A stretch of 54,352 nt of DNA, from contig JAKOTZ010000003.1 of the NCBI GenBank assembly GCA_029776995.1, positions 1 through 54,352 of the forward strand, given 5' to 3'. The notes under the pieces are model-generated. The model did not search any database. It was not told the origin of the DNA and saw only the letters and a program-made list of their open reading frames with translations. Below are positions 1-54,352 of the stretch, in pieces (position 1 is the stretch's first letter; each line of letters starts with the position of its first letter). This DNA is from Candidatus Hydrogenedentota bacterium (lineage in GTDB: Bacteria > Hydrogenedentota > Hydrogenedentia > Hydrogenedentales > CAITNO01). Position numbers and translations under genes: made by a program.

Positions 1-145
1 CGGCGGGGGGCAGCGCGGCAGCTCCGCCGGCCGGCAACGGTTGTGCCTGGGCCAGATCCGTATTTCCGGGACCTGCCAGCCCAATGGTTCCCCCGGCTGC
101 CGCTGAAAGCAGCATCCAATCCCTGCGCGTTATGCTGGAACCCAT
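1..145 (-). CDS. Tat-exported protein, N-terminus only (cut by window edge)
   Basis: A leftward gene begins with ATG at 145 and stays open to base 1, giving 48 codons. The visible N-terminus carries a twin-arginine signal: TRRDW at residues 6-10, then a short Ala/Gly/Leu-rich hydrophobic stretch (about 11-25) and a small-residue, Ala/Pro-rich segment that may contain the cleavage site. An AAAGGAG ribosome site lies at 152-158 with a 6-base spacing, which fixes the start. The protein is therefore probably exported folded by the Tat system, but its mature domain lies outside the window and its function cannot be told. It is divergent from the radical-SAM-like gene that starts near 326, so 146-325 should hold both promoters. 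Confidence 0.75.
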   Translation of the reverse strand, partial: MGSSITRRDWMLLSAAAGGTIGLAGPGNTDLAQAQPLPAGGAAALPPA

Positions 146-325
146 AGGTTTCTCCTTTCCGTGTGACGCGTTGGCCTCCATAACATGGCTGGCCCATAGG
201 CGGATTATATCCGATCTTTTCGGTCGGGAACATTTTGCCGCTGGCCGTTGTTTTTCCTGGTTGGCCGGGACTTGATTGCGATCGGTATGACCAATTAAAA
301 TGCCCCATTTGGGGATTGTGGAGTT

Positions 326-1114
326 ATGGTCGTGAACGTTTCAAGAAAGAAAACCAAAGGCATTACCGAGTCCGTGGAGAGCGATTCCCTGCAGCTGCTG
401 CTGGAATTCCGTCACCGCATTCGCGCCTGCTGTGAAGAGGCCAGGAAAGTCAACGGCAAACCGAAGATTGTGTATCTCTGGCTCTGCGTGACCGAGCGGG
501 GAATCGGGCATAGCGGTCCGTCGGGCGCGAACGGTTCCGGCGCGTCAACTCTGGCGCTCCACGAATGGCTTACCATTGTGGACGAGGCCGCTTCAATGGG
601 ATCGGACTGGCTTGTGCTTACGCTGCTTACCGAACTCGGGCGCCATCCCGATGTTTTCCGCGTTGCTGAATGGGCCCAGAAAACCCACGGCATGACCATC
701 GGATTTCATTTGGGCGTGCCGACGCTTACCGACGCGGAAATAAAGCAGCTGGAGCGCTTTGACCGGCAGAAGACCCGCATCATGGTTCGTCGTGAAGATC
801 TGGACAAGATGCGGCATCTGCAGGCTCTCGGTTTTACAGTCTGGACCGCCAATCCCCAGGAAGAAGGCGGCAAACCGGACTGTCAGGGTCCTGCCCGCAT
901 GATTTACGTAAACGCGAAGGGTGAACTGTATACCTGCGGCCTGGTGGATGGCCACCCGGATTACCGCATGGGACACGCGCTGGAACGCCCCCTGCGGGCG
1001 GTTGTCGCGGACCCCTCGGTGCCCCACTACGTGGACGAATCCATCCACACCGTCTCACCCGCCTGTGACGGATGCCCTTCCCTGGTGGCAAACTTCTTCC
1101 GCGATAATCTTTGA
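326..1114 (+). CDS. radical-SAM/SPASM-like protein lacking the CxxxCxxC motif
   Basis: This 262-residue protein has the look of a radical SAM TIM barrel followed by a short SPASM or twitch-type domain. Residues 47-130 follow the usual pattern of strand, loop, a helix around EWLTIVDEAA (80-89) and a strand WLVLTL. The loop that should hold CxxxCxxC has only Cys54 (WLCVTERGIGHSG), so the SAM-binding [4Fe-4S] cluster site is missing. The C-terminal part keeps Cys186, GELYTCG with Cys204, and CDGC (Cys247, Cys250), enough for one auxiliary cluster. It may be a non-catalytic binding protein or an Fe-S redox protein. GGAG at 320-323 sits only 2 bases from ATG 326 but 8 bases from GTG 332, so the true start may be 332. 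It converges with the HDOD gene. Confidence 0.65.
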   Translation: MVVNVSRKKTKGITESVESDSLQLLLEFRHRIRACCEEARKVNGKPKIVYLWLCVTERGIGHSGPSGANGSGASTLALHEWLTIVDEAASMGSDWLVLTLLTELGRHPDVFRVAEWAQKTHGMTIGFHLGVPTLTDAEIKQLERFDRQKTRIMVRREDLDKMRHLQALGFTVWTANPQEEGGKPDCQGPARMIYVNAKGELYTCGLVDGHPDYRMGHALERPLRAVVADPSVPHYVDESIHTVSPACDGCPSLVANFFRDNL

Positions 1115-1141
1115 GGGGATATCCGCGCGGAGATTGCCGGC

Positions 1142-2740
1142 TTACACGCTGGCGGACTGGTAGGCGTAGCGGTTCACCTGTTCCAGGGAAAGCCCAAGCG
1201 GTTCACACCATGCACTCGCTTCTTCCGGCAGGTTCTCGACCACTTCCCCCTCCGGAGATATGCTGCTTACCGCCAGGTAAACCAGGCCCGCCAGGTCCGA
1301 ATAATCTCCCGCGGATGGCGGATTAAGATAACAGGCCGCCCCTTTCGCGAGAATCTCCGGAAGGCGCCACTCCTGGAACAGCAGCTCCGCCACTTCCCCG
1401 TGATGCAGACCAAAAACCTGTTTTTCCGCCTGGGCCCGGGCTGCGCCCCAAAGAGACCGGTCTATTTTTTTGTACTCTTCCGGATCCGTCACCGCCAGCA
1501 CAAAGGAGCCGACCGAATACAGCACCGCCGCCGCTTGCGCCACGTTACCGATGAGGTGGCTTGATTTGCCCGCCAGGCTGGCGGCCATCACGCTTACCCG
1601 GCGCGCGTGATGGAACAGCGGCGACAGCATGCGTTCCATGATCGGGCTCATCTGGGGCGCGTTCGCCACGATGACTTTAGTCCCTTCGACTCCCAGGAGC
1701 GTCAGCGCCATGGGCAGGCTTTCCACCTTGCCTTCCAGGCCATAAGCCCGGGAATTGGTGGTCGCCAGGATGATTGCCGCCAGGGTCGGCGCGGACGAGA
1801 TCAGCGCCAGTAACTGCCGCAGGGTGCTTACGTTAGTCTCATCCAGCTGGCTGATGGCGCTGGCATGTCGCGACGGCACTTCCAGGTACTCTAATTCCCG
1901 GATACGCTGCAGGTATTTTTCGGTCAGGTCTTTTTCCACCCCGACCGCGGAAACCGATGACAGCCCGGCCGCAATCGAAGATCCGTCGCCTGAGTGTGCG
2001 GGCTGGGGTCCCGAAGCTGCCGCGGCAGCCGCGCCGGTTTTGGTTCCCGCGCCTGCCCCTGCGCCCGGCAGGCCGAACATGCCGGGTACGGGTTTCGTTT
2101 CCTGCTCCGGTGTCCGGTAATGCTTCTGGATAAAACCCTGGTACTCCGAATACGAACACAGCACCGGTCGGATTTTCATATTGGTGGCCTGGCGCACTGC
2201 TTCGATCGCGTCCATGTCCAGCGGGCATACCATCGCCACCGTCAGCAGCTGCCCCAGCCGGGTCACCGGAATGACCATGTGGGACTGGGCCAGCTCGCGG
2301 GGGATCATCTTAAGCACGTCGCGGTCCACCGAATATCCGGCCACGTTAAACGGTGTAATGCCGGGATGTTTGGACAGAAACTCGTGCAGCCGGTCCCACG
2401 TGATGAAATTCAGCCGCACCAGCGCTTCATATACTTTGCACCCGTTTTCTTTCGCGAAACTGATCGCCTGCTTCATCTGGTCCGGTTCGACCAGTTTGGC
2501 GTCCCGGAGTTCCGCGGAAAAAGAATCCAGTCCGGACGTGGACGGTGATCCGGAAGAACCTGTACGTTCCCTCCGGGTAATCGCTGCCGGCCGGGCGGCA
2601 GCCGCAAACGGGTTGGCAAATTGGTGTTTACAGCGGTTGCAGATAAAATTCGGGGCATTCAAATTGGGCGGCACGCGGAATTTCGCGCCGCATTTGGGGT
2701 TTGGGCACTGTACGATGCGCTGTTCGGCGTCAATAATCAC
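1142..2740 (-). CDS. zinc-ribbon / GspE N-domain / HDOD signalling protein
   Basis: The 532-residue product has three modules. Residues 12-37 form a zinc ribbon of the MJ0042 type (Cys12, Cys17, Cys34, Cys37). Residues about 75-215 match the N-terminal domain of type II secretion/pilus ATPases (GspE_N/MshEN), with the usual 'I.PF.V' and 'IP..LA..H.VIPV' segments; MshEN domains bind c-di-GMP in some proteins. Residues about 290-530 are an HDOD domain, an HD-like helical fold without the metal-binding HD pair, common in bacterial regulators of motility and cell-cycle signalling. A linker rich in Gly, Ala and Pro (215-270) separates the last two. The start is GTG at 2740 and has no strong ribosome site. 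No pilus or secretion genes lie nearby, so the output is unknown. Confidence 0.8.
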   Translation of the reverse strand: MIIDAEQRIVQCPNPKCGAKFRVPPNLNAPNFICNRCKHQFANPFAAAARPAAITRRERTGSSGSPSTSGLDSFSAELRDAKLVEPDQMKQAISFAKENGCKVYEALVRLNFITWDRLHEFLSKHPGITPFNVAGYSVDRDVLKMIPRELAQSHMVIPVTRLGQLLTVAMVCPLDMDAIEAVRQATNMKIRPVLCSYSEYQGFIQKHYRTPEQETKPVPGMFGLPGAGAGAGTKTGAAAAAASGPQPAHSGDGSSIAAGLSSVSAVGVEKDLTEKYLQRIRELEYLEVPSRHASAISQLDETNVSTLRQLLALISSAPTLAAIILATTNSRAYGLEGKVESLPMALTLLGVEGTKVIVANAPQMSPIMERMLSPLFHHARRVSVMAASLAGKSSHLIGNVAQAAAVLYSVGSFVLAVTDPEEYKKIDRSLWGAARAQAEKQVFGLHHGEVAELLFQEWRLPEILAKGAACYLNPPSAGDYSDLAGLVYLAVSSISPEGEVVENLPEEASAWCEPLGLSLEQVNRYAYQSASV

Positions 2741-2926
2741 GATTGCACCCCGTCTTGCTTAACCATTATGCTGTTGGTACGCTCAAACGCCTTGTAAAAC
2801 TTTACGCGCGCGCCAATCCCTGAGTCAAATTTCAGGCAGCCGCTACTTTTCAGGCGCCGTTGTGTCCGTGCATCTTAGATGAACGGAACGAATGAAACCG
2901 CGCTGAAACCCTGAGGATATCCGATT

Positions 2927-3691
2927 ATGGCAAAAGATCCGTTGATTCTGGTAACCAACGATGACGGCATATACGCGGAGGGCCTGGACGTGCTGGTTCG
3001 GGCCCTTGCCGCGCTGGGGCGCGTCGTCGTATACGCGCCGGACAGCCAGCAGAGCGCCGTGGGGCATGGCGTAACCCTGCGCCGTCCTCTTCGGGTAACC
3101 CGGGTCGCGCCGGACCGGTTCATGGTGGACGGCACCCCCACGGATTGCGTCATGCTGGCCGTGCGGGGACTGCTGGACCGCAGGCCGGACCTGGTGGTGT
3201 CCGGCATTAATGCCGGAGCGAACCTGGGGGATGATGTTACCTACTCCGGCACCGTGGCGGGCGCGTTTGAGGGCATGTTGCTGGGCATTCCCTCCGTGGC
3301 TGTTTCGCTGGTGTCCCCCGAAGCGGAACATTATGATACCGCGGCGGAAATCGCCTGTAAGATTGGGCAGAATGTATTGCGGTCGGGGCTGCCCGCGGAC
3401 ATTATGCTTAACGTGAACGTCCCGGATGTATCGTCGGATCAGCTTAACGGCATGGCGTTGACGTCCCTGGGCCGTCGCAATTATCAGGATGAGATCGTCA
3501 CCCGCGTGGATCCGCGGGGAATTCCCTATTACTGGATTGGCGGCGCCGATCCGGACCATCATCCGATGGCCGGAAGCGATTTCGAGGCGATCGAACAGGG
3601 AAAAGTCAGTATTACGCCGCTGACCCGGGACCTTACCGCCCGCCACGCCTTGCCGCTGCTCAGCAGTCAGTTTGGTGAATTGATCACTTAG
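2927..3691 (+). CDS. surE: 5'/3'-nucleotidase SurE
   Basis: SurE is a metal-dependent cytosolic phosphatase that removes phosphate from nucleoside monophosphates and is linked to stationary-phase survival. The 254-residue protein has the normal family length. It starts with the diagnostic LVTNDDG (Asp12-Asp13 bind the metal), followed by VYAPDSQQSAVGHGVTL (residues about 37-53), DGTPTDCV, and the GINAGANLGDDVTYSGTVAGA block that holds the second metal/phosphate site. GAGGATAT lies shortly before the ATG. The gene is divergent from the HDOD gene across 186 bases. In many genomes surE neighbours pcm or rpoS; neither is here. Confidence 0.95.
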   Translation: MAKDPLILVTNDDGIYAEGLDVLVRALAALGRVVVYAPDSQQSAVGHGVTLRRPLRVTRVAPDRFMVDGTPTDCVMLAVRGLLDRRPDLVVSGINAGANLGDDVTYSGTVAGAFEGMLLGIPSVAVSLVSPEAEHYDTAAEIACKIGQNVLRSGLPADIMLNVNVPDVSSDQLNGMALTSLGRRNYQDEIVTRVDPRGIPYYWIGGADPDHHPMAGSDFEAIEQGKVSITPLTRDLTARHALPLLSSQFGELIT

Positions 3692-3716
3692 TTACCCGTC
3701 TCCGCGCCGTACAGGG

Positions 3717-3745
3717 TTGAGGTAAAGCCCGGTTTTCTGTATGAT
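3717..3745 (+). promoter_or_regulatory. sigma-70-type promoter for the acylase gene
   Basis: A TTGAGG -35 box (3717-3722) and a TATGAT -10 box (3740-3745) are separated by 17 bases, the optimal spacing. The site lies between surE and the acylase gene, 43 bases before the ATG. Confidence 0.6.
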
Positions 3746-3788
3746 ACGATGCATCCATGAAAAAAATGTTAAAAAGGAGGAATCGATC

Positions 3789-5957
3789 ATGAGGAAGCTG
3801 TGGGCGGAACGGCGGATATGGTTCGCGTGGACGGCGCTTTTTTTGTGCGCGGGGACGCTCTGGGCCGACCTGGTAAGGCCGGATATTACGGGCAGGGACG
3901 TCCGCATCATCCGGGATGAGTGGGGCTCTCCCCATATTTTCGGCAAAACAGACGCGGATGCCGCGTTCGGCCTCGCCTACGCGGTCTGTGAAGATGACTT
4001 TGCCACCATAGAAGAGGCGTTCTGGATGATGCGCTGCAGGATGGCCGAACAGCTGGGGCCGCAATTCGCCATCATCGACCTGCTTACCTGGATGTTCCGC
4101 CAGCGGGAAATTGTGGCCGAAAAATACGCCACGGACCTCTCGCCGGAGGTCCGGGCGGTTGTCGAGGCCTACGCCGATGCCGTCAACCTCTACGCCAGCG
4201 AGCACCCGGAAAAAGTGAAACGCCCTGACCTTTTCCCGATAACGCCTCAGGATATCGTGGTGGGTTTTGTCCAGAAAACGCCGTTTTTCTTCTTGACCGA
4301 TAAACATCTCCGGAAGCTCCTGCGGGAAGAATGTTTTGAAAAAATGAACCTCCTCGAGATTGCCTCGAGGTCCTTTGATCCTACCGACGCGATCGTGGAA
4401 AAACTTATCCGGGGCGCCATGCTGGGTTCAAACGCCTTTGCTATCGGTCCTTCGCGTTCCGCGGACGGCAGCACTTTCCTCGCGATCAATTCCCACCAGC
4501 CCTGGGAGGGACAGGTAGCCTGGTATGAAGCCCATACCGCCAGCGAAGAAGGGCTGAACCTTATGGGAGGCACCTTTCCCGGCGCGCCGATCGTCCTGCA
4601 CGGGTTCACGCCGGACCACGGCTGGGCGCATACGGTCAACCTCCCGGACCAGATCGACATTTACCGCCTGGAAATAAACCCTGAAAATCCGAACCAGTAC
4701 CGGTTTGACGGCGGGTGGCGTGACTTTGAAACCGGCCAGGCCGAAATCCCCGTAAAAATCGGCGCTGTCAAATTCATGTGGCGGCCCTCCCTGTGCTGGT
4801 CCGCCCAGGGGCCGGTATTGCGCCTGCCCGGCGGCGTGTTTGCCCTCAGATATGGCGGGCACGGCAACATCCGCGCCGTGGAGCAGTGGTACCGGATGGG
4901 CAAAGCCCGCAACCTGGAGGAATTCACCGCGGCCATGCAGCTTCGCGGCGTTCCCTCATTCAACTGCGTGTACGCGGACCGGGCCGGTAATGTGGCCTAT
5001 TTTTACAACGCGCTGCTGCCCGTGCGCGCCCGGGGGTATGACTGGGCGTGGATCGTGCCGGGTAATACCTCGGAAACCCTGTGGTCGGAAAGCTGGCCCT
5101 GGGACCGTCTTCCCCATGCGGTCAACCCGAAGTCCGGGTTCGTCGTCAGCTGCAATCATACGCCCTTCCAGTGCACCACTTCCGACGACCGTCCGAAACT
5201 CGAAGACTATGCCGATCTCGACTATGTCGGCATTGAAACGGATATGACCAACCGCGGCTGGCGCGCCCTGGAACTGTACGGCGGGGACTCCTCCATCACG
5301 GAAAAAGAATTCTATACGTACAAAATGGACCGAAAATATTCTGAAAAAGGAGAGGTCATCGCGCTGGTAAAACAGCTCCTGGCGCTGGACCTGGACCAGT
5401 CGGACCCCGCCGTGGCCGAAGCGCGAAAAGTTCTCGCCGACTGGAAGCCCAACGCGGACGCGGATAACCCCGGAACAGCCTTGGTGGCCAAAGCCCTGGA
5501 ACCTTATATCCGGGCTCGGTATATGCTCGAGAAACAGCCGCCCCTGGATCAGCTGCTGATTGACGCGGCCCATTATCTGAAAGAGCACTGGGGAAAAGTC
5601 GCTGTGCCCTGGTCTGACGTGTGCCGCCTCCGGCGGGGCGACCTGGACCTGCCGCTCTGGGGCGGCCCTGACACGCTTCGGGCGATCCAGGGGAAATGGG
5701 ATGGCAGCGGCCACTATATCGCCAACCACGGCGACTGCCACATCCTGATGGTCACCTGGACCAAAGACGGCGCGGTCCGGGCAAAAGGAATCCACCAGTA
5801 TGGCGCCGCGGCAACGGTGCCGGATTCGCCCCACTACGCCGACCAGGCGCCGCTGTTCGCCGCCGGAGAATACCGCGACGCCCTGCTGGACGAGGAGGCC
5901 CTCAAAGCCAGGCCCCATCGCGAATACCGCCCCGGGCAACCCGCGGAAAATCAGTAA
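3789..5957 (+). CDS. secreted penicillin-acylase-family amidohydrolase
   Basis: This is an N-terminal-nucleophile hydrolase of the penicillin acylase/acyl-homoserine-lactone acylase family. Such enzymes cleave amide bonds of acylated compounds after autoprocessing into alpha and beta chains. From ATG 3789 (AAGGAGG at 3774-3780) the protein has 722 residues and a signal peptide in residues 1-26 (a hydrophobic stretch ending in LWA). The alpha chain spans about 27-190. The expected nucleophile is Ser214 in GSNAFAIG, with NSHQPWEG after it matching the NPHxPW-type motif, followed by GGTFPGAPIVLHGFT. An upstream in-frame ATG at 3741 lacks a ribosome site and overlaps the -10 box, so it is rejected. 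Substrate is unknown: beta-lactam, acyl-homoserine lactone and acyl-peptide are all possible. A terminator follows. Confidence 0.9.
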   Translation: MRKLWAERRIWFAWTALFLCAGTLWADLVRPDITGRDVRIIRDEWGSPHIFGKTDADAAFGLAYAVCEDDFATIEEAFWMMRCRMAEQLGPQFAIIDLLTWMFRQREIVAEKYATDLSPEVRAVVEAYADAVNLYASEHPEKVKRPDLFPITPQDIVVGFVQKTPFFFLTDKHLRKLLREECFEKMNLLEIASRSFDPTDAIVEKLIRGAMLGSNAFAIGPSRSADGSTFLAINSHQPWEGQVAWYEAHTASEEGLNLMGGTFPGAPIVLHGFTPDHGWAHTVNLPDQIDIYRLEINPENPNQYRFDGGWRDFETGQAEIPVKIGAVKFMWRPSLCWSAQGPVLRLPGGVFALRYGGHGNIRAVEQWYRMGKARNLEEFTAAMQLRGVPSFNCVYADRAGNVAYFYNALLPVRARGYDWAWIVPGNTSETLWSESWPWDRLPHAVNPKSGFVVSCNHTPFQCTTSDDRPKLEDYADLDYVGIETDMTNRGWRALELYGGDSSITEKEFYTYKMDRKYSEKGEVIALVKQLLALDLDQSDPAVAEARKVLADWKPNADADNPGTALVAKALEPYIRARYMLEKQPPLDQLLIDAAHYLKEHWGKVAVPWSDVCRLRRGDLDLPLWGGPDTLRAIQGKWDGSGHYIANHGDCHILMVTWTKDGAVRAKGIHQYGAAATVPDSPHYADQAPLFAAGEYRDALLDEEALKARPHREYRPGQPAENQ

Positions 5958-6008
5958 CCTCCAGCAATTCCAGATATGGAATAATATCCGGGACTGGACC
6001 CGGGAAGG

Positions 6009-6034
6009 CGGCAGGCGGAATGCCTGCCGTTTTC
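6009..6034 (+). terminator. intrinsic terminator after the acylase gene
   Basis: An 8-bp perfect stem (CGGCAGGC / GCCTGCCG) with a 5-base loop is followed by TTTTC. It lies 51 bases after the acylase stop and 23 bases before rimO, so rimO probably has its own promoter or depends on read-through. Confidence 0.65.
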
Positions 6035-6056
6035 GTCAGAACCATGGAGATTACGG

Positions 6057-7451
6057 ATGAAACGTTCCCGCGGCGGACTGGTCGGGCTGATCACCCTGGG
6101 CTGCGACAAAAACACCGTGGATATGGAATACATTGCCGGCGCGCTGGATAAGGTCGGCCTGCGCTGGTGCGTCCTCGACCCGGAAGTTCCCGCCCCTGAA
6201 CATGAACCGGACGCGGTGGTGATCCTGACCTGCGGCTTCGTGGGAGACGCCAAACGGCAGTCTGTGGAAGCCCTGGCCGAGTGGGCCGAGCGAAAGAAGC
6301 GGAGCGGTATTCCCAGGCTGCTGGCGGCGGCGGGATGCCTGTCCCAGCGTTATGGTGATGCCCTGGCATCCGAACTTCCCGAACTCGACCTGATCTGCGG
6401 TGTCGGCGAACCGGAAAAACTGGCCGAACAGTTAAGAGAACGGCTGGACGAAAACCTTGCTGAAACGGATACGCCTCCCGTGCGGTCCGTATCCTCCGCG
6501 CGGCCGGATATGTGCTGGAAAGGAGGGGTGCGGCCCCGCATTCCGCTCACGCGGTCTGCCACGGCTTTTTTGAAAATATCTGATGGCTGCGACCATGCCT
6601 GCGCCTTCTGTGCCATACCTTCCATGAAAGGCCCCCACCGTTCCGTGCCCAGGGAAATCCTGCTGGCGGAAGCCCGCGCGCTGTTGCGCCGGGGAGTCCG
6701 TGAACTGGTGCTCGTGGCGCAGGACACCACCGCCTACGGCCGCGATCTTTACGAGAACTACGGGCTCCCGGAACTGCTGGCGGATCTCGACAAACTGTCC
6801 GGACAGTTCTGGATCCGGGTCCTGTATGCCTATCCAACCGGTCTCAGTTCCCGGCTGGTCGACGCCATGGCTTCCCTGCGGCGTGTGGCGCCCTACCTGG
6901 ATATGCCGTTGCAGCATCTCGATCCGGATATGTTGCGCCGCATGCGCCGCCCTGTCCGGGCGGCTGATCCCGCGGTCCTGGTGGACCGGCTTCGGCGCGC
7001 CGTGCCCGGCATTGCCCTCCGCACCACGTTCATCGTCGGGCATCCCGGCGAAACCAGGCGGGCTTTTTCCAGCCTGCTCGCGGGGCTTCGCTCCCTCAGA
7101 TTCAACTGGGCCGGCGCCTTTGCCTGGTCGCCCGAGGAGGGTACGCCTTCCGCCTCGCAGCCGGGCCGGCCTGATCCGCGCACGGCCCGCAGAAGACTGG
7201 AGCGCCTCATGGAAGCGCAGGCCGAAATTACCGCGGCATGGAACGCGGAGCGGATAGGGTCGGTTGAAGAGATGCTGATTGAATCCGTCGATCCTGACGC
7301 GGATCTGGCCGTCGGAAGATCCGTAAGGGAAGCCCCGGAAGTCGACGGAACGATCTGTCTGCGGGGCGGGGGACGCCTTAAACTTGGTGACCTGGTACCC
7401 GTCCGGATCACAGGTGCGGCTGTGTATGATCTGGAGGCGGTGCCCCTGTGA
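6057..7451 (+). CDS. rimO: ribosomal protein S12 methylthiotransferase RimO
   Basis: RimO is a radical SAM enzyme that methylthiolates an aspartate of ribosomal protein S12. The 464-residue protein shows all three parts of the family: an N-terminal UPF0004 domain whose cluster cysteines are Cys16 (TLGCDKN), Cys59 and Cys94 (AAGCLSQ); the radical SAM core with CDHACAFC (Cys178, Cys182, Cys185); and a C-terminal TRAM domain from about residue 400. The text ISDGCDHACAFCAIPSMKG, with the RS..R pattern that follows, is typical of RimO rather than MiaB. GGAG lies 8 bases before the ATG. The stop TGA overlaps the GTG start of the next gene, suggesting coupled translation although the two functions look unrelated. 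Confidence 0.93.
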   Translation: MKRSRGGLVGLITLGCDKNTVDMEYIAGALDKVGLRWCVLDPEVPAPEHEPDAVVILTCGFVGDAKRQSVEALAEWAERKKRSGIPRLLAAAGCLSQRYGDALASELPELDLICGVGEPEKLAEQLRERLDENLAETDTPPVRSVSSARPDMCWKGGVRPRIPLTRSATAFLKISDGCDHACAFCAIPSMKGPHRSVPREILLAEARALLRRGVRELVLVAQDTTAYGRDLYENYGLPELLADLDKLSGQFWIRVLYAYPTGLSSRLVDAMASLRRVAPYLDMPLQHLDPDMLRRMRRPVRAADPAVLVDRLRRAVPGIALRTTFIVGHPGETRRAFSSLLAGLRSLRFNWAGAFAWSPEEGTPSASQPGRPDPRTARRRLERLMEAQAEITAAWNAERIGSVEEMLIESVDPDADLAVGRSVREAPEVDGTICLRGGGRLKLGDLVPVRITGAAVYDLEAVPL

Positions 7452-9592
7452 GCGCCTTTCCCGAAAAGGAAGAGCTTGCTGCCGATGGAGCAGCCCATGG
7501 CGCTGGTTCACCGGGTGCCCATCGGAACACGTCTTTCAGTTTGCTGATACTGGCGCTCATGCTGCTGGCCGCGGCGGCGGTGCGGCTGGCTTATCTGGAA
7601 CAGGTGCGGTCTGCTCCTGATTTTGCCGCGCCGGTCCTGGACCCTCAGCTTAACGATTACTGGGCCCGCGCGCTGGTTACGGGAGACTGGACGCCACCGG
7701 ACGGGGCGAATGATCCCATGATCCGTTCAACCCCCTACGGCCGCCCGCCGGGTTATCCCTGGTTCCTGGCCGGAATCTATCGGGTCTTCGGCCTGCACCC
7801 CCTGACGCCCAGGCTGGCTCAGATGGCGCTGGGTTTGCTCACGGTTCTGCTCGCGGGCGGCATCGGCTGGAAAATGTACGGACCCTGGGGAGCCGGCACG
7901 GCCGCGGGACTGCTGGCATTTACCTGGCCGATGCCTTTTTTTGAAGGCGAACTGAATTCGCCGGCGCTGGAGTGTTTCTGTTTTGCGGTAATGATTGCGG
8001 GGCTGCTCCAAAGCCATAATCGGTATGCCCGGGGCGGACTGGCTCTGGCCGGGCTGGCCGGCGGATGGCTGATTATCACCCGTCCCAACGCGGCGCTGCC
8101 GGTGCTGCTGGCCGCCGGCTGGGTCGCCTGGCGATTCCGCCCAAAAACGGTTCCGCAGAACCGCCCTGTCGCGGACTTCCTGTCCGGGTTTAGGCCGGCG
8201 TTTGTTTTTCTTGCGGCTGCCCTGCTGTGTGTTCTGCCGGTAGTGGTCCGCAACCGGATCGTCGGCGGCGAGTGGACGCCCGTATCCTATTACGGCGGCG
8301 TTAACCTCTATATCGGGAACCATCCGGATTCTTCCGGCGATCGCCCGCGGATACCGGACATCCAGGAAATCTCCGGATGGGAGGGCTGGAACTGTTTTGA
8401 CTATCCCCACCTTATTCAGGGGCTTGCGTCCCGCCAGGGGCTGGACGGATCTTTCGGCGCCGCTTCTCGGTGGTTTGCCCGGCGGGCGCTGTTGAACTGG
8501 CTGGAACATCCCGGCGCGATGTTCCGCCTTACGCTGCGGAAAGCCCTGCTCTTCTGGGGGCCGGCCACCGTGTCGGACAGCAAAGAAGTAGCCCTGGAGC
8601 GGCAGCGCAGCCCGATACTGTCCCTGCTGCCCGGATTCCCGCTGGTGGCCGGGCTGGGGCTGGCCGGAATGGTTCTGGTATGGATTGGCAACCGAACCCG
8701 GCTCTGTCCGGCCGCCCTGTCCCCGCCGCCCGGGGAATCCCTCCTGGCGCTGCTGGCCATGGGTCATTTCCTGTCGGTGCTTCCATTTTTCATGGCGGAA
8801 CGCTACCGGGTGGCCGCGCTGGTCCCGCTGGCCCTGCTGGCGGGCGGAGCGGTATGGCGCGCGCGTGAAGCCATCCGCTTCAGGCATCCCCGCTGTGCCG
8901 CGTGGGCGTTGGTGGCCGTTTTAGCGGGAACGGGTTTTACCCACATGCCCCTCGCCGCGTACCGGCCGGATGAGGCGCGCTGGCATTTTCACCGTGGCCT
9001 GGCCCTCATGAAAACCGGGAATCCTTTGCCTGCGGCCGTAGAGCTTCAGTGCGCTATTGCCAGGGATCCTGCCCACACCTGGTCCTGGCTGTATCTGGCG
9101 GCCGCCTATGAACAGATGGGACGGCTGGAAGACGCTTTGGCGGCCTGCGAAAGGGCGGTAAAGCTAAGTCCGGGCAGACCAGACGCCTGGAATAACCTGG
9201 GGTGGCTGTACCTGTGCCTGAACCGGCCAGGGCCGGCTGAGACAGCCCTGTCCGAGGCGGTCAGGCTGGACCCCGAATACCGTGTCGCCTGGATGAACCT
9301 CTTGCGCGCCCGGTTGGACCAGGAAAAGTATCGCGAAGCGGAAACAGCCGCCCGCCGCCTCGTTGAAATGGAACCGAATAATCCGGACGCGTGGAACAAC
9401 CTCGGATGGACCCTGATGCTGCAGCGCCGTAATGAAGAGGCTGAAGCGGCTTTTCTGAAAGCGCTTGAATTGGACCCCGGTCATCCTGCCGCCAGGGCGA
9501 ATCTGGAGAATCTTCGGACGGGAACGGCTCAGCAAAATTTGTCTTCGGAAATGCGCGCTCATCCCCTTAGTACCCCGAAATCTCAGGACTGA
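7448..9592 (+). CDS. polytopic glycosyltransferase (GT39/PMT-like) with C-terminal TPRs
   Basis: This 714-residue protein has about ten hydrophobic segments between residues 28 and 495, then a soluble tail from about 510 with four to five TPR units (for example EQMGRLEDALAACERAVKLSP and the two DAWNNLGW blocks). The N-terminal part resembles the GT39/PMT/ArnT class of lipid-phosphate-sugar glycosyltransferases: an acidic residue in the first periplasmic loop (VLDPQLNDYW) and a PYGRPPGYPWFLAG segment. The membrane-GT plus TPR design is that of TMTC-type O-mannosyltransferases. It probably transfers a sugar from a lipid carrier on the outer face of the inner membrane. The start is GTG 7448, overlapping the rimO stop, with no clear hydrophobic signal before residue 28. 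It opens the glycan block. Confidence 0.75.
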   Translation: MSAFPEKEELAADGAAHGAGSPGAHRNTSFSLLILALMLLAAAAVRLAYLEQVRSAPDFAAPVLDPQLNDYWARALVTGDWTPPDGANDPMIRSTPYGRPPGYPWFLAGIYRVFGLHPLTPRLAQMALGLLTVLLAGGIGWKMYGPWGAGTAAGLLAFTWPMPFFEGELNSPALECFCFAVMIAGLLQSHNRYARGGLALAGLAGGWLIITRPNAALPVLLAAGWVAWRFRPKTVPQNRPVADFLSGFRPAFVFLAAALLCVLPVVVRNRIVGGEWTPVSYYGGVNLYIGNHPDSSGDRPRIPDIQEISGWEGWNCFDYPHLIQGLASRQGLDGSFGAASRWFARRALLNWLEHPGAMFRLTLRKALLFWGPATVSDSKEVALERQRSPILSLLPGFPLVAGLGLAGMVLVWIGNRTRLCPAALSPPPGESLLALLAMGHFLSVLPFFMAERYRVAALVPLALLAGGAVWRAREAIRFRHPRCAAWALVAVLAGTGFTHMPLAAYRPDEARWHFHRGLALMKTGNPLPAAVELQCAIARDPAHTWSWLYLAAAYEQMGRLEDALAACERAVKLSPGRPDAWNNLGWLYLCLNRPGPAETALSEAVRLDPEYRVAWMNLLRARLDQEKYREAETAARRLVEMEPNNPDAWNNLGWTLMLQRRNEEAEAAFLKALELDPGHPAARANLENLRTGTAQQNLSSEMRAHPLSTPKSQD

Positions 9593-9667
9593 ATAGGGTA
9601 AAATGATGGGGAATGCCCGGCGCGCGTTTCGGTGCGGTTCCGCCGGCTTGCACAGGAGTAACTGAAC

Positions 9668-12550
9668 ATGCATCTTTTTTGGGAGCCCGTGGTCTGGCCG
9701 CTGTTTGACCTGTTGAAACCGCGCCGGATCCTGGAAATCGGAGCTGAAGAAGGAAAACACACCCTTAAAATCCTGCCCTGGTGCCAGCGGTTCGGCGCCG
9801 TGCTGCACGTCATTGAACCTTTTCCAAAGTTTAACGTTGAAGAATGCGCCGCGCGCTACCGCGGCCATTTCGAACTGATCCAGGGATTCAGTCCCGAAGC
9901 CCTGCCGTCGCTGCCTCCCGTGGATATCGCGCTGATCGACGGCGATCACAACTGGTATACGGTACACGCGGAACTCGAGACCCTCGCCAAACAGAATCGC
10001 CACCATAACGCCATCCCGCCGCTGTTTCTGCTTCATGATGTCGATTGGCCTTATGGTCGCCGGGACCTCTATTACGATCCGGACCGAATCCCTGCGGAAT
10101 ACCGGAAACCCTGGCGTCGCGCGGGCATCCTGCCGGGGTGTGTTGCCCTGGCGGAAAAAGGAGGATGCAACGCCAATTATTGCAACGCGGAAACCGAAGG
10201 CGGAGAACGGAACGGCGTGCGGACCGCGGCAGAGGATTTTGTTGCGGAACATGCCGATGAAGCGTGGCGTCTGATTGTGCTGCCGTTCTTTTCCGGGTTG
10301 GGCATCCTGGTCTGTGATCAGCACTTGAAAAAGGTCCCCGAACTGAACGCCTGGCTGGAATCTCTCCCGGACGAACAGCGCGCGGACCTGTGGATACGGG
10401 CGATTGAAGGCGAACGGACCCGCGTGCTGGTAGAACTCGAGAAGCGGCGGCATGATATCGCCTACCTGAAACAGAAGCGGGAGGACGCAGAAATAGCACT
10501 GGCCCGCGAGCGCGAATCATTCAGGGAACTTACAAACCGGCATGAAATCCTGAAACAGGAACGTGACCGGCTCCAGAGCGAACGTGACCGGCTCCAGGGC
10601 GAACGTGACCGGCTCCAGGGCGAACGTGACCGCCTCCAGGGCGAACTTGACCGGCTTCAGGGCGAACGTGACCGGCTCCAGGGCGAACGTGACCGGCTCC
10701 AGAGCGAACGTGACCGGCTCCAGGGCGAACGTGACCGGCTCCGCGCGGAAATCCTGAACCAGATACCGGTGCTGGTGGACGCGGCCCGCCTCATGGAGCG
10801 CCGCGAAGAGCTGTTGCGGCAGATCCGGGTTTCCATTAACCTTTTCGAACTGGCCGCGAAATCTTATGCCAAATTCCTGGCTTCCTGGCGCTGGCGGGTG
10901 GGCAACCGGCTGGCCCGTTGGGCGGCTTATTTCCGCGGAGGCAACACGGGACAGCCCACGGCTGTCATCCGCGTAAAAGATGCCATCCGGCGGCACGGCA
11001 AGTGGAAAGAAAACTACGCGGCCCGGGAAAAATCGTTGGTGCCTGCCCGCGAGGTCACCGCACTGCTGACATCCCCGGAACAGTGGTCCAAACGCGGGAA
11101 AAATCTGTCTGACCGGTTGCGCGCTGAGGTCGCCGCGCTGGAAAATGAGCTGCGCCAGGTCCTCAGCCTGTATGAACGGATGCATCTGGAGAGCCGGCGC
11201 CTGACCGCCTCCAAACGCTGGCGCCTGGGGTCACTGATTATCGGCCAGTTCCACCGCCTGCGCCTGCCGGAAGTTCCATCGCCGATTCCTCCTCTCCTGA
11301 ACGTGCACTGGGCCGCGTTCCAGGCATTGCGGAAGGGACTTCGCAACACTCCGCTTACGCCTTTGCGGATCAATAAGGATCACTTTGCCGCGGGCCGGCG
11401 GCAGCCGGATCCCCCCGCTTCATCCGCCTACAGTGTTCCCGCGCGTTCTGCTGAGCCGCGCCGGCCTGATCCGGTCGCCCGGCTGCTGCAGTTCACGCCG
11501 CCCCGCCCGCGCAACCCCTTTTACACCATCATGACCGACCAGTTGGCGCGGTGGGAGTGGCCGGTGCGTTTCACGGTCAAATGGGACGAAGCGGAGGCCT
11601 GGGCCCGCGAGCGGCACGCCCTGCCCCCGGTAGTGCACCTGCATCAGCTGGACCCGTTCTACCATGTCGCCGGCGGCGATCTGAACGCCGTCCGGGAGCG
11701 CGCCGAGTCCCTGCTGCGTCGCCTGGAGGCGCTGCGCGGCGCCGGCGCGGCGCTGGTCCACACCTTCCACAACCCCTGGCCCCACAACCGCGCCTTTCTT
11801 GAGGTGGACCGGTGGTTCACGGAACGGGCCATGCCGCTCATGGACCGGATTATTGTCTTGTGTGAAGCCGGCGTGCCCCACGTGCGGCAGTTCGCTCCCG
11901 CCGAGAAAATCGTCCACATTCCTCATCCGCACTTCATGGGTATTTACGGCCCTCCGGAGGATCGCGCTGCCTCCCGAAGAAAATTCGGCTTTGCCGACTC
12001 GGATTTTGTCTTCTGCCAGGTGGGCGAGATCAAGCCCTACAAAGGGCTGGAACGGCTCCTGGACGCGTGGGCGGTTGTCCGGCGGGAAGACCCGAATCTC
12101 CGCCTGCTGCTGTCGGGCCGCGCCCCGGATAACGCCTACTTGAAGAAAATACGGGAACGGCTGGAGGACAGCGTGGTGCTGGAGCCCCGCGAACTGGGGG
12201 ATTCCGAAATTCCCGAACGCCTGGCTGCAGCGGACGCGGCCGTCTTCTCCTTTGAGGATCAGTGGGTGTCCGGCTCGGTCATCCTGGCCCTATCGTATGG
12301 CGTCCCGGCGGTGGTGCCCGACGTCGGCGGGCTTGGAGAGTATGTGTTTGAGGAAGACAACGGTTTCCTGTACGCCCCCAACACGGCTGAAGCGCTGGCG
12401 GCCGCGATACTGCGCGCCCGCCGGTGTCCCTGGCCCGAACATCTGCGGTATATGTGTTTCGCCCATTGCGCCAAGTGGGCGCCGGATCACATTTCCGCGC
12501 GGTACGCGGAGGTATACGCCGCCGCCGCGCGAAACAGGAATATGCCATGA
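9668..12550 (+). CDS. methyltransferase / coiled-coil / GT4 glycosyltransferase fusion
   Basis: The 960-residue product joins several modules. Residues 1-130 look like a class I SAM-dependent methyltransferase (ILEIGAEEGKHT at about 20-31; ALIDGDHNWY at about 86-95). Residues about 250-365 are a coiled coil that includes nine 7-residue units of ERDRLQ(G/S) (298-360). Residues about 370-600 are basic and helical with two related 'ASWRWRVGNRL'/'ASKRWRLGSLI' segments. Residues about 650-957 form a GT-B C-terminal half with CQVGEIKPYKGLERLLDAW, a typical GT4 nucleotide-sugar site, and an acceptor-side EYVFEEDNGFLY. It probably modifies and extends a surface glycan, with the coiled coil setting distance or assembly. 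A TAAAAT box at 9599-9604 and ACAGGAG precede the gene. Its stop overlaps the next start (ATGA). Confidence 0.8.
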   Translation: MHLFWEPVVWPLFDLLKPRRILEIGAEEGKHTLKILPWCQRFGAVLHVIEPFPKFNVEECAARYRGHFELIQGFSPEALPSLPPVDIALIDGDHNWYTVHAELETLAKQNRHHNAIPPLFLLHDVDWPYGRRDLYYDPDRIPAEYRKPWRRAGILPGCVALAEKGGCNANYCNAETEGGERNGVRTAAEDFVAEHADEAWRLIVLPFFSGLGILVCDQHLKKVPELNAWLESLPDEQRADLWIRAIEGERTRVLVELEKRRHDIAYLKQKREDAEIALARERESFRELTNRHEILKQERDRLQSERDRLQGERDRLQGERDRLQGELDRLQGERDRLQGERDRLQSERDRLQGERDRLRAEILNQIPVLVDAARLMERREELLRQIRVSINLFELAAKSYAKFLASWRWRVGNRLARWAAYFRGGNTGQPTAVIRVKDAIRRHGKWKENYAAREKSLVPAREVTALLTSPEQWSKRGKNLSDRLRAEVAALENELRQVLSLYERMHLESRRLTASKRWRLGSLIIGQFHRLRLPEVPSPIPPLLNVHWAAFQALRKGLRNTPLTPLRINKDHFAAGRRQPDPPASSAYSVPARSAEPRRPDPVARLLQFTPPRPRNPFYTIMTDQLARWEWPVRFTVKWDEAEAWARERHALPPVVHLHQLDPFYHVAGGDLNAVRERAESLLRRLEALRGAGAALVHTFHNPWPHNRAFLEVDRWFTERAMPLMDRIIVLCEAGVPHVRQFAPAEKIVHIPHPHFMGIYGPPEDRAASRRKFGFADSDFVFCQVGEIKPYKGLERLLDAWAVVRREDPNLRLLLSGRAPDNAYLKKIRERLEDSVVLEPRELGDSEIPERLAAADAAVFSFEDQWVSGSVILALSYGVPAVVPDVGGLGEYVFEEDNGFLYAPNTAEALAAAILRARRCPWPEHLRYMCFAHCAKWAPDHISARYAEVYAAAARNRNMP
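10559..10747 (+). repeat. nine-unit 21-bp in-frame tandem repeat
   Basis: Nine copies of a 21-bp unit (gaacgtgaccggctccaggg plus c) begin at 10559 and recur every 21 bases. Units 2, 3, 6 and 8 are identical. Units 1 and 7 share one change (Ser for Gly), unit 4 differs at one base, unit 5 at two, and unit 9 degenerates at its end. Each unit encodes one coiled-coil heptad. Near identity at wobble positions implies recent expansion by slippage or unequal crossing over. Confidence 0.97.
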
Positions 12551-14529
12551 ACCCAGCCATTGATCTTGTAGTGCCTGTTTTTAATTCCCCGCACCACGCC
12601 CGCGCGTGCCTGCGGAGCATCTTTACGCATGCGGACGTACCCTGCCGGCTGATCGTTGTGGATGACTGCAGTGACGACCACACGGCCGGCATGCTGCGGG
12701 AACTGATGGCCGCCGCGCCGGACGCGGTGGAGGCCCGTTATCTCCGCAACGAGCAGAACCTGGGGTATCTGCGCTCGGTGAACCGCGGAATCCGTGAAGG
12801 CGGCGCTCCCGTTGTTGTGCTGGTCAATTCGGATACCCTGCTGACGCCGGGCGCGCTCAACCGCGTGTTAAGCGGATTTGGCCGCGACCCCAAAATCGGC
12901 GTGATCAATCCGGTGTCGAACTGGGCCAACTGGACACGCATACCTTTTCCAGACGGCGCGAACATTTATTCCCTGACAGATGCGGTGCGCCGGCTGGGTT
13001 CCGGGAAACTTCCGGACATCCGGAACGCTTCCGGATTTTTCTTCGCCATGCGCCGGGAGCTGATCCAGGATATCGGCGACTTCGACGAGGCCTATGGCTT
13101 CGGCTACTGGGAGGAAACCGACTTTTGCATGCGCGCCCTCGCGAAAGGATGGCGGGTCGTGGTCGACGACAGCCTGTACATCTTCCATCACGGCTGGGGG
13201 AGTTTCCAGGAAGAGGGCCGCAACGAAAACATGCGCCGCAATCGCGAAATCTTCATGGCCCGCTGGCAGAAACCATTCGCTGAAGCCGAAGCCTGGTGGA
13301 AACGGAACGATCCGGTAAAACCCCTGTCCGGCGCCCTGGAACGCGCGTTTTCCGCGGCGCCTGCGGCAGGCATGCCTAATGAATCCCGGATCCGGGACCG
13401 CATAGAGGCGCTGAGGTCGGGCGCTTCTCCCGCCCTGCGGGAGGGCGCGGCATCGGGGCGTCCCGCGGAGCGGCCGAGGGTCATCTATGTCCTTCCCGCC
13501 GTGGCGCTGTACGGAGGCATCATTTCCGTGCTCCAGGTGGTGAATGAGCTCATCCTGAACGGTTTCGACGCCAACATTGCCACTTACGGCCGGGTGGACG
13601 ACGAGATGTTCCGCATGTTCCCCATGTATTTCCGGCCCTGGCGCTTCGAATCCATGGAACAGATGGTCCGGTGTTTTCCCCAATGCGATCTGGTTGTCGC
13701 CACCGCCTGGGAAACGGTGTATCCCGTGACGGCCCTCAGGGAAATGCGTCCCGGCCTGCCCGCCGTGTACTTTGTGCAGGATTTCGAGCCGGATTTTTAC
13801 GGAGACGACCGTCCTGACCTGGCACAGCTGGCGGACCGGACCTATTACCTCATTGCCGACCAGATCGTCAAAACCCGTTGGCTGGCCCGCAAACTTAAAC
13901 CCTACGGCGGAAGAGTGCGCCGAATCCCCCTGGGGCTGAACCTCGACTTTTTCCACGATGAAGGAAAACCCAGGCCCAGGCAAATCCTCAGCCTGGCCCG
14001 GCCGACCTCCGCCAGGCGCAATTTCCCCATGGTTTGCGAGGTATACCGCAGAATCCATGCCCTGCGCCCGGATATCACCCTGGCCCTTTACGGCGGGGGC
14101 ATCGACCCGGCAACCCTCGACTTTCCCGTGCGCTATTACGGAAAGCTGGGCGAGATGCGGGAAGTCGCGCGGGCGCTGAATGAAACGCTGGTCCTGCTGG
14201 ACTGCTCGACCTTCCAGGGATTCGGGCGGCCCGGACTGGAAGCCATGGCCTGCGGCGCGGCCGCCGTGCTCACCCGTGAAGGCGGCATTACCCAGTACGC
14301 CAAACACCGGTGGAACTGTTTGCTGATTGATCCCGAAGACCCGGAGGATATCGTCAGCGCCCTGCTGGAGATAGTGGATAATGCGCCCTTGCGGGAACGC
14401 CTGGTCGCCAACGGTAAATCCACCGCGGCGGACTATGCCACATGGCTGGAAGGGCGGCGCACCGCCGCGTTGTTCCGCGAACTTCTCGGTCTGGCGCCGC
14501 CGGCTTCGGATGGCGGCAGCGGGGTATAA
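12547..14529 (+). CDS. GT2-GT4 bifunctional glycosyltransferase
   Basis: The 660-residue protein carries two transferases. Residues 1-235 are a GT-A family 2 enzyme: LVVPVFNSPHHARACLRSI at the N-terminus, VVDDCSDD, a metal-binding NSD motif (VLVNSDTLLTPG) and WEETDFCMRA as the catalytic base region, close to rhamnosyltransferase-type proteins. Residues about 315-650 are a GT-B enzyme with a GGIISVLQ glycine loop, a PLGLNLDFF hinge and QGFGRPGLEAMACG, the EX7E-type donor site of GT4 proteins. Start ATG 12547 overlaps the previous stop by four bases, so the two are translationally coupled; the in-frame ATG at 12424 lies inside the previous gene and is rejected. It probably adds two successive sugars to a surface polysaccharide. 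Nucleotide-sugar specificities cannot be read. Confidence 0.85.
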   Translation: MNPAIDLVVPVFNSPHHARACLRSIFTHADVPCRLIVVDDCSDDHTAGMLRELMAAAPDAVEARYLRNEQNLGYLRSVNRGIREGGAPVVVLVNSDTLLTPGALNRVLSGFGRDPKIGVINPVSNWANWTRIPFPDGANIYSLTDAVRRLGSGKLPDIRNASGFFFAMRRELIQDIGDFDEAYGFGYWEETDFCMRALAKGWRVVVDDSLYIFHHGWGSFQEEGRNENMRRNREIFMARWQKPFAEAEAWWKRNDPVKPLSGALERAFSAAPAAGMPNESRIRDRIEALRSGASPALREGAASGRPAERPRVIYVLPAVALYGGIISVLQVVNELILNGFDANIATYGRVDDEMFRMFPMYFRPWRFESMEQMVRCFPQCDLVVATAWETVYPVTALREMRPGLPAVYFVQDFEPDFYGDDRPDLAQLADRTYYLIADQIVKTRWLARKLKPYGGRVRRIPLGLNLDFFHDEGKPRPRQILSLARPTSARRNFPMVCEVYRRIHALRPDITLALYGGGIDPATLDFPVRYYGKLGEMREVARALNETLVLLDCSTFQGFGRPGLEAMACGAAAVLTREGGITQYAKHRWNCLLIDPEDPEDIVSALLEIVDNAPLRERLVANGKSTAADYATWLEGRRTAALFRELLGLAPPASDGGSGV

Positions 14530-14530
14530 T
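14525..14530 (+). promoter_or_regulatory. TATAAT -10 box containing a stop codon
   Basis: A perfect TATAAT contains the TAA stop (14527-14529) of the GT2-GT4 gene. No good -35 box was found at 16-18 bases. It would feed the micropeptide and first SGNH gene. Confidence 0.4.
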
Positions 14531-14702
14531 GTCTTACGAACTCGACACGGGAGAACCTGTTATGAGTCCGATTCCACCCAGACGCCTGCCGGCGCGCGCG
14601 CAGAGCCTCACCATCATCCTCGACACGATCCTGCAGATCCTGAGCATTATCGAGGCCGTTTACCGGCTGTTCACGCTGATTTTCTCCTCCCAGGCGCGGT
14701 GA
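14529..14702 (+). CDS. single-span membrane micropeptide in the glycan block
   Basis: A 57-codon frame starts at ATG 14529, sharing one base with the stop of the GT2-GT4 gene. A second in-frame ATG at 14562, preceded by GGGAG, would give a 46-residue product. The C-terminal half is one hydrophobic helix (about residues 28-53 of the long form, rich in Ile, Leu and Phe) after a basic Pro/Arg stretch, which predicts a cytoplasmic N-terminus. A TATAAT box covers 14525-14530, which favours the inner start if transcription begins there. Its TGA overlaps the GTG of the next gene. Coupling on both sides argues it is real. No known family is recognised; it could be a small subunit of a glycan-export or SGNH complex. 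Confidence 0.55.
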   Translation: MSYELDTGEPVMSPIPPRRLPARAQSLTIILDTILQILSIIEAVYRLFTLIFSSQAR

Positions 14703-16228
14703 GCAGGTTCGCTGGAGCGCGGCGTGCCCGATGGATTGCCCTCGCGCTGACGGGCGGGCTGTGGCTGGTCCTGCTGGCCGTCGGCCTGGAAACCTGGGCG
14801 CGGTGGCAGGCCCGGCAGGAGGAACGCCTGGCGCGGGAGATAGAAAACCGCCTGTATGCGGAGTCGGAGTGGACCGCCCGGGACCAGGCCGTCGCCCGGG
14901 AGGTGCTCGGAGCGTGGCCCGATACGGACGCCGACCTGCGCGCCTGGCGCGATTTGCTGAACCTGCCCCCCGCGGACAGCCGGTGGAAAAAACGGGCGGA
15001 TACTTTTGGCGAGGCTTTTCTGTTTCTGGATGCTGCCGGACGGGTGGCGGACCGTATCCTGCCGGATCCCGCCGGGTCCTCCTTGCCTGCCGGGTGGCTG
15101 GAGCGTTTTACTCCCGGAGTGGTGATTACCGATATCCTTCCCGCCGACTGGGCTGATGACGCTGCCGCCGCGTCGCGGTCTGCCGCCGCGGGACATCAGA
15201 TTCGTGAGTATCCTGTCCCCATTCAGGAGAACAGTCCGCCGGAAGTGCTCCAGTTTGTCTGGATGCCTGCCCCGCCCGAAGTCGCGTTTTCGATCCTGTG
15301 CGTCATCCGCCCATCTATTTGGAAGGAACTCTGGATCGCTTTTCGCCCGAATGTTCACCATCAGGACATCATGGATTTCCAGTCAAACAGCCTGGGCTGG
15401 CGGGATGGCGAAGTGCTGCTGCCAAGGCCGCCGGATGTTTTCCGCGTGGTCTGTGTCGGCGGATCCACCACCGCCGAGGGACCGCACAATGCCCTGACCT
15501 ATCCGAATCTCCTGGAACGGCGCCTCCGCGGCGCGTTCCCAAAAATAGACGTGGTCAACGCCGGAATCTTTGCGATCCTCAGTTTCGGCGAAGCGAGGCG
15601 CGCACCGGATTACCTGGCCCTGGATCCTTCGCTCATCCTCCATTACAACTTCGTCAATGACGTGCCTTATGTGCTGGACCGCGCGGAATCTGCGGAGTCT
15701 TTTCTCTCGCCCCGCCGGCTGCTCCGTCGGCTGGCCCGGCATTCCATTTGGGTACGGCGGAACCTTGACCTTTGGGTTCTTCCCGCTGAAACGGATCTGA
15801 TAACAGGGCTTCAGGACACATTCGCCAACATGGACGTGTTGCGGCGCGAAGCCGGCCGGCGCGGGGTTCCGGTCGTGTTTTGTTCCTTTGCCAGGCCGGG
15901 CTGGGAGAACCTGCCGGATTCCGAAAAAGCCTTTTTCAACCGTCGGATCCTCAACATGATTTGGGGGCCGCGCCTGACCATGCGCGCCTACTGCAGGCTC
16001 GTCGACCTTTATAACCGTGAACTGCGCCGGCGCTGTGTAGAATGGGACGCGCCGTTTCTCGATATTGCGCCACTGCTGGCCGGAGGCGCCGAACGCTTTA
16101 CCGATATCTGCCACATGCGCGTGTGGGCCATGGAGGACAAAGCCCGGGTGATTGCCGACCGCCTCGCGCCGATCATTGCGGGAAGCGCGAACGGCGCGCC
16201 CGGTCCTCAGCCGGCGTCTCTGTTATAA
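14699..16228 (+). CDS. membrane-anchored SGNH/GDSL hydrolase, copy 1
   Basis: From GTG 14699 (overlapping the TGA of the micropeptide) the protein has 509 residues. Residues about 12-30 are a hydrophobic anchor after an Arg-rich start, so the catalytic part faces the periplasm. A helical region (40-150) precedes the SGNH domain: block I VVCVGGSTT with nucleophile Ser256, then DVVNAGI, HYNFVND in place of the GxND block, and DICH with Asp469 and His472 completing the triad. Such enzymes are esterases, often adding or removing O-acetyl groups on polysaccharides. The next gene is a paralog of nearly the same length. Its position beside glycosyltransferases suggests work on a surface glycan. Longer in-frame starts lie inside the preceding genes and are rejected. 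Confidence 0.82.
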   Translation: MSRFAGARRARWIALALTGGLWLVLLAVGLETWARWQARQEERLAREIENRLYAESEWTARDQAVAREVLGAWPDTDADLRAWRDLLNLPPADSRWKKRADTFGEAFLFLDAAGRVADRILPDPAGSSLPAGWLERFTPGVVITDILPADWADDAAAASRSAAAGHQIREYPVPIQENSPPEVLQFVWMPAPPEVAFSILCVIRPSIWKELWIAFRPNVHHQDIMDFQSNSLGWRDGEVLLPRPPDVFRVVCVGGSTTAEGPHNALTYPNLLERRLRGAFPKIDVVNAGIFAILSFGEARRAPDYLALDPSLILHYNFVNDVPYVLDRAESAESFLSPRRLLRRLARHSIWVRRNLDLWVLPAETDLITGLQDTFANMDVLRREAGRRGVPVVFCSFARPGWENLPDSEKAFFNRRILNMIWGPRLTMRAYCRLVDLYNRELRRRCVEWDAPFLDIAPLLAGGAERFTDICHMRVWAMEDKARVIADRLAPIIAGSANGAPGPQPASLL

Positions 16229-16229
16229 T
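16224..16229 (+). promoter_or_regulatory. TATAAT -10 box containing the stop of SGNH copy 1
   Basis: A perfect TATAAT spans the TAA stop (16226-16228) of the upstream gene and lies 17 bases before ATG 16247. Transcription from it would give a leader of only about 10 bases. Confidence 0.4.
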
Positions 16230-16246
16230 CCCGCGGGAAACACTTC

Positions 16247-17773
16247 ATGAAGCGCGTCCTGCTGAAAACAACCCTTGTCCTGTCGCTTTGGCTGGTGTGT
16301 CTGGCCTTCGCTTTGGAGGCATGGGTCCGGTTTACCGAGTGGAAACTCGACCGGCGCGTGCCCGAGGTGGAGGTTTATTATGGCTACAACGCCCCGAAAT
16401 GCGCCCGAAACGCCGAGATCCTCCGGGAAGTGCTGGGAACGGATCAGGTGGTGTTCAACCGGGACCAGCTGGCCTGGCAGGAGCTCCTGAAATCTCCCGA
16501 CCTGGAGCCGTGGCAGCGGCGTGCTGATGAACACGGTGAAGTATTTCTGTTTCTCGACCGGGACTGGAAAATTCACACCCGGGTGGTCCCGCGTAATGTG
16601 TCGGATGAATTGGCGGTGTATGCCGCCCGGCTTGAACCCGGCCGCAGGCTGGAGACGGTTCTTCCCCAGGGTACCGTTCAGGATGCTGCCCAGTGTCTTG
16701 AGATCGTCAGCGATTCTTTCTGGCAGTTCCGGGAGTATCCCGTGCCCTTGCCCCGCCCGTACCGGGTAACGGTGTTTCAGTTCGGTTTTCTGCGGATGGA
16801 TGCGCCTCCCGCGGCGCCCGATCTGAGGAACGGCTACCTGGTGGTCGTCCGCCTGTCCATCTGGCTGGATTTTCTTTTTGCCCTCCGGCCGGGCGTGAAA
16901 CGCGCCTCGGGATCCATCGAGGAGATCAGCAGCCAGGGATGGCGTTCTGACGAAGTGGCGGTGCCGAAACCTCCCGGCGTGTTCCGGATCATCTGCGTAG
17001 GAGGGTCTACCACCTACGAAGGCGACCATAATGCCCTGACCTGGCCGGCCCTTCTGCAGCGGCGGTTGCGCGCCGAAACCGGCCGGCCTATCGAGGTGGT
17101 CAACGCCGGCATCCTGGCGCTCGACAGTTTCGGCGAATCTCAGCATGCCGAAGACTATCTCGCCGTGGAACCGGACCTCGTCCTCCATTACAACTTTGTC
17201 AACGACATGGAGCGGATCGTTTCCGCCCTCAATTCGGATGGGACTTCGTCGGGCCTGGTGAAGGCCGCGCTTCGCCGAATGGCCGGCATATCCGTGCTGT
17301 TGCGCCGCAGGCTCGACGCATATCTGTTGTGGGACAAATCCCAGGTGGACCGCGCGCTGGACCTTACCTTCAGCAACTACGACTTCCTCCGGAACGCCGT
17401 TCACCGCGCTGGCGCGCGCATGGCCTTTTGCACCTTTGCCCGGCCGGATCCCGATATATCCCCCGCCGAACGGGCGCTCATCGAACAGCGGCTCCGGGCG
17501 CAGTACTGGGGGCAGAACCTCACCCTGCTGCAGTACTGCTGGATTGTCGACTGTTATAACGACCGCCTGCGCCGCTATTGCGCTGAACATCAGCTGCCCC
17601 TGCTGGATATTGCCCCCTACCTCACCGGCGGCGCGGACCGCTACATTGACTACTGCCACATGCGTCCGTGGTCCATCGAAGAAAAGGCCCGGCTGGTGGC
17701 CGAGCGGATTCTTCCCCTCCTGGGCGAAACGCAACCGCCGGCGGATGCCTCAGCCGCCGCGCGGACACCCTGA
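16247..17773 (+). CDS. membrane-anchored SGNH/GDSL hydrolase, copy 2
   Basis: This 508-residue paralog of the preceding gene has the same plan: an N-terminal anchor (about residues 6-24), a helical region of about 200 residues, and an SGNH domain with IICVGGSTT (Ser254), EVVNAGILALDSFGE, HYNFVND and DYCHMRPW (Asp468, His471). Spacing between nucleophile and Asp (213-214 residues) is the same in both copies, showing descent from one tandem duplication. Copy 2 differs mostly in the N-terminal helical region, which may recognise a different acceptor. Its neighbour on the right, trpS, is convergent, so this gene ends the glycan block. Esterase or acetyltransferase roles are both possible. Confidence 0.82.
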   Translation: MKRVLLKTTLVLSLWLVCLAFALEAWVRFTEWKLDRRVPEVEVYYGYNAPKCARNAEILREVLGTDQVVFNRDQLAWQELLKSPDLEPWQRRADEHGEVFLFLDRDWKIHTRVVPRNVSDELAVYAARLEPGRRLETVLPQGTVQDAAQCLEIVSDSFWQFREYPVPLPRPYRVTVFQFGFLRMDAPPAAPDLRNGYLVVVRLSIWLDFLFALRPGVKRASGSIEEISSQGWRSDEVAVPKPPGVFRIICVGGSTTYEGDHNALTWPALLQRRLRAETGRPIEVVNAGILALDSFGESQHAEDYLAVEPDLVLHYNFVNDMERIVSALNSDGTSSGLVKAALRRMAGISVLLRRRLDAYLLWDKSQVDRALDLTFSNYDFLRNAVHRAGARMAFCTFARPDPDISPAERALIEQRLRAQYWGQNLTLLQYCWIVDCYNDRLRRYCAEHQLPLLDIAPYLTGGADRYIDYCHMRPWSIEEKARLVAERILPLLGETQPPADASAAARTP

Positions 17774-17788
17774 GCCTTTTTCGTTCGC

Positions 17789-18850
17789 CTAGGCCCGGAA
17801 CAGCGACCGGCCGATGCCCATCGCCGCCCGGCAGGATTCCACGGTTTCCAGCGCGACCGGCGTGACCCGACGCGCGTTGGTCCGCAGGAAATCTTCCACG
17901 TATTCCTGCGTGTTCCACGGCGCGTTGAAATTTTCAATGATCGGCGCGTTGAACCGGTTGACTTCCTCGATTACCCGCTGTTTCAGTTTGCCGTAGAATT
18001 TGCCGCCCTGCCGGTACGCGTCCAGGAACTCCAGATACGCCTCCGGCGCGAGCAGGGACAGCAGGCGGTAGAGCACGCCCACGCCGGGCGGCATCCGGGG
18101 GATCACGGCGTCCGGCTCGTTGCTTTCCGTGTCGAGCGGCATGGGTTCCGTGGTCGTGGGAACGGCCCGGATTTTCCGCTGCACCGTGTCGGGGTCGTCC
18201 AGCAGGTCCAGCGTGTTGTTGTCGCTTTTGCCCATCTTGGCGCTGCCGTCCAGCCCGGGCAGCCGCAGCGCGTCTCTGCCCACCGGCCGCGGCACTTTCA
18301 GGGTTTCGCCGAAACGGCTGTTGAACCGCTGGGCGATATCCATCGCCATTTCCACGTGCTGGCGCTGGTCATCGCCCACGGGAACCGTGTCCGCCCGGAC
18401 GATCAGAATGTCCGCCGCCATCAGGACCGGATAGCCCAGCAGGCCGTAGGAAAGCGGATTTCCTTCCGCCTTTGGATCTTCCTGAAGCTTGCTCAGCTTG
18501 TCCTTGTAGGTTGTGCCCCGCTCGAGGAAACCGATATTCGTGATCATCCCGAGCAGGAGGGCCAGTTCCGCCGTGCATGGCAGGTCGCTCTGGCGGTAGA
18601 TCACGGATTTTTCCGGATCCAGGCCGCAGGCCGCGTAAGTCCGGAGCATCGCTATCGTATTCGCGTAGATGTCCGTCGGCTCCGTGATCGTGGTCAGGGC
18701 GTGGTAATCCGCCACAAAGTAGTAACAGGTCGCCGTATCCTGTTCCTGAAGCCGAAGAAAATGCCGGATTGCTCCGAAATAGTTGCCGTAATGGAGCCGG
18801 CCCGTGGGGCGGATGCCGGATAGAATAATTTCACGCTGTGTCGTATTCAT
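17789..18850 (-). CDS. trpS: tryptophan--tRNA ligase
   Basis: TrpS charges tRNA-Trp with tryptophan. The 353-residue protein has a normal length for the bacterial enzyme. It shows the class I signatures: SGIRPTGRLHYGNYFGAI near the N-terminus, where HxGN is the HIGH motif, and AKMGKSDNNT, the KMSKS motif with Gly for Ser at the third place, a common variant in TrpS. The tryptophan-site segment GDDQRQHVEMA is present. AAGGAA lies a few bases before ATG 18850. A perfect 7-bp palindrome lies 23-37 bases upstream of the start. The gene is convergent with the second SGNH gene, with only 15 bases between stops and no clear terminator. Confidence 0.95.
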   Translation of the reverse strand: MNTTQREIILSGIRPTGRLHYGNYFGAIRHFLRLQEQDTATCYYFVADYHALTTITEPTDIYANTIAMLRTYAACGLDPEKSVIYRQSDLPCTAELALLLGMITNIGFLERGTTYKDKLSKLQEDPKAEGNPLSYGLLGYPVLMAADILIVRADTVPVGDDQRQHVEMAMDIAQRFNSRFGETLKVPRPVGRDALRLPGLDGSAKMGKSDNNTLDLLDDPDTVQRKIRAVPTTTEPMPLDTESNEPDAVIPRMPPGVGVLYRLLSLLAPEAYLEFLDAYRQGGKFYGKLKQRVIEEVNRFNAPIIENFNAPWNTQEYVEDFLRTNARRVTPVALETVESCRAAMGIGRSLFRA

Positions 18851-18872
18851 GGGGAATTCCTTGCCTGGAGAA

Positions 18873-18887
18873 ACGTGACGGTCACGT
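18873..18887. promoter_or_regulatory. perfect palindrome upstream of trpS
   Basis: ACGTGAC, one base, then GTCACGT: an exact 7-bp inverted repeat in the 5' region of trpS. The size and symmetry fit a dimeric repressor site. Confidence 0.45.
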
Positions 18888-19067
18888 ATGCGGAATCAGC
18901 ATACCCCATCAGTCCCCCCGCCGCCAAAAAACCCTTCTTTCGGCCTTTTGCCGGATTATTCCCCGAAAAACCCCCTCCATGCCGCCTTCCGGGCGCAACA
19001 GAATGCCTATATAAATAGAGGCTCTATGCGCGAAACGGTACCGTTAAACCCTACAGGAGGATTGCCC

Positions 19068-19703
19068 ATGACTTCCCACGACGCCTTCATCTCGACCTGC
19101 GCCCCCGATCACCCTGAAGTGCGGGCCATACTGGCCTTCCTGGACCAGATATTGCCTGCCCACGCCGGTGATCCCATGAAAATGCTCCGGCGGGTGCAGG
19201 CTGCCGTTATGTTAACCCTGGCCGGACGGATGGAAAGCCGCCTGCTGGCCGTCCTGGACGGGGATCAGCAGACGATGCCTTCCGCGGCGCTGATCCGCCA
19301 GGCTTCCCGGGTGCGGAGTGAAGCGATGGCCCTCCTGGAGTCCCTCCTTGATGAAGCGGCAGAAGCATCGCCGTGTCCTGTTGAGCGTCCGGCTGTCCCC
19401 GAAACCCGTGAAACCGATGGGGATGCCTTGCCGGTCGCGCGGGATTCGGATGCGCCGATCCCCTCTGCTTCCTCTCCCGATCCATCCCCATCCCAGGGCA
19501 ATACTGCCGCCTCTGCGCGGAATGTTGCCGATACCGCGTCGCGCCCGGTTTCCGGGAAATCGGTTCCCGCCGTTGGAGCGCGGGACAGTCGGCCCTTGCC
19601 GCCCTCGGGGAAGCATGCTCCCGCTGCGTTTACCGTTCCGGCCGCGCGGCCGGGCTCCGGCGCCGCTCCCGTGTCACTAGCCGCGTCCTCCCGTGGCCGA
19701 TGA
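19068..19703 (+). CDS. uncharacterised protein with disordered C-terminal half
   Basis: The 211-residue protein has no family I recognise. Start ATG 19068 is chosen for the strong CAGGAGG at 19053-19059; an earlier in-frame start at 18888 would add 60 residues rich in Pro and without a ribosome site. Residues 1-100 look folded and helical (DHPEVRAILAFLDQILPAH; MLRRVQAAVMLTLAGRMESRLLAVLDGD). Residues 100-211 are rich in Pro, Ser, Ala, Arg and Asp, with no hydrophobic segment, and are probably disordered. There is no signal peptide. The helical half could be a protein-interaction module. It stands alone between trpS and the flavoprotein gene. Possibly lineage-specific; third-position GC bias supports that it is coding. 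Confidence 0.6.
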   Translation: MTSHDAFISTCAPDHPEVRAILAFLDQILPAHAGDPMKMLRRVQAAVMLTLAGRMESRLLAVLDGDQQTMPSAALIRQASRVRSEAMALLESLLDEAAEASPCPVERPAVPETRETDGDALPVARDSDAPIPSASSPDPSPSQGNTAASARNVADTASRPVSGKSVPAVGARDSRPLPPSGKHAPAAFTVPAARPGSGAAPVSLAASSRGR

Positions 19704-19817
19704 TATCCTCTGTTGCGTCCCGGGTAACGGAGGTTGTTGCGCCAGCCATATGTTTCTGGATTGTGATTGCGCGGATTTCGGTTATGGGGCATGACGGAAA
19801 ATCCAGGCCCCAGCGGG

Positions 19818-19823
19818 TATAAT
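19818..19823 (+). promoter_or_regulatory. TATAAT -10 box before the ferredoxin-NADP reductase gene
   Basis: A perfect TATAAT with GGG before it lies 51 bases upstream of ATG 19875. The best -35 candidate is TGACGG (19792-19797), at a long spacing of 20 bases. Confidence 0.4.
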
Positions 19824-19874
19824 GTCGCCTTCAGGGCGTGTTATACATCAGAAATCTTAACGGTAAGCGGAAAT

Positions 19875-21242
19875 ATGGCTGAGATTGGAATTCCACAGCG
19901 TCCGTTGCGCGTGGCGGTGGTCGGGAGCGGACCCAGCGGTTTTTTCGCCGCGGAATCCCTCCTGAAGTCGCTGGTGGTATGCGCGGTTGACATGTTTGAG
20001 CGGTTGCCGGTTCCCTTCGGCCTGGTGCGGGGAGGCGTTGCGCCCGACCATCCCAAAATCCGCTCCGCTTCCAGGGTGTTTGAAAAAACGGCCGAGCATG
20101 AACGGTTCCGTTTCTTCGGCAACGTCACGGTAGGGCGCGATATCACCGTGGAGGAGCTTCGGCGCTTCTATGATGCGGTGCTGCTGGCCTACGGCGCCGA
20201 AGGCGACCGTTCCATGAACGTGCCCGGCGAATCCCTGCCCGAAAGCCATGCCGCCACCGAATTTGTCGGCTGGTACAACGCCCACCCCGACTACCGGGAC
20301 CGGGTGTTTGACCTCTCCTGTGAAACCGCCGTGATTGTGGGCATGGGGAATGTGGCCATGGATGTCGCCCGCATGCTGGCCGCGCCTGTCGATATTCTCA
20401 AAGATACGGATATCGCCGATTATGCCCTGGACGCGCTGGCGGAAAGCCGGATCCGGGAGATCCACATCGTCGCCCGGCGGGGGCCGGCCCAGGCAAAATT
20501 CACCCTTCCCGAACTCAAAGAAATGGCCGAAATCCCGGGAGCCACCCCTCTCGTGGAGTCCGACGAATTTACCTTCACGCTGGCCTGCCGCCAGGAAATC
20601 GAAGCGTCGCCGGGGCTGAAGCGGATCGTCGAGGTCCTGGAGGAGTACAGCCGCAATCGTCCCGGGAATGGCCGGAATATCCGCTTCCGTTTCTTCCTGT
20701 CCCCGGTTGCCGTGCTGGGGAAAGACCGGGTCGAGGCCATGTGTTTCGAGCGAACCCGGCTGGCGGGTGAACCCGGAAACCTGAAAGCCTGGGGCACCGG
20801 CGCCCTGGTGGACATCCCCTGCGGGCTGGTATTCCGAAGCGTGGGTTACCGCGGCAGGCCGATTCCCGGCGTGCCGTTCAACGAAAAAACGGCTACCATC
20901 CCGCATACCGCCGGGCGGGTCGAAGACAACGGCCGAGAGATTCCGGGGCTGTATGTGGCCGGATGGATCAAACGCGGGCCGACCGGCGTGATCGGCACCA
21001 ACAAGCCGGACAGCCTGGAAACCGTGAAAACCCTCTTGAGCGACCTGGAACGGTTAACCCCATGCGCGGAGCCGGACAGCCAGGCCGTCGAAAACCTGCT
21101 CCGGGAACGGGGCGTGCGGGTGGTGTCATTTGACGACTGGAAACGCATCGATGCCGAAGAAATCGCCCGGGGCGCGCGCAAAGGAAAACCCCGCGAGCGG
21201 TTCAGCCGGGTTGAAGACATGCTGGCCGTGCTGGACAGCTGA
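19875..21242 (+). CDS. ferredoxin/adrenodoxin-NADP reductase-like flavoprotein (FprA type)
   Basis: The 455-residue protein belongs to the adrenodoxin-reductase/FprA group, which moves electrons between NADPH and ferredoxin through FAD. Residues 12-26 are the FAD-binding dinucleotide loop (VAVVGSGPSGFFAAE). PFGLVRGGVAPDHPKIRS is the hallmark segment of this family, and IVGMGNVAMDVARML is the second Rossmann loop for NADP. The C-terminal YVAGWIKRGPTGVIGTNKPDS also matches adrenodoxin reductases. Starts further upstream lack a ribosome site and would lie in the promoter. An in-frame HD-GYP-like gene follows after 25 bases, so they may be cotranscribed. The electron partner is not visible in the window. 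Confidence 0.88.
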   Translation: MAEIGIPQRPLRVAVVGSGPSGFFAAESLLKSLVVCAVDMFERLPVPFGLVRGGVAPDHPKIRSASRVFEKTAEHERFRFFGNVTVGRDITVEELRRFYDAVLLAYGAEGDRSMNVPGESLPESHAATEFVGWYNAHPDYRDRVFDLSCETAVIVGMGNVAMDVARMLAAPVDILKDTDIADYALDALAESRIREIHIVARRGPAQAKFTLPELKEMAEIPGATPLVESDEFTFTLACRQEIEASPGLKRIVEVLEEYSRNRPGNGRNIRFRFFLSPVAVLGKDRVEAMCFERTRLAGEPGNLKAWGTGALVDIPCGLVFRSVGYRGRPIPGVPFNEKTATIPHTAGRVEDNGREIPGLYVAGWIKRGPTGVIGTNKPDSLETVKTLLSDLERLTPCAEPDSQAVENLLRERGVRVVSFDDWKRIDAEEIARGARKGKPRERFSRVEDMLAVLDS

Positions 21243-21267
21243 CAGCCGGCCGTTGGGAGGAGCCCCT

Positions 21268-22032
21268 ATGCTTTGGATTCCGTTGGCGCGATTCGGCCGC
21301 GCCCAGACAGTCCGGGAGGTGCTCAGTCAGGTCGCTTCACGCTACCCGATTCTGGAGTGTCGGGGATCGGATGCCGCGCCTGCCGCGCGGATCCTCCTGG
21401 GCTGCGGAAAGCCTGAACAGCTCCTGCCCGCTGTGGAGGCCGCGCTGGACCGTATTACGGCCGAAACCGCGTTGCTGGCTGACGCGCTGGACGCCCGGGA
21501 AGATATCCCTCCTGGCGCGACCATGCGGACAGCCGCCCATGCGGCGCGTTTCGCCCGGGCGGTCGGATTTCCGCCGGAACAGGCATGGCGCTTCCAGCAG
21601 GCCGCCCTCTGGCGCGGCGTCGGAAAACTGCTGCTGGACAATGACCTCTTGCTGAAAAAGAACCTCCTGACGTATGACGAATGGCTTAAAATCCGGACAT
21701 ATCCGGCGCTGGGGGCGGACCTGCTGATCCGGCGGGGACTCGCCGACGCCGTCATCGCCGAAACGGTCCGGCATCACACGGAAAACTACGACGGAACCGG
21801 GTATCCCAATGGGCTGGAAGGCCCGGCCATCCCCCTGGAGGCGCGGGCTCTGCGCGTCGTGGACGTATTCTGCGCCATGACCAGCCCCCGGCACTACCGC
21901 AGCGTCCACGCTTCCGTCCCTGACGGGCTGGAGTACCTCCGCCTCCACCGGAGCAGCCAGTTCGACCCCGATCTGGTCGACCGTTTCCTTGCGGCCGCGG
22001 CGGACATCACCCGGGAATGGCCCGAAATTTGA
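21268..22032 (+). CDS. degenerate HD-GYP-domain protein
   Basis: The 254-residue protein is an HD-GYP domain (about residues 60-245) after a short N-terminal region. HD-GYP enzymes hydrolyse cyclic di-GMP with a di- or tri-metal centre. Here the HD pair is Trp115-Arg116 (ALWRGVGK, where LHDIGK is expected), the later metal His is Tyr145 (RTYPALG), and the HHE motif reads HHTEN with one residue added. DGTGYPNGL (175-183) and the first Asp of the DVYDA motif (Asp199) are kept, but the second Asp is Cys202. It has very likely lost phosphodiesterase activity and may act as a c-di-GMP or protein-binding module. GGGAGGAG precedes ATG 21268. It probably shares a transcript with the flavoprotein gene. 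Confidence 0.8.
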   Translation: MLWIPLARFGRAQTVREVLSQVASRYPILECRGSDAAPAARILLGCGKPEQLLPAVEAALDRITAETALLADALDAREDIPPGATMRTAAHAARFARAVGFPPEQAWRFQQAALWRGVGKLLLDNDLLLKKNLLTYDEWLKIRTYPALGADLLIRRGLADAVIAETVRHHTENYDGTGYPNGLEGPAIPLEARALRVVDVFCAMTSPRHYRSVHASVPDGLEYLRLHRSSQFDPDLVDRFLAAAADITREWPEI

Positions 22033-22096
22033 CTGGGATCTCTCCCCCGAAAGATACCTCTATCCCCCAAAATTAACCCTGCCTCCAAATCCCGCC

Positions 22097-22756
22097 TCAA
22101 ATTCCCGCCCGCGCGGCAACGCTTAATCCCTCCAGAAACCGCAGCACCGCCGGATCGTTCCACCGGGCGGCGCCCGCGTGGCGCAGCGCTACCCGCCCTG
22201 CCGCGTCAATCACCACGGTACGGGGCACGCCCCCCGCGTATTCCGGCGGCAGCGGCGCGGCCGCGCGCCACACGGGAAAGGTACACCCTTCCGCGCGCAG
22301 CGTTTCCGCCACTTGTTCGTACCCGTGCACGGCCACCGAAATCACCTGTACCGGCGGATCCCAGGACCGGCAGTGCTGCCACACGTCCTCCCAGAAAGGA
22401 AGCTCCGCCAGGCATTCCGGGCAGGTGGGGCTCCACAGGTGCACCACCATCGGCTGGCCGCGGTAAGCCTCCAGCGTTACCGGTTTCCCGTCCGGATCCA
22501 GCAGCTGCAGGGAAAAATCCGCTGCGGCCTGTGTAACCGTTTCCGGAGGTGTCATCCGCGCGCGGTGGCTGCTGATGGCCCAGTCGCGGAAGATCCAGGC
22601 GGCCGCCACAATCGACAGCGCCAGCATGACCAGCGTGCCCAGGCACCCTGTGGCCATCCCCAGGAAAAAGGCCCGCCGCGCCCGGCGCCTGCGCGTCCGC
22701 TCCTCGGCATCCTGGGGATCCGGAATTGCCGGTGCTGATGGCTGCGTCTCATCCAT
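22097..22756 (-). CDS. membrane-anchored TlpA/ResA-like thioredoxin
   Basis: The 219-residue protein starts at ATG 22756, overlapping the end of rarA by 8 bases. Residues 21-28 are basic (RRRRARR), and about 30-58 form one transmembrane anchor, so the thioredoxin domain (about 75-215) lies in the periplasm. The domain has FSLQLLDPDGKPVTLEAYRGQPMVVHLWSPTCPEC, with redox cysteines Cys112 and Cys115 (CPEC), and a cis-proline region GGVPRTVVID. This is the TlpA/ResA/DsbE design, used to keep cysteines reduced in cytochrome c maturation and similar processes. The CxxC dipeptide Pro-Glu is typical of ResA-like proteins. A longer in-frame start inside rarA is rejected. Confidence 0.85.
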   Translation of the reverse strand: MDETQPSAPAIPDPQDAEERTRRRRARRAFFLGMATGCLGTLVMLALSIVAAAWIFRDWAISSHRARMTPPETVTQAAADFSLQLLDPDGKPVTLEAYRGQPMVVHLWSPTCPECLAELPFWEDVWQHCRSWDPPVQVISVAVHGYEQVAETLRAEGCTFPVWRAAAPLPPEYAGGVPRTVVIDAAGRVALRHAGAARWNDPAVLRFLEGLSVAARAGI

Positions 22757-24152
22757 GGCTGGAGTCCGCTCCGTCCGGTGTTGTTCCTTCAGCCGTGGAT
22801 GGTGGCCGCGTTTCCTGGTTTTCCCGGGCGGAATCCCGGTCCTGGCGCGCCAGTTCGGCGAGCCGTTCCCGGAATATCCGCTCGTACCCATAATCCGTGG
22901 GCTGGTAGAAGGCGCCGCGCGCTACCCCGTAATCCTGGGGAATGTATCCGCCGGGGTAGTCATGGGGATACAGGTAGCCCTCGCCCCGCCCCAGCCGCTT
23001 CGCCCCGGAATACGCCGTGTCCTGAAGGTGGCCCGGAACGGAAACAGCCGGCGCCTCCCGCACGGCCTGCTGGGCACGCCCGATCCCAAGGTAGGCGGCG
23101 TTGCTTTTCGGGGCGCAGGCCACGTAGGTGGCCGCCTGGGCGAGGATAATCCGCGCTTCGGGCATGCCGATCCATTCGCACGCCTGGAACGCCGCCGTGG
23201 CGATCACCAGCGCCTGGGGATCGGCATTCCCCACGTCTTCCGCGGCCGCGATACAGATGCGGCGCGCGATAAAGCGGGGCGTTTCGCCCGCTTCGAGCAT
23301 GCGGGCCATCCAGTACAGCGCCGCGTCGGGGTGGCTGCCCCGCATGCTTTTGATGAACGCGGAGGCCATGTCGTAATGGGCGTCGCCCGTCCCGTCGTAA
23401 TGCAGCAGTTTCCGCTGCGAACAGGCCGCCGCCAGTTCGGGGGTAAGGGTCAGCTGTCCTTCCCGCGGTTCCCCCGTGAGCAGGCAGAGCTCCAGGATCG
23501 TAAGGGCCCGTCGGGCGTCCCCTTCCGCGCAGCGCGCGATATGCCGCAGGGCTTCGGGTTCGGCCGTAACCGTTAGGTCGGGAAGCCCCCGGTCGGGGTG
23601 GGCCAGCGCCCGTTCCAGCAGGCGGACCAGGTCATCTTCTTCCAGCCGGCGGAACTCAAAGATCAGGGACCGGGACAGCAGCGGCGCGTTAACCGAGAAA
23701 AAAGGGTTTTCCGTCGTGGCGCCGATCAGGATAATCCGCCCGTTTTCCACGTCCGGCAGAAGCGCGTCCTGCTGGGCGCGGTTGAACCGGTGAATCTCAT
23801 CGATGAACACGATCGTGCGCCGGCCGTCTTCCAGCCGCCGCCGGTCCGCTTCCGCGATCAGCCTGCGCAGGTCCGCCACCCCGGAAGTTACCACGTTCAG
23901 CGGAGAAAACGCGCCTTTCGTGCGCCGGGCAATCACCCGGGCCAGGGCCGTCTTTCCCGTGCCCGGCGGCCCGTACAGGATCAGGGAAGTAAACCGGTCC
24001 GATTCGATGGCCCGGCGCAGGGGTTGGCCCGGCCCCAGAATATGCTCCTGGCCGATAATGTCGTCCAGGCTTTTGGGGGCGACCCGACGGGCCAGCGGCG
24101 CTTCCGCCCGGTGTTGTTCCCGCAGCACGTGTTCAAAAAGCGGCTCATCCAT
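22749..24152 (-). CDS. rarA: replication-associated recombination protein A (RarA/MgsA AAA+ ATPase)
   Basis: RarA is a clamp-loader-like AAA+ ATPase that acts at stalled replication forks. The 467-residue protein begins with [31 protein letters not shown], the usual RarA start, and has Walker A GPPGTGKT (61-68), Walker [12 protein letters not shown] and sensor 1 [10 protein letters not shown]. The C-terminal region carries the family-specific segments [20 protein letters not shown] and [13 protein letters not shown], then [13 protein letters not shown], which distinguish RarA from RuvB and DnaX. The tail after about 430 is charged and variable. The last bases overlap the TlpA-like gene, so the two are likely cotranscribed. 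Upstream is a divergent decarboxylase gene. Confidence 0.95.
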
Positions 24153-24282
24153 GCCTTTATTGTAAATCCCGGCGTATCCCCTTCCAAATGCGGCCCGCGC
24201 GTTTTCTCTGCCCGGAACGCGCCGTTTGGCATAGGGTCCCGCTTCATGTTATGAATTAGTCGCGTTTTTGAGGAAAATAGTT

Positions 24283-25563
24283 ATGGTCACCTGTGATACC
24301 CCCGATATTTTTTTCCCCGAGGCTGCTGTCGCGCGGCGTGTAAGCGAACGGTGGGGAACCCCCGTATTCGTATACGATGAAGCCACCCTCCGCCGGAACG
24401 CCCGGGCCGTGCTGGATTTCCCCGCGGCTTTCGGCCTGACGGCCCGGTTTGCCATGAAGGCGCTTCCCAACCGGACGGTGCTTCGGATTTTCCATGGGAT
24501 GGGACTACATATGGACGCCGGCAGCGGTTACGAAGCCCGCCGGGCGATGCTGGCCGGCATTCCCCCGGAACATATCCGCGTCACCGGCCAGGAACTGCCC
24601 CGGGACCTGGAAGAGCTGGTCCGGGCCGGATGCCTGTTTACCGCGTGCTCACTGTGCCAGCTGGAAGCGTATGGAAAGCTTTTCCCCGGTACGGAGGTGG
24701 CGCTGAGGGTTAATCCGGGCCTGGGGTCTGGGCACAGCAACCGAACGAACGTCGGAGGGCCCGCCTCCAGTTTCGGACTGTGGAAAGATTATGTGGATCG
24801 CGCGCTGCAAACAGCCGCTCATTATGGCCTGCGCGTCACGATGATCCATACCCATATCGGTTCCGGCGCCGATCCTGAAGTCTGGGTGCGCTGCGCGGAT
24901 CTGGCGCTGGATCTGGTCGAGGCGTTTCCTGATGCGGACACCCTCGGGCTGGGCGGCGGCTATAAAGTTGCCCGGGTTCCCGGAGAAAAAACCGTCGATC
25001 TGCAGCGCATCGGCGCCCGCGTCGCGGAGAAGTTCAAGGCCTTTGCTGAACGGACTGGGCGGAAACTGCGGCTGGAAATCGAACCGGGCACCTACCTGAC
25101 GGCCACTGCGGGAGTGCTGCTGTGTTCGGTCACCGACGTGGTCGATACCGGACCCGAGGGATACCGGTTCATTAAAACCGACGCCGGCATGACCGAAAAC
25201 CTTCGGCCGTCCCTTTATGGCGCCCAGCACCCCATCCGGGTACTGAAAAGTACCGGAAACGCCGTTGAAGAAGCGGATTTCGTGGTGGTGGGGCACTGCT
25301 GCGAGAGCGGGGACATCATGACGCCCGCCCCGGGCGATCCGGAAGGGCTTCAGCCCCGCCGGCTCCCCGCGCCCGAACCCGGCGACCTGCTTGCCGTGGG
25401 AGGGTGCGGCGCTTACTGCGCGGCCATGGCCGCTAAAAACTACAACAGTTTCCCCGAGGCGCCGGAGGTCCTGCTGCGCGAATCCGGCGAACCCGTGCTG
25501 ATCCGGCGCCGGCAGTCCCTCGAGCAGATTGTGGAAAACGAACTGGACCTGAAACTCGGCTGA
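24283..25563 (+). CDS. lysA: diaminopimelate decarboxylase-family PLP enzyme
   Basis: The 426-residue protein is a fold-type III (alanine-racemase-like) PLP decarboxylase. The PLP lysine is Lys59 in RFAMKALPN. Other family marks are HTHIGSG, LGLGGGYKVARV as the phosphate-binding loop, and VVVGHCCESGD near the C-terminus, which supplies the active-site cysteine from the partner subunit. LysA makes lysine from meso-diaminopimelate. The GGGYKVARV loop and EKTVDLQ differ from the classical GGGFG form and are shared with a LysA-like clade, so ornithine- or norspermidine-type substrates cannot be excluded. Start ATG 24283 is preceded by TTGAGGA at an 8-base spacing. It is divergent from rarA. Confidence 0.8.
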   Translation: MVTCDTPDIFFPEAAVARRVSERWGTPVFVYDEATLRRNARAVLDFPAAFGLTARFAMKALPNRTVLRIFHGMGLHMDAGSGYEARRAMLAGIPPEHIRVTGQELPRDLEELVRAGCLFTACSLCQLEAYGKLFPGTEVALRVNPGLGSGHSNRTNVGGPASSFGLWKDYVDRALQTAAHYGLRVTMIHTHIGSGADPEVWVRCADLALDLVEAFPDADTLGLGGGYKVARVPGEKTVDLQRIGARVAEKFKAFAERTGRKLRLEIEPGTYLTATAGVLLCSVTDVVDTGPEGYRFIKTDAGMTENLRPSLYGAQHPIRVLKSTGNAVEEADFVVVGHCCESGDIMTPAPGDPEGLQPRRLPAPEPGDLLAVGGCGAYCAAMAAKNYNSFPEAPEVLLRESGEPVLIRRRQSLEQIVENELDLKLG

Positions 25564-25691
25564 CGGATCCATATTCCCCGGCATGGCGGCATCAGATCCT
25601 TGCGCCGTTGCGCGGCTACTTCGGATCTCATGCGGGTTGCCCGGGGCTAAAAATTTGCCCTGATCCGGCAGGAAGGAGTAGAGTTAGGGCA

Positions 25692-25775
25692 ATGCTTCCC
25701 CTGCCTGGCGGCAGGACCGGTCATGGCGAAACGGGAAGCTTTATCCCAACCGAGTTCAGGAGCCCAGTATCATGA
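25692..25775 (+). CDS. possible 27-codon leader ORF before the FKBP gene
   Basis: ATG 25692 opens 27 codons whose TGA overlaps the ATG of the FKBP gene (ATGA). GGAAGGAG lies about 13 bases upstream, slightly far. The peptide is Gly/Pro/Thr-rich with no hydrophobic stretch. The four-base overlap suggests translational coupling, but the frame may be chance. An internal hairpin (CCTGCC / GGCAGG) sits in the same stretch. Confidence 0.25.
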   Translation: MLPLPGGRTGHGETGSFIPTEFRSPVS

Positions 25776-26593
25776 AAAGCTTTCCCGTATTCGCGCTGGC
25801 AGGAGCCGTTTTCCTGTTTGCGCTGTCCGCGCTGATGGTTCCCGCCGTGTCCCGGGCGCAGGATGCCGCCGCCCCGGACGCCGCGGTGGCGCAACCCCCG
25901 GCTGATGGCGCTTCCGCCGGTGAGCCCAGCAAAGAAGACCTGGCCAAAATCAGTTACGTGGTGGGATACCAGATGGGCGGGTCCGTGAAGAACGCCGGAA
26001 TCGACGTCAATATCGAAGAGCTGATCCGGGGCATCAAGGATGCCGTGGAAGGGCGGGACGGCGCGGTCAGTGAAGAAGAGGCCCAGCAGGTCATGATGCG
26101 CCTGCAGGGGGTTATCCGCGAAAAACGCCAGCAGGCCATGGCCGCCCAGGCATCCGAAAATAAAACAAAAGCCGACAGCTTCCTGGCGGAAAACGCCAAA
26201 GCCGACGGCGTCAAAACGACAGCCAGCGGGCTGCAGTACAAGGTCGTCCAGGAAGGGAACGGCCCGTCTCCCAAAGAAGGGGATACCGTTACCGTCCATT
26301 ATCGGGGAACCCTCGTAGACGGGAAAGAGTTTGACAGATCTTACTCCCGGAATGAGCCGGCCACGTTCCAGGTCGGCCAGATGATTCCCGGCTTCGATGA
26401 AGGGTTGCAGCTGATGAAACAGGGCGGCAAATATACCCTGTACATTCCTCCCGATCTGGGCTACGGCACCCGGAACATGGGGCCGATCCCGCCGAACAGC
26501 CTGCTGATTTTCGACGTCGAGCTCCTTAAGGTGGGGCCCGCCGAAGCGCAATCCGGTCCGGGCGATACCGTCACGCTGCCCATCGGACAGTAA
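25772..26593 (+). CDS. secreted FKBP-type peptidyl-prolyl cis-trans isomerase (FkpA/Mip-like)
   Basis: The enzyme speeds proline isomerisation during folding of exported proteins. The 273-residue precursor has a signal peptide (residues about 1-29, ending AVSRAQ). An Ala/Pro-rich linker leads to an N-terminal helical domain (about 50-140: KEDLAKISYVVGYQMGGSVK, then a long charged helix), which serves for dimerisation in Mip and FkpA. The FKBP catalytic domain (about 165-265) has VTVHYRGTLVDGKEFDRSY, MIPGFDEGLQLMKQGGK, LGYGTRNMGPIPPNSLLIFDVEL. The tail after residue 260 is short. ATG 25772 may be translated after a leader peptide that overlaps it. A hairpin follows the stop. Location should be periplasm or outer surface. 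Confidence 0.9.
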   Translation: MKSFPVFALAGAVFLFALSALMVPAVSRAQDAAAPDAAVAQPPADGASAGEPSKEDLAKISYVVGYQMGGSVKNAGIDVNIEELIRGIKDAVEGRDGAVSEEEAQQVMMRLQGVIREKRQQAMAAQASENKTKADSFLAENAKADGVKTTASGLQYKVVQEGNGPSPKEGDTVTVHYRGTLVDGKEFDRSYSRNEPATFQVGQMIPGFDEGLQLMKQGGKYTLYIPPDLGYGTRNMGPIPPNSLLIFDVELLKVGPAEAQSGPGDTVTLPIGQ

Positions 26594-26616
26594 AACGTTC
26601 ATCTGATTCTGCCCAT

Positions 26617-26651
26617 ATCGCCGTCCGTTCTATGTTGTAACGGGCGGCGAT
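26617..26651 (+). terminator. 13-bp hairpin after the FKBP gene
   Basis: ATCGCCGTCCGTT pairs with AACGGGCGGCGAT (12 Watson-Crick pairs plus one G-U) across a 9-base loop. No T-tract follows, so it could be a terminator that needs help, a 3' stabilising stem or a protein-binding element. Confidence 0.45.
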
Positions 26652-26772
26652 GTCTCTTGGTACGCGTATGGGACCGGAACACGGGGCAGCCCCTGTGATC
26701 CGACCTTTGGCGGAATACCCGGCAAGCGGGATTTTGTTGCCAATATACTGAGCATCAAAGGGACTGCTGCGC

Positions 26773-28269
26773 ATGGGCATCGCGCTGGTATGGCTTCGGC
26801 TGGATTTGCGCCTGAGTGATCACGCCGCCTTCGGGGCGGCGGCCCGCTCGGGACGGGAAGCGGTGCCGGTGTATGTCTGGGCGCCGGAAGAGGAATCGCC
26901 CTGGGAACCGGGAGCCGCCAGCCGCTGGTGGTTGCATTATTCACTTTCCGCCCTGGAGCGAAAAATCCGGGAAGCCGGGGGACGGCTGATTATCCGCCGG
27001 GGGAATACTGCGGAGACGCTGTGCGGCCTTGCCCGGGAAATCGGAGCGGACAGCCTGTTTTTTTACCGGCGGGTTGAACCCTGGGCCCGCCGCCAGGAGA
27101 GGGCCGTCACGGAACGCCTGGAGGCGCTGGGGGTTCGGGTTGTCCCGCTTCCGCCGGATCTGCTGGTCCGGCCTGAATCGCTCCACACAGCCCAGGGGGG
27201 ACCGTTCCAGGTTTTTACGCCGTTTTGGAAGGCTGCTGAAAAGCTTGCGGATTCGGATAGTGCTGCGGAACCCCTGCCCCGGCTGGTGGACAATGCCAAT
27301 ATTTTTGGGCTCAAACCCGAGGACCTCGATCTGCTGCCGGTCCCGGACTGGGCCGGCGGGCTTCGTGAGCATTGGCAGCCCGGTGAAGACGCGGCCCGGA
27401 AAAGGCTGGATTCATTCCTGGATGCCGATGCCTCCGCTTATCTGGACCGGCGCGACCGCATGGATATGGCGGGAACCGGGCGGCTGTCGCCGCATCTCCA
27501 TTTCGGCGAACTGAGCGCCCGGACTGCGTTGCGCGCGGCCCGTTCCGCGCTGGCCTCGGACCCCACGCCCGGCGCGGCGCGCCAGATAGAAGGCTGGATC
27601 CGCCAGCTGTACTGGCGGGAATTTGCCCATTACCTGCTCTACCATTTTCCCCGCCTGCCGGAGCATCCCCTGCGGGAGGAATTCGCGCGTTTCCCCTGGC
27701 GGGACGATCCCGCGGCATTGCGGGCATGGCAGCGGGGCCGGACCGGCTATCCCGTGGTGGACGCGGCCATGCGGGAGCTGTGGCATACCGGCTGGATGCA
27801 TAACCGGGCCCGCATGATTGTCGCCTCGTTTCTGGTCAAAGACCTGATGGTTCCCTGGCAGGAGGGGGCCCGATGGTTTTGGGATACCCTGGTTGACGCG
27901 GACCTGGCGAACAACACCCTGGGCTGGCAGTGGACCGCGGGATGCGGACCCGATGCCGCGCCGTATTTCCGCGTCTTCAATCCGGTAACGCAGGGTAAAA
28001 AGTTTGATCCGGACGGGACATACGTGCGAAGCTGGATACCGGCCCTCGCCGATGTTCCGGCGGAGCGTATCCACGAGCCCTGGCTCCTGGAACCGCCTCC
28101 GCGGGGCTACCGGCGGGCCATTGTGGCGCATGATGAGCGCCGCGCGCTCGCGCTGGCGGCATACGCGACGGTACGCGGCGGGCAGGGCGCGCCTGCCGCG
28201 GCGGCATCAGAGGCCGGAAAACGCTCGAATCGGCGACGTTCAGTTTTTTCCGGCCGGACCGATAAGTAA
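26773..28269 (+). CDS. phr: deoxyribodipyrimidine photolyase (class I CPD)
   Basis: Photolyase uses FAD and blue light to split cyclobutane pyrimidine dimers. The 498-residue protein opens with [17 protein letters not shown], the antenna domain start, and its second half has the FAD-binding helical domain: [60 protein letters not shown], and the tail [30 protein letters not shown]. These match class I CPD photolyases rather than cryptochrome-DASH. The C-terminal residues after 470 are basic and extended. AAAGGGA precedes the ATG. The stop lies 13 bases before the sigma factor gene, so the pair is probably cotranscribed. Confidence 0.93.
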
Positions 28270-28282
28270 AGGGGAGCGACGG

Positions 28283-29119
28283 ATGAACGTACGTGAAATG
28301 GGTTTGGGCACGTATCTGCGGGAGATCTCGCGGATACCCCTGCTGACGCCCCAGGAAGAACAGCAGCTGGCGCGGCGCCTCCACCTGCCCGGAAAACGGG
28401 GCGCTGAAGCGCGCCGCAAGCTCATTATGTCCAACCTGCGCCTGGTGGTCAGTGTCGCCAAGCGCTACCTCCATTACGGCATGCCCCTGCTGGACCTGAT
28501 CGAAGAAGGAAACATCGGCCTGATTAAGGCTGTCGAACGATTCAATCCTGATCGGGGATGCAAGTTCAGCACCTACGCCACCTGGTGGATCCGGCAGGCC
28601 GTGACCCGGGCGCTGTCCAATCAGGGGCGCGTGGTGCGCGTGCCCGTTTACGTGACCGATTATCTCGGCAAATACCGGCGGGTGGTCGATGAATTGTATT
28701 CCCGGCTCGGCAGGACGCCAAAGCCCGAAGAGATAGCCCAGGAAATGGGGCTGGGCCTGGATGAAATCATGAAGCTGGAAGCCTTCAGCGACAATGTCGG
28801 ACCGGTGGAGAACACGGTAAACCTGGACGATGGAGGGCCCTCCGGAGGGCGGGATACCGAATCCGAGGATGCGGACGAACAGTTCCGGAAGATGGAAATG
28901 GCGGACCAGATTCAGGTTCTGCTGAGCCGGCTTTGCGATCGGGACGCGGACGTCCTGCGTTACCGGTTCGGGCTGATTGACGGCAAAAACCATACCCTGG
29001 AGGATACCGGCAAATATTTCGGGCTCACCCGCGAACGCATCCGGCAGATCGAAAAGGACGCGATTGCCTTCCTGCGGGCGGAATTCGGCGCATCAGCCCA
29101 TGATTTCCGGTTCGACTGA
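28283..29119 (+). CDS. sigma-70 family sigma factor (RpoD/RpoS-like, no region 1.1)
   Basis: The 278-residue protein is a short group 2-like sigma factor. Region 1.2 is at the N-terminus ([21 protein letters not shown]). Region 2 (about 45-120) has [32 protein letters not shown] and [17 protein letters not shown], the core-binding and -10-recognition helices. Region 3 follows [13 protein letters not shown], and region 4 (about 215-270) ends with [18 protein letters not shown], the -35-binding helix-turn-helix. The domain order and length fit RpoS-type or stress sigma factors rather than the housekeeping RpoD, which would have region 1.1 and be far longer. GGGGAG precedes ATG 28283. Longer starts lie inside the photolyase gene. 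Cotranscription with photolyase suggests a link to light or DNA-damage response. Confidence 0.88.
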
Positions 29120-29153
29120 TGTCGGTGTGCATACCCATCCGGATTAGATAACC

Positions 29154-31148
29154 ATGAGCAAACGAATATCCGGCAATTTCATCAGCCGAAGGGACTTTTT
29201 CCGGCGCGGCGCGGCCGCCGCCGCGGCCGCCGGGCTGTTTCACGTCGGGCAAAGCCGGGCCCAGTCCCGGGGCGGCCGGATTGTTATCCTGGGTTTTGAT
29301 GGCGCGGAACCCTCGCTGGTGCGCGCCCTGATGGAGAAGAACGGCTTGCCCGCCTTGTCCCGCCTGGCGGAACAGGGTACCGCCGGGGTCACGCGGACCA
29401 CCGCTCCGCCCCAGTCACCGGTGGCCTGGACCTCTTTCGGGACCTGTAAGAATCCGGGCGGGCACAACATCTTCGACTTTATCCGGCGCGATCCCGCCGG
29501 CCCGTCCGGTCCGGTGCCCATGGTTGGGACCGGCCGGCTGATTCCGCCGGAAATCGGCGCGGATGGCATGCTGAAAACGCCTGCCCGGGGAGAGAATTTC
29601 CGAATGGGCATGCCTTTCTGGCAGGTAGCGGACGCCCAGGGGCTGCGGGTTAAACTGTTCAACCTGCCGTATGTGTATCCCCCGGACCCGCTGCGCCACG
29701 GCAGGATGCTGAGCGGTCTGGGCGTCCCGGATCTTCGGGGGACCAACAGCACCTATTTCCTGCTGGCCGAAGAACTGAAATCCGATGTGGAAAACGTCTC
29801 CGGAGGCAAGCGGATCCGGCTGGTTCTGGACGGTTCCGGCGAAGGCAGCATCAGCCTGCCCGGTCCCCGGGACACGCGCAGGCCTTTCAGCGATCCCGCC
29901 GCGTACCTGGCGGTTTCTTTGCGCGTCCGGGTAGACCGGACTGAAAAAAGGGGGCAGATTGCCGCGGATGGCAAATCGGTTGATCTGGTTGAGGGAGCGT
30001 GGTCGGACTGGCTGCCGGTGGTTTTCCGGTACTCGGCCCAGGTTGCCGTGTCGGGTATTGTCCGGTTTTTCCCGATGTCCCTGGGCGCTCCGGTACGTAT
30101 TTATGCCTCGTGCGCGCAGTTCCACCCGGGCGATCCCTATACCGACCTTACCACCCCTCCGGATTTCAGCCGTGAACTGGCATCGCGTTACGGCCTGTTC
30201 AAGACCATCGGCTGGGACCTCGACACCCACGCCCTGCGTCAGAATGACCTGCCGGAGGATGCCTTTTTGGAAGACTCCCGCCGGACGATGGCCTGGCGCG
30301 AACGCATGACCCTGGACGAACTGGACCGGGATGACTGGGACGTCCTGGTGAGCGTCTGGACCGATACGGACCGGGTGGCCCACATGTTCTGGCGGTTCCT
30401 GGACCCAAAGCATCCGCTGTACCGGGAGGATGTTCCGGCGGCATGGCGCGGCGCGCTGGACGACACCCTGCGCCGCATGGACGGGATCATCGGGCGGGTC
30501 ATGGAGCGGTTGCGCCCCGATGATACCCTTATCGTAATGTCGGACCACGGCTTCGGTTCCTGGCGGACCGCTTTCGACGTGAACGCCTGGCTGCGGGATG
30601 AAGGCTGGCTGGCAGTATCGGATCCGGCCCGGGCCGCGGAGGGTTTCCTGCAGGGCATCGACTGGAGCCGAACCCGGGCCTACGCGCTTGGGCTGAGCTC
30701 GGTTTACCTCAATCTGGCCGGGCGGGAACGTTCGGGAACCGTGAGCGAAGCGGACGCGGGCCGCCTGCGCGCGGAACTCCGGGAAAAACTGATGGGCCTC
30801 CGCGCGCCCGATGGCGCTCCGCTGTTCCGGGAAATCACCACCCGGGAATCCTATCAGGGCGAGGCCATGAACGCGGCCCCGGATCTCGTGCTGGGCTATG
30901 CCGAAGGTTTCCAGAACAGCAAAAACTGCGCGCGCGGCGCGGTGGGCAATGCCCTGTTCGAACCCAACCAGGACAAATGGAGCGGAGAACATGCCGCTTC
31001 TGCCGCGGCCGACCTGCCGGGCATTTTCTTCTGCAGCCGAAAGCTTGACCAGAACGCTCCCCATATTCAGGACTACGGTCCGGCCATTCTGCGGCATTTC
31101 GACCGGGATGTCCCTGCCGATTTTGAAGGGCAGGCTTTCCTGATATAA
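29154..31148 (+). CDS. Tat-exported alkaline-phosphatase-superfamily phosphodiesterase
   Basis: The 664-residue protein has a twin-arginine signal: SRRDFFRRG at residues 11-19, then an Ala-rich stretch and RAQSR as a likely cleavage region. The catalytic domain is of the type I phosphodiesterase/nucleotide pyrophosphatase type (alkaline phosphatase superfamily): VILGFDGAEPS with Asp49 as a metal ligand, SPVAWTSFGTCKNPGGHNIFDF holding the nucleophile (Thr93 or Ser94), and MSDHGFGSW with Asp464 and His465. A lectin-like insert (about 200-340) is typical of such proteins in planctomycete-like bacteria. Substrate is unknown: phosphonates, nucleotides or glycan phosphates are candidates. The ribosome site is weak. 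The stop TAA lies in a TATAAT box of the next gene. Confidence 0.85.
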   Translation: MSKRISGNFISRRDFFRRGAAAAAAAGLFHVGQSRAQSRGGRIVILGFDGAEPSLVRALMEKNGLPALSRLAEQGTAGVTRTTAPPQSPVAWTSFGTCKNPGGHNIFDFIRRDPAGPSGPVPMVGTGRLIPPEIGADGMLKTPARGENFRMGMPFWQVADAQGLRVKLFNLPYVYPPDPLRHGRMLSGLGVPDLRGTNSTYFLLAEELKSDVENVSGGKRIRLVLDGSGEGSISLPGPRDTRRPFSDPAAYLAVSLRVRVDRTEKRGQIAADGKSVDLVEGAWSDWLPVVFRYSAQVAVSGIVRFFPMSLGAPVRIYASCAQFHPGDPYTDLTTPPDFSRELASRYGLFKTIGWDLDTHALRQNDLPEDAFLEDSRRTMAWRERMTLDELDRDDWDVLVSVWTDTDRVAHMFWRFLDPKHPLYREDVPAAWRGALDDTLRRMDGIIGRVMERLRPDDTLIVMSDHGFGSWRTAFDVNAWLRDEGWLAVSDPARAAEGFLQGIDWSRTRAYALGLSSVYLNLAGRERSGTVSEADAGRLRAELREKLMGLRAPDGAPLFREITTRESYQGEAMNAAPDLVLGYAEGFQNSKNCARGAVGNALFEPNQDKWSGEHAASAAADLPGIFFCSRKLDQNAPHIQDYGPAILRHFDRDVPADFEGQAFLI

Positions 31149-31149
31149 T
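31144..31149 (+). promoter_or_regulatory. TATAAT -10 box containing the stop of the phosphodiesterase gene
   Basis: The TAA stop at 31146-31148 is inside the hexamer. A TTGAAG at 31123-31128 lies 15 bases upstream. ATG 31185 follows 35 bases later. Confidence 0.45.
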
Positions 31150-31184
31150 CCCGTTTCGGGAACCTGTGGAAGGGAGACTATGCC

Positions 31185-34100
31185 ATGTCCCGATATGCGC
31201 TGTTCCGATTCTTCCGTCTGTCCGGCCTGCTGATGCTGGCAGGCATGTGGATGGCCGGGCAGCCTTCCGGCGCCGCCCCGATCGCATCTCCCGATGCCTG
31301 GCGGCTGGTCGTCAATGACGACGGCACCAACCTGTTCTGGCGCGAGGACCTGACGCCGGAAGCCGTGTTCTGGCAGGCCCAGTCCATTCCGCACGGCGTT
31401 ACCACCGTTATGGTCTGCCCTAACGGCATCCAGAAAATGCTGTATCCCAGCCAGGCGGAAGCCGTGTCGGAACGGGGCAAGTTGGGCCGTTATATCGCCG
31501 AAGGCCGGGACCTGTTCGGCGAATACATCGAGGCGCTGCGCCGCCGCGGCTTTGAAGTGTTCATCACGTTCCGGATGAACGAAGTCCACAACGTGAACGA
31601 CCCCAATGAGCCGGATCTGTGCGACCTGTGGCGCAACCATCCGGAATGGCGGGTGCAACCGGACGCGCCGCTGACCGACTGGATGGCCCACTGCCTGGAT
31701 TACTCGCGGACCGAGGTGCAGGAACGCGCGCTGAAGCTCATTTTCGAGCTGCTGGACCGCTACCAGCCTGACGGCATCGAGCTGGACTGGATGCGTTTCC
31801 CGAGGCATCTGCCGGGCGATGAAAAACAGGTCTGGCGCAACAAGGGCATGCTCTCCGATGTCGTGGCGGCGGTCCGCCTGCGAACCCGCGAGCTGGAGTC
31901 CGCCTGGGGGCGCCCTGTCCGGGTGGCGGTCCGGGTGCCCACGTCAGCGGAAGGCTGCCGAAAACTGGGCGTTGACCTGGCTGACTGGACCCGGCGCGAT
32001 TTGGTGGATTTTGTCACAGCGTCTCCATTCCTGGCCTCAGACTTCGGCATGCCCCTGCGGGAACTCAGGGAGCTTATGGGAGACCGCCCCGTGCCCCTGT
32101 ATGGCGGCATTGAGTTCGGATATGCCGGGAAAGACCACACGGAGGCATCCCTGCGGGGCGCGGCCATAGGCATACTGGAGAGCGGGGCGGACGGCCTGTA
32201 CCTGTTCAACTTCCCGTGCTGGCGGGAGCAGGTTCCGTCGCCTCCCTGGTCCCGGGTGGCCATGCTGGAACGTCCCGACGGACTGGTCCGCGGGGAGGTC
32301 ATCCTGGCGCTGGTTAATGGCACCCATCGGGTTCCGGTGGATCTGCCGGTCCAGCTGCCCTGTCGGATTGATCCGGGCGCCGCGGCCACGCTCAAGTGGA
32401 ACGTGCCGGCGTCTCTGGCATCCGGCGGGTGGGAGTCCGCGCCCCTGCTGATGCTGACCCCGCCATCGGAGAATGTGGAAATCCTCTGGAACGGCCAGCC
32501 GTGCGCTCCGGACGGCGCCCTGCCGGAAAACGCGCTCCGTCCCGGGGAGAACGAACTGGTTCTGCGCAACCGCGGCGCGGCATCCGTTGAAATTACCCTT
32601 GCCGAGCTGACCTTCCACTTCCCGCGCTGGCCTAAGTACGCCCCGGAGGCGGACCAGGAAAACGCGCTGACTGTTGCCGTGGATCCGCCCGGACCCGACC
32701 TCGGACACAGCGCCATGCAACAAGCCTGCAACCAGTTGAAATCCCGGCTCGGGCAGTTCCCCGGGCGGCCGGTGTGCCTGGCGTTTCCACCGGGCCGGTA
32801 TGCCCTGAATCCATCTGTGCTCGCGGAGCTGGCTGGACTTCCGCACGGCGGCTGTACGTTTCGGGCCGCGGAGCCGGGCGCCACGATCCTTGACGGGGGC
32901 GTGCCCCTGATCACATGGAATGAGCGGGAGAACGGCCTCTGGGAGAGCGGCCCGGTGGCCGGACTCCGCGGCGATGAAGTCCTGTACGTGAACGGCGAAC
33001 CGATGCGCCTGGCCGGGATGCCTTTCCCCGAGTCATGGTCGCTTTGGGGAGACCTGGAACACATAGACGGGCGCTGCGGGTATCGGATCTCCGGGCCGCA
33101 ACTGCCCCCAATTGCCCGGCCTGACCGCCTGCTGGTGGACGGCACGAAGGAATGGGCGCACATGGTATGTCCGGTGCTAGCGCTGCACGCGGACGGCCGG
33201 GGCAACTGGCTGATCGAAATGCGGCAGCCCTGGTTCTTTCTGGCGCGCCGAAAGGAAGGCGTACAGCTGGAAAAGCCGTGGCGACTGCTGAACGCGCCGG
33301 AGCTGGTGGACGAACCCGGAGAGTTCTGTTATGACGCGGACCGCGGCGTGTACCTGCTGATGTCCCCGGCGGGCGTCCGCCCTGCGGATCCGGGTACGGA
33401 CATCCGCGTGTCCGGTCCGGGATTGCGTCTCCAGGGCGTCAGCCGGCTGCGTTTTGAAGGGCTGGTTTTTGAGCACATCCGCTCTGACCGGTCCCTCCAT
33501 GACGCCCACATCGACGTGCAGGCCAATTTCAGGGCCAGGCGGGACAACCTGTTTGAGCGGGACGGCACGCTGACTTCGCTGCACAATGAGTATGAACGGC
33601 TGGACGGCGGTTTCGTGCTGGACGGATGCCGCGACGTGTCCTTTTACCGGTGCGTTTTCCGGAATTTTGACGGCACCGCGCTGGACATCACCGGGGGCAG
33701 CCGGCGGGTTGTTGTCGATTCGTGCCTGTTCGAAAAGATCGGCGGAACCGGCATCCAGATCGGCGGCGTGTCTGAGGCGGACCACCATCCTGCCGCGCCC
33801 GGCGGAAACACCGGCGAGGTGGCGGTGGTCCGGTCGGACATCCGGAACTGCGGGCAGTTCTACCTGGGCAGCGTGGGCATATTTGCCGGATACGTGGACC
33901 GCGTGACCATTGCGGACTGTACCATTACGGATCTGCCGTACAGCGCCATTTCCATGGGGTGGGGATGGGGGGAAGAGGATGCCGGCGGCGGCAGCTACCT
34001 GACCCCCTATCTATATGCCGCCCCCACTCCGGCCGGGGCCAACCGGATCGAAGGCAACCGGATCAGCCGCGTGATGACCCGGCTGAATGACGGCGGAGCC

Positions 34101-34328
34101 ATCTATACCCTGGGTAGCATGCCCGGAACCGTTATTCAGCGCAACCGAATCGAGGCCACCGGTCCCGGCTGGCCCGGGGGGATTTATCTCGACGAAGGCA
34201 GCGCCTGTATTGAGGTCGTGGACAACGTGCTGCGGGAGATACCCAAACCCTTCCACGTCAACAACCGCAAACAGGACCGTTACCGGACCTGCCTGTTTAT
34301 GGGGAATGATCCGTCGCCGGAATTATAA
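31185..34328 (+). CDS. secreted glycosidase-like TIM barrel fused to a right-handed beta-helix
   Basis: The 1047-residue precursor has a signal peptide (about 1-30). Residues about 35-360 resemble the GHL10/DUF187-type (beta/alpha)8 hydrolases: VVNDDGTNLFWREDLTPEAVFWQ, then DGIELDWMRFPRH, with Glu199 and Asp201 as candidate catalytic acids at a strand end, and GIEFGYAGKDHTEASLRGAA. A small beta domain follows (about 380-490). From about 560 to 1040 the protein has short repeated strands typical of a right-handed beta-helix (for example RLDGGFVLDGCRDVSFYRCVFRNFDGTALDI), which commonly binds or cleaves acidic polysaccharides. The combination fits an enzyme acting on complex glycans. GGGAG precedes the start. 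Exact family and substrate cannot be assigned. Confidence 0.72.
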   Translation: MSRYALFRFFRLSGLLMLAGMWMAGQPSGAAPIASPDAWRLVVNDDGTNLFWREDLTPEAVFWQAQSIPHGVTTVMVCPNGIQKMLYPSQAEAVSERGKLGRYIAEGRDLFGEYIEALRRRGFEVFITFRMNEVHNVNDPNEPDLCDLWRNHPEWRVQPDAPLTDWMAHCLDYSRTEVQERALKLIFELLDRYQPDGIELDWMRFPRHLPGDEKQVWRNKGMLSDVVAAVRLRTRELESAWGRPVRVAVRVPTSAEGCRKLGVDLADWTRRDLVDFVTASPFLASDFGMPLRELRELMGDRPVPLYGGIEFGYAGKDHTEASLRGAAIGILESGADGLYLFNFPCWREQVPSPPWSRVAMLERPDGLVRGEVILALVNGTHRVPVDLPVQLPCRIDPGAAATLKWNVPASLASGGWESAPLLMLTPPSENVEILWNGQPCAPDGALPENALRPGENELVLRNRGAASVEITLAELTFHFPRWPKYAPEADQENALTVAVDPPGPDLGHSAMQQACNQLKSRLGQFPGRPVCLAFPPGRYALNPSVLAELAGLPHGGCTFRAAEPGATILDGGVPLITWNERENGLWESGPVAGLRGDEVLYVNGEPMRLAGMPFPESWSLWGDLEHIDGRCGYRISGPQLPPIARPDRLLVDGTKEWAHMVCPVLALHADGRGNWLIEMRQPWFFLARRKEGVQLEKPWRLLNAPELVDEPGEFCYDADRGVYLLMSPAGVRPADPGTDIRVSGPGLRLQGVSRLRFEGLVFEHIRSDRSLHDAHIDVQANFRARRDNLFERDGTLTSLHNEYERLDGGFVLDGCRDVSFYRCVFRNFDGTALDITGGSRRVVVDSCLFEKIGGTGIQIGGVSEADHHPAAPGGNTGEVAVVRSDIRNCGQFYLGSVGIFAGYVDRVTIADCTITDLPYSAISMGWGWGEEDAGGGSYLTPYLYAAPTPAGANRIEGNRISRVMTRLNDGGAIYTLGSMPGTVIQRNRIEATGPGWPGGIYLDEGSACIEVVDNVLREIPKPFHVNNRKQDRYRTCLFMGNDPSPEL

Positions 34329-34367
34329 GAAGGCGTATTTCCGCGGGATCGATCGAATTACACAGGA

Positions 34368-35687
34368 TCAGTGGGTAGTGTTGGAATCTGGCAGTTCCAG
34401 GAGAAACCGCCAGGCTGGAATTATCCGAATGGTTCCTCCTACCGAGTCTAAGCGTTCTTCCTCCTCTGCGGTAACGATAATTCCGTTTTGGCATTCGAGC
34501 TCTCTCATGGCCTCGGTCAGAGCGGAGATTTCTCTCTCGCGTGTCTGAGGGTTCCTCAGTGATTCGCAGACCTGCACCAAAACGCGGACATGCCCCCGCT
34601 CCGGCACGATAAAATCGACTTCTTTTCCGCTGCGGGTTCGATAATAATATATTTCCGGCCAACAACGGCGCAGAGCCATAAATATTATATTTTCCAGCAG
34701 GTGTCCCGCATTCATGAACATGCCGGATGCCACCGAAGCTACCAGGGCGTGATCCACGCAGTAAATTTTTTTTGGATTTGTATTCCGACGTGTGGCCGAT
34801 GGATCAAACACACACACACTGAAAAAAAAGTAAGCGTCTTCAAGCCAGGCCAAATAATTCGAAACGGATGTTTTGGGAACTTTGTGCCCCAGCGTTTTCA
34901 AATATTCCGTCAGTCGATTGACAGAATACATGGAGGAGATATTGTCTATAAGTTTCCGAGCCAGATCCACGACCGCCCGCGGATGAGACACGTCGTAACG
35001 GTCTACCAGATCCCGAAACAGGATCGTGTGAAAGTACTCCTGATGAATCCGGGTGCGCAAGGGAGCCGATATACCCAAAACCTCCGGAAAACCGCCCATT
35101 TCCCGATATTGTTCAAAAGCCTGCCGGATAAGCAAGGTTTTTCGTGTGGAGAACGGGGGAGTACTGTCAATTCCTTTCCAGTCAAGGAATTCACGGAAAG
35201 AAAAGGGAAATATTTCCCATGAGAGCGCGCGCCCCCGCATTTGTGTGGCAATTTCACGGGAAAGCATGCGCGCAGAGGAACCGGTAAGGTATACCTGACA
35301 CTGTTCCATGCTCATGACGCGATTCACAAACGACTCCCAGTTGGGAATAACCTGAATTTCGTCAAAGAAACAATAAACCATCTCCATATTCTTTTTTTCC
35401 GGATAAATGGAATAATAAGCCTCGGTAATAAGCGCCGGTCCCAGTTGCTGCAGCGGATACAACCGGTCATCAAAAAGGTTCAAATAGAGAATATTCTGTG
35501 GAGAGACCCCCTTTTCCCGAAGGCGCTTTATCTCTTGAAAAAGAAATGTAGACTTGCCACAACGTCGCACCCCGATACAGACCGTGGCTTTTCCGGGAAC
35601 CGTTTCCACGCGCAACCGACGGGGAATTCCCGTGGCCAACGCAGTTTCCTGGTAATCGAGAATGATGGATTTTATGAGTTCCAGCAT
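34368..35687 (-). CDS. AAA_14/DUF4143 ATPase
   Basis: This gene has visibly lower GC than its neighbours, with AT-rich runs, so it was probably acquired by transfer. The 439-residue protein has an AAA+ domain with Walker A GVRRCGKST (39-47), Walker B CFFDEIQ and a sensor segment YLTGSSARMLSRE, followed by a DUF4143 domain. The end holds a restriction-nuclease-like core, RSGKEVDFIVPERGHVRVLVQVCES, in which the last Glu-x-Lys is Gln-x-Cys, so nuclease activity is doubtful. These proteins are common but of unclear role, spread by transfer. The ATG at 35687 has no clear ribosome site; a TTG in frame at 35693 is the alternative. A perfect palindrome and extra ACCGGT copies lie upstream. Confidence 0.85.
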   Translation of the reverse strand: MLELIKSIILDYQETALATGIPRRLRVETVPGKATVCIGVRRCGKSTFLFQEIKRLREKGVSPQNILYLNLFDDRLYPLQQLGPALITEAYYSIYPEKKNMEMVYCFFDEIQVIPNWESFVNRVMSMEQCQVYLTGSSARMLSREIATQMRGRALSWEIFPFSFREFLDWKGIDSTPPFSTRKTLLIRQAFEQYREMGGFPEVLGISAPLRTRIHQEYFHTILFRDLVDRYDVSHPRAVVDLARKLIDNISSMYSVNRLTEYLKTLGHKVPKTSVSNYLAWLEDAYFFFSVCVFDPSATRRNTNPKKIYCVDHALVASVASGMFMNAGHLLENIIFMALRRCWPEIYYYRTRSGKEVDFIVPERGHVRVLVQVCESLRNPQTREREISALTEAMRELECQNGIIVTAEEEERLDSVGGTIRIIPAWRFLLELPDSNTTH

Positions 35688-35692
35688 AAGCA

Positions 35693-35761
35693 ACCGGTAA
35701 TTTTTTTTACCAGTTTACCATAAAACCGGTAAGAAATATGACCGGTTTTATTTCGGCCGGT
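35693..35761. promoter_or_regulatory. palindromic operator-like region before the DUF4143 ATPase gene
   Basis: TAAAACCGGT (35721-35730) and ACCGGTTTTA (35741-35750) are exact inverted copies with a 10-base spacer. Two further ACCGGT-like copies flank them (35693 and, imperfectly, 35755). This lies just upstream of the ATPase start on the minus strand and fits a site for dimeric repressor binding. Confidence 0.5.
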
Positions 35762-35821
35762 CAAACGCCACTTTGGACGGCTTCACTTTTTCAGGGCAGG
35801 GAGGTAAAATTCCCGCCCCAA

Positions 35822-37999
35822 TCAGTCCGCCGCGATGAAGCCGTGCAGCAGCCCCATGTAATAGGGCAGCAGGTACACGGTTCCGCTGCCGAGTACTGAT
35901 CCTCTTCCGCCGTAATCCAGCCGCCACGGGTCATGGTTCCAGTGGCTGAAGTACCGCTCGGATACGGGCAGCACTTTACCATTCACCCGGTATCCCCGCT
36001 TCCCGTCATGGGGATCAAAGGGCTCCGTGGATATCCAGGGCGGCAGCAGGATGAGGTCTTTCCGGTGGCTGTTTTTGTGTCCCCAGTCCACGCGGTCCAG
36101 GGGGAAATCCATGAGGGTTTCGATGGCGTCTTCCAGCCAGAACTCCATGGGGCTGACCGAAAAAGCGCCGAAGCCGGTTTTGTATTCGGCATTGAGTCCG
36201 AAAGCCGCGTAGGCGAAGTTAAAGAAAGGGTTCATCTCCGCGGCCTCATTTACCCACGCGTAGAAAAAGGAACAGCGGATCTGGTTTTTGAGGGCTTCAT
36301 CCCGCGCGTATTTCATCAGGTTGTAGAAGCACATGAAGGCCATTTCATCGTCGGACTGGTTGCCCGAACCCGGCCCGAGATGGACCTTGTAAAACATGGC
36401 GTTGTTATGGTAGCCGAATCGGTCCATGAGGTCCCGCATCAGCTGCTCGTATTTGGCGTCCCCGGTGACGTGGGCCGTTACGGCGAGATACGACAGCATG
36501 CTCAGGGATTTGAGTCCCCGTTCCTGCCACCAGTCCGGGCTGTGGTTGAGCATCTGCGGGTTGTAAATGCCCCATCGGGTATGGCTTCCGTCGTGGTCTA
36601 CCAGCAGGAAGTCGTGCGCGATGAGGTGGTCCGTGAGTTTGCGCACCACCTCGCGGACTTCAGCCTTTTCATCTTCTGTTTCACATACATAGTCATAATA
36701 TGCGGGATAGAAGAAGTAGTGCCCATCCAGTTCATCGCTGCTGGTGTCGCTTTTCCAGTACCATTTGCCGTCTTCCGTTTTCGGCCAGCGCGGTTCATAG
36801 ACCTTCCACAGGCCGTCTTCCTGTTCCCGGCGTTTCCGGTCCTGTTCCAGCCGGCCTTCGTTCGGATCCGGGCCGTCCCCGGGCAGGATGGTGCGGGCCA
36901 CGTAGCCCTCGGGCGGACGGATCGCGCCGAGTTGCGGGACTTCCTGGAGGAACTTCAGCGCGCGGAATGCCGCCCGGGCCCGTTCCCGCGCGGCGGGATC
37001 TCGGGTTGCGCCATAGGCGAAGCACTCCCCGGCTCCATACATGGACGTCCACAGGCCGTCGTTGTCGTCGTCAGACAGCTGTACCGAGGTTTTATCGCCG
37101 GGACGTTCCAGCCTGGCCAGTGCCACGTATCCGTATTCCGTCCGGCGGATCAGGTCCATTTCTTTTTCGTAAAACGCCGCCTTTTCGGCCAGGGTCATCA
37201 TCTTCCATCCGATTCGCCCCAGCCCTCCGTCGGTAGCGAACCAGACTTCGCCGTCGGGTCCGGGCGCCATGGCCAGCACATGATCGCCGGGAATCCACCG
37301 TTTGCCCTGGCGGTAGCGCCACTGGCCCTGTTTCCAGCAGACGGCGCCGAGGGTGGTGCCAAACCACACCGATCCGTCCGAAGCGGCCACGGCGCAGGTG
37401 AAATCGTCGTAAGGCACGCCTTCCCGGCCGGTGAAAAACTGCCACGCGCCGTCCCGTTCAACGCATATCCCGGCGGGCGTGGCCACCCAGAGGGAACCGT
37501 CCGAGGCAATGGCCACGCCGCGGACGTCACGGACAGCCCAGTGCCTGCCCAGCCCGTCTTTGACCACGGTCCGGCGGTAGCGCCCGTCATCCTGGCGCAG
37601 GAACAACCCTTTGTCCGTGGCGACCGCCCGGGGCTCTCCGGATTCCGGCGCCACGTCACGGACCGATATGCCGTTTGGCGCTTTTTCCTGACGTAGCGAG
37701 GCGTAACCCTGGTCTTCCGGAACCAGGCACCACTGGGGTTCCGGATCGGCCGCCTGCCATCCGTCTCCCTCGCGGGCATACCAGGCGTCACCGGCGCGGA
37801 TTTTTACGCGGCCGTCCACCACGCGCACGTCATCGATCCGTTTGGCGGGCAGTCCCTCTGCCGGTGTCCATCGCTCGGCGATTTCCTGGGGAAACTGTCC
37901 CACCCGCGCCGGAATGGTCGGCGCATCAGACCACGCGAAGCAAACGCCCAGGCTCAGCCACACGCCGACCCAGGCCGCCATTACACGTAAACGCGTCAT
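35822..37999 (-). CDS. secreted protein with beta-propeller-like and helical-toroid-like regions
   Basis: The 725-residue protein starts at ATG 37999, with GGGAGGA before it. Residues about 1-24 are a signal peptide. Residues about 115-255 have repeats of the two-component-regulator propeller kind (VAIASDGSLWVATPAGICVERDGAWQFF; AVAASDGSVWFGTTLGAVCWKQGQWRY; MAPGPDGEVWFATDGGLGRI). Residues about 265-680 are helix-rich with aromatic and acidic residues (YEKEMDLIRRTEYGY, SYLAVTAHVTGDAKYEQLMRDLMDRFGYHNN), like the (alpha/alpha)6 barrels of glycan-active proteins. There is no transmembrane segment or kinase domain, so it is exported, not a hybrid sensor. It may bind or process a polysaccharide. Its role is not known. 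Confidence 0.65.
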   Translation of the reverse strand: MTRLRVMAAWVGVWLSLGVCFAWSDAPTIPARVGQFPQEIAERWTPAEGLPAKRIDDVRVVDGRVKIRAGDAWYAREGDGWQAADPEPQWCLVPEDQGYASLRQEKAPNGISVRDVAPESGEPRAVATDKGLFLRQDDGRYRRTVVKDGLGRHWAVRDVRGVAIASDGSLWVATPAGICVERDGAWQFFTGREGVPYDDFTCAVAASDGSVWFGTTLGAVCWKQGQWRYRQGKRWIPGDHVLAMAPGPDGEVWFATDGGLGRIGWKMMTLAEKAAFYEKEMDLIRRTEYGYVALARLERPGDKTSVQLSDDDNDGLWTSMYGAGECFAYGATRDPAARERARAAFRALKFLQEVPQLGAIRPPEGYVARTILPGDGPDPNEGRLEQDRKRREQEDGLWKVYEPRWPKTEDGKWYWKSDTSSDELDGHYFFYPAYYDYVCETEDEKAEVREVVRKLTDHLIAHDFLLVDHDGSHTRWGIYNPQMLNHSPDWWQERGLKSLSMLSYLAVTAHVTGDAKYEQLMRDLMDRFGYHNNAMFYKVHLGPGSGNQSDDEMAFMCFYNLMKYARDEALKNQIRCSFFYAWVNEAAEMNPFFNFAYAAFGLNAEYKTGFGAFSVSPMEFWLEDAIETLMDFPLDRVDWGHKNSHRKDLILLPPWISTEPFDPHDGKRGYRVNGKVLPVSERYFSHWNHDPWRLDYGGRGSVLGSGTVYLLPYYMGLLHGFIAAD

Positions 38000-38125
38000 A
38001 GACAATCCTCCCGGTTGGGGTTTACCCTAAGCGTACAGAAAAGTATGACCCCAAACCAATCCGGGAGGTTTCCTGGAACACGCGCGGAGGATTCACCGCC
38101 ACGTGTGGGAGAGGAGATGTTCCCT

Positions 38126-39202
<1,077 letters not shown>

Positions 39203-39261
39203 GGTTGCGCGTTCTCTCGCCAAACCTGATGCGGTTTATTTGAAGCAAAAATTAAAGAAAT

Positions 39262-39594
39262 TTATCCTTCGCCCATTTCTCCGATGTAAGAGGGCGCCCC
39301 GCCTTCCACGTTGATCCGGAGCTGCTGCCCTTCCGTGCTGATGGTCATGCCGTCGATGTTGAACGAATCCGGCAGCAGCTGTATGGATTCTATGTTGTCC
39401 CGAGGGATCAGCACTACCGTTTTCTGGGCGTCTATCTGGGCTCCGCCGGGGATATTCCGGCTGACCAGGACCAGCTTGCCTTCCAGGATAACCCATCCTT
39501 CACTGAAACCGGTCACTTTGCCCACATAGGACTGAGGCCGCTGTTCTTTGAAGCGGCGGATCAGTTTTACACGTACCATTCGGTCTTTCAGCAT
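39262..39594 (-). CDS. small protein with Sm-like features
   Basis: The 110-residue protein has alternating beta-strand character: VKLIRRF, YVGKVTGFSEGWVILEGKLVLVSR, TVVLIPRDNIESIQLLP. The order (strand, Gly-x-Val turn, strand with Leu, then a last strand with IP...I..I) is like an Sm/LSm fold, as in Hfq, but no residues are diagnostic, so this is only a possibility. The C-terminus is acidic. GGAGGG precedes ATG 39594. There is no signal peptide. It lies between ilvB and the DAHP synthase gene on the minus strand. No family name is claimed. Confidence 0.55.
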   Translation of the reverse strand: MLKDRMVRVKLIRRFKEQRPQSYVGKVTGFSEGWVILEGKLVLVSRNIPGGAQIDAQKTVVLIPRDNIESIQLLPDSFNIDGMTISTEGQQLRINVEGGAPSYIGEMGEG

Positions 39595-39661
39595 TTCGGT
39601 ACCCTCCGGAGATGCGTTTGCTGTGTAATCATATCACGAACAGTCTGTTAACCGGATCGCA

Positions 39662-39703
39662 GGTTCCGCGCCCCGCCCGATTGGGGAGGCGGAGCGCGGA
39701 ACC
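39662..39703 (-). terminator. 16-bp hairpin after ilvB
   Basis: GGTTCCGCGCCCCGCC (39662-39677) pairs with GGCGGAGCGCGGAACC (39688-39703) apart from one G-U on the minus-strand transcript, with a 10-base loop. No T-tract follows. It lies between the ilvB stop and the small Sm-like gene. Confidence 0.5.
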
Positions 39704-39711
39704 CGATTTCA

Positions 39712-41532
39712 TCAGAAGGCGTCGGAAGTTTCCAGCGTTGCTTCCGCGGGAGCGTCCGCGTCCCGGGACGGAATATAGGGGCCGGTCAGCATTTCTTTGT
39801 AGGGCATGCCGGGTCCCACCATCGGGAAGACAAAAGCGTTCTTATCCACCACCACCTCGAGGAAAGCCGGACCGGCGTAGTTAATGAAGGCCTCCATGGC
39901 GCCGCGCAGGTCCTCGTACCGTTCCACCCGGCGGGCGAACTCAAAGCCGTCCGCTTCGGCGGCGCGCACGAAATCCTTGCGGTGCAGCGATTTGTCCGTG
40001 CCCGAAAACCGCCCTTCGAAATACAGCGTCTGCCACTGGACCACCATGCCGTCGCCGTAGTTGTTCAGCAGCAGGATTTTCACGGGCAGGTTATAGGTGG
40101 TGCAGGTTTCCATCTCGCCGATGTTCATCCGCAGGCTGCCGTCTCCGTCCACGTCAATGACCAGCTTGTCCGGATGGGCACACTGTGCGCCGATGGCGGC
40201 GGGGAGCCCGAAGCCCATGGTGCCCATGCTTCCGGAAGTCAGCCACAGCCGGGGTTCTTTAAAATGCAGGAACTGGGCGGCAAACATCTGGTGCTGGCCC
40301 ACGCCGGTGGTCACGATGGCTTCGCCCCGGGTAAATTCATTGAGCATTTCCATGACGGCCTGGGGCTGAATGACGGCGCTTTCCCGGTTGTAATTCATCG
40401 GGTAGCGCTTTTTCAGGTTGGCCACGTGTTTCTGCCAGGCGGAAAAGTCGAATTTCTGCCCTTTTCCATATTCTGTCAGCGCTTCCAGCACTTTCCGTGC
40501 GTCGCCCACCACATGCCAGTTCACCGGTTTCACCTTGCCGATTTCGGCCGGGTCGATATCGATATGGCAGATAACCGCGTTTTTGGCGAATTCCCGGGGA
40601 ACTCCCGCGACGCGGTCGTCAAACCGGGCGCCTACGGACAGCAGCAGGTCGCAGTCTTCCACCGCGTAGTTCGCGTAGGCCGTGCCATGCATGCCCAGCA
40701 TGTGGAGGCAGAGCGGGTCCGCCGTGTCCATCGCGCCGATGCCCATCAGGGTCGTCACCACGGGGATGCCGAAATGTTTGGCGAAACGGCGCAGGGCAGG
40801 CGCGGCGCCGGAATTGATCACGCCGCCGCCCGCGTAGATAAGGGGGCGTTTGGATTTTTTCAGCAGGCTGAAGAAGGCCTTCGCCTCGTCCGGCGGCAGC
40901 TGCCAGGTTTCGAGCGCCTGGATCCGCGACGAGTAGCCGGTCAGCGGCAGCATGCCTTCGCCCCGGAAGGCGCCCTGCCAGTTCTGGACATCTTTGGGCA
41001 GGTCGATCACGACCGGCCCGGGCCGTCCGCTGCGGGCGATATAAAAGGCGGTGCGCACCGTGGCTTCGAGCTCCTGTTCATTTTTAACCAGGAACACATG
41101 TTTGGCGCAGGCGCTCATGATGTTGTAGACCGGCGCTTCCTGAAACGCGTCGGTGCCGATGGCCGCCCGGGCCACCTGGCCGCAGATCAGGATCATGGGA
41201 ATCGAGTCCGCCATGCAATCCCGGATCGGCGTGACACTGTTGGTGGCGGCAGGGCCGGAGGTCACGAGGGAGACCCCCACTTTGCCGCTGGCCCGGGAAT
41301 AACCGGCCGCCATGAACCCCGCGCCCTGTTCGTTGGCGGGCACGATCAGGCGGATCTCCTGGTCGGGATGGTTCCGGTTCCACCGGAAGACCGCGTCGTA
41401 GGTGGGCAGAATCGCGCCGCCGCTGTATCCGAAAATGGTATCCACGCCTTCATCCGCCAGCACCTGCATCACCATGTCCGCGCCGGCCATCACGGTGCCG
41501 GCCAGCTTATGCGCTTTTTTCGATGGTGTCAT
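39712..41532 (-). CDS. ilvB: acetolactate synthase large subunit
   Basis: Acetolactate synthase is a ThDP enzyme that starts valine, leucine and isoleucine synthesis. The 606-residue protein runs from ATG 41532, with AGGAGA before it. It has the N-terminal ThDP-pyrimidine region (VDTIFGYSGGAILPTYD, with the catalytic Glu in VPANEQGAGFMAAGYSR), the central FAD domain and the C-terminal ThDP-diphosphate region (IDVDGDGSLRMNIGE, a GDGS motif ending in an N, then LLLNNYGDGMVVQWQ). A longer frame from 41589 lies in the rpsA terminator and has no ribosome site. The regulatory small subunit (ilvN) is not adjacent. Length and motifs fit the catabolic/anabolic IlvB/IlvI group. Confidence 0.93.
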   Translation of the reverse strand: MTPSKKAHKLAGTVMAGADMVMQVLADEGVDTIFGYSGGAILPTYDAVFRWNRNHPDQEIRLIVPANEQGAGFMAAGYSRASGKVGVSLVTSGPAATNSVTPIRDCMADSIPMILICGQVARAAIGTDAFQEAPVYNIMSACAKHVFLVKNEQELEATVRTAFYIARSGRPGPVVIDLPKDVQNWQGAFRGEGMLPLTGYSSRIQALETWQLPPDEAKAFFSLLKKSKRPLIYAGGGVINSGAAPALRRFAKHFGIPVVTTLMGIGAMDTADPLCLHMLGMHGTAYANYAVEDCDLLLSVGARFDDRVAGVPREFAKNAVICHIDIDPAEIGKVKPVNWHVVGDARKVLEALTEYGKGQKFDFSAWQKHVANLKKRYPMNYNRESAVIQPQAVMEMLNEFTRGEAIVTTGVGQHQMFAAQFLHFKEPRLWLTSGSMGTMGFGLPAAIGAQCAHPDKLVIDVDGDGSLRMNIGEMETCTTYNLPVKILLLNNYGDGMVVQWQTLYFEGRFSGTDKSLHRKDFVRAAEADGFEFARRVERYEDLRGAMEAFINYAGPAFLEVVVDKNAFVFPMVGPGMPYKEMLTGPYIPSRDADAPAEATLETSDAF

Positions 41533-41580
41533 GGAAAATCTCCTGTTCCCGCGAGGGAATTCATGTTCCAGACTTAAGTT

Positions 41581-41627
41581 AAAAAACAAAGCGCGCGCGC
41601 CTCTTCATCCTCGAGAGACGCCCGCGC
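41581..41627 (-). terminator. intrinsic terminator after rpsA
   Basis: On the minus strand, GCGCGGGCGTCTCT and AGAGGCGCGCGCGC form a long stem (one mismatch, one G-U) with a 9-base loop, followed by TTTGTTTTTT. It separates rpsA from ilvB. Confidence 0.7.
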
Positions 41628-41652
41628 CGGATTGTACAGGAATAACCGGTTG

Positions 41653-43569
41653 TCAGCCGGAAACGGATCCGTCGGACGCCTCTTCCGACGGACGTACCGA
41701 TTCGGGCGCCGGAGACTCCGGCGCCGCCGCGCCCTCCTCGGTTGGACGGGTTTCACCCGTTTCGGATTTTGCCGCGGCCTTGGCCGCTTCAACCCGGCTG
41801 ACCGCCATCATAAGCTCGTGCGCGACGTCTTCCAGGCTGCGGCCGGCCTGTATCATGCTGCTCGGAACGGCGCCCCGCAGCGATTCAGAGACATCCACGG
41901 AGCTGCCCTGGTAATCCTCGACATTCTGCCGCTCCAGGTCCCGTTCGTATTCGCGGATGCTCAGGCCGATTTTCCGGTCGACGTGGTTGATGTTAATCAC
42001 CTTCGCCATGACCTTGTCGCCGATCTTCAGGACGTCTTCGGGCTTCTGCACCCGGTCGCTGGACATTTCGCTGACGTGGATCAGGCCCTCGACGCCCTTG
42101 CCCAGGTCCGCGAAGGCGCCAAAGCTCACCAGTTTCGTGATCGTCACCTCAACGTGGCTGCCCACGGGAATATCCTTGATCACCTCGATCCACGGATCTA
42201 TTTGCAGCTGTTTGAGGCCGACGCTGATTTTTTCGTTTTCGGCGTCAATGCTGAGTACCTGCACTTCCACCTCCTGGCCTTTGGAGAGTACTTCCGCCGG
42301 GTTCGTGATTTTCTTCGTCCAGGACAGGTCATTCACGTGCAGGAGGGCGTCAATGCCGTCATCCAGCTCGATGAACGCGCCGTACTCGGTCAGGTTGCGG
42401 ACCACGCCTTTAACCACCGACCCGACCGGGTGCAGCTCGTGCATGATTTTCCACGGATTCGGCTGGGTCTGCTTGATGCCCAGCGCCATTTTCTGTTCCG
42501 CGGCGTCCACGCTCAGGACCATGACGTCCACTTCCTGGTCCATGGACAGCACTTCCTGGGGATGGCGGACCCGGCGTGTCCAGCTCATCTCTGACACGTG
42601 GACCATGCCCTCCAGCCCGTCCTCAAACTGCACGAACGCGCCGTACTCCGTGAGGCTGACCACCTTGCCCCGGTGGATGGAGCCCACCGGATAACGCTCT
42701 TCCGCCGTAAGCCAGGGATTCTCGGTTTTCTGTTTGAGCCCCAGGCTGATCCGTTCAGTGGCGGGATCGAAGCTGAGCACTTTCACTTCGATTTCGTCCC
42801 CGACCTTCAGCATTTGCGCGGGGTGTTTCACCCGGCCCCAGCTCATGTCGGTAACGTGGAGCAGTCCGTCAATGCCGCCCACGTCCACGAACGCACCGAA
42901 TTCGGTGATGTTTTTCACTTCGCCTTTAATGATCGCGCCTTCCTTAATCGTCTCCATCAGGCGGCGCTTCTCTTCCATGCGCCGCTCTTCGATCAGTTTC
43001 CGGTGGCTGACCACCACGTTCCGGCGGCGGCGGGTCAATTTGATAATCTTGAATTCCAGCTTTTGTCCGATGAACCGTTCCAGGTCTCCCACCGGACGGA
43101 AGGACAGTTGGCTCGCCGGCATGAAGGCGTCAATGCCGATGTCCACTTTCAGGCCGCCTTTAACCCGGCGGGTAATGACGCCCTCAATCACGCCGTCTTC
43201 GTCATACACCTTCTGCACGTGTTCCCAGTTCCGGATGCGGTCGGCCTTGATCTTCGAGAGCACCGGCATTCCGTTTTCATCTTCGGGGTTCTCAATGCAG
43301 AAATCGAATTCAGCGCCGACTTCCAGGGCTTCCTGGTCGGTGAATTCCGACCGGGGTACCACCCCCTCGCTCTTGTACCCGATGTCGACCAGCACCCGGT
43401 CGCTTCCGATTTCGACAATGCGCCCGCGCACCACTTCACCTTCTTTGAAGTCTTCCGCCTCATTGTTCATGAGGCTGTCCATGGAACTTTCCCGCAATTG
43501 CTGCTCGAGCTCCTCCAGCAGGGCGCTGTCATGGACGTTCACGACGTCCGGTTTGTACGTTGGTTTCAT
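41653..43569 (-). CDS. rpsA: 30S ribosomal protein S1
   Basis: S1 holds mRNA on the small ribosomal subunit. The 638-residue protein carries six S1 (OB-fold) domains, about residues 45-115, 130-195, 215-285, 300-370, 385-455 and 470-540. The four C-terminal domains show the usual sequence, for example GEVKNITEFGAFVDVGGIDGLLHVTDMSW and GKVVSLTEYGAFVQFEDGLEGMVHVSEMSW. It is longer than E. coli S1 because of a charged, Ala/Glu/Ser-rich tail after 560, which may be disordered. GGAGCAGG precedes the ATG. It has a 178-base upstream region before the beta-helix gene's stop, enough for a leader that could mediate autoregulation, and ends at its own terminator. Confidence 0.96.
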   Translation of the reverse strand: MKPTYKPDVVNVHDSALLEELEQQLRESSMDSLMNNEAEDFKEGEVVRGRIVEIGSDRVLVDIGYKSEGVVPRSEFTDQEALEVGAEFDFCIENPEDENGMPVLSKIKADRIRNWEHVQKVYDEDGVIEGVITRRVKGGLKVDIGIDAFMPASQLSFRPVGDLERFIGQKLEFKIIKLTRRRRNVVVSHRKLIEERRMEEKRRLMETIKEGAIIKGEVKNITEFGAFVDVGGIDGLLHVTDMSWGRVKHPAQMLKVGDEIEVKVLSFDPATERISLGLKQKTENPWLTAEERYPVGSIHRGKVVSLTEYGAFVQFEDGLEGMVHVSEMSWTRRVRHPQEVLSMDQEVDVMVLSVDAAEQKMALGIKQTQPNPWKIMHELHPVGSVVKGVVRNLTEYGAFIELDDGIDALLHVNDLSWTKKITNPAEVLSKGQEVEVQVLSIDAENEKISVGLKQLQIDPWIEVIKDIPVGSHVEVTITKLVSFGAFADLGKGVEGLIHVSEMSSDRVQKPEDVLKIGDKVMAKVININHVDRKIGLSIREYERDLERQNVEDYQGSSVDVSESLRGAVPSSMIQAGRSLEDVAHELMMAVSRVEAAKAAAKSETGETRPTEEGAAAPESPAPESVRPSEEASDGSVSG

Positions 43570-43747
43570 GGTTTACCTGCTCCAAAATGGTTCCGCGAAA
43601 AAAAACACCGCACACACTGCAGCTGAGGAAGTGTAACATTTTCTGCCGGAACCTGTCAAACCTCCGCCATACCCTTGCCGGACAAAGGACAGATCCTGCC
43701 TGAACAGAGGGAAACAGATCGTTTAGACTGTGAACACTAATTTGCGT

Positions 43748-46030
43748 CTATTGTCTGGTCGGGCGCCATACGGTGAGCGTTACAGTTTTCGGCGCGGTCA
43801 GCTGGAAGGGGCCGGGCGTCGGGTTTTCCGGGGGGCGGGCTGTGCCGAGCAGGTCGCGGTCGAGACGATAGGGAGATCCGTCCGGCTGTTCGTAGGGCAG
43901 TCCGGGTACGGAGGCGTTTCCCAGCAGGTCCGTGGTTACCAGGGCGCGTCCCGCCGGGGCGAGGCACGCTTCCGGCAGCACCAGCCTCAGGGTAGCCGTG
44001 CCGTCGGGCTGAACATCGACCGCGGGCACGGGGACTTCTTCGGATAGGACCAGCGGATCCGTTTCTTTTTTGGCGGGCACGGCGCCGTTCAGATACGCGT
44101 TGCCTCCCATATAGACCGGCAGGCAGGATTCATGGTCATAGAGGGTCAGGTCTGACGGGCCGATGAACAGATTATTATAGTACCGGTCATCGCCGCAGAT
44201 GTTGTCGTGCATGCCAGCGAGTTCTGTGGAGTGGGCTTTGTGGTAGGGGGTCAGGCGCGCGTCGTACCGGGCAATGTTTGTCCGCCCGGCAAACAGGTTG
44301 TGGGCGTAGGCAATGCCACGGGAAACGGTGAGCAGGTTGACCGGGGACAGGAACAGGTTGTGGTCCACCAGCGCCGGGCCGTGGTTGACTTCCAGGAACA
44401 GGTCTTCGTAGCGGTTGCGGTGGAAGACGTTTCCGGAGACCCGCGCGCCCTGGGCCATCCAGTCCAGCCAGAGCCCCCGGCAGGTGTCGTGGATGTGGTT
44501 GTTCCGCAGGATGACGTCGATAGCGCCATGGAGTTTGATGCCGGCCATTTCCGCTCCGGTGAAGAGTTCCCTTACATGTATATGATGGATATGATTCTGT
44601 TCAATCACGCTGAACACGGCGCCCATGCTGCCGACGATGCCGGTTTGTTCGCAATGGGAGATGTGGTTCCGCCGGACCGTATGGCTGCCGATATTCTCTT
44701 TGCTCCAACCCCGGGCGATGGCGCGGTGGATCGTCTCGACGTATCCTTCGGCCGTATTCGCGGAGGTGTTGTCAAACTCGTCGCCATGCTTGCCCAGAGC
44801 GATGCCCGAACAAACGGAGTGGCTGATCTCGTTATCCTCGATAATCCAGCCTTTGCTCCAGTTGGTGCCGATCAGTCCCACCTGTTCCGCGGTAGGCGGC
44901 GCCCAGTTGGTGGCGGCGTGGCGCATGGCCAGCCCGCGCACGGTCAGGTAGTTTATGCCGGTGCGGGAAGGGTAGAACACGGCGCGGCGGACATTGATTT
45001 CAACGGTTTCAGTGTTGGGGTCCGCGCCGGGAAACTGCGCCCACAGCGTGGTGGCCTCAGGCGCGACCTCGGCGTACCACAGGGGAGCGTCCAGTTCCCG
45101 GGTGTCTTCCGCACCCGGACGAAACACGAAGCACAGGCGCTGTCTGCCGGAGATGGGGGAGATTTGGGCTTTCCGGTTGCGCCAGCGCTGCCAGTCGCCC
45201 GTATGGGGCACCCGGCATTCGCCCAGTTTTTTTCCGTCCGGCCCGTCCAGGCGGATTTCCACGATGCCGCCCTGGGTGGCGGATGCCACGCGGAGGGTCA
45301 GGGTGTCGCAGGATGGGCCGAAATCGGTCTCGTCGTACAGCAGCCAGTTGCCGGCCTTAATATATCCGACGCATTCTCCGCCTTCGTCGCAGGGCGCGTT
45401 TCGGGTGCCGCTGCGGTTAACGATCCGATCCGTTGTTACCCTGTTTTCTTTACTGGCCGAAGGTCCGGGGCTCCACCATGCCACGTTGAGCAGGTATACG
45501 TCTGGGTATGCCAGCCAGCCAGGTTTTTGACCGGCGGGCAGGAAGAGGTCCTCTTTTGCCGCGGCCTCAATGAGCCAGTTTCCGTTCAGGTATACCGCGC
45601 CGGTGTGGTGTTTCCGTCCCCGTCCGTCAAACCAGTCTCCCCGGATTTCGTCGGCGAAGGGGTTGAAATCGCCGAAGAACGACGCGGGGAGGGTTAGTTT
45701 CCAGACGTCGCCCGAGACCTTTTCCCATCCCTTGACCACTTCGGAACCGCGGATTTCCGGGCGCGCGCCCGGAGCGGCCTGGTAGGTGATCCGTTCCGCG
45801 TCGCTGGCGCCTCCCCGGGGCGGGTCGACCCGTTCACGGTACAGCCCTTCATGGATGAGTACCGTATCCCCCGGCATGGCGCGGTTGGCGGCCGCCTGGA
45901 TAGTTTTCAGCGGGGCGGCGGCATCGCCGGGATTGTTATCATCGCCCGAAGGGGAAACATGCCACTCCCTGGCCCATCCGCTTCCGCACAGCATCAGCCC
46001 AACCGCTACCAGAACCAATTGTCGGATCAT
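43748..46030 (-). CDS. secreted right-handed beta-helix protein (pectate-lyase-like/NosD-like)
   Basis: The 760-residue protein has a signal peptide (about 1-20: VLVAVGLMLCGSGWA). It starts with WHVSPSGDDNNPGDAAAPLKTIQAAANRAMPGDTVLIHEGLYRERV, the common opening of secreted beta-helix proteins with a DUF1565-type segment. From about residue 330 to 640 there are repeated helix-type strands (VRGLAMRHAATNWAPPTAEQVGLIGTNWSKGWIIEDNEISHSVCSGIALG; HTVRRNHISHCEQTGIVG; VIEQNHIHHIHVRE; GAIDVILRNNHIHD), typical of carbohydrate-active beta-helices. Between 210 and 300 is a beta-sandwich module that looks like a carbohydrate-binding domain. AAAGGA precedes the start. It is divergent from the glycosidase gene at 46115. 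Exact activity (lyase, epimerase or binding) cannot be told. Confidence 0.8.
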   Translation of the reverse strand: MIRQLVLVAVGLMLCGSGWAREWHVSPSGDDNNPGDAAAPLKTIQAAANRAMPGDTVLIHEGLYRERVDPPRGGASDAERITYQAAPGARPEIRGSEVVKGWEKVSGDVWKLTLPASFFGDFNPFADEIRGDWFDGRGRKHHTGAVYLNGNWLIEAAAKEDLFLPAGQKPGWLAYPDVYLLNVAWWSPGPSASKENRVTTDRIVNRSGTRNAPCDEGGECVGYIKAGNWLLYDETDFGPSCDTLTLRVASATQGGIVEIRLDGPDGKKLGECRVPHTGDWQRWRNRKAQISPISGRQRLCFVFRPGAEDTRELDAPLWYAEVAPEATTLWAQFPGADPNTETVEINVRRAVFYPSRTGINYLTVRGLAMRHAATNWAPPTAEQVGLIGTNWSKGWIIEDNEISHSVCSGIALGKHGDEFDNTSANTAEGYVETIHRAIARGWSKENIGSHTVRRNHISHCEQTGIVGSMGAVFSVIEQNHIHHIHVRELFTGAEMAGIKLHGAIDVILRNNHIHDTCRGLWLDWMAQGARVSGNVFHRNRYEDLFLEVNHGPALVDHNLFLSPVNLLTVSRGIAYAHNLFAGRTNIARYDARLTPYHKAHSTELAGMHDNICGDDRYYNNLFIGPSDLTLYDHESCLPVYMGGNAYLNGAVPAKKETDPLVLSEEVPVPAVDVQPDGTATLRLVLPEACLAPAGRALVTTDLLGNASVPGLPYEQPDGSPYRLDRDLLGTARPPENPTPGPFQLTAPKTVTLTVWRPTRQ

Positions 46031-46114
46031 GGAGGGAATCCTTTATTATTTTTCGCAGGAAAATTGTTTTTACGGTATCAGGTTGAGATTACAACAGAAC
46101 CCGAGGATGGATCA

Positions 46115-47614
46115 ATGCAATTCAGGTCGCTGGTCCGGAGTGTTATGGAAATGCTGCCGCACAGTTTCGGACCGCGGACGCGGGGGACGTCGCCGCTGAA
46201 CCTGGCCATTGCGCTGCTGTTGCTGCTGGCGGTGGCGCTGCTGGCCGCGATTCCGGAGTCTTTCGCGCGGAGCGGGATTGAGCCGTGGTCGGAGAACGGC
46301 TGGTACTGGAGTTACCAGGGGAAACCGGTCCTGCTGATCGGGGGCAGCGATGACGACAACCTGTTCCAGTGGCCGGAGGCGGAGCTCAAGGCGCATCTGG
46401 ATAAACTGGCCGAGGCGGGCGGCAACGTGATCCGGAACACCATGAGCGACCGGAAGGATAAGGGTTTTGAAGTGTATCCCTTTCTGCAGCTGCAGAACGG
46501 GAAATATGACCTGGACCAGTGGAATCCCGAGTACTGGGAGCGGTTTGACCGTATGCTGCGGGAGACCGCGAAGCGCGGCATATTCGTGCAGATCGAGGTC
46601 TGGGACCGGTTTGACTACACCGATTCAGGCGGATCGGACCGGTGGTGGAACCATCCTTACAACCCGAGGAACAATGTCAACTATACCTATGAGGAATCCG
46701 GGTTCGCGGAGCGGTACCCCGACCACCCGGGAGCCAACCGGCAGCCTTTCTTCTACACGGTGCCCGCGCTGCAGAACAACCAGACCGTGTTGAAATATCA
46801 GCAGGCCTTCGCGCGCAGGATGCTGGAATCGGCCCTGCGTTACGGCCACGTGCTGTACTGCATCGACAATGAAACCAGCGGCGCGGAAGAATGGGCGCGC
46901 TACTGGGCGGAATTCATTCAGGAGCAGGCCCGCAGCCGGGGCAAAACCGTTTACATTACCGAGATGTGGGATGAATGGGACATTACCGCGGCGGTGCACC
47001 GGCGAACCTACGATCACCCCGAGCTGTACGGTTTTGTGGACGTATCCCAGAACAACCACGTGAAGGGCTGGGCCCACTGGGAACGCCTGCTTAAGGTCCG
47101 GGAATATCTGCAGGGGCATCCGCGCCCCATCAACAACACCAAGATATACGGGGCGGACGGGAACCGGTTTGGGGACACCACCCAGGACGCTGTGGAACGG
47201 TTTTGGCGGATCCTGCTGGCGGGCTGCGCGAGCGCGCGGTTCCACCGGCCGGATTCAGGGCTGGGCCTGAATGGTTTGGCCGTGGCATCCCTGCGGTCGG
47301 CGCGGGCGGTGGAATCCCGGATTCCCTTCTGGAAATTGAAGCCGCGCGCGGAGCGTCTGCTGCCTCCGGAACAGGGGAATGCCTGGATGGGGGCGGCGCC
47401 CGGCGAAGGCGCGGTGGTGTTTATTCCCCGGCAGCAGCCCCAGCCGGAGGTGACCGTGGACCTCTCGGATCTTGGGCTGAAACGAGGGGTTTCCATCCAG
47501 TGGATTAACGCGGAAACCGGAGACGCGCGCGCTCCGGAACCGTTGGGTTCCGCCGGCGGACCGGTGACCCTGCGGTGTCCGGACGCGGGCAACTGGGTAG
47601 CCGTGATCCGGTAG
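46115..47614 (+). CDS. secreted glycoside-hydrolase-like (beta/alpha)8 protein
   Basis: The 499-residue protein, from ATG 46115 with GAGGA before it, has an N-terminal hydrophobic segment (about 26-49), probably a signal peptide with a long basic n-region or an anchor. The rest is a TIM barrel of the GH5-like/clan A kind: GWYWSYQGKPVLLIGGSDDDNLFQWP, LDKLAEAGGNVIRNTMSD, IDNETSG as the likely acid/base (Glu after Asn, a clan A pattern) and VYITEMWDEWD with a candidate nucleophile Glu. The C-terminus holds a beta domain (about 415-499). Similar proteins are annotated as cellulase-family or DUF4038-like. Together with its divergent beta-helix neighbour it could degrade a plant or algal polysaccharide. 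A longer frame to 45851 overlaps the neighbour and is rejected. Confidence 0.8.
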   Translation: MQFRSLVRSVMEMLPHSFGPRTRGTSPLNLAIALLLLLAVALLAAIPESFARSGIEPWSENGWYWSYQGKPVLLIGGSDDDNLFQWPEAELKAHLDKLAEAGGNVIRNTMSDRKDKGFEVYPFLQLQNGKYDLDQWNPEYWERFDRMLRETAKRGIFVQIEVWDRFDYTDSGGSDRWWNHPYNPRNNVNYTYEESGFAERYPDHPGANRQPFFYTVPALQNNQTVLKYQQAFARRMLESALRYGHVLYCIDNETSGAEEWARYWAEFIQEQARSRGKTVYITEMWDEWDITAAVHRRTYDHPELYGFVDVSQNNHVKGWAHWERLLKVREYLQGHPRPINNTKIYGADGNRFGDTTQDAVERFWRILLAGCASARFHRPDSGLGLNGLAVASLRSARAVESRIPFWKLKPRAERLLPPEQGNAWMGAAPGEGAVVFIPRQQPQPEVTVDLSDLGLKRGVSIQWINAETGDARAPEPLGSAGGPVTLRCPDAGNWVAVIR

Positions 47615-47722
47615 CCCACACCGGGGTCTGTTCCAGTTTTGTGGCAGCGTTTCCAATTTATTACAATTTCCGTGGTCTTGTTCATCCCCCGGCGCGGCAC
47701 ACGCCGGCATAAGGAAACTCCC

Positions 47723-49096
47723 ATGCGCGAATATACGATTTCCCTTGACGCGAAGCGCCTTCCGGACGCCTGGTACAACATCAACGCCGATATGCCTGAA
47801 CCCATGGCGCCGGTATTGCATCCGGCAACCCACAAACCGGTGGCGCCTGAAGATCTGGCCCCGATATTTCCCATGGGGCTCATTCAGCAGGAGATGAGCA
47901 CGGAGCGGTTCATTTCGATTCCCGGGGAAATCATGGACAAATACCTGCTGTACCGGCCCACGCCGCTGCGCCGGGCATGGCGGCTCGAAGAAGCGCTGCA
48001 GACCCCCGCGCGGATCTACTACAAAAACGAGAGCGTTTCCCCGTCGGGCAGCCATAAGATCAATACGTCCATCGCGCAGGCCTACTACAACATGAAAGAG
48101 GGCGTGCGTCGGCTCAGCACGGAAACCGGCGCGGGACAGTGGGGCACGGCGCTGTCCATCGCCTGCGCCATGTTTGACATGGAATGCGTGGTGTACATGG
48201 TGCGGGTAAGTTTTGAGCAGAAACCCTACCGGAAGATTCTGATCGAAACATACGGCGCCCAGGTGATCCCCAGCCCGAGTGACACCACGGCCATAGGCCG
48301 GAAACTGCAGGCGGAAAATCCAGGGACCACCGGAAGCCTGGGGATGGCCATTTCCGAAGCCGTGGAGGTGGCGGTCACCAGCGGCGGGACGGTCAAATAC
48401 AGCCTGGGCAGCGTGCTGAACCACGTGTGCCTGCACCAGACAATTATCGGCGAGGAGGCGAAACTGCAGCTGGAAAGCGTGGGGGAATACCCCGACGTGG
48501 TTTTCGGATGCTGCGGCGGCGGTTCCAATTTCGCGGGTATCGCGTTTCCGTTCCTGCGGGACCGCCTGGCAGGCAAAAGCCAGGTCCGTTGCGTCGCGGT
48601 GGAGCCGGCCGCGTGCCCCACGCTGACCCGCGGGCCGTTCGCCTATGATTTCGGCGATACGGGCGGTCTGACCCCGCTGATGAAGCAGTACACGCTGGGC
48701 CATAATTTTGTGCCGCCCGGCATTCACGCGGGCGGGCTTCGGTACCACGGCGTGGCCGCGCAGGTGGCGCACCTGAAGCACCTCGGTCAGCTGGACGCCC
48801 TTGCCCTGCCACAGAATCCCTGTTTCGAATCGGCGCTGCTGTTCGCCAAGTGCGAGGGCATCATCCCGGCGCCGGAATCCAGCCACGCTGTTCGGGCCGC
48901 GGTGGAAGAGGCGATCCGGTGCCGCGAGGCGAACGAATCCAGGGTAATCCTGTTCAACCTGAGCGGGCACGGCCACTTTGACATGTCCGCTTACGCGGCA
49001 TACCTGCAGGGGAACCTGGTGGACCTGGACCTGGATGAGGAGTCCCTTAAGAAGGGACTGGCCAGCCTGCCGCAGGTCAACGAGCCGGTGGCCTGA
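47723..49096 (+). CDS. trpB: tryptophan synthase beta-like protein (TrpB2 type)
   Basis: TrpB joins indole and serine to make tryptophan with PLP. The 457-residue protein from ATG 47723 (AAGGAA before it) is of the TrpB2 kind: a longer N-terminus ([28 protein letters not shown]) and the segment [22 protein letters not shown], where the PLP lysine sits in [16 protein letters not shown] is the PLP-phosphate loop and ETGAGQWG a family motif. TrpB2 enzymes lack the normal TrpA contact surface and often act alone, or use free indole or other indole sources. No trpA is next to it. It stands apart from the other aromatic-pathway gene in the window. Confidence 0.93.
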
Positions 49097-49122
49097 TTCG
49101 TTTAAACAGCAACGGGAAGTCA

Positions 49123-49143
49123 GGCCGCCATTTCCGGGCGGCC
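49123..49143 (+). terminator. 7-bp GC-rich hairpin after trpB
   Basis: GGCCGCC / GGCGGCC with a 7-base loop lies 26 bases after the trpB stop. No T-tract follows, so it is a weak terminator candidate. Confidence 0.35.
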
Positions 49144-49193
49144 GGGCAGATAAACACATTCAGCCAATAAAACGTAAAAGGAGCATCAGTGTC

Positions 49194-49676
49194 ATGGTGA
49201 ATCGTTTTTCCCTTATTTCAGCGGCGGCTTTGGCAGTTGTGGCGGTCGCGTTAATGATGGCAGGGGCCTCGTCGGATGATCAGGCGCCATCCTGCGACGT
49301 GAAAAACGTCAGGATTACCGGCGAAAATGTCGCCCTGCTCGAGGCGGTCGGCGGGGGCGAGGCCGATGAGAACTTCGGAAAGCTCTACGCGCTCAAGGTG
49401 GAAAAAGCGGAAGATGACGCCGGAAACTGCCTGGACGAAACGCTGAAGGGACGTATCCTGTGTTACGCGCCGACGAAATCGGCTGCCGCGCTGCTTTCCG
49501 GCGAACTGAAGGGTAAAGTAACGGTATCCGGGAAACTGGCGGGAGGCAGCGTGTTGGTCGTTGAGTCCGCCGCGGCAGCGGAAGCGAAAACGGATGAAGG
49601 TAAAGATGCCGGCGACAGCGGGGATGAATGGGAGGAAATTGGCGTAAAAACCCTCAGCCAGCAACAGGTGATCTGA
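49194..49676 (+). CDS. small secreted protein of unknown function
   Basis: The 160-residue protein has a signal peptide in residues about 1-24 (a hydrophobic stretch AAALAVVAVALMMAGASS). Mature Cys33, about Cys82 and about Cys94 lie near the front half. The middle (VKNVRITGENVALLEAVGGGEADENFGKLYALKVEKAEDD; KGKVTVSGKLAGGSVLVVES) has beta-strand character like a small barrel, and the tail is acidic (Glu/Asp/Gly-rich). AAAGGAG precedes ATG 49194 at 10 bases; the frame is open further upstream, inside trpB, and that part is rejected. No family recognised. A strong terminator follows. It may be a periplasmic binding or copper-type protein, but this is not supported by motifs. Confidence 0.6.
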   Translation: MVNRFSLISAAALAVVAVALMMAGASSDDQAPSCDVKNVRITGENVALLEAVGGGEADENFGKLYALKVEKAEDDAGNCLDETLKGRILCYAPTKSAAALLSGELKGKVTVSGKLAGGSVLVVESAAAAEAKTDEGKDAGDSGDEWEEIGVKTLSQQQVI

Positions 49677-49700
49677 CGCCAGCTATCGTTATATTTTCTT

Positions 49701-49739
49701 CCGAGCGCTCGGATTGTCCCGGGCGCTCGGTTTTTTTTT
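49701..49739 (+). terminator. strong intrinsic terminator
   Basis: CCGAGCGCTCGG pairs with CCGGGCGCTCGG (one G-U) around a 6-base loop and is followed by nine Ts. It ends the transcript of the small secreted protein. Confidence 0.9.
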
Positions 49740-49843
49740 ACATGCCCGGCGAGGTATCGCGTTTTACGCGGTTGGGGTACGGTAAGCCCCTTTCCGGTAG
49801 CGTCAACTCCCGGAGCAGCCTTTCCGGCCACCCGCCGGACACA

Positions 49844-49879
49844 TAAAAAACATCCCCCGCCAAAGCTGGCGGGGGATGT
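49844..49879 (-). terminator. intrinsic terminator after the Gfo/Idh/MocA gene
   Basis: ACATCCCCCGCCA (49850-49862) and TGGCGGGGGATGT (49867-49879) form a perfect 13-bp stem with a 4-base loop. On the minus strand the stem is followed by a T-run. Confidence 0.88.
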
Positions 49880-49903
49880 AAATTTTGCCTGTTTCGCGCG
49901 GGA

Positions 49904-51145
49904 TCAGAAGAGGATTTCGCCGCCTCTTCCCTGGGCGATCAGGGACTTGTAGGATTTCAGGGAGTCCTGCGTGGCCTTGTCGGTCAGGTAGATGGTGCGC
50001 CCCTGTTCCGCGGCCATATAAGCGGCCTGGCAAAGCAGGGTGATGGTCGCGCCGTATTCGAAATTCAGGAACGCGTCCCGGCCTTCCTGGAACGCGCGGA
50101 CCGCATCTTCGATCTCGTCCACATAGCCATAGAGGTCGGCCTCATTGGGCTCGACCACCAGCAGGCCGCGGCTTGCCGTGGATTTTTCCAGGGCCGACTC
50201 GGCATCCAGCACAGCCTCGGCGGCCTGGTCGCCGATGAAAATTTCCAAGGGGGAACGCAGGCTGTTCAGTTCAAACGCGTAACCCGGCCCGAGCCCGTCC
50301 ATGTAGAGCCGCAGCCCCTGTTTGTCGTACATCCAGGAATTGGTGAACTGGGCCTGGACCAGTTGTCCCGTTTCCGGATTTTTGAAAGTGACCATGCCGG
50401 TGGCGAAGTCTTCCGCCGGGGTTTTACTGTAGTCGACGCCGGTGCGGTCCAGAAGTTCCTTGCGGTATTTGGGCTGCCCCCATTTGAGAAGGGACGTGGT
50501 AGCCTGCACCGAGATGGGTTCCAGGAAATCCACGGGTTTTCCGTAGGGGGTCAGGACGTACCATCCGCAGGCGATAGAATGGCATCCCATGTCGGAGAGG
50601 ACGCCTCCGCCCTGACGGGTGGGATCCCAGAACCACGGCTCGTGCGGGCCGCTGTGTTCTTCCGCCGACCGGGCGAGCGCCAGCGGTCCCATGGTTTCTT
50701 CTACCCGGCGCAGCTGTTCCTTCTGCGCGCGGATCCCTTTCATGTGGCACTGGTTTTCGAAATAGGCGGTTGGCAGTCCGGCTTCTTTGGCCAGCTCAAC
50801 GATCTGGTTGGCCTCTGCCACGGTGCGGCCCAGCGGTTTTTCGCAGATGATGCCTTTGAGTTCAGCGCCATCCTTTACGGCGGCGACAATTTCCTGCATC
50901 AGCTGGACACGCGCCATGTTAGGCGCGAAAATGGCCACCGCGTCCACTTCTTTGCAGAGTTCAGCCACGGACGCGCAGACCTTGCAGGGTCCAAGCCCGT
51001 TCGCGTTGGCGAAGGCAGCCAGTTCTTCCGCGCCCTTGAGAGCGGTCACGCCGGCCAGCTGCACGCCGCGGATTTGGCGCATGGCCCGAGCCTGGAATTT
51101 GGCTATGAACCCCGCCCCGATGAAGCCCAGTTTAAACGCTGACAT
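49904..51145 (-). CDS. Gfo/Idh/MocA-family oxidoreductase
   Basis: These enzymes oxidise or reduce sugars, inositols and amino sugars with NAD(P). The 413-residue protein starts at ATG 51145 (AAAGGAG before it) and has a Rossmann fold: KLGFIGAGFIAKFQARAMRQI with the GxGxxx loop at residues about 10-15, then EKPLGRTVAEANQIVELA (the EKP motif). The C-terminal beta domain includes GGGVLSDMGCHSIACGWYV, where the G..D.G.H segment carries the catalytic His, and FTNSWMY. Length and the final region fit the larger Gfo/Idh/MocA group found in planctomycete-like bacteria that work on sugars of degraded polysaccharides. It has its own terminator. The substrate is not known. Confidence 0.9.
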   Translation of the reverse strand: MSAFKLGFIGAGFIAKFQARAMRQIRGVQLAGVTALKGAEELAAFANANGLGPCKVCASVAELCKEVDAVAIFAPNMARVQLMQEIVAAVKDGAELKGIICEKPLGRTVAEANQIVELAKEAGLPTAYFENQCHMKGIRAQKEQLRRVEETMGPLALARSAEEHSGPHEPWFWDPTRQGGGVLSDMGCHSIACGWYVLTPYGKPVDFLEPISVQATTSLLKWGQPKYRKELLDRTGVDYSKTPAEDFATGMVTFKNPETGQLVQAQFTNSWMYDKQGLRLYMDGLGPGYAFELNSLRSPLEIFIGDQAAEAVLDAESALEKSTASRGLLVVEPNEADLYGYVDEIEDAVRAFQEGRDAFLNFEYGATITLLCQAAYMAAEQGRTIYLTDKATQDSLKSYKSLIAQGRGGEILF

Positions 51146-51285
51146 CTTGAATCTCCTTTAGTGTGTGGGAACAATCCCACCAGCCCTTGCACACCAACTT
51201 GTCCGACACGGAGACCTATTATATGTCCGGCCTCCGCGATACTGGCTACCCCGTTTTTTCTGATAAAACAGCTGTCAGCAAAAAA

Positions 51286-51378
<93 letters not shown>

Positions 51379-51391
51379 GCCGAACGGTTAT

Positions 51392-51421
51392 ATCCTACCA
51401 TGTTCTTCCCCGGATACGCAA
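51392..51421 (-). promoter_or_regulatory. promoter for tRNA-Ser
   Basis: On the minus strand TTGCGT (51421-51416) and TAGGAT (51397-51392) are 18 bases apart, 13 bases before the mature 5' end. Confidence 0.4.
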
Positions 51422-51456
51422 GGTTCCGGGCCCCGTCATAAAGGTGTGCCGCGCAG

Positions 51457-51486
51457 TTGCAACCGGCGGCGCGGTTGGGGTATAAT
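51457..51486 (+). promoter_or_regulatory. promoter for tRNA-Arg
   Basis: TTGCAA (51457-51462) and a perfect TATAAT (51481-51486) are 18 bases apart, 20 bases before the tRNA. Confidence 0.65.
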
Positions 51487-51505
51487 AATAATCCCTTAAC
51501 GCGGT

Positions 51506-51582
51506 GTTCCTGTAGCTCAATTGGATAGAGCACTTGGCTACGGACCAAGGGGTTGGGGGTTCGAGTCCCTCCAGGAACGCCA
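51506..51582 (+). tRNA. tRNA-Arg (ACG anticodon)
   Basis: A 77-base tRNA with acceptor stem GTTCCTG/CAGGAAC, G discriminator and encoded CCA. The anticodon loop CTACGGA gives ACG; A34 would be deaminated to inosine to read CGU, CGC and CGA. A D-loop (AGCTCAATTGGATAGAGC) and T loop (GGTTCGAGTCC) are normal. Confidence 0.96.
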
Positions 51583-51609
51583 TGGCCGTTAATATTCCGT
51601 CCGCGCCAG

Positions 51610-51639
51610 TTGAGGGCGGATGCGGTTCTTTGATATCAT
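51610..51639 (+). promoter_or_regulatory. promoter for tRNA-Asp
   Basis: TTGAGG (51610-51615) and TATCAT (51634-51639) are 18 bases apart, upstream of the tRNA and after tRNA-Arg, so the two tRNAs may be transcribed separately. Confidence 0.5.
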
Positions 51640-51672
51640 CAAAATCCGTTCAACAGCGTTGAGCGGTCATGC

Positions 51673-51749
51673 GGAGACGTAGTTCAGTCGGTTAGAACGC
51701 CGGCCTGTCACGCCGGAGGTCGCGAGTTCGAGTCTCGTCGTCTCCGCCA
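51673..51749 (+). tRNA. tRNA-Asp (GUC anticodon)
   Basis: A 77-base tRNA with acceptor stem GGAGACG/CGTCTCC, G discriminator and encoded CCA. The anticodon loop CTGTCAC gives GUC. The D arm (GTTCAGTCGGTTAGAAC) and T arm (GCGAGTTCGAGTCTCGT) are standard. Confidence 0.96.
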
Positions 51750-51896
51750 TTTTTATTTTGTCAGGCCATTTTTGTCAGAACCGGATCGGTTTCTATTCAG
51801 CCGCTCCCGCCGGCCCGAGGGATCCTGTGTAGTTTTTCAGACCGATTTTGCAGTACTAATAGGGCAATTTTGAGAAACGGGCGCCATATTTTGTGG

Positions 51897-51902
51897 TATG
51901 AT
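51897..51902 (+). promoter_or_regulatory. TATGAT -10 box before the AMP-binding gene
   Basis: An extended -10 (TGTGGTATGAT) lies about 105 bases before ATG 52008. The only -35-like box (TTGAGA) is 21 bases away, which is too far for confidence. The rest of 51750-52007 shows no gene. Confidence 0.35.
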
Positions 51903-52007
51903 GGGTTAACTTTTACTAAGCCGATGTGACACGTTCCGAAGTTCCGCCCGTTCTCCCCAGTTTATTCGGCGGTCCGGGATTTCAATCGGCAGCCCAGGGT
52001 CAACAAT

Positions 52008-53549
52008 ATGTCGCTGAATCTGACAGAGTTTCTTGCGCGGTCCGCGCGGACGTGGCCGGACAAGGCCGCCATCGTGTTCAATGAATTTCGGTTGAGTTAC
52101 CGGGAACTTGCGGGTATGGTCCGCCGTTTCGCGGGCGCCCTTGAACAGTGCGGCGTGGGTCCGGGGGACCGGGTGGCGCTGCTGCTGCCGAATACGCCCC
52201 ATTTTCCCATCATTTTCTACGGAATCCTGTGGCGGGGCGCGGTTGCCGTTCCGATGAACGTGCTGATGCATGCCCGCGAAGTGGCCTATCAGCTTGCGGA
52301 TTCGGGCGCGGTGATGCTGATAGCCCATGAAGTCATGCTGGAGGTCGCGCGGGAAGCGCTGCGGATCGCGGACCGTCCGATCCGCCTGGTGGCGGTCGAA
52401 AAAGAGCCCCTTTCCGTCCTGTCTTTGGCAGACGGCGATTCTTTCAACAGCCTGATGGGCAGCGCGTCCCCGTCGGGCCGCCAGCCGTATCCGGCCAACC
52501 CGGAAGACACGGCGGAAATCGTGTACACGGCCGCCATGTCAGGCTGGCCGATGGGCGCGGAGCTGACCCACGCGAACCTGTTTCTGAACGCGTGGATCTG
52601 CAGCCGCCTGCAGGAATACAGGCCGGAAGACAACTGCTTTTCGGCGCTTCCGTTTTTCCACACCTTCGGCCAGACGGGCATGATGCACACGCCGCTGATG
52701 TCCGGCAGCACGGTGCACCTTTTTTACAAGTTTGATCCGGCGGCGGCGCTGGAATGTTTCACCCGGGAACGGATCACGATTGCCGGGTTCGTTCCGACGA
52801 TGTGCCATTATCTGGTTCACGCGCGTTCGAACGAACATTATGACCTGTCCAGCCTGCGGGCGCCGGTGGTGGGGGGCGCCAAAATGCCGCTGGAGCTGGC
52901 CGAGCGGTTCCGCAAGCGTTTCAACCGCCCGCTGATGGAAGGTTACGGGTTGACCGAAACCAGCCCGGTGGTCAGTTATAACATTGACGACCCGGAACGC
53001 CGCGCGGGATCGGTGGGCCAGCCTATACCGTACTGTTACGTCCAGATTGTGGATGACCAGGGCAGCCCGCGCAAAGCCGGAGAGCCGGGGGAAGTGCTGG
53101 TCCGCGGCCACAACGTGATGAAAGGGTACTGGAACCGTCCCCGGGAAACCGCGGAAACCATTCAGAACGGCTGGCTGGCCACGGGAGACCTGGGATACCT
53201 GGACCAGGAAGGATACCTGTGGCTGGTGGGGGTGAAAAAGCCGCTGATCATCCGGGCCGGCCTGAATATTTACCCGCCTGAAGTGGAACGGGTGCTGATG
53301 GAACACCCGAACGTGCAGGAAGCGGGGGTCACGGGCATGGCTGATCCCGCCCGGGGCGAAGAACCCGCGGCCTTTGTCGTGGGGGAAGGGGTGGATGAAA
53401 AATCCCTGCGCGAATTCTGCGCGGGCCGGATGGGGGCCTATAAAATTCCCAAGCGGTTCTTTCTCGTGGAATCCCTGCCCAAAGACGCGCGGGGGCGGCT
53501 GGACCGGTCCCGGCTGGCCGACCTGCTGCGGGAACGCCTGAATTCCTGA
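52008..53549 (+). CDS. AMP-binding (acyl-CoA synthetase-like) protein with degraded active-site motifs
   Basis: The 513-residue protein is a full-length homolog of acyl-CoA synthetases, which make acyl-adenylates from ATP. The fold is intact: YGLTETSPVVSYN (about 313-325), TGDLGYLDQEGYLWL (about 392-406) and NIYPPEVERVLMEHPNVQEAGV (420-441). Three catalytic motifs are changed. The P-loop, normally TSGTTGxPKG, is TAAMSGWPMG (174-183), losing the Gly/Lys core. The Asp-Arg before KK is Gly-Val (VGVKK, 407-411). The C-terminal lysine that drives adenylation is Arg497 (ARGRL). It therefore may bind an acid or nucleotide without normal catalysis, or use another chemistry. It is followed by dxs. Start ATG 52008 fits the family N-terminus. 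Confidence 0.85.
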   Translation: MSLNLTEFLARSARTWPDKAAIVFNEFRLSYRELAGMVRRFAGALEQCGVGPGDRVALLLPNTPHFPIIFYGILWRGAVAVPMNVLMHAREVAYQLADSGAVMLIAHEVMLEVAREALRIADRPIRLVAVEKEPLSVLSLADGDSFNSLMGSASPSGRQPYPANPEDTAEIVYTAAMSGWPMGAELTHANLFLNAWICSRLQEYRPEDNCFSALPFFHTFGQTGMMHTPLMSGSTVHLFYKFDPAAALECFTRERITIAGFVPTMCHYLVHARSNEHYDLSSLRAPVVGGAKMPLELAERFRKRFNRPLMEGYGLTETSPVVSYNIDDPERRAGSVGQPIPYCYVQIVDDQGSPRKAGEPGEVLVRGHNVMKGYWNRPRETAETIQNGWLATGDLGYLDQEGYLWLVGVKKPLIIRAGLNIYPPEVERVLMEHPNVQEAGVTGMADPARGEEPAAFVVGEGVDEKSLREFCAGRMGAYKIPKRFFLVESLPKDARGRLDRSRLADLLRERLNS

Positions 53550-53578
53550 GAAAACCCGAAACGCGGCCGGATTTCTGG

Positions 53579-53584
53579 TATGAT
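53579..53584 (+). promoter_or_regulatory. TATGAT -10 box before dxs
   Basis: An extended -10 (CTGGTATGAT) lies 47 bases before the dxs ATG. No good -35 box was seen. Confidence 0.35.
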
Positions 53585-53631
53585 TACGGCTAAACGAGGT
53601 GTTTTATCAGGCAGGCCTGGACATTAACGTC

Positions 53632-54352
53632 ATGTCAATTCTGGATCAGATAAACGGTCCGGCAGATCTGAAAAAACTGCCGGAGGAACAGCTGGGGGAC
53701 CTGTGCGGGGAACTGCGCCAGCGCATCATTGAGATTGTAGACCGGAACGGCGGGCATCTGGCGTCGCCGCTGGGGGTGGTGGAGCTTACGGTCGCACTGC
53801 ACCGGGTTTTCGAAATTGGCCGGGACGTGCTGGTGTGGGACGTGGGACACCAGTGTTACGCGCATAAGCTGCTGACGGGCCGGCGGGACTGTTTTGACCG
53901 GTTGCGGCTGAAGGGCGGTCCAAGCGGATATCCGAAACTGGCCGAGAGCCCGCTGGACGGGTTCGGCACCGGGCACAGTTCGACCTCCATATCCGCCATT
54001 ACCGGCATGGCCATCGCCCGCGACCTCAAAGGGGAATCCCACCATGTCATTGCCCTGATCGGCGACGGGGCCATCACGGGCGGCATGGCCTTCGAAGCGC
54101 TGAGCCACGCGGGCCATCTCGGCCTGGACAAACTGCTGGTCATCCTGAACGACAACAAGATGTCCATTTCGGAGAACGTGGGAGCCCTGGCCCGGTATTT
54201 CAACCGCATCATCACGGCCGCGCCTTATAAACGCGCCAAGGAAGACGTGGGCGCCTTTGTCAAACAGCTGATTCCGGACCGGATGACCCGCACGATCCGG
54301 GATATCGAGAAGTCCGTCAAGGGACTGATCACCAAAGGCGTTCTTTTCCAGG
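53632..54352 (+). CDS. dxs: 1-deoxy-D-xylulose-5-phosphate synthase, N-terminal part (cut by window edge)
   Basis: Dxs makes 1-deoxyxylulose 5-phosphate from pyruvate and glyceraldehyde 3-phosphate, the first step of the MEP isoprenoid pathway. About 240 residues are visible, without a stop. The N-terminus shows the family's start: ILDQINGPADLKKLPEEQL, GGHLASPLGVVELTVALHRVF, VWDVGHQCYAHKLLTGR, GYPKLAESPLDGFGTGHSSTSISA, then the ThDP-binding GDGAITGGMAFEALSHAG and LNDNKMSIS. The rest runs past the edge. Start ATG 53632 matches the length of known Dxs N-termini; the ribosome site is weak. It follows the AMP-binding gene by 82 bases with its own -10 box, so it may be independently transcribed. 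Confidence 0.95.
   Translation, partial: MSILDQINGPADLKKLPEEQLGDLCGELRQRIIEIVDRNGGHLASPLGVVELTVALHRVFEIGRDVLVWDVGHQCYAHKLLTGRRDCFDRLRLKGGPSGYPKLAESPLDGFGTGHSSTSISAITGMAIARDLKGESHHVIALIGDGAITGGMAFEALSHAGHLGLDKLLVILNDNKMSISENVGALARYFNRIITAAPYKRAKEDVGAFVKQLIPDRMTRTIRDIEKSVKGLITKGVLFQ

Follow-up and report, generated by a model that had tools for sequence, protein, structure and literature searches.

Six genes at positions 7448 to 17773 of the window, the whole 54,352-nt stretch of Hydrogenedentota DNA analysed here, probably form a genuine, co-expressed glycan locus of one genus. On balance, and with slightly better than even confidence, we interpret this string as a genus-specific locus for a methyl-capped glycan that depends on an ABC exporter from which it is split, with periplasmic tailoring by GT-C and SGNH enzymes. 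In the genome (3.4 Mb, 97% complete), the window makes up contig C140. A preliminary description proposed the stepwise assembly of a glycan that is methylated and edited at O-acyl groups, with a coil taking part, and this is still the best reading of the string. The core of the machinery, which that description had counted as part of a candidate undescribed system, is of a known kind, since terminator/polymerases joining a methyltransferase (MT), a coil and a glycosyltransferase (GT) have been described (PMC11231755, PMC2943079) and their homologues are widespread across phyla. The novel aspects are the separation from the exporter and the link to GT-C/TPR and SGNH enzymes.

The string is bounded by RimO (6057-7451) and, on the opposite strand, TrpRS (17789-18850). 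A role in the string was rejected for both of these housekeeping genes, upstream and downstream, which share only synteny with it. Every open reading frame of the preliminary description was confirmed in place, with a largest gap of 75 nt and overlaps of 4 nt, and the sole real corrections concern start codons. Pfam supports each of the assigned domains (TPR, Methyltransf_24, Glycos_transf_1, Glycos_transf_2 and, slightly under their cut-offs, PMT_2 and Lipase_GDSL_2). All six genes lie on the plus strand. The first, P0001 (7448-9592), encodes a PMT_2/GT39-like GT-C protein with C-terminal TPRs; it begins with a GTG and overlaps the end of RimO by 4 nt. After the 75 nt that form the widest gap follows the gene for a 960-aa MT-coil-GT4 protein (9668-12550; Pfam and homologues), comprising a Methyltransf_24 domain (9668-10402), a coil whose ERDRLQG heptads are encoded by 8.8 copies of a 21-bp tandem repeat (10559-10742), and a Glycos_transf_1 GT4 domain (11963-12430; 7.7e-21). 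The dual GT2-GT4 glycosyltransferase P0003 (12547-14529) starts at an ATG at 12547, with a 4-nt overlap; an earlier GTG at 12424 appears in the ORF list. A 46-aa hydrophobic micropeptide (14562-14702) is then followed by SGNH1 (14699-16228), a hydrolase with an N-terminal membrane anchor and an alpha/beta domain, the GTG start of which overlaps the micropeptide stop by 4 nt; its in-frame upstream extension to 14381 has non-coding codon usage. The last gene, SGNH2 (16247-17773), is 43% identical to SGNH1 and its tandem duplicate. Within the string there are no genes for an exporter, an initiating transferase or sugar nucleotides. Elsewhere in the window, positions 34001-36000 have a GC content of 52%, compared with about 62% around them, and this stretch, which holds an AAA_14/DUF4143 ATPase gene (34368-35693, minus strand), was possibly acquired horizontally.

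The ATG of the micropeptide at 14562, with a Shine-Dalgarno-like GGAG 8 nt upstream, is probably a likelier start than 14529, which would give a 1-nt overlap with the GT2-GT4 gene. Its 46 codons score 0.60 bits per codon, against a real-gene mean of 0.55, and exceed all 1260 off-frame control windows; because the codon statistics match those of real genes and surpass these controls, the micropeptide is probably translated. No homologue of it was found, the contigs of the same-genus genome G001 ending inside the string. Assignment to a DUF5989-type family was rejected for want of a Pfam match.

By analogy with known proteins, the MT-coil-GT4 protein is presumed to act as chain terminator, ruler and glycosyltransferase. 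The MT motifs E-x-G-x3-G and DGDHNWY are kept across 59 homologous MT domains, and the GT4 domain is WaaG-like by phmmer; a PDB sequence search with the protein returned matches confined to the GT4 part, plus one to the coil. The putative coiled coil is a charged helical segment (residues about 235-398) that is weak by the heptad rule, with one hydrophobic position per heptad and a glycine in most repeats, and the underlying DNA repeat has 94% matches. The homologue at L047:7893-10658 (minus strand) has wholly unlike repeats at this place, KHEREMEAEERRRE as opposed to ERDRLQG, which suggests independent expansion. When 84,980 species genomes were scanned, the MT domain turned up in many phyla, often ahead of a coil and GT domains in chains 800-2,200 aa long. 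Among named records, the one closest to the gene belongs to a Candidatus Hydrogenedentota assembly (JAGPFE010000043.1). In the order, only 5 of 68 genomes have MT relatives, with a close form in three (G000, G001 and G015, the G015 homologue being full-length and 42-44% identical), and the putative methyl-capped glycan of the string is therefore not a core feature of the order.

A functional pairing of the MT-coil-GT4 protein with the GT2-GT4 protein is well supported by sequence comparison. In G015 a GT2-GT4 homologue (65% identical) adjoins the MT-coil-GT4 homologue, and the full length of the GT2-GT4 protein aligns inside the single-chain MT-coil-GT2-GT4 proteins of loci L102 (30% over about 660 aa, 1e-79) and L106 (2e-76), after the MT-coil. 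Because distant homologues thus fuse the MT-coil to GT2-GT4, the two proteins very probably cooperate as polymerase and methyl terminator. The GT4 half of the dual enzyme also has a weak match to WsaF_N (24.6 bits for P0003 and 26.5 for its G015 homologue, with a cut-off of 27).

Wzx, Wzy, Wzz and ABC genes are missing from the string itself, as had been reported. A classical Wzx/Wzy cluster was accordingly rejected, the three Wzy_C proteins of the genome being encoded elsewhere and unlinked. The further claim that the cluster is not of the ABC type does not follow, because the same genome has two Wzm/Wzt-like pairs outside the string, on contigs C245 and C46. Among 31 MT-coil-GT loci seen in 10 kb or more of context, such a pair is close by in 17, mostly within three genes and often at positions -2/-1, and the neighbours of these loci are chiefly glycosyltransferases, ABC_tran and ABC2_membrane proteins. 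These findings are consistent with the view of coiled-coil terminators as markers of ABC-dependent glycans, Klebsiella O7 ORF6 being of that plan (PMC11231755). The C245 pair (L236:3-2132 and L236:2057-2944, minus strand) includes a Wzt with a C-terminal extension of about 440 residues that has no Pfam match; this extension recurs in 58 of 68 genomes from the order, nearly always in a single copy, and no Wzt_C domain was found in the genome studied here. GT-C genes of the P0001 family lie 2.6-5.5 kb from the long-Wzt exporter in G018, G025 and G031. We infer that a Wzm/Wzt pair exports the glycan of the string in trans.

P0001 scores 25.1 bits against PMT_2, just below the cut-off of 26.1; paralogues score above it, and many relatives carry 5-8 members of the family. 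The C-terminal part holds about five TPRs (TPR_1, 99.8 bits). An AlphaFold model of the protein has a pLDDT of 89, and helices counted in this model, together with the positive-inside rule, predict 11 membrane spans and periplasmic TPRs. A fold search with the full model gave TPR matches only, among the matches listed, so the assignment of a GT-C fold derives from sequence profiles. Three tandem GT-C/TPR genes on contig C119 of the same genome (L182:3713-10393, minus strand) are distant paralogues (26-27% identical).

SGNH1 and SGNH2 share one layout, in which a short N-terminus with positive charge leads into a single membrane helix, followed by an alpha/beta domain and the SGNH domain. The catalytic residues S254, G288, N319, D468 and H471 (S, G, N, D-x-x-H) occur in at least 58 of the 59 family members, and Lipase_GDSL_2, slightly below cut-off in both proteins, is above it in the neighbouring SGNH-like proteins of locus L063. 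The model of SGNH2 (pLDDT 92) has CgnD and acetyl xylan and sialate O-acetyl esterases as its closest folds among the matches listed; AlgX is not among the 50 listed fold matches, and the model has no C-terminal CBM. Judged by strand order, the alpha/beta domain may be PAS/Cache-like, without a confirming fold match. In SGNH2, C250 and C470 flank the active site and are conserved in 57 and 55 of the 59 members, respectively, a possible disulphide or redox feature. SGNH2 is sister to SGNH1 plus its G001 orthologue in the tree (100/100), and by this sequence evidence the pair is a genus-level duplication. In G001 the SGNH1 orthologue (71%) stands directly beside TrpRS, with no SGNH2 between.

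The association of GT-C with SGNH genes recurs in relatives. Of 58 distinct full-length SGNH genes drawn from related genomes, 28 are flanked within 100 bp (or next to a tandem SGNH gene) by a co-directional gene for a polytopic protein of 500 aa or more; among background genes of comparable size the figure is 19 of 191. This background includes loci picked for GT-C and so works against the difference, and because the genomes are related, the p-value of the comparison does not amount to a probability. One of the 28 neighbours, at L054, is in fact a transporter fusion. By a count made by eye from coordinates, a GT-C orthologue group (query L063, 3787-5556) is present in 18 genomes and has an adjoining SGNH match in 16, the remaining two showing one weak SGNH match and one contig end. 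A GT2 plus GtrA gene, resembling polyprenyl-phosphate sugar synthases, lies within three genes in four SGNH loci, and such an enzyme would supply the GT-C donor. The genome studied here has the conserved pair of GT-C/TPR and anchored SGNH genes on contig C223 (L063:1643-5556), and at some loci a gene of the GT2-GtrA kind adjoins the pair. In loci L219, L223 and L225 (family f7), a GT-C gene is followed by an independent tandem pair of SGNH genes; two shorter SGNH-like genes lie next to these in divergent orientation, along with a GT-C/TPR gene of 1330 aa, which makes for a richer form of the association. A search of the literature for modules that combine GT39/TPR with SGNH returned nothing relevant. 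We tentatively propose, as a possibility that falls short of a probable explanation, that Hydrogenedentota have an undescribed periplasmic tailoring module, consisting of a GT-C with docking TPRs and one or two anchored SGNH enzymes and present at several loci per genome, which in this genus is joined to a methyl-capped, ruler-controlled polymerase, with an exporter of Wzm and an unusually long Wzt in trans.

The six genes had been proposed to form one linked system, and this stands within the genus. The entire string is backed by two genomes of the same genus; in the second, G001, contigs end inside the string and the middle is missing, and the flanking gene order matches on both sides of this assembly gap, with a P0001 orthologue at the equivalent place (66% identical) and an MT-coil-GT4 counterpart that is 85% identical at its N-terminus. 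The wider claim failed: neighbours that vary between relatives had been named as evidence against a system, and outside the genus the genes do separate. The closest P0001 and SGNH orthologues in other genera occupy unrelated neighbourhoods, those of P0001 not beside SGNH genes and those of the SGNH proteins (G005, G007 and G015) not beside GT-C genes. Beyond the genus, the MT-coil-GT4 and GT2-GT4 genes stay together in one genome, G015. Across relatives it is sub-modules that are conserved, and not the six genes as one system.

This pattern bears on an alternative in which MT-coil-GT4 and GT2-GT4 constitute a polymerase/terminator unit, and the GT-C gene and the SGNH pair come from other pathways and became neighbours in the genus recently and by chance. 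The dispersal of the closest P0001 and SGNH1/2 orthologues outside the genus, and the retention in G015 of just the polymerase pair, agree with it. However, same-genus synteny on both sides and the 4-nt overlaps speak for a joint locus, and elsewhere the GT-C family is linked both with the SGNH family and with Wzm/Wzt. We regard chance neighbours as an unlikely explanation, albeit one that retains appreciable weight.

In the preferred model of a methyl-capped glycan locus split from its ABC exporter, the GT4 domain of the MT-coil-GT4 protein and the GT2-GT4 protein would extend a polyprenol-linked chain in the cytoplasm. The N-terminal methyltransferase would cap this chain, and the coil, by comparison with WbdD, O7 and WsaE, would space the cap from the polymerase and so set chain length. 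After export by a Wzm/Wzt pair whose genes lie outside the string, the GT-C, fed by a polyprenyl-phosphate sugar, may add a side sugar or transfer a sugar at the outer face of the inner membrane. Its periplasmic TPRs may act as a dock, by analogy for the SGNH enzymes, and the two anchored hydrolases would remove or move O-acyl groups. Several observations weigh against this model: the string lacks exporter, initiating transferase and sugar-nucleotide genes, Wzt_C is absent from the genome, the nearest P0001 and SGNH orthologues of other genera are found in unrelated surroundings, the heptad pattern of the coil is weak, and the complete string has the backing of only two genomes, one of them without its middle.

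Protein O-glycosylation is a further alternative, in which a TMTC-like GT-C/TPR enzyme glycosylates exported proteins, the cytoplasmic glycosyltransferases and methyltransferase make or extend a glycan, and the SGNH enzymes edit it, as in S-layer glycosylation. The plan of GT-C plus TPRs predicted to be periplasmic equals that of TMTC (PMC7801869), and the plan of WsaE/WsaF in S-layer glycans, with the weak WsaF_N match, points the same way. Against this, P0001 has a single invariant D65 in its first luminal loop and no TMTC DD motif, nor a Pfam match to DUF1736; by analogy it may work like a TMTC without being a member of that family. There is also no oligosaccharyltransferase or S-layer gene nearby, and no acceptor protein was identified; we consider this explanation improbable. 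That MT-coil-GT proteins act on a small molecule or lipid and resemble capped O-antigens only superficially is highly implausible, for although the same MT family also exists as stand-alone proteins of 220-280 aa, the large forms are linked to Wzm/Wzt in GT-rich neighbourhoods.

The locus would extend the coiled-coil terminator strategy, worked out for enterobacterial O-antigens and a Gram-positive S-layer, to a deep uncultured phylum in which the genes are dispersed. The recurrent GT-C/TPR and SGNH pair may serve in the tailoring of glycans or glycoproteins, a role open to direct testing. TMTC1-4, O-mannosyltransferases of the GT-C/PMT clan for which uncharacterised full-length prokaryotic homologues have been mentioned (PMC7801869), resemble P0001 in joining a GT-C membrane part to TPRs, which are luminal in TMTCs and predicted to be periplasmic in P0001, and differ from it in the DD motif and DUF1736. 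In alginate export, the TPR protein AlgK docks the SGNH acetyltransferase AlgX on the glycan in transit (PMC9734138); both systems would combine an SGNH enzyme with periplasmic TPRs, as a likeness of plan and not a sequence relationship, whereas here the TPRs are fused to the GT-C and the SGNH enzyme has a membrane anchor and an N-terminal alpha/beta domain and lacks a CBM. The slg cluster of Geobacillus stearothermophilus (PMC2943079, PMC3898925) likewise shows tight gene overlaps, a methyltransferase joined to a glycosyltransferase (WsaE) and a partner GT4 with a WsaF_N-like region, matched weakly here; unlike the string, it combines an MT and two GTs in WsaE, holds Wzm/Wzt, an initiating transferase and a ligase, and has no SGNH pair. 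Klebsiella pneumoniae O7 ORF6, WbdD (O3/O9a) and WbbB (O12) (PMC11231755) differ from the present system in that here no kinase domain was seen, a GT4 replaces two GT2 modules, and Wzm/Wzt lies outside the locus, but they share with it a single chain with an N-terminal terminator and a C-terminal GT, joined here by a putative coil, with further polymerase modules in a neighbouring gene.

Follow-up and report, generated by a model that had tools for sequence, protein, structure and literature searches.

The helical spacer of P0001, an ORF of 960 aa, contains a real array of nine in-frame 21-bp units that is of recent tandem-duplication origin, and comparison with relatives showed that in several lineages the same coil has grown through unlike duplications that keep the phase. 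The array was located at positions 10559..10747 of the plus strand (aa 298-360) by TRF and unit-by-unit comparison, and its units encode ERDRLQ[G/S]. The window denotes the whole 54-kb stretch of DNA that was analysed. That the spacer is a ruler for a chain-capping methyltransferase and works like the WbdD-type ruler is given about an even chance.

P0001 (9668..12550, plus strand) consists of a Methyltransf_24 domain, a coil, Trp/Arg segments and a GT4 domain, as determined by Pfam and translation. The methyltransferase module (9668..10366, plus strand) covers approximately aa 1-233 in the family alignment, with the Pfam Methyltransf_24 match at aa 22-109. Its score against Methyltransf_24 (PF13578) was 46.7 bits, which is above the gathering cut-off of 26.3. 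The residues E23, G25, D91-Y97, H123 and D124, among others, are invariant in the 34-row module alignment and all of them are kept in P0001. A PDB search with the methyltransferase family profile retrieved only weak COMT-like O-methyltransferases. The heptad-rich helical spacer (10370..10852, plus strand; approximately aa 235-395) was delimited by a composition rule, which gives aa 235-366, and by the heptad register, which runs on to about residue 388.

Directly after the coil, a first Trp/Arg segment, FLASWRWRVGNRLARWAAYFRG, was found at 10874..10939 (plus strand), followed by a second one, LTASKRWRLGSLIIGQFHRLRL, at 11201..11266 (plus strand). An SxxWRxG-like motif is present directly after the coil in many relatives, with two copies in P0001 and in L006, a locus of another genome of the phylum (G015). 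In both proteins the copies lie approximately 100 residues apart, as if anciently duplicated. By analogy with WbdD only, these segments could possibly be in contact with the membrane surface. The GT4 domain (Glycos_transf_1; aa 766-921) was identified with Pfam at 11963..12430 (plus strand). Its E-x7-E motif seems to lack the second Glu in P0001 (SFEDQWVSGSVILALSYGVP), L006 (FRDIWVSSSVLLSQSYGVP) and L008 (FRSIWASSSVVLATSYGVP), which could point to a subgroup of GT4 enzymes or to a change in catalysis. The next gene, P0003 (12547..14529, plus strand), encodes a GT2-GT4 fusion according to Pfam, and starts with an ATG at 12547 that overlaps the P0001 stop codon. With WsaF_N, P0003 gave a sub-threshold match (24.6 bits; cut-off 27). 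Upstream, Pfam revealed a PMT_2-like membrane protein with TPRs (7448..9592, plus strand).

TRF on the whole window returned one array only, with a period of 21, 8.8 copies (10559-10742), 94% matches, 0 indels and a score of 333. Units 2, 3, 6 and 8 are identical, whereas units 1, 4 and 7 are one base off, unit 5 differs in two bases and unit 9 in four, all within its last five. The nine near-identical repeats that an earlier note had reported were confirmed in this way, and the unit length is indeed that of one heptad; the odd unit number, which had also been pointed out, carries no meaning. CGT encodes the first Arg of the unit in 8 of 8 cases and CTC encodes Leu in 8 of 10, whereas neighbouring genes use CGT for 9% of Arg and CTC for 19% of Leu. 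Since these rare codons recur and the DNA likeness exceeds what the protein requires, the units go back to a recent in-frame duplication at the DNA level. A motif search with two mismatches allowed identified no second array of the core motif in the 3.4-Mb genome. Single-strand folding of the array DNA gave no hairpin signal, being weaker than in shuffles (z +4.4).

An assembly artefact, that is a false array or a wrong unit number, is hardly credible. The 189-bp array exceeds common short-read length and the source assembly, a Ca. Hydrogenedentota MAG, consists of 262 contigs, which would leave room for such an error, but the reading frame is intact and units 1, 4, 5, 7 and 9 carry marks. Furthermore, within the array and its 150-bp flanks no exact repeat is longer than 58 bp, and k-mers of at least 61 never recur. 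Because assembler words longer than 58 bp resolve the nine units unambiguously, a collapse during assembly is unlikely and was rejected on these k-mer grounds.

With Leu placed at d, the heptad register puts Arg at a and Gly or Ser at f, each in 8 of the 9 units. Judged from its sequence, the array heptad is a weak coil and no classical coiled coil, probably poorly suited to a stiff rod, so that the coiled-coil heptad described earlier does not hold as a clean repeat. A heptad with a single Leu, with Arg at a and with Gly or Ser at f would also fit a flexible or single-helix charged arm that binds a glycan or membrane surface instead of a rigid ruler. Such an arm would be similar to NeuO of E. 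coli K1, a surface-glycan modification enzyme which shares tandem one-Leu heptads with P0001; an early model of its heptads (RLKTQDS) showed a coiled coil, which the crystal structure did not confirm (PMC3046976). However, hydrophobic a and d positions were found in the parts of the spacer flanking the array, most relatives have ordinary coil sequence there, and the net charge of the unit is near zero. A charged arm is therefore considered very improbable.

Quite unlikely, too, is a fast population-level length dial along the lines of the earlier note, in which units would be gained or lost by slippage or recombination and cells would differ in polymer length. Near-identical units with common rare codons would fit this explanation, as would the AGC variant common to units 1 and 7, which may be the trace of a six-unit block duplication, one base being no proof. 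A precedent exists in NeuO, where heptad number tunes the activity of a capsule-modifying enzyme (PMC3046976). The NeuO unit is 7 nt long, N-terminal and causes on/off switching (PMC3046976), whereas that of P0001 is 21 nt long, internal and always keeps the frame. Neither TRF nor unit comparison detected a 7-nt substructure within the 21-nt unit, and the array does not correspond to a phase-variable VNTR of the NeuO type. Several units carry private substitutions and, because of these, the array cannot be regarded as freshly homogenised, which speaks against a length dial. In addition, units of 21 bp are far less mutable than the 7-bp ones in NeuO, and this counts against it as well. The phase-like variation assumed in the earlier note is excluded as an on/off switch, since 21 is a multiple of 3 and a unit of this length cannot shift the frame.

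Among genome contigs, the best match to P0001 was found in a same-genus Ca. Hydrogenedentota MAG (G001), with 85% identity over aa 1-157. The contig C57 of this genome (L025 6001-6477) ends inside the orthologous gene at aa 157-158, before the array. No close match to P0003 was found in this congener and, for this reason, the region after aa 158 seems to be located in an assembly gap of G001. The sole full-length orthologue in the phylum is that of G015 (L006), with 44% identity, where the counterparts of P0001 and its GT2-GT4 partner form an adjacent pair, too. At the same place, the coil of L006 carries a different repeat, which is 42 bp long and present in 2.6 copies (KHEREMEAEERRRE). The methyltransferase domains of P0001 and L006 are sisters in the tree (SH-aLRT 98). 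Since the arrays of these sisters are unlike, at least one of the two lineages has made a new array or replaced an old one since the split.

For the family-wide analysis, 85 members including the window were sampled, and arrays with a TRF score of at least 100 were counted as strong. The coil was called by a purpose-made composition rule, not by a trained coiled-coil predictor. Strong arrays were found in 10 of the 85 members, namely L001 (the window), L006, L027, L028, L032 (two genes), L046, L050, L057 and L063, with periods of 7, 14, 11, 21, 14, 28, 11, 14, 11 and 14 aa, respectively. All ten are located in the coil directly after the methyltransferase and have heptad or hendecad multiples only as periods; nine of them are independent evidence, the window having been chosen for its array. 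The coil accounts for 20.5 kb (2.4% of the loci DNA) and contains these 10 arrays, compared to 18 TRF rows of mixed periods in the other 847 kb. The array units are mostly dissimilar, with a best cyclic identity of commonly 10-30%, and only a few pairs, including L046-L057, L001-L063 and L006-L063, reach 43-57%. The family tree asks for nine array changes, of which strongly supported branches force only one. Since the tree is poorly resolved, the estimate of how often arrays arose depends chiefly on the units. No proof is drawn from simple binomial figures for place and period, because the helical context both seeds and filters duplications.

Neutral or weakly selected growth of a linker is a serious alternative, although a less probable one than the ruler. 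Here, the coil would tie the domains together or make an oligomer, its length would carry no information, and helix-compatible duplications would be kept since they are harmless. Coil lengths, measured with the composition rule, range widely among relatives, from 28 to 325 residues. This spread, the ease of tandem duplication in an already periodic sequence and the retention of the enzyme domains, not of the repeat, in L001 and L006 are all in agreement with a neutral linker. In-phase periods are also expected of a merely tolerated helical linker, which is a point against the ruler. On the other hand, a neutral linker fails to predict the match to known ruler layouts and the association of coils with Wzt-like neighbours, which is as follows. 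Of 47 loci with a coil, 20 have a Wzt-like ABC ATPase in the flank, compared to 3 of 36 loci with a short or no coil (Fisher P 5e-4), figures in which loci are kin by descent and not independent and some weak matches may be other ABC ATPases. Firm cases are L033, L046 and L057, in which a Wzt with a carbohydrate-binding C-domain is encoded approximately 0.7 kb upstream. A wzt-like gene is also next to the family gene of the cultivable Anaerobacillus alkalilacustris (L040).

The family spans many bacterial phyla and includes two archaeal loci. These loci, L029 and L099 of Methanosphaera, encode Methyltransf_24-coil relatives, so that the family crosses domains. The downstream domains, analysed in 32 members, are mostly GT2 and GT4. 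In Thiobaca trueperi (L032), two nearby Methyltransf_24-coil genes, at 5941-7449 (plus strand) and 10242-13340 of the reverse strand, each have their own coil array, of 42 bp and 84 bp. A scan of viral contigs yielded a single distant methyltransferase and nothing else.

A 21-bp coding piece has recently been tandem-duplicated in frame inside the helical spacer of P0001. In the proposed ruler mechanism, this spacer would fix the distance between an O-methyltransferase that caps chains and the glycosyltransferase or membrane end, and a growing glycan would be capped only after its length allows it to arrive at the methyltransferase. The nine units would add 63 residues, corresponding to about 90 angstrom if fully helical. 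We infer a helical array, chain capping by the P0001 methyltransferase and a chain length that follows from coil length. The ruler is supported by the order methyltransferase - coil - GT and by the intact conserved methyltransferase residues, and the data suggest rather than prove that spacer length has been adjusted to set polymer length. The ruler function put forward in the earlier note stood in part: ruler-like domain order, the Wzt-like neighbours of relatives and the in-phase lengthening of the coil in several lineages are in its favour, whereas the array heptad is no clean coiled coil and the window contains no linked ABC exporter. It is plausible, and better supported at the family level than a single sequence could show. 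A dependence of surface polymer length on array length, as supposed in that note, is conjectural.

No Wzm/Wzt was found within the window, and neither the source genome nor G015 gave a Wzt_C match. Two unlinked Wzm/Wzt-like pairs are encoded elsewhere in the source genome, on contigs C245 and C46. The former (L131 3-2132; G000:C245) includes a Wzt-like ABC ATPase whose ORF of more than 700 aa runs off the contig and has a long C-terminal part with no Pfam match; it is possibly an unusual Wzt.

The Wzt-bearing surroundings of relatives are those of ABC transporter-dependent glycan synthesis, in which terminator-coil-polymerase proteins are proven or proposed rulers (PMC11231755, PMC3482155, PMC5082667, PMC2943079). 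The known protein ORF6 of K. pneumoniae O7 (PMC11231755) is similar to P0001 in that an N-terminal methyltransferase, a central coil and a C-terminal GT are united in one polypeptide. This ORF6 (methyltransferase-kinase - coil - GT2-GT2) has kinase and carbohydrate-binding domains and is encoded beside wzm/wzt (PMC11231755), whereas P0001 has one GT4, no detected kinase domain and no linked exporter. P0001 shares with WbdD of E. coli O9a (PMC3482155, PMC5082667) the N-terminal methyltransferase and, as predicted for P0001, a long helical spacer and, after the spacer, a segment that may touch the membrane. In contrast to P0001, WbdD has a kinase and no GT (PMC3482155, PMC5082667), and no 21-bp array is described for its coil in the cited literature. 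The WbdD chain was absent from the PDB matches of the P0001 methyltransferase domain and of its family profile. P0001 was not classed as a WbdD-type ruler, because a linked Wzm/Wzt exporter with a cap-binding C-domain and a sequence relation to WbdD were both lacking. WsaE of Geobacillus stearothermophilus (PMC2943079) resembles P0001, with its candidate capping function, in the fusion of an N-terminal capping methyltransferase to a GT. WsaE is a methyltransferase - GT - GT protein encoded with wzm/wzt (PMC2943079); P0001, having one GT4 only and no linked wzm/wzt, was not assigned to this type either.

Experimental proof of coiled-coil glycan-length rulers is confined, in the cited literature, to E. 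coli O9 and K. pneumoniae O12. A wider reading, in which members of a widespread Methyltransf_24 - coil - GT family readjust surface-glycan length via repeated independent helix-period duplications in their rulers, the array of the window being recent and perhaps still mobile, is unlikely as a whole and is offered tentatively. If true, one enzyme layout would come with a natural series of ruler lengths. A family with several in-phase coil duplications would show how the length of rulers evolves and would provide a ready-made length series for tests of the ruler model outside the enterobacteria. Should the array prove variable within a population, it would also act as a dial for the length of surface polymers.

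Following the GT genes, SGNH/GDSL-like proteins (P0005 and P0007) are encoded at 14381-17773 of the window. They are possibly enzymes of glycan O-acetylation, and for P0005 the listed start probably lies too far upstream.
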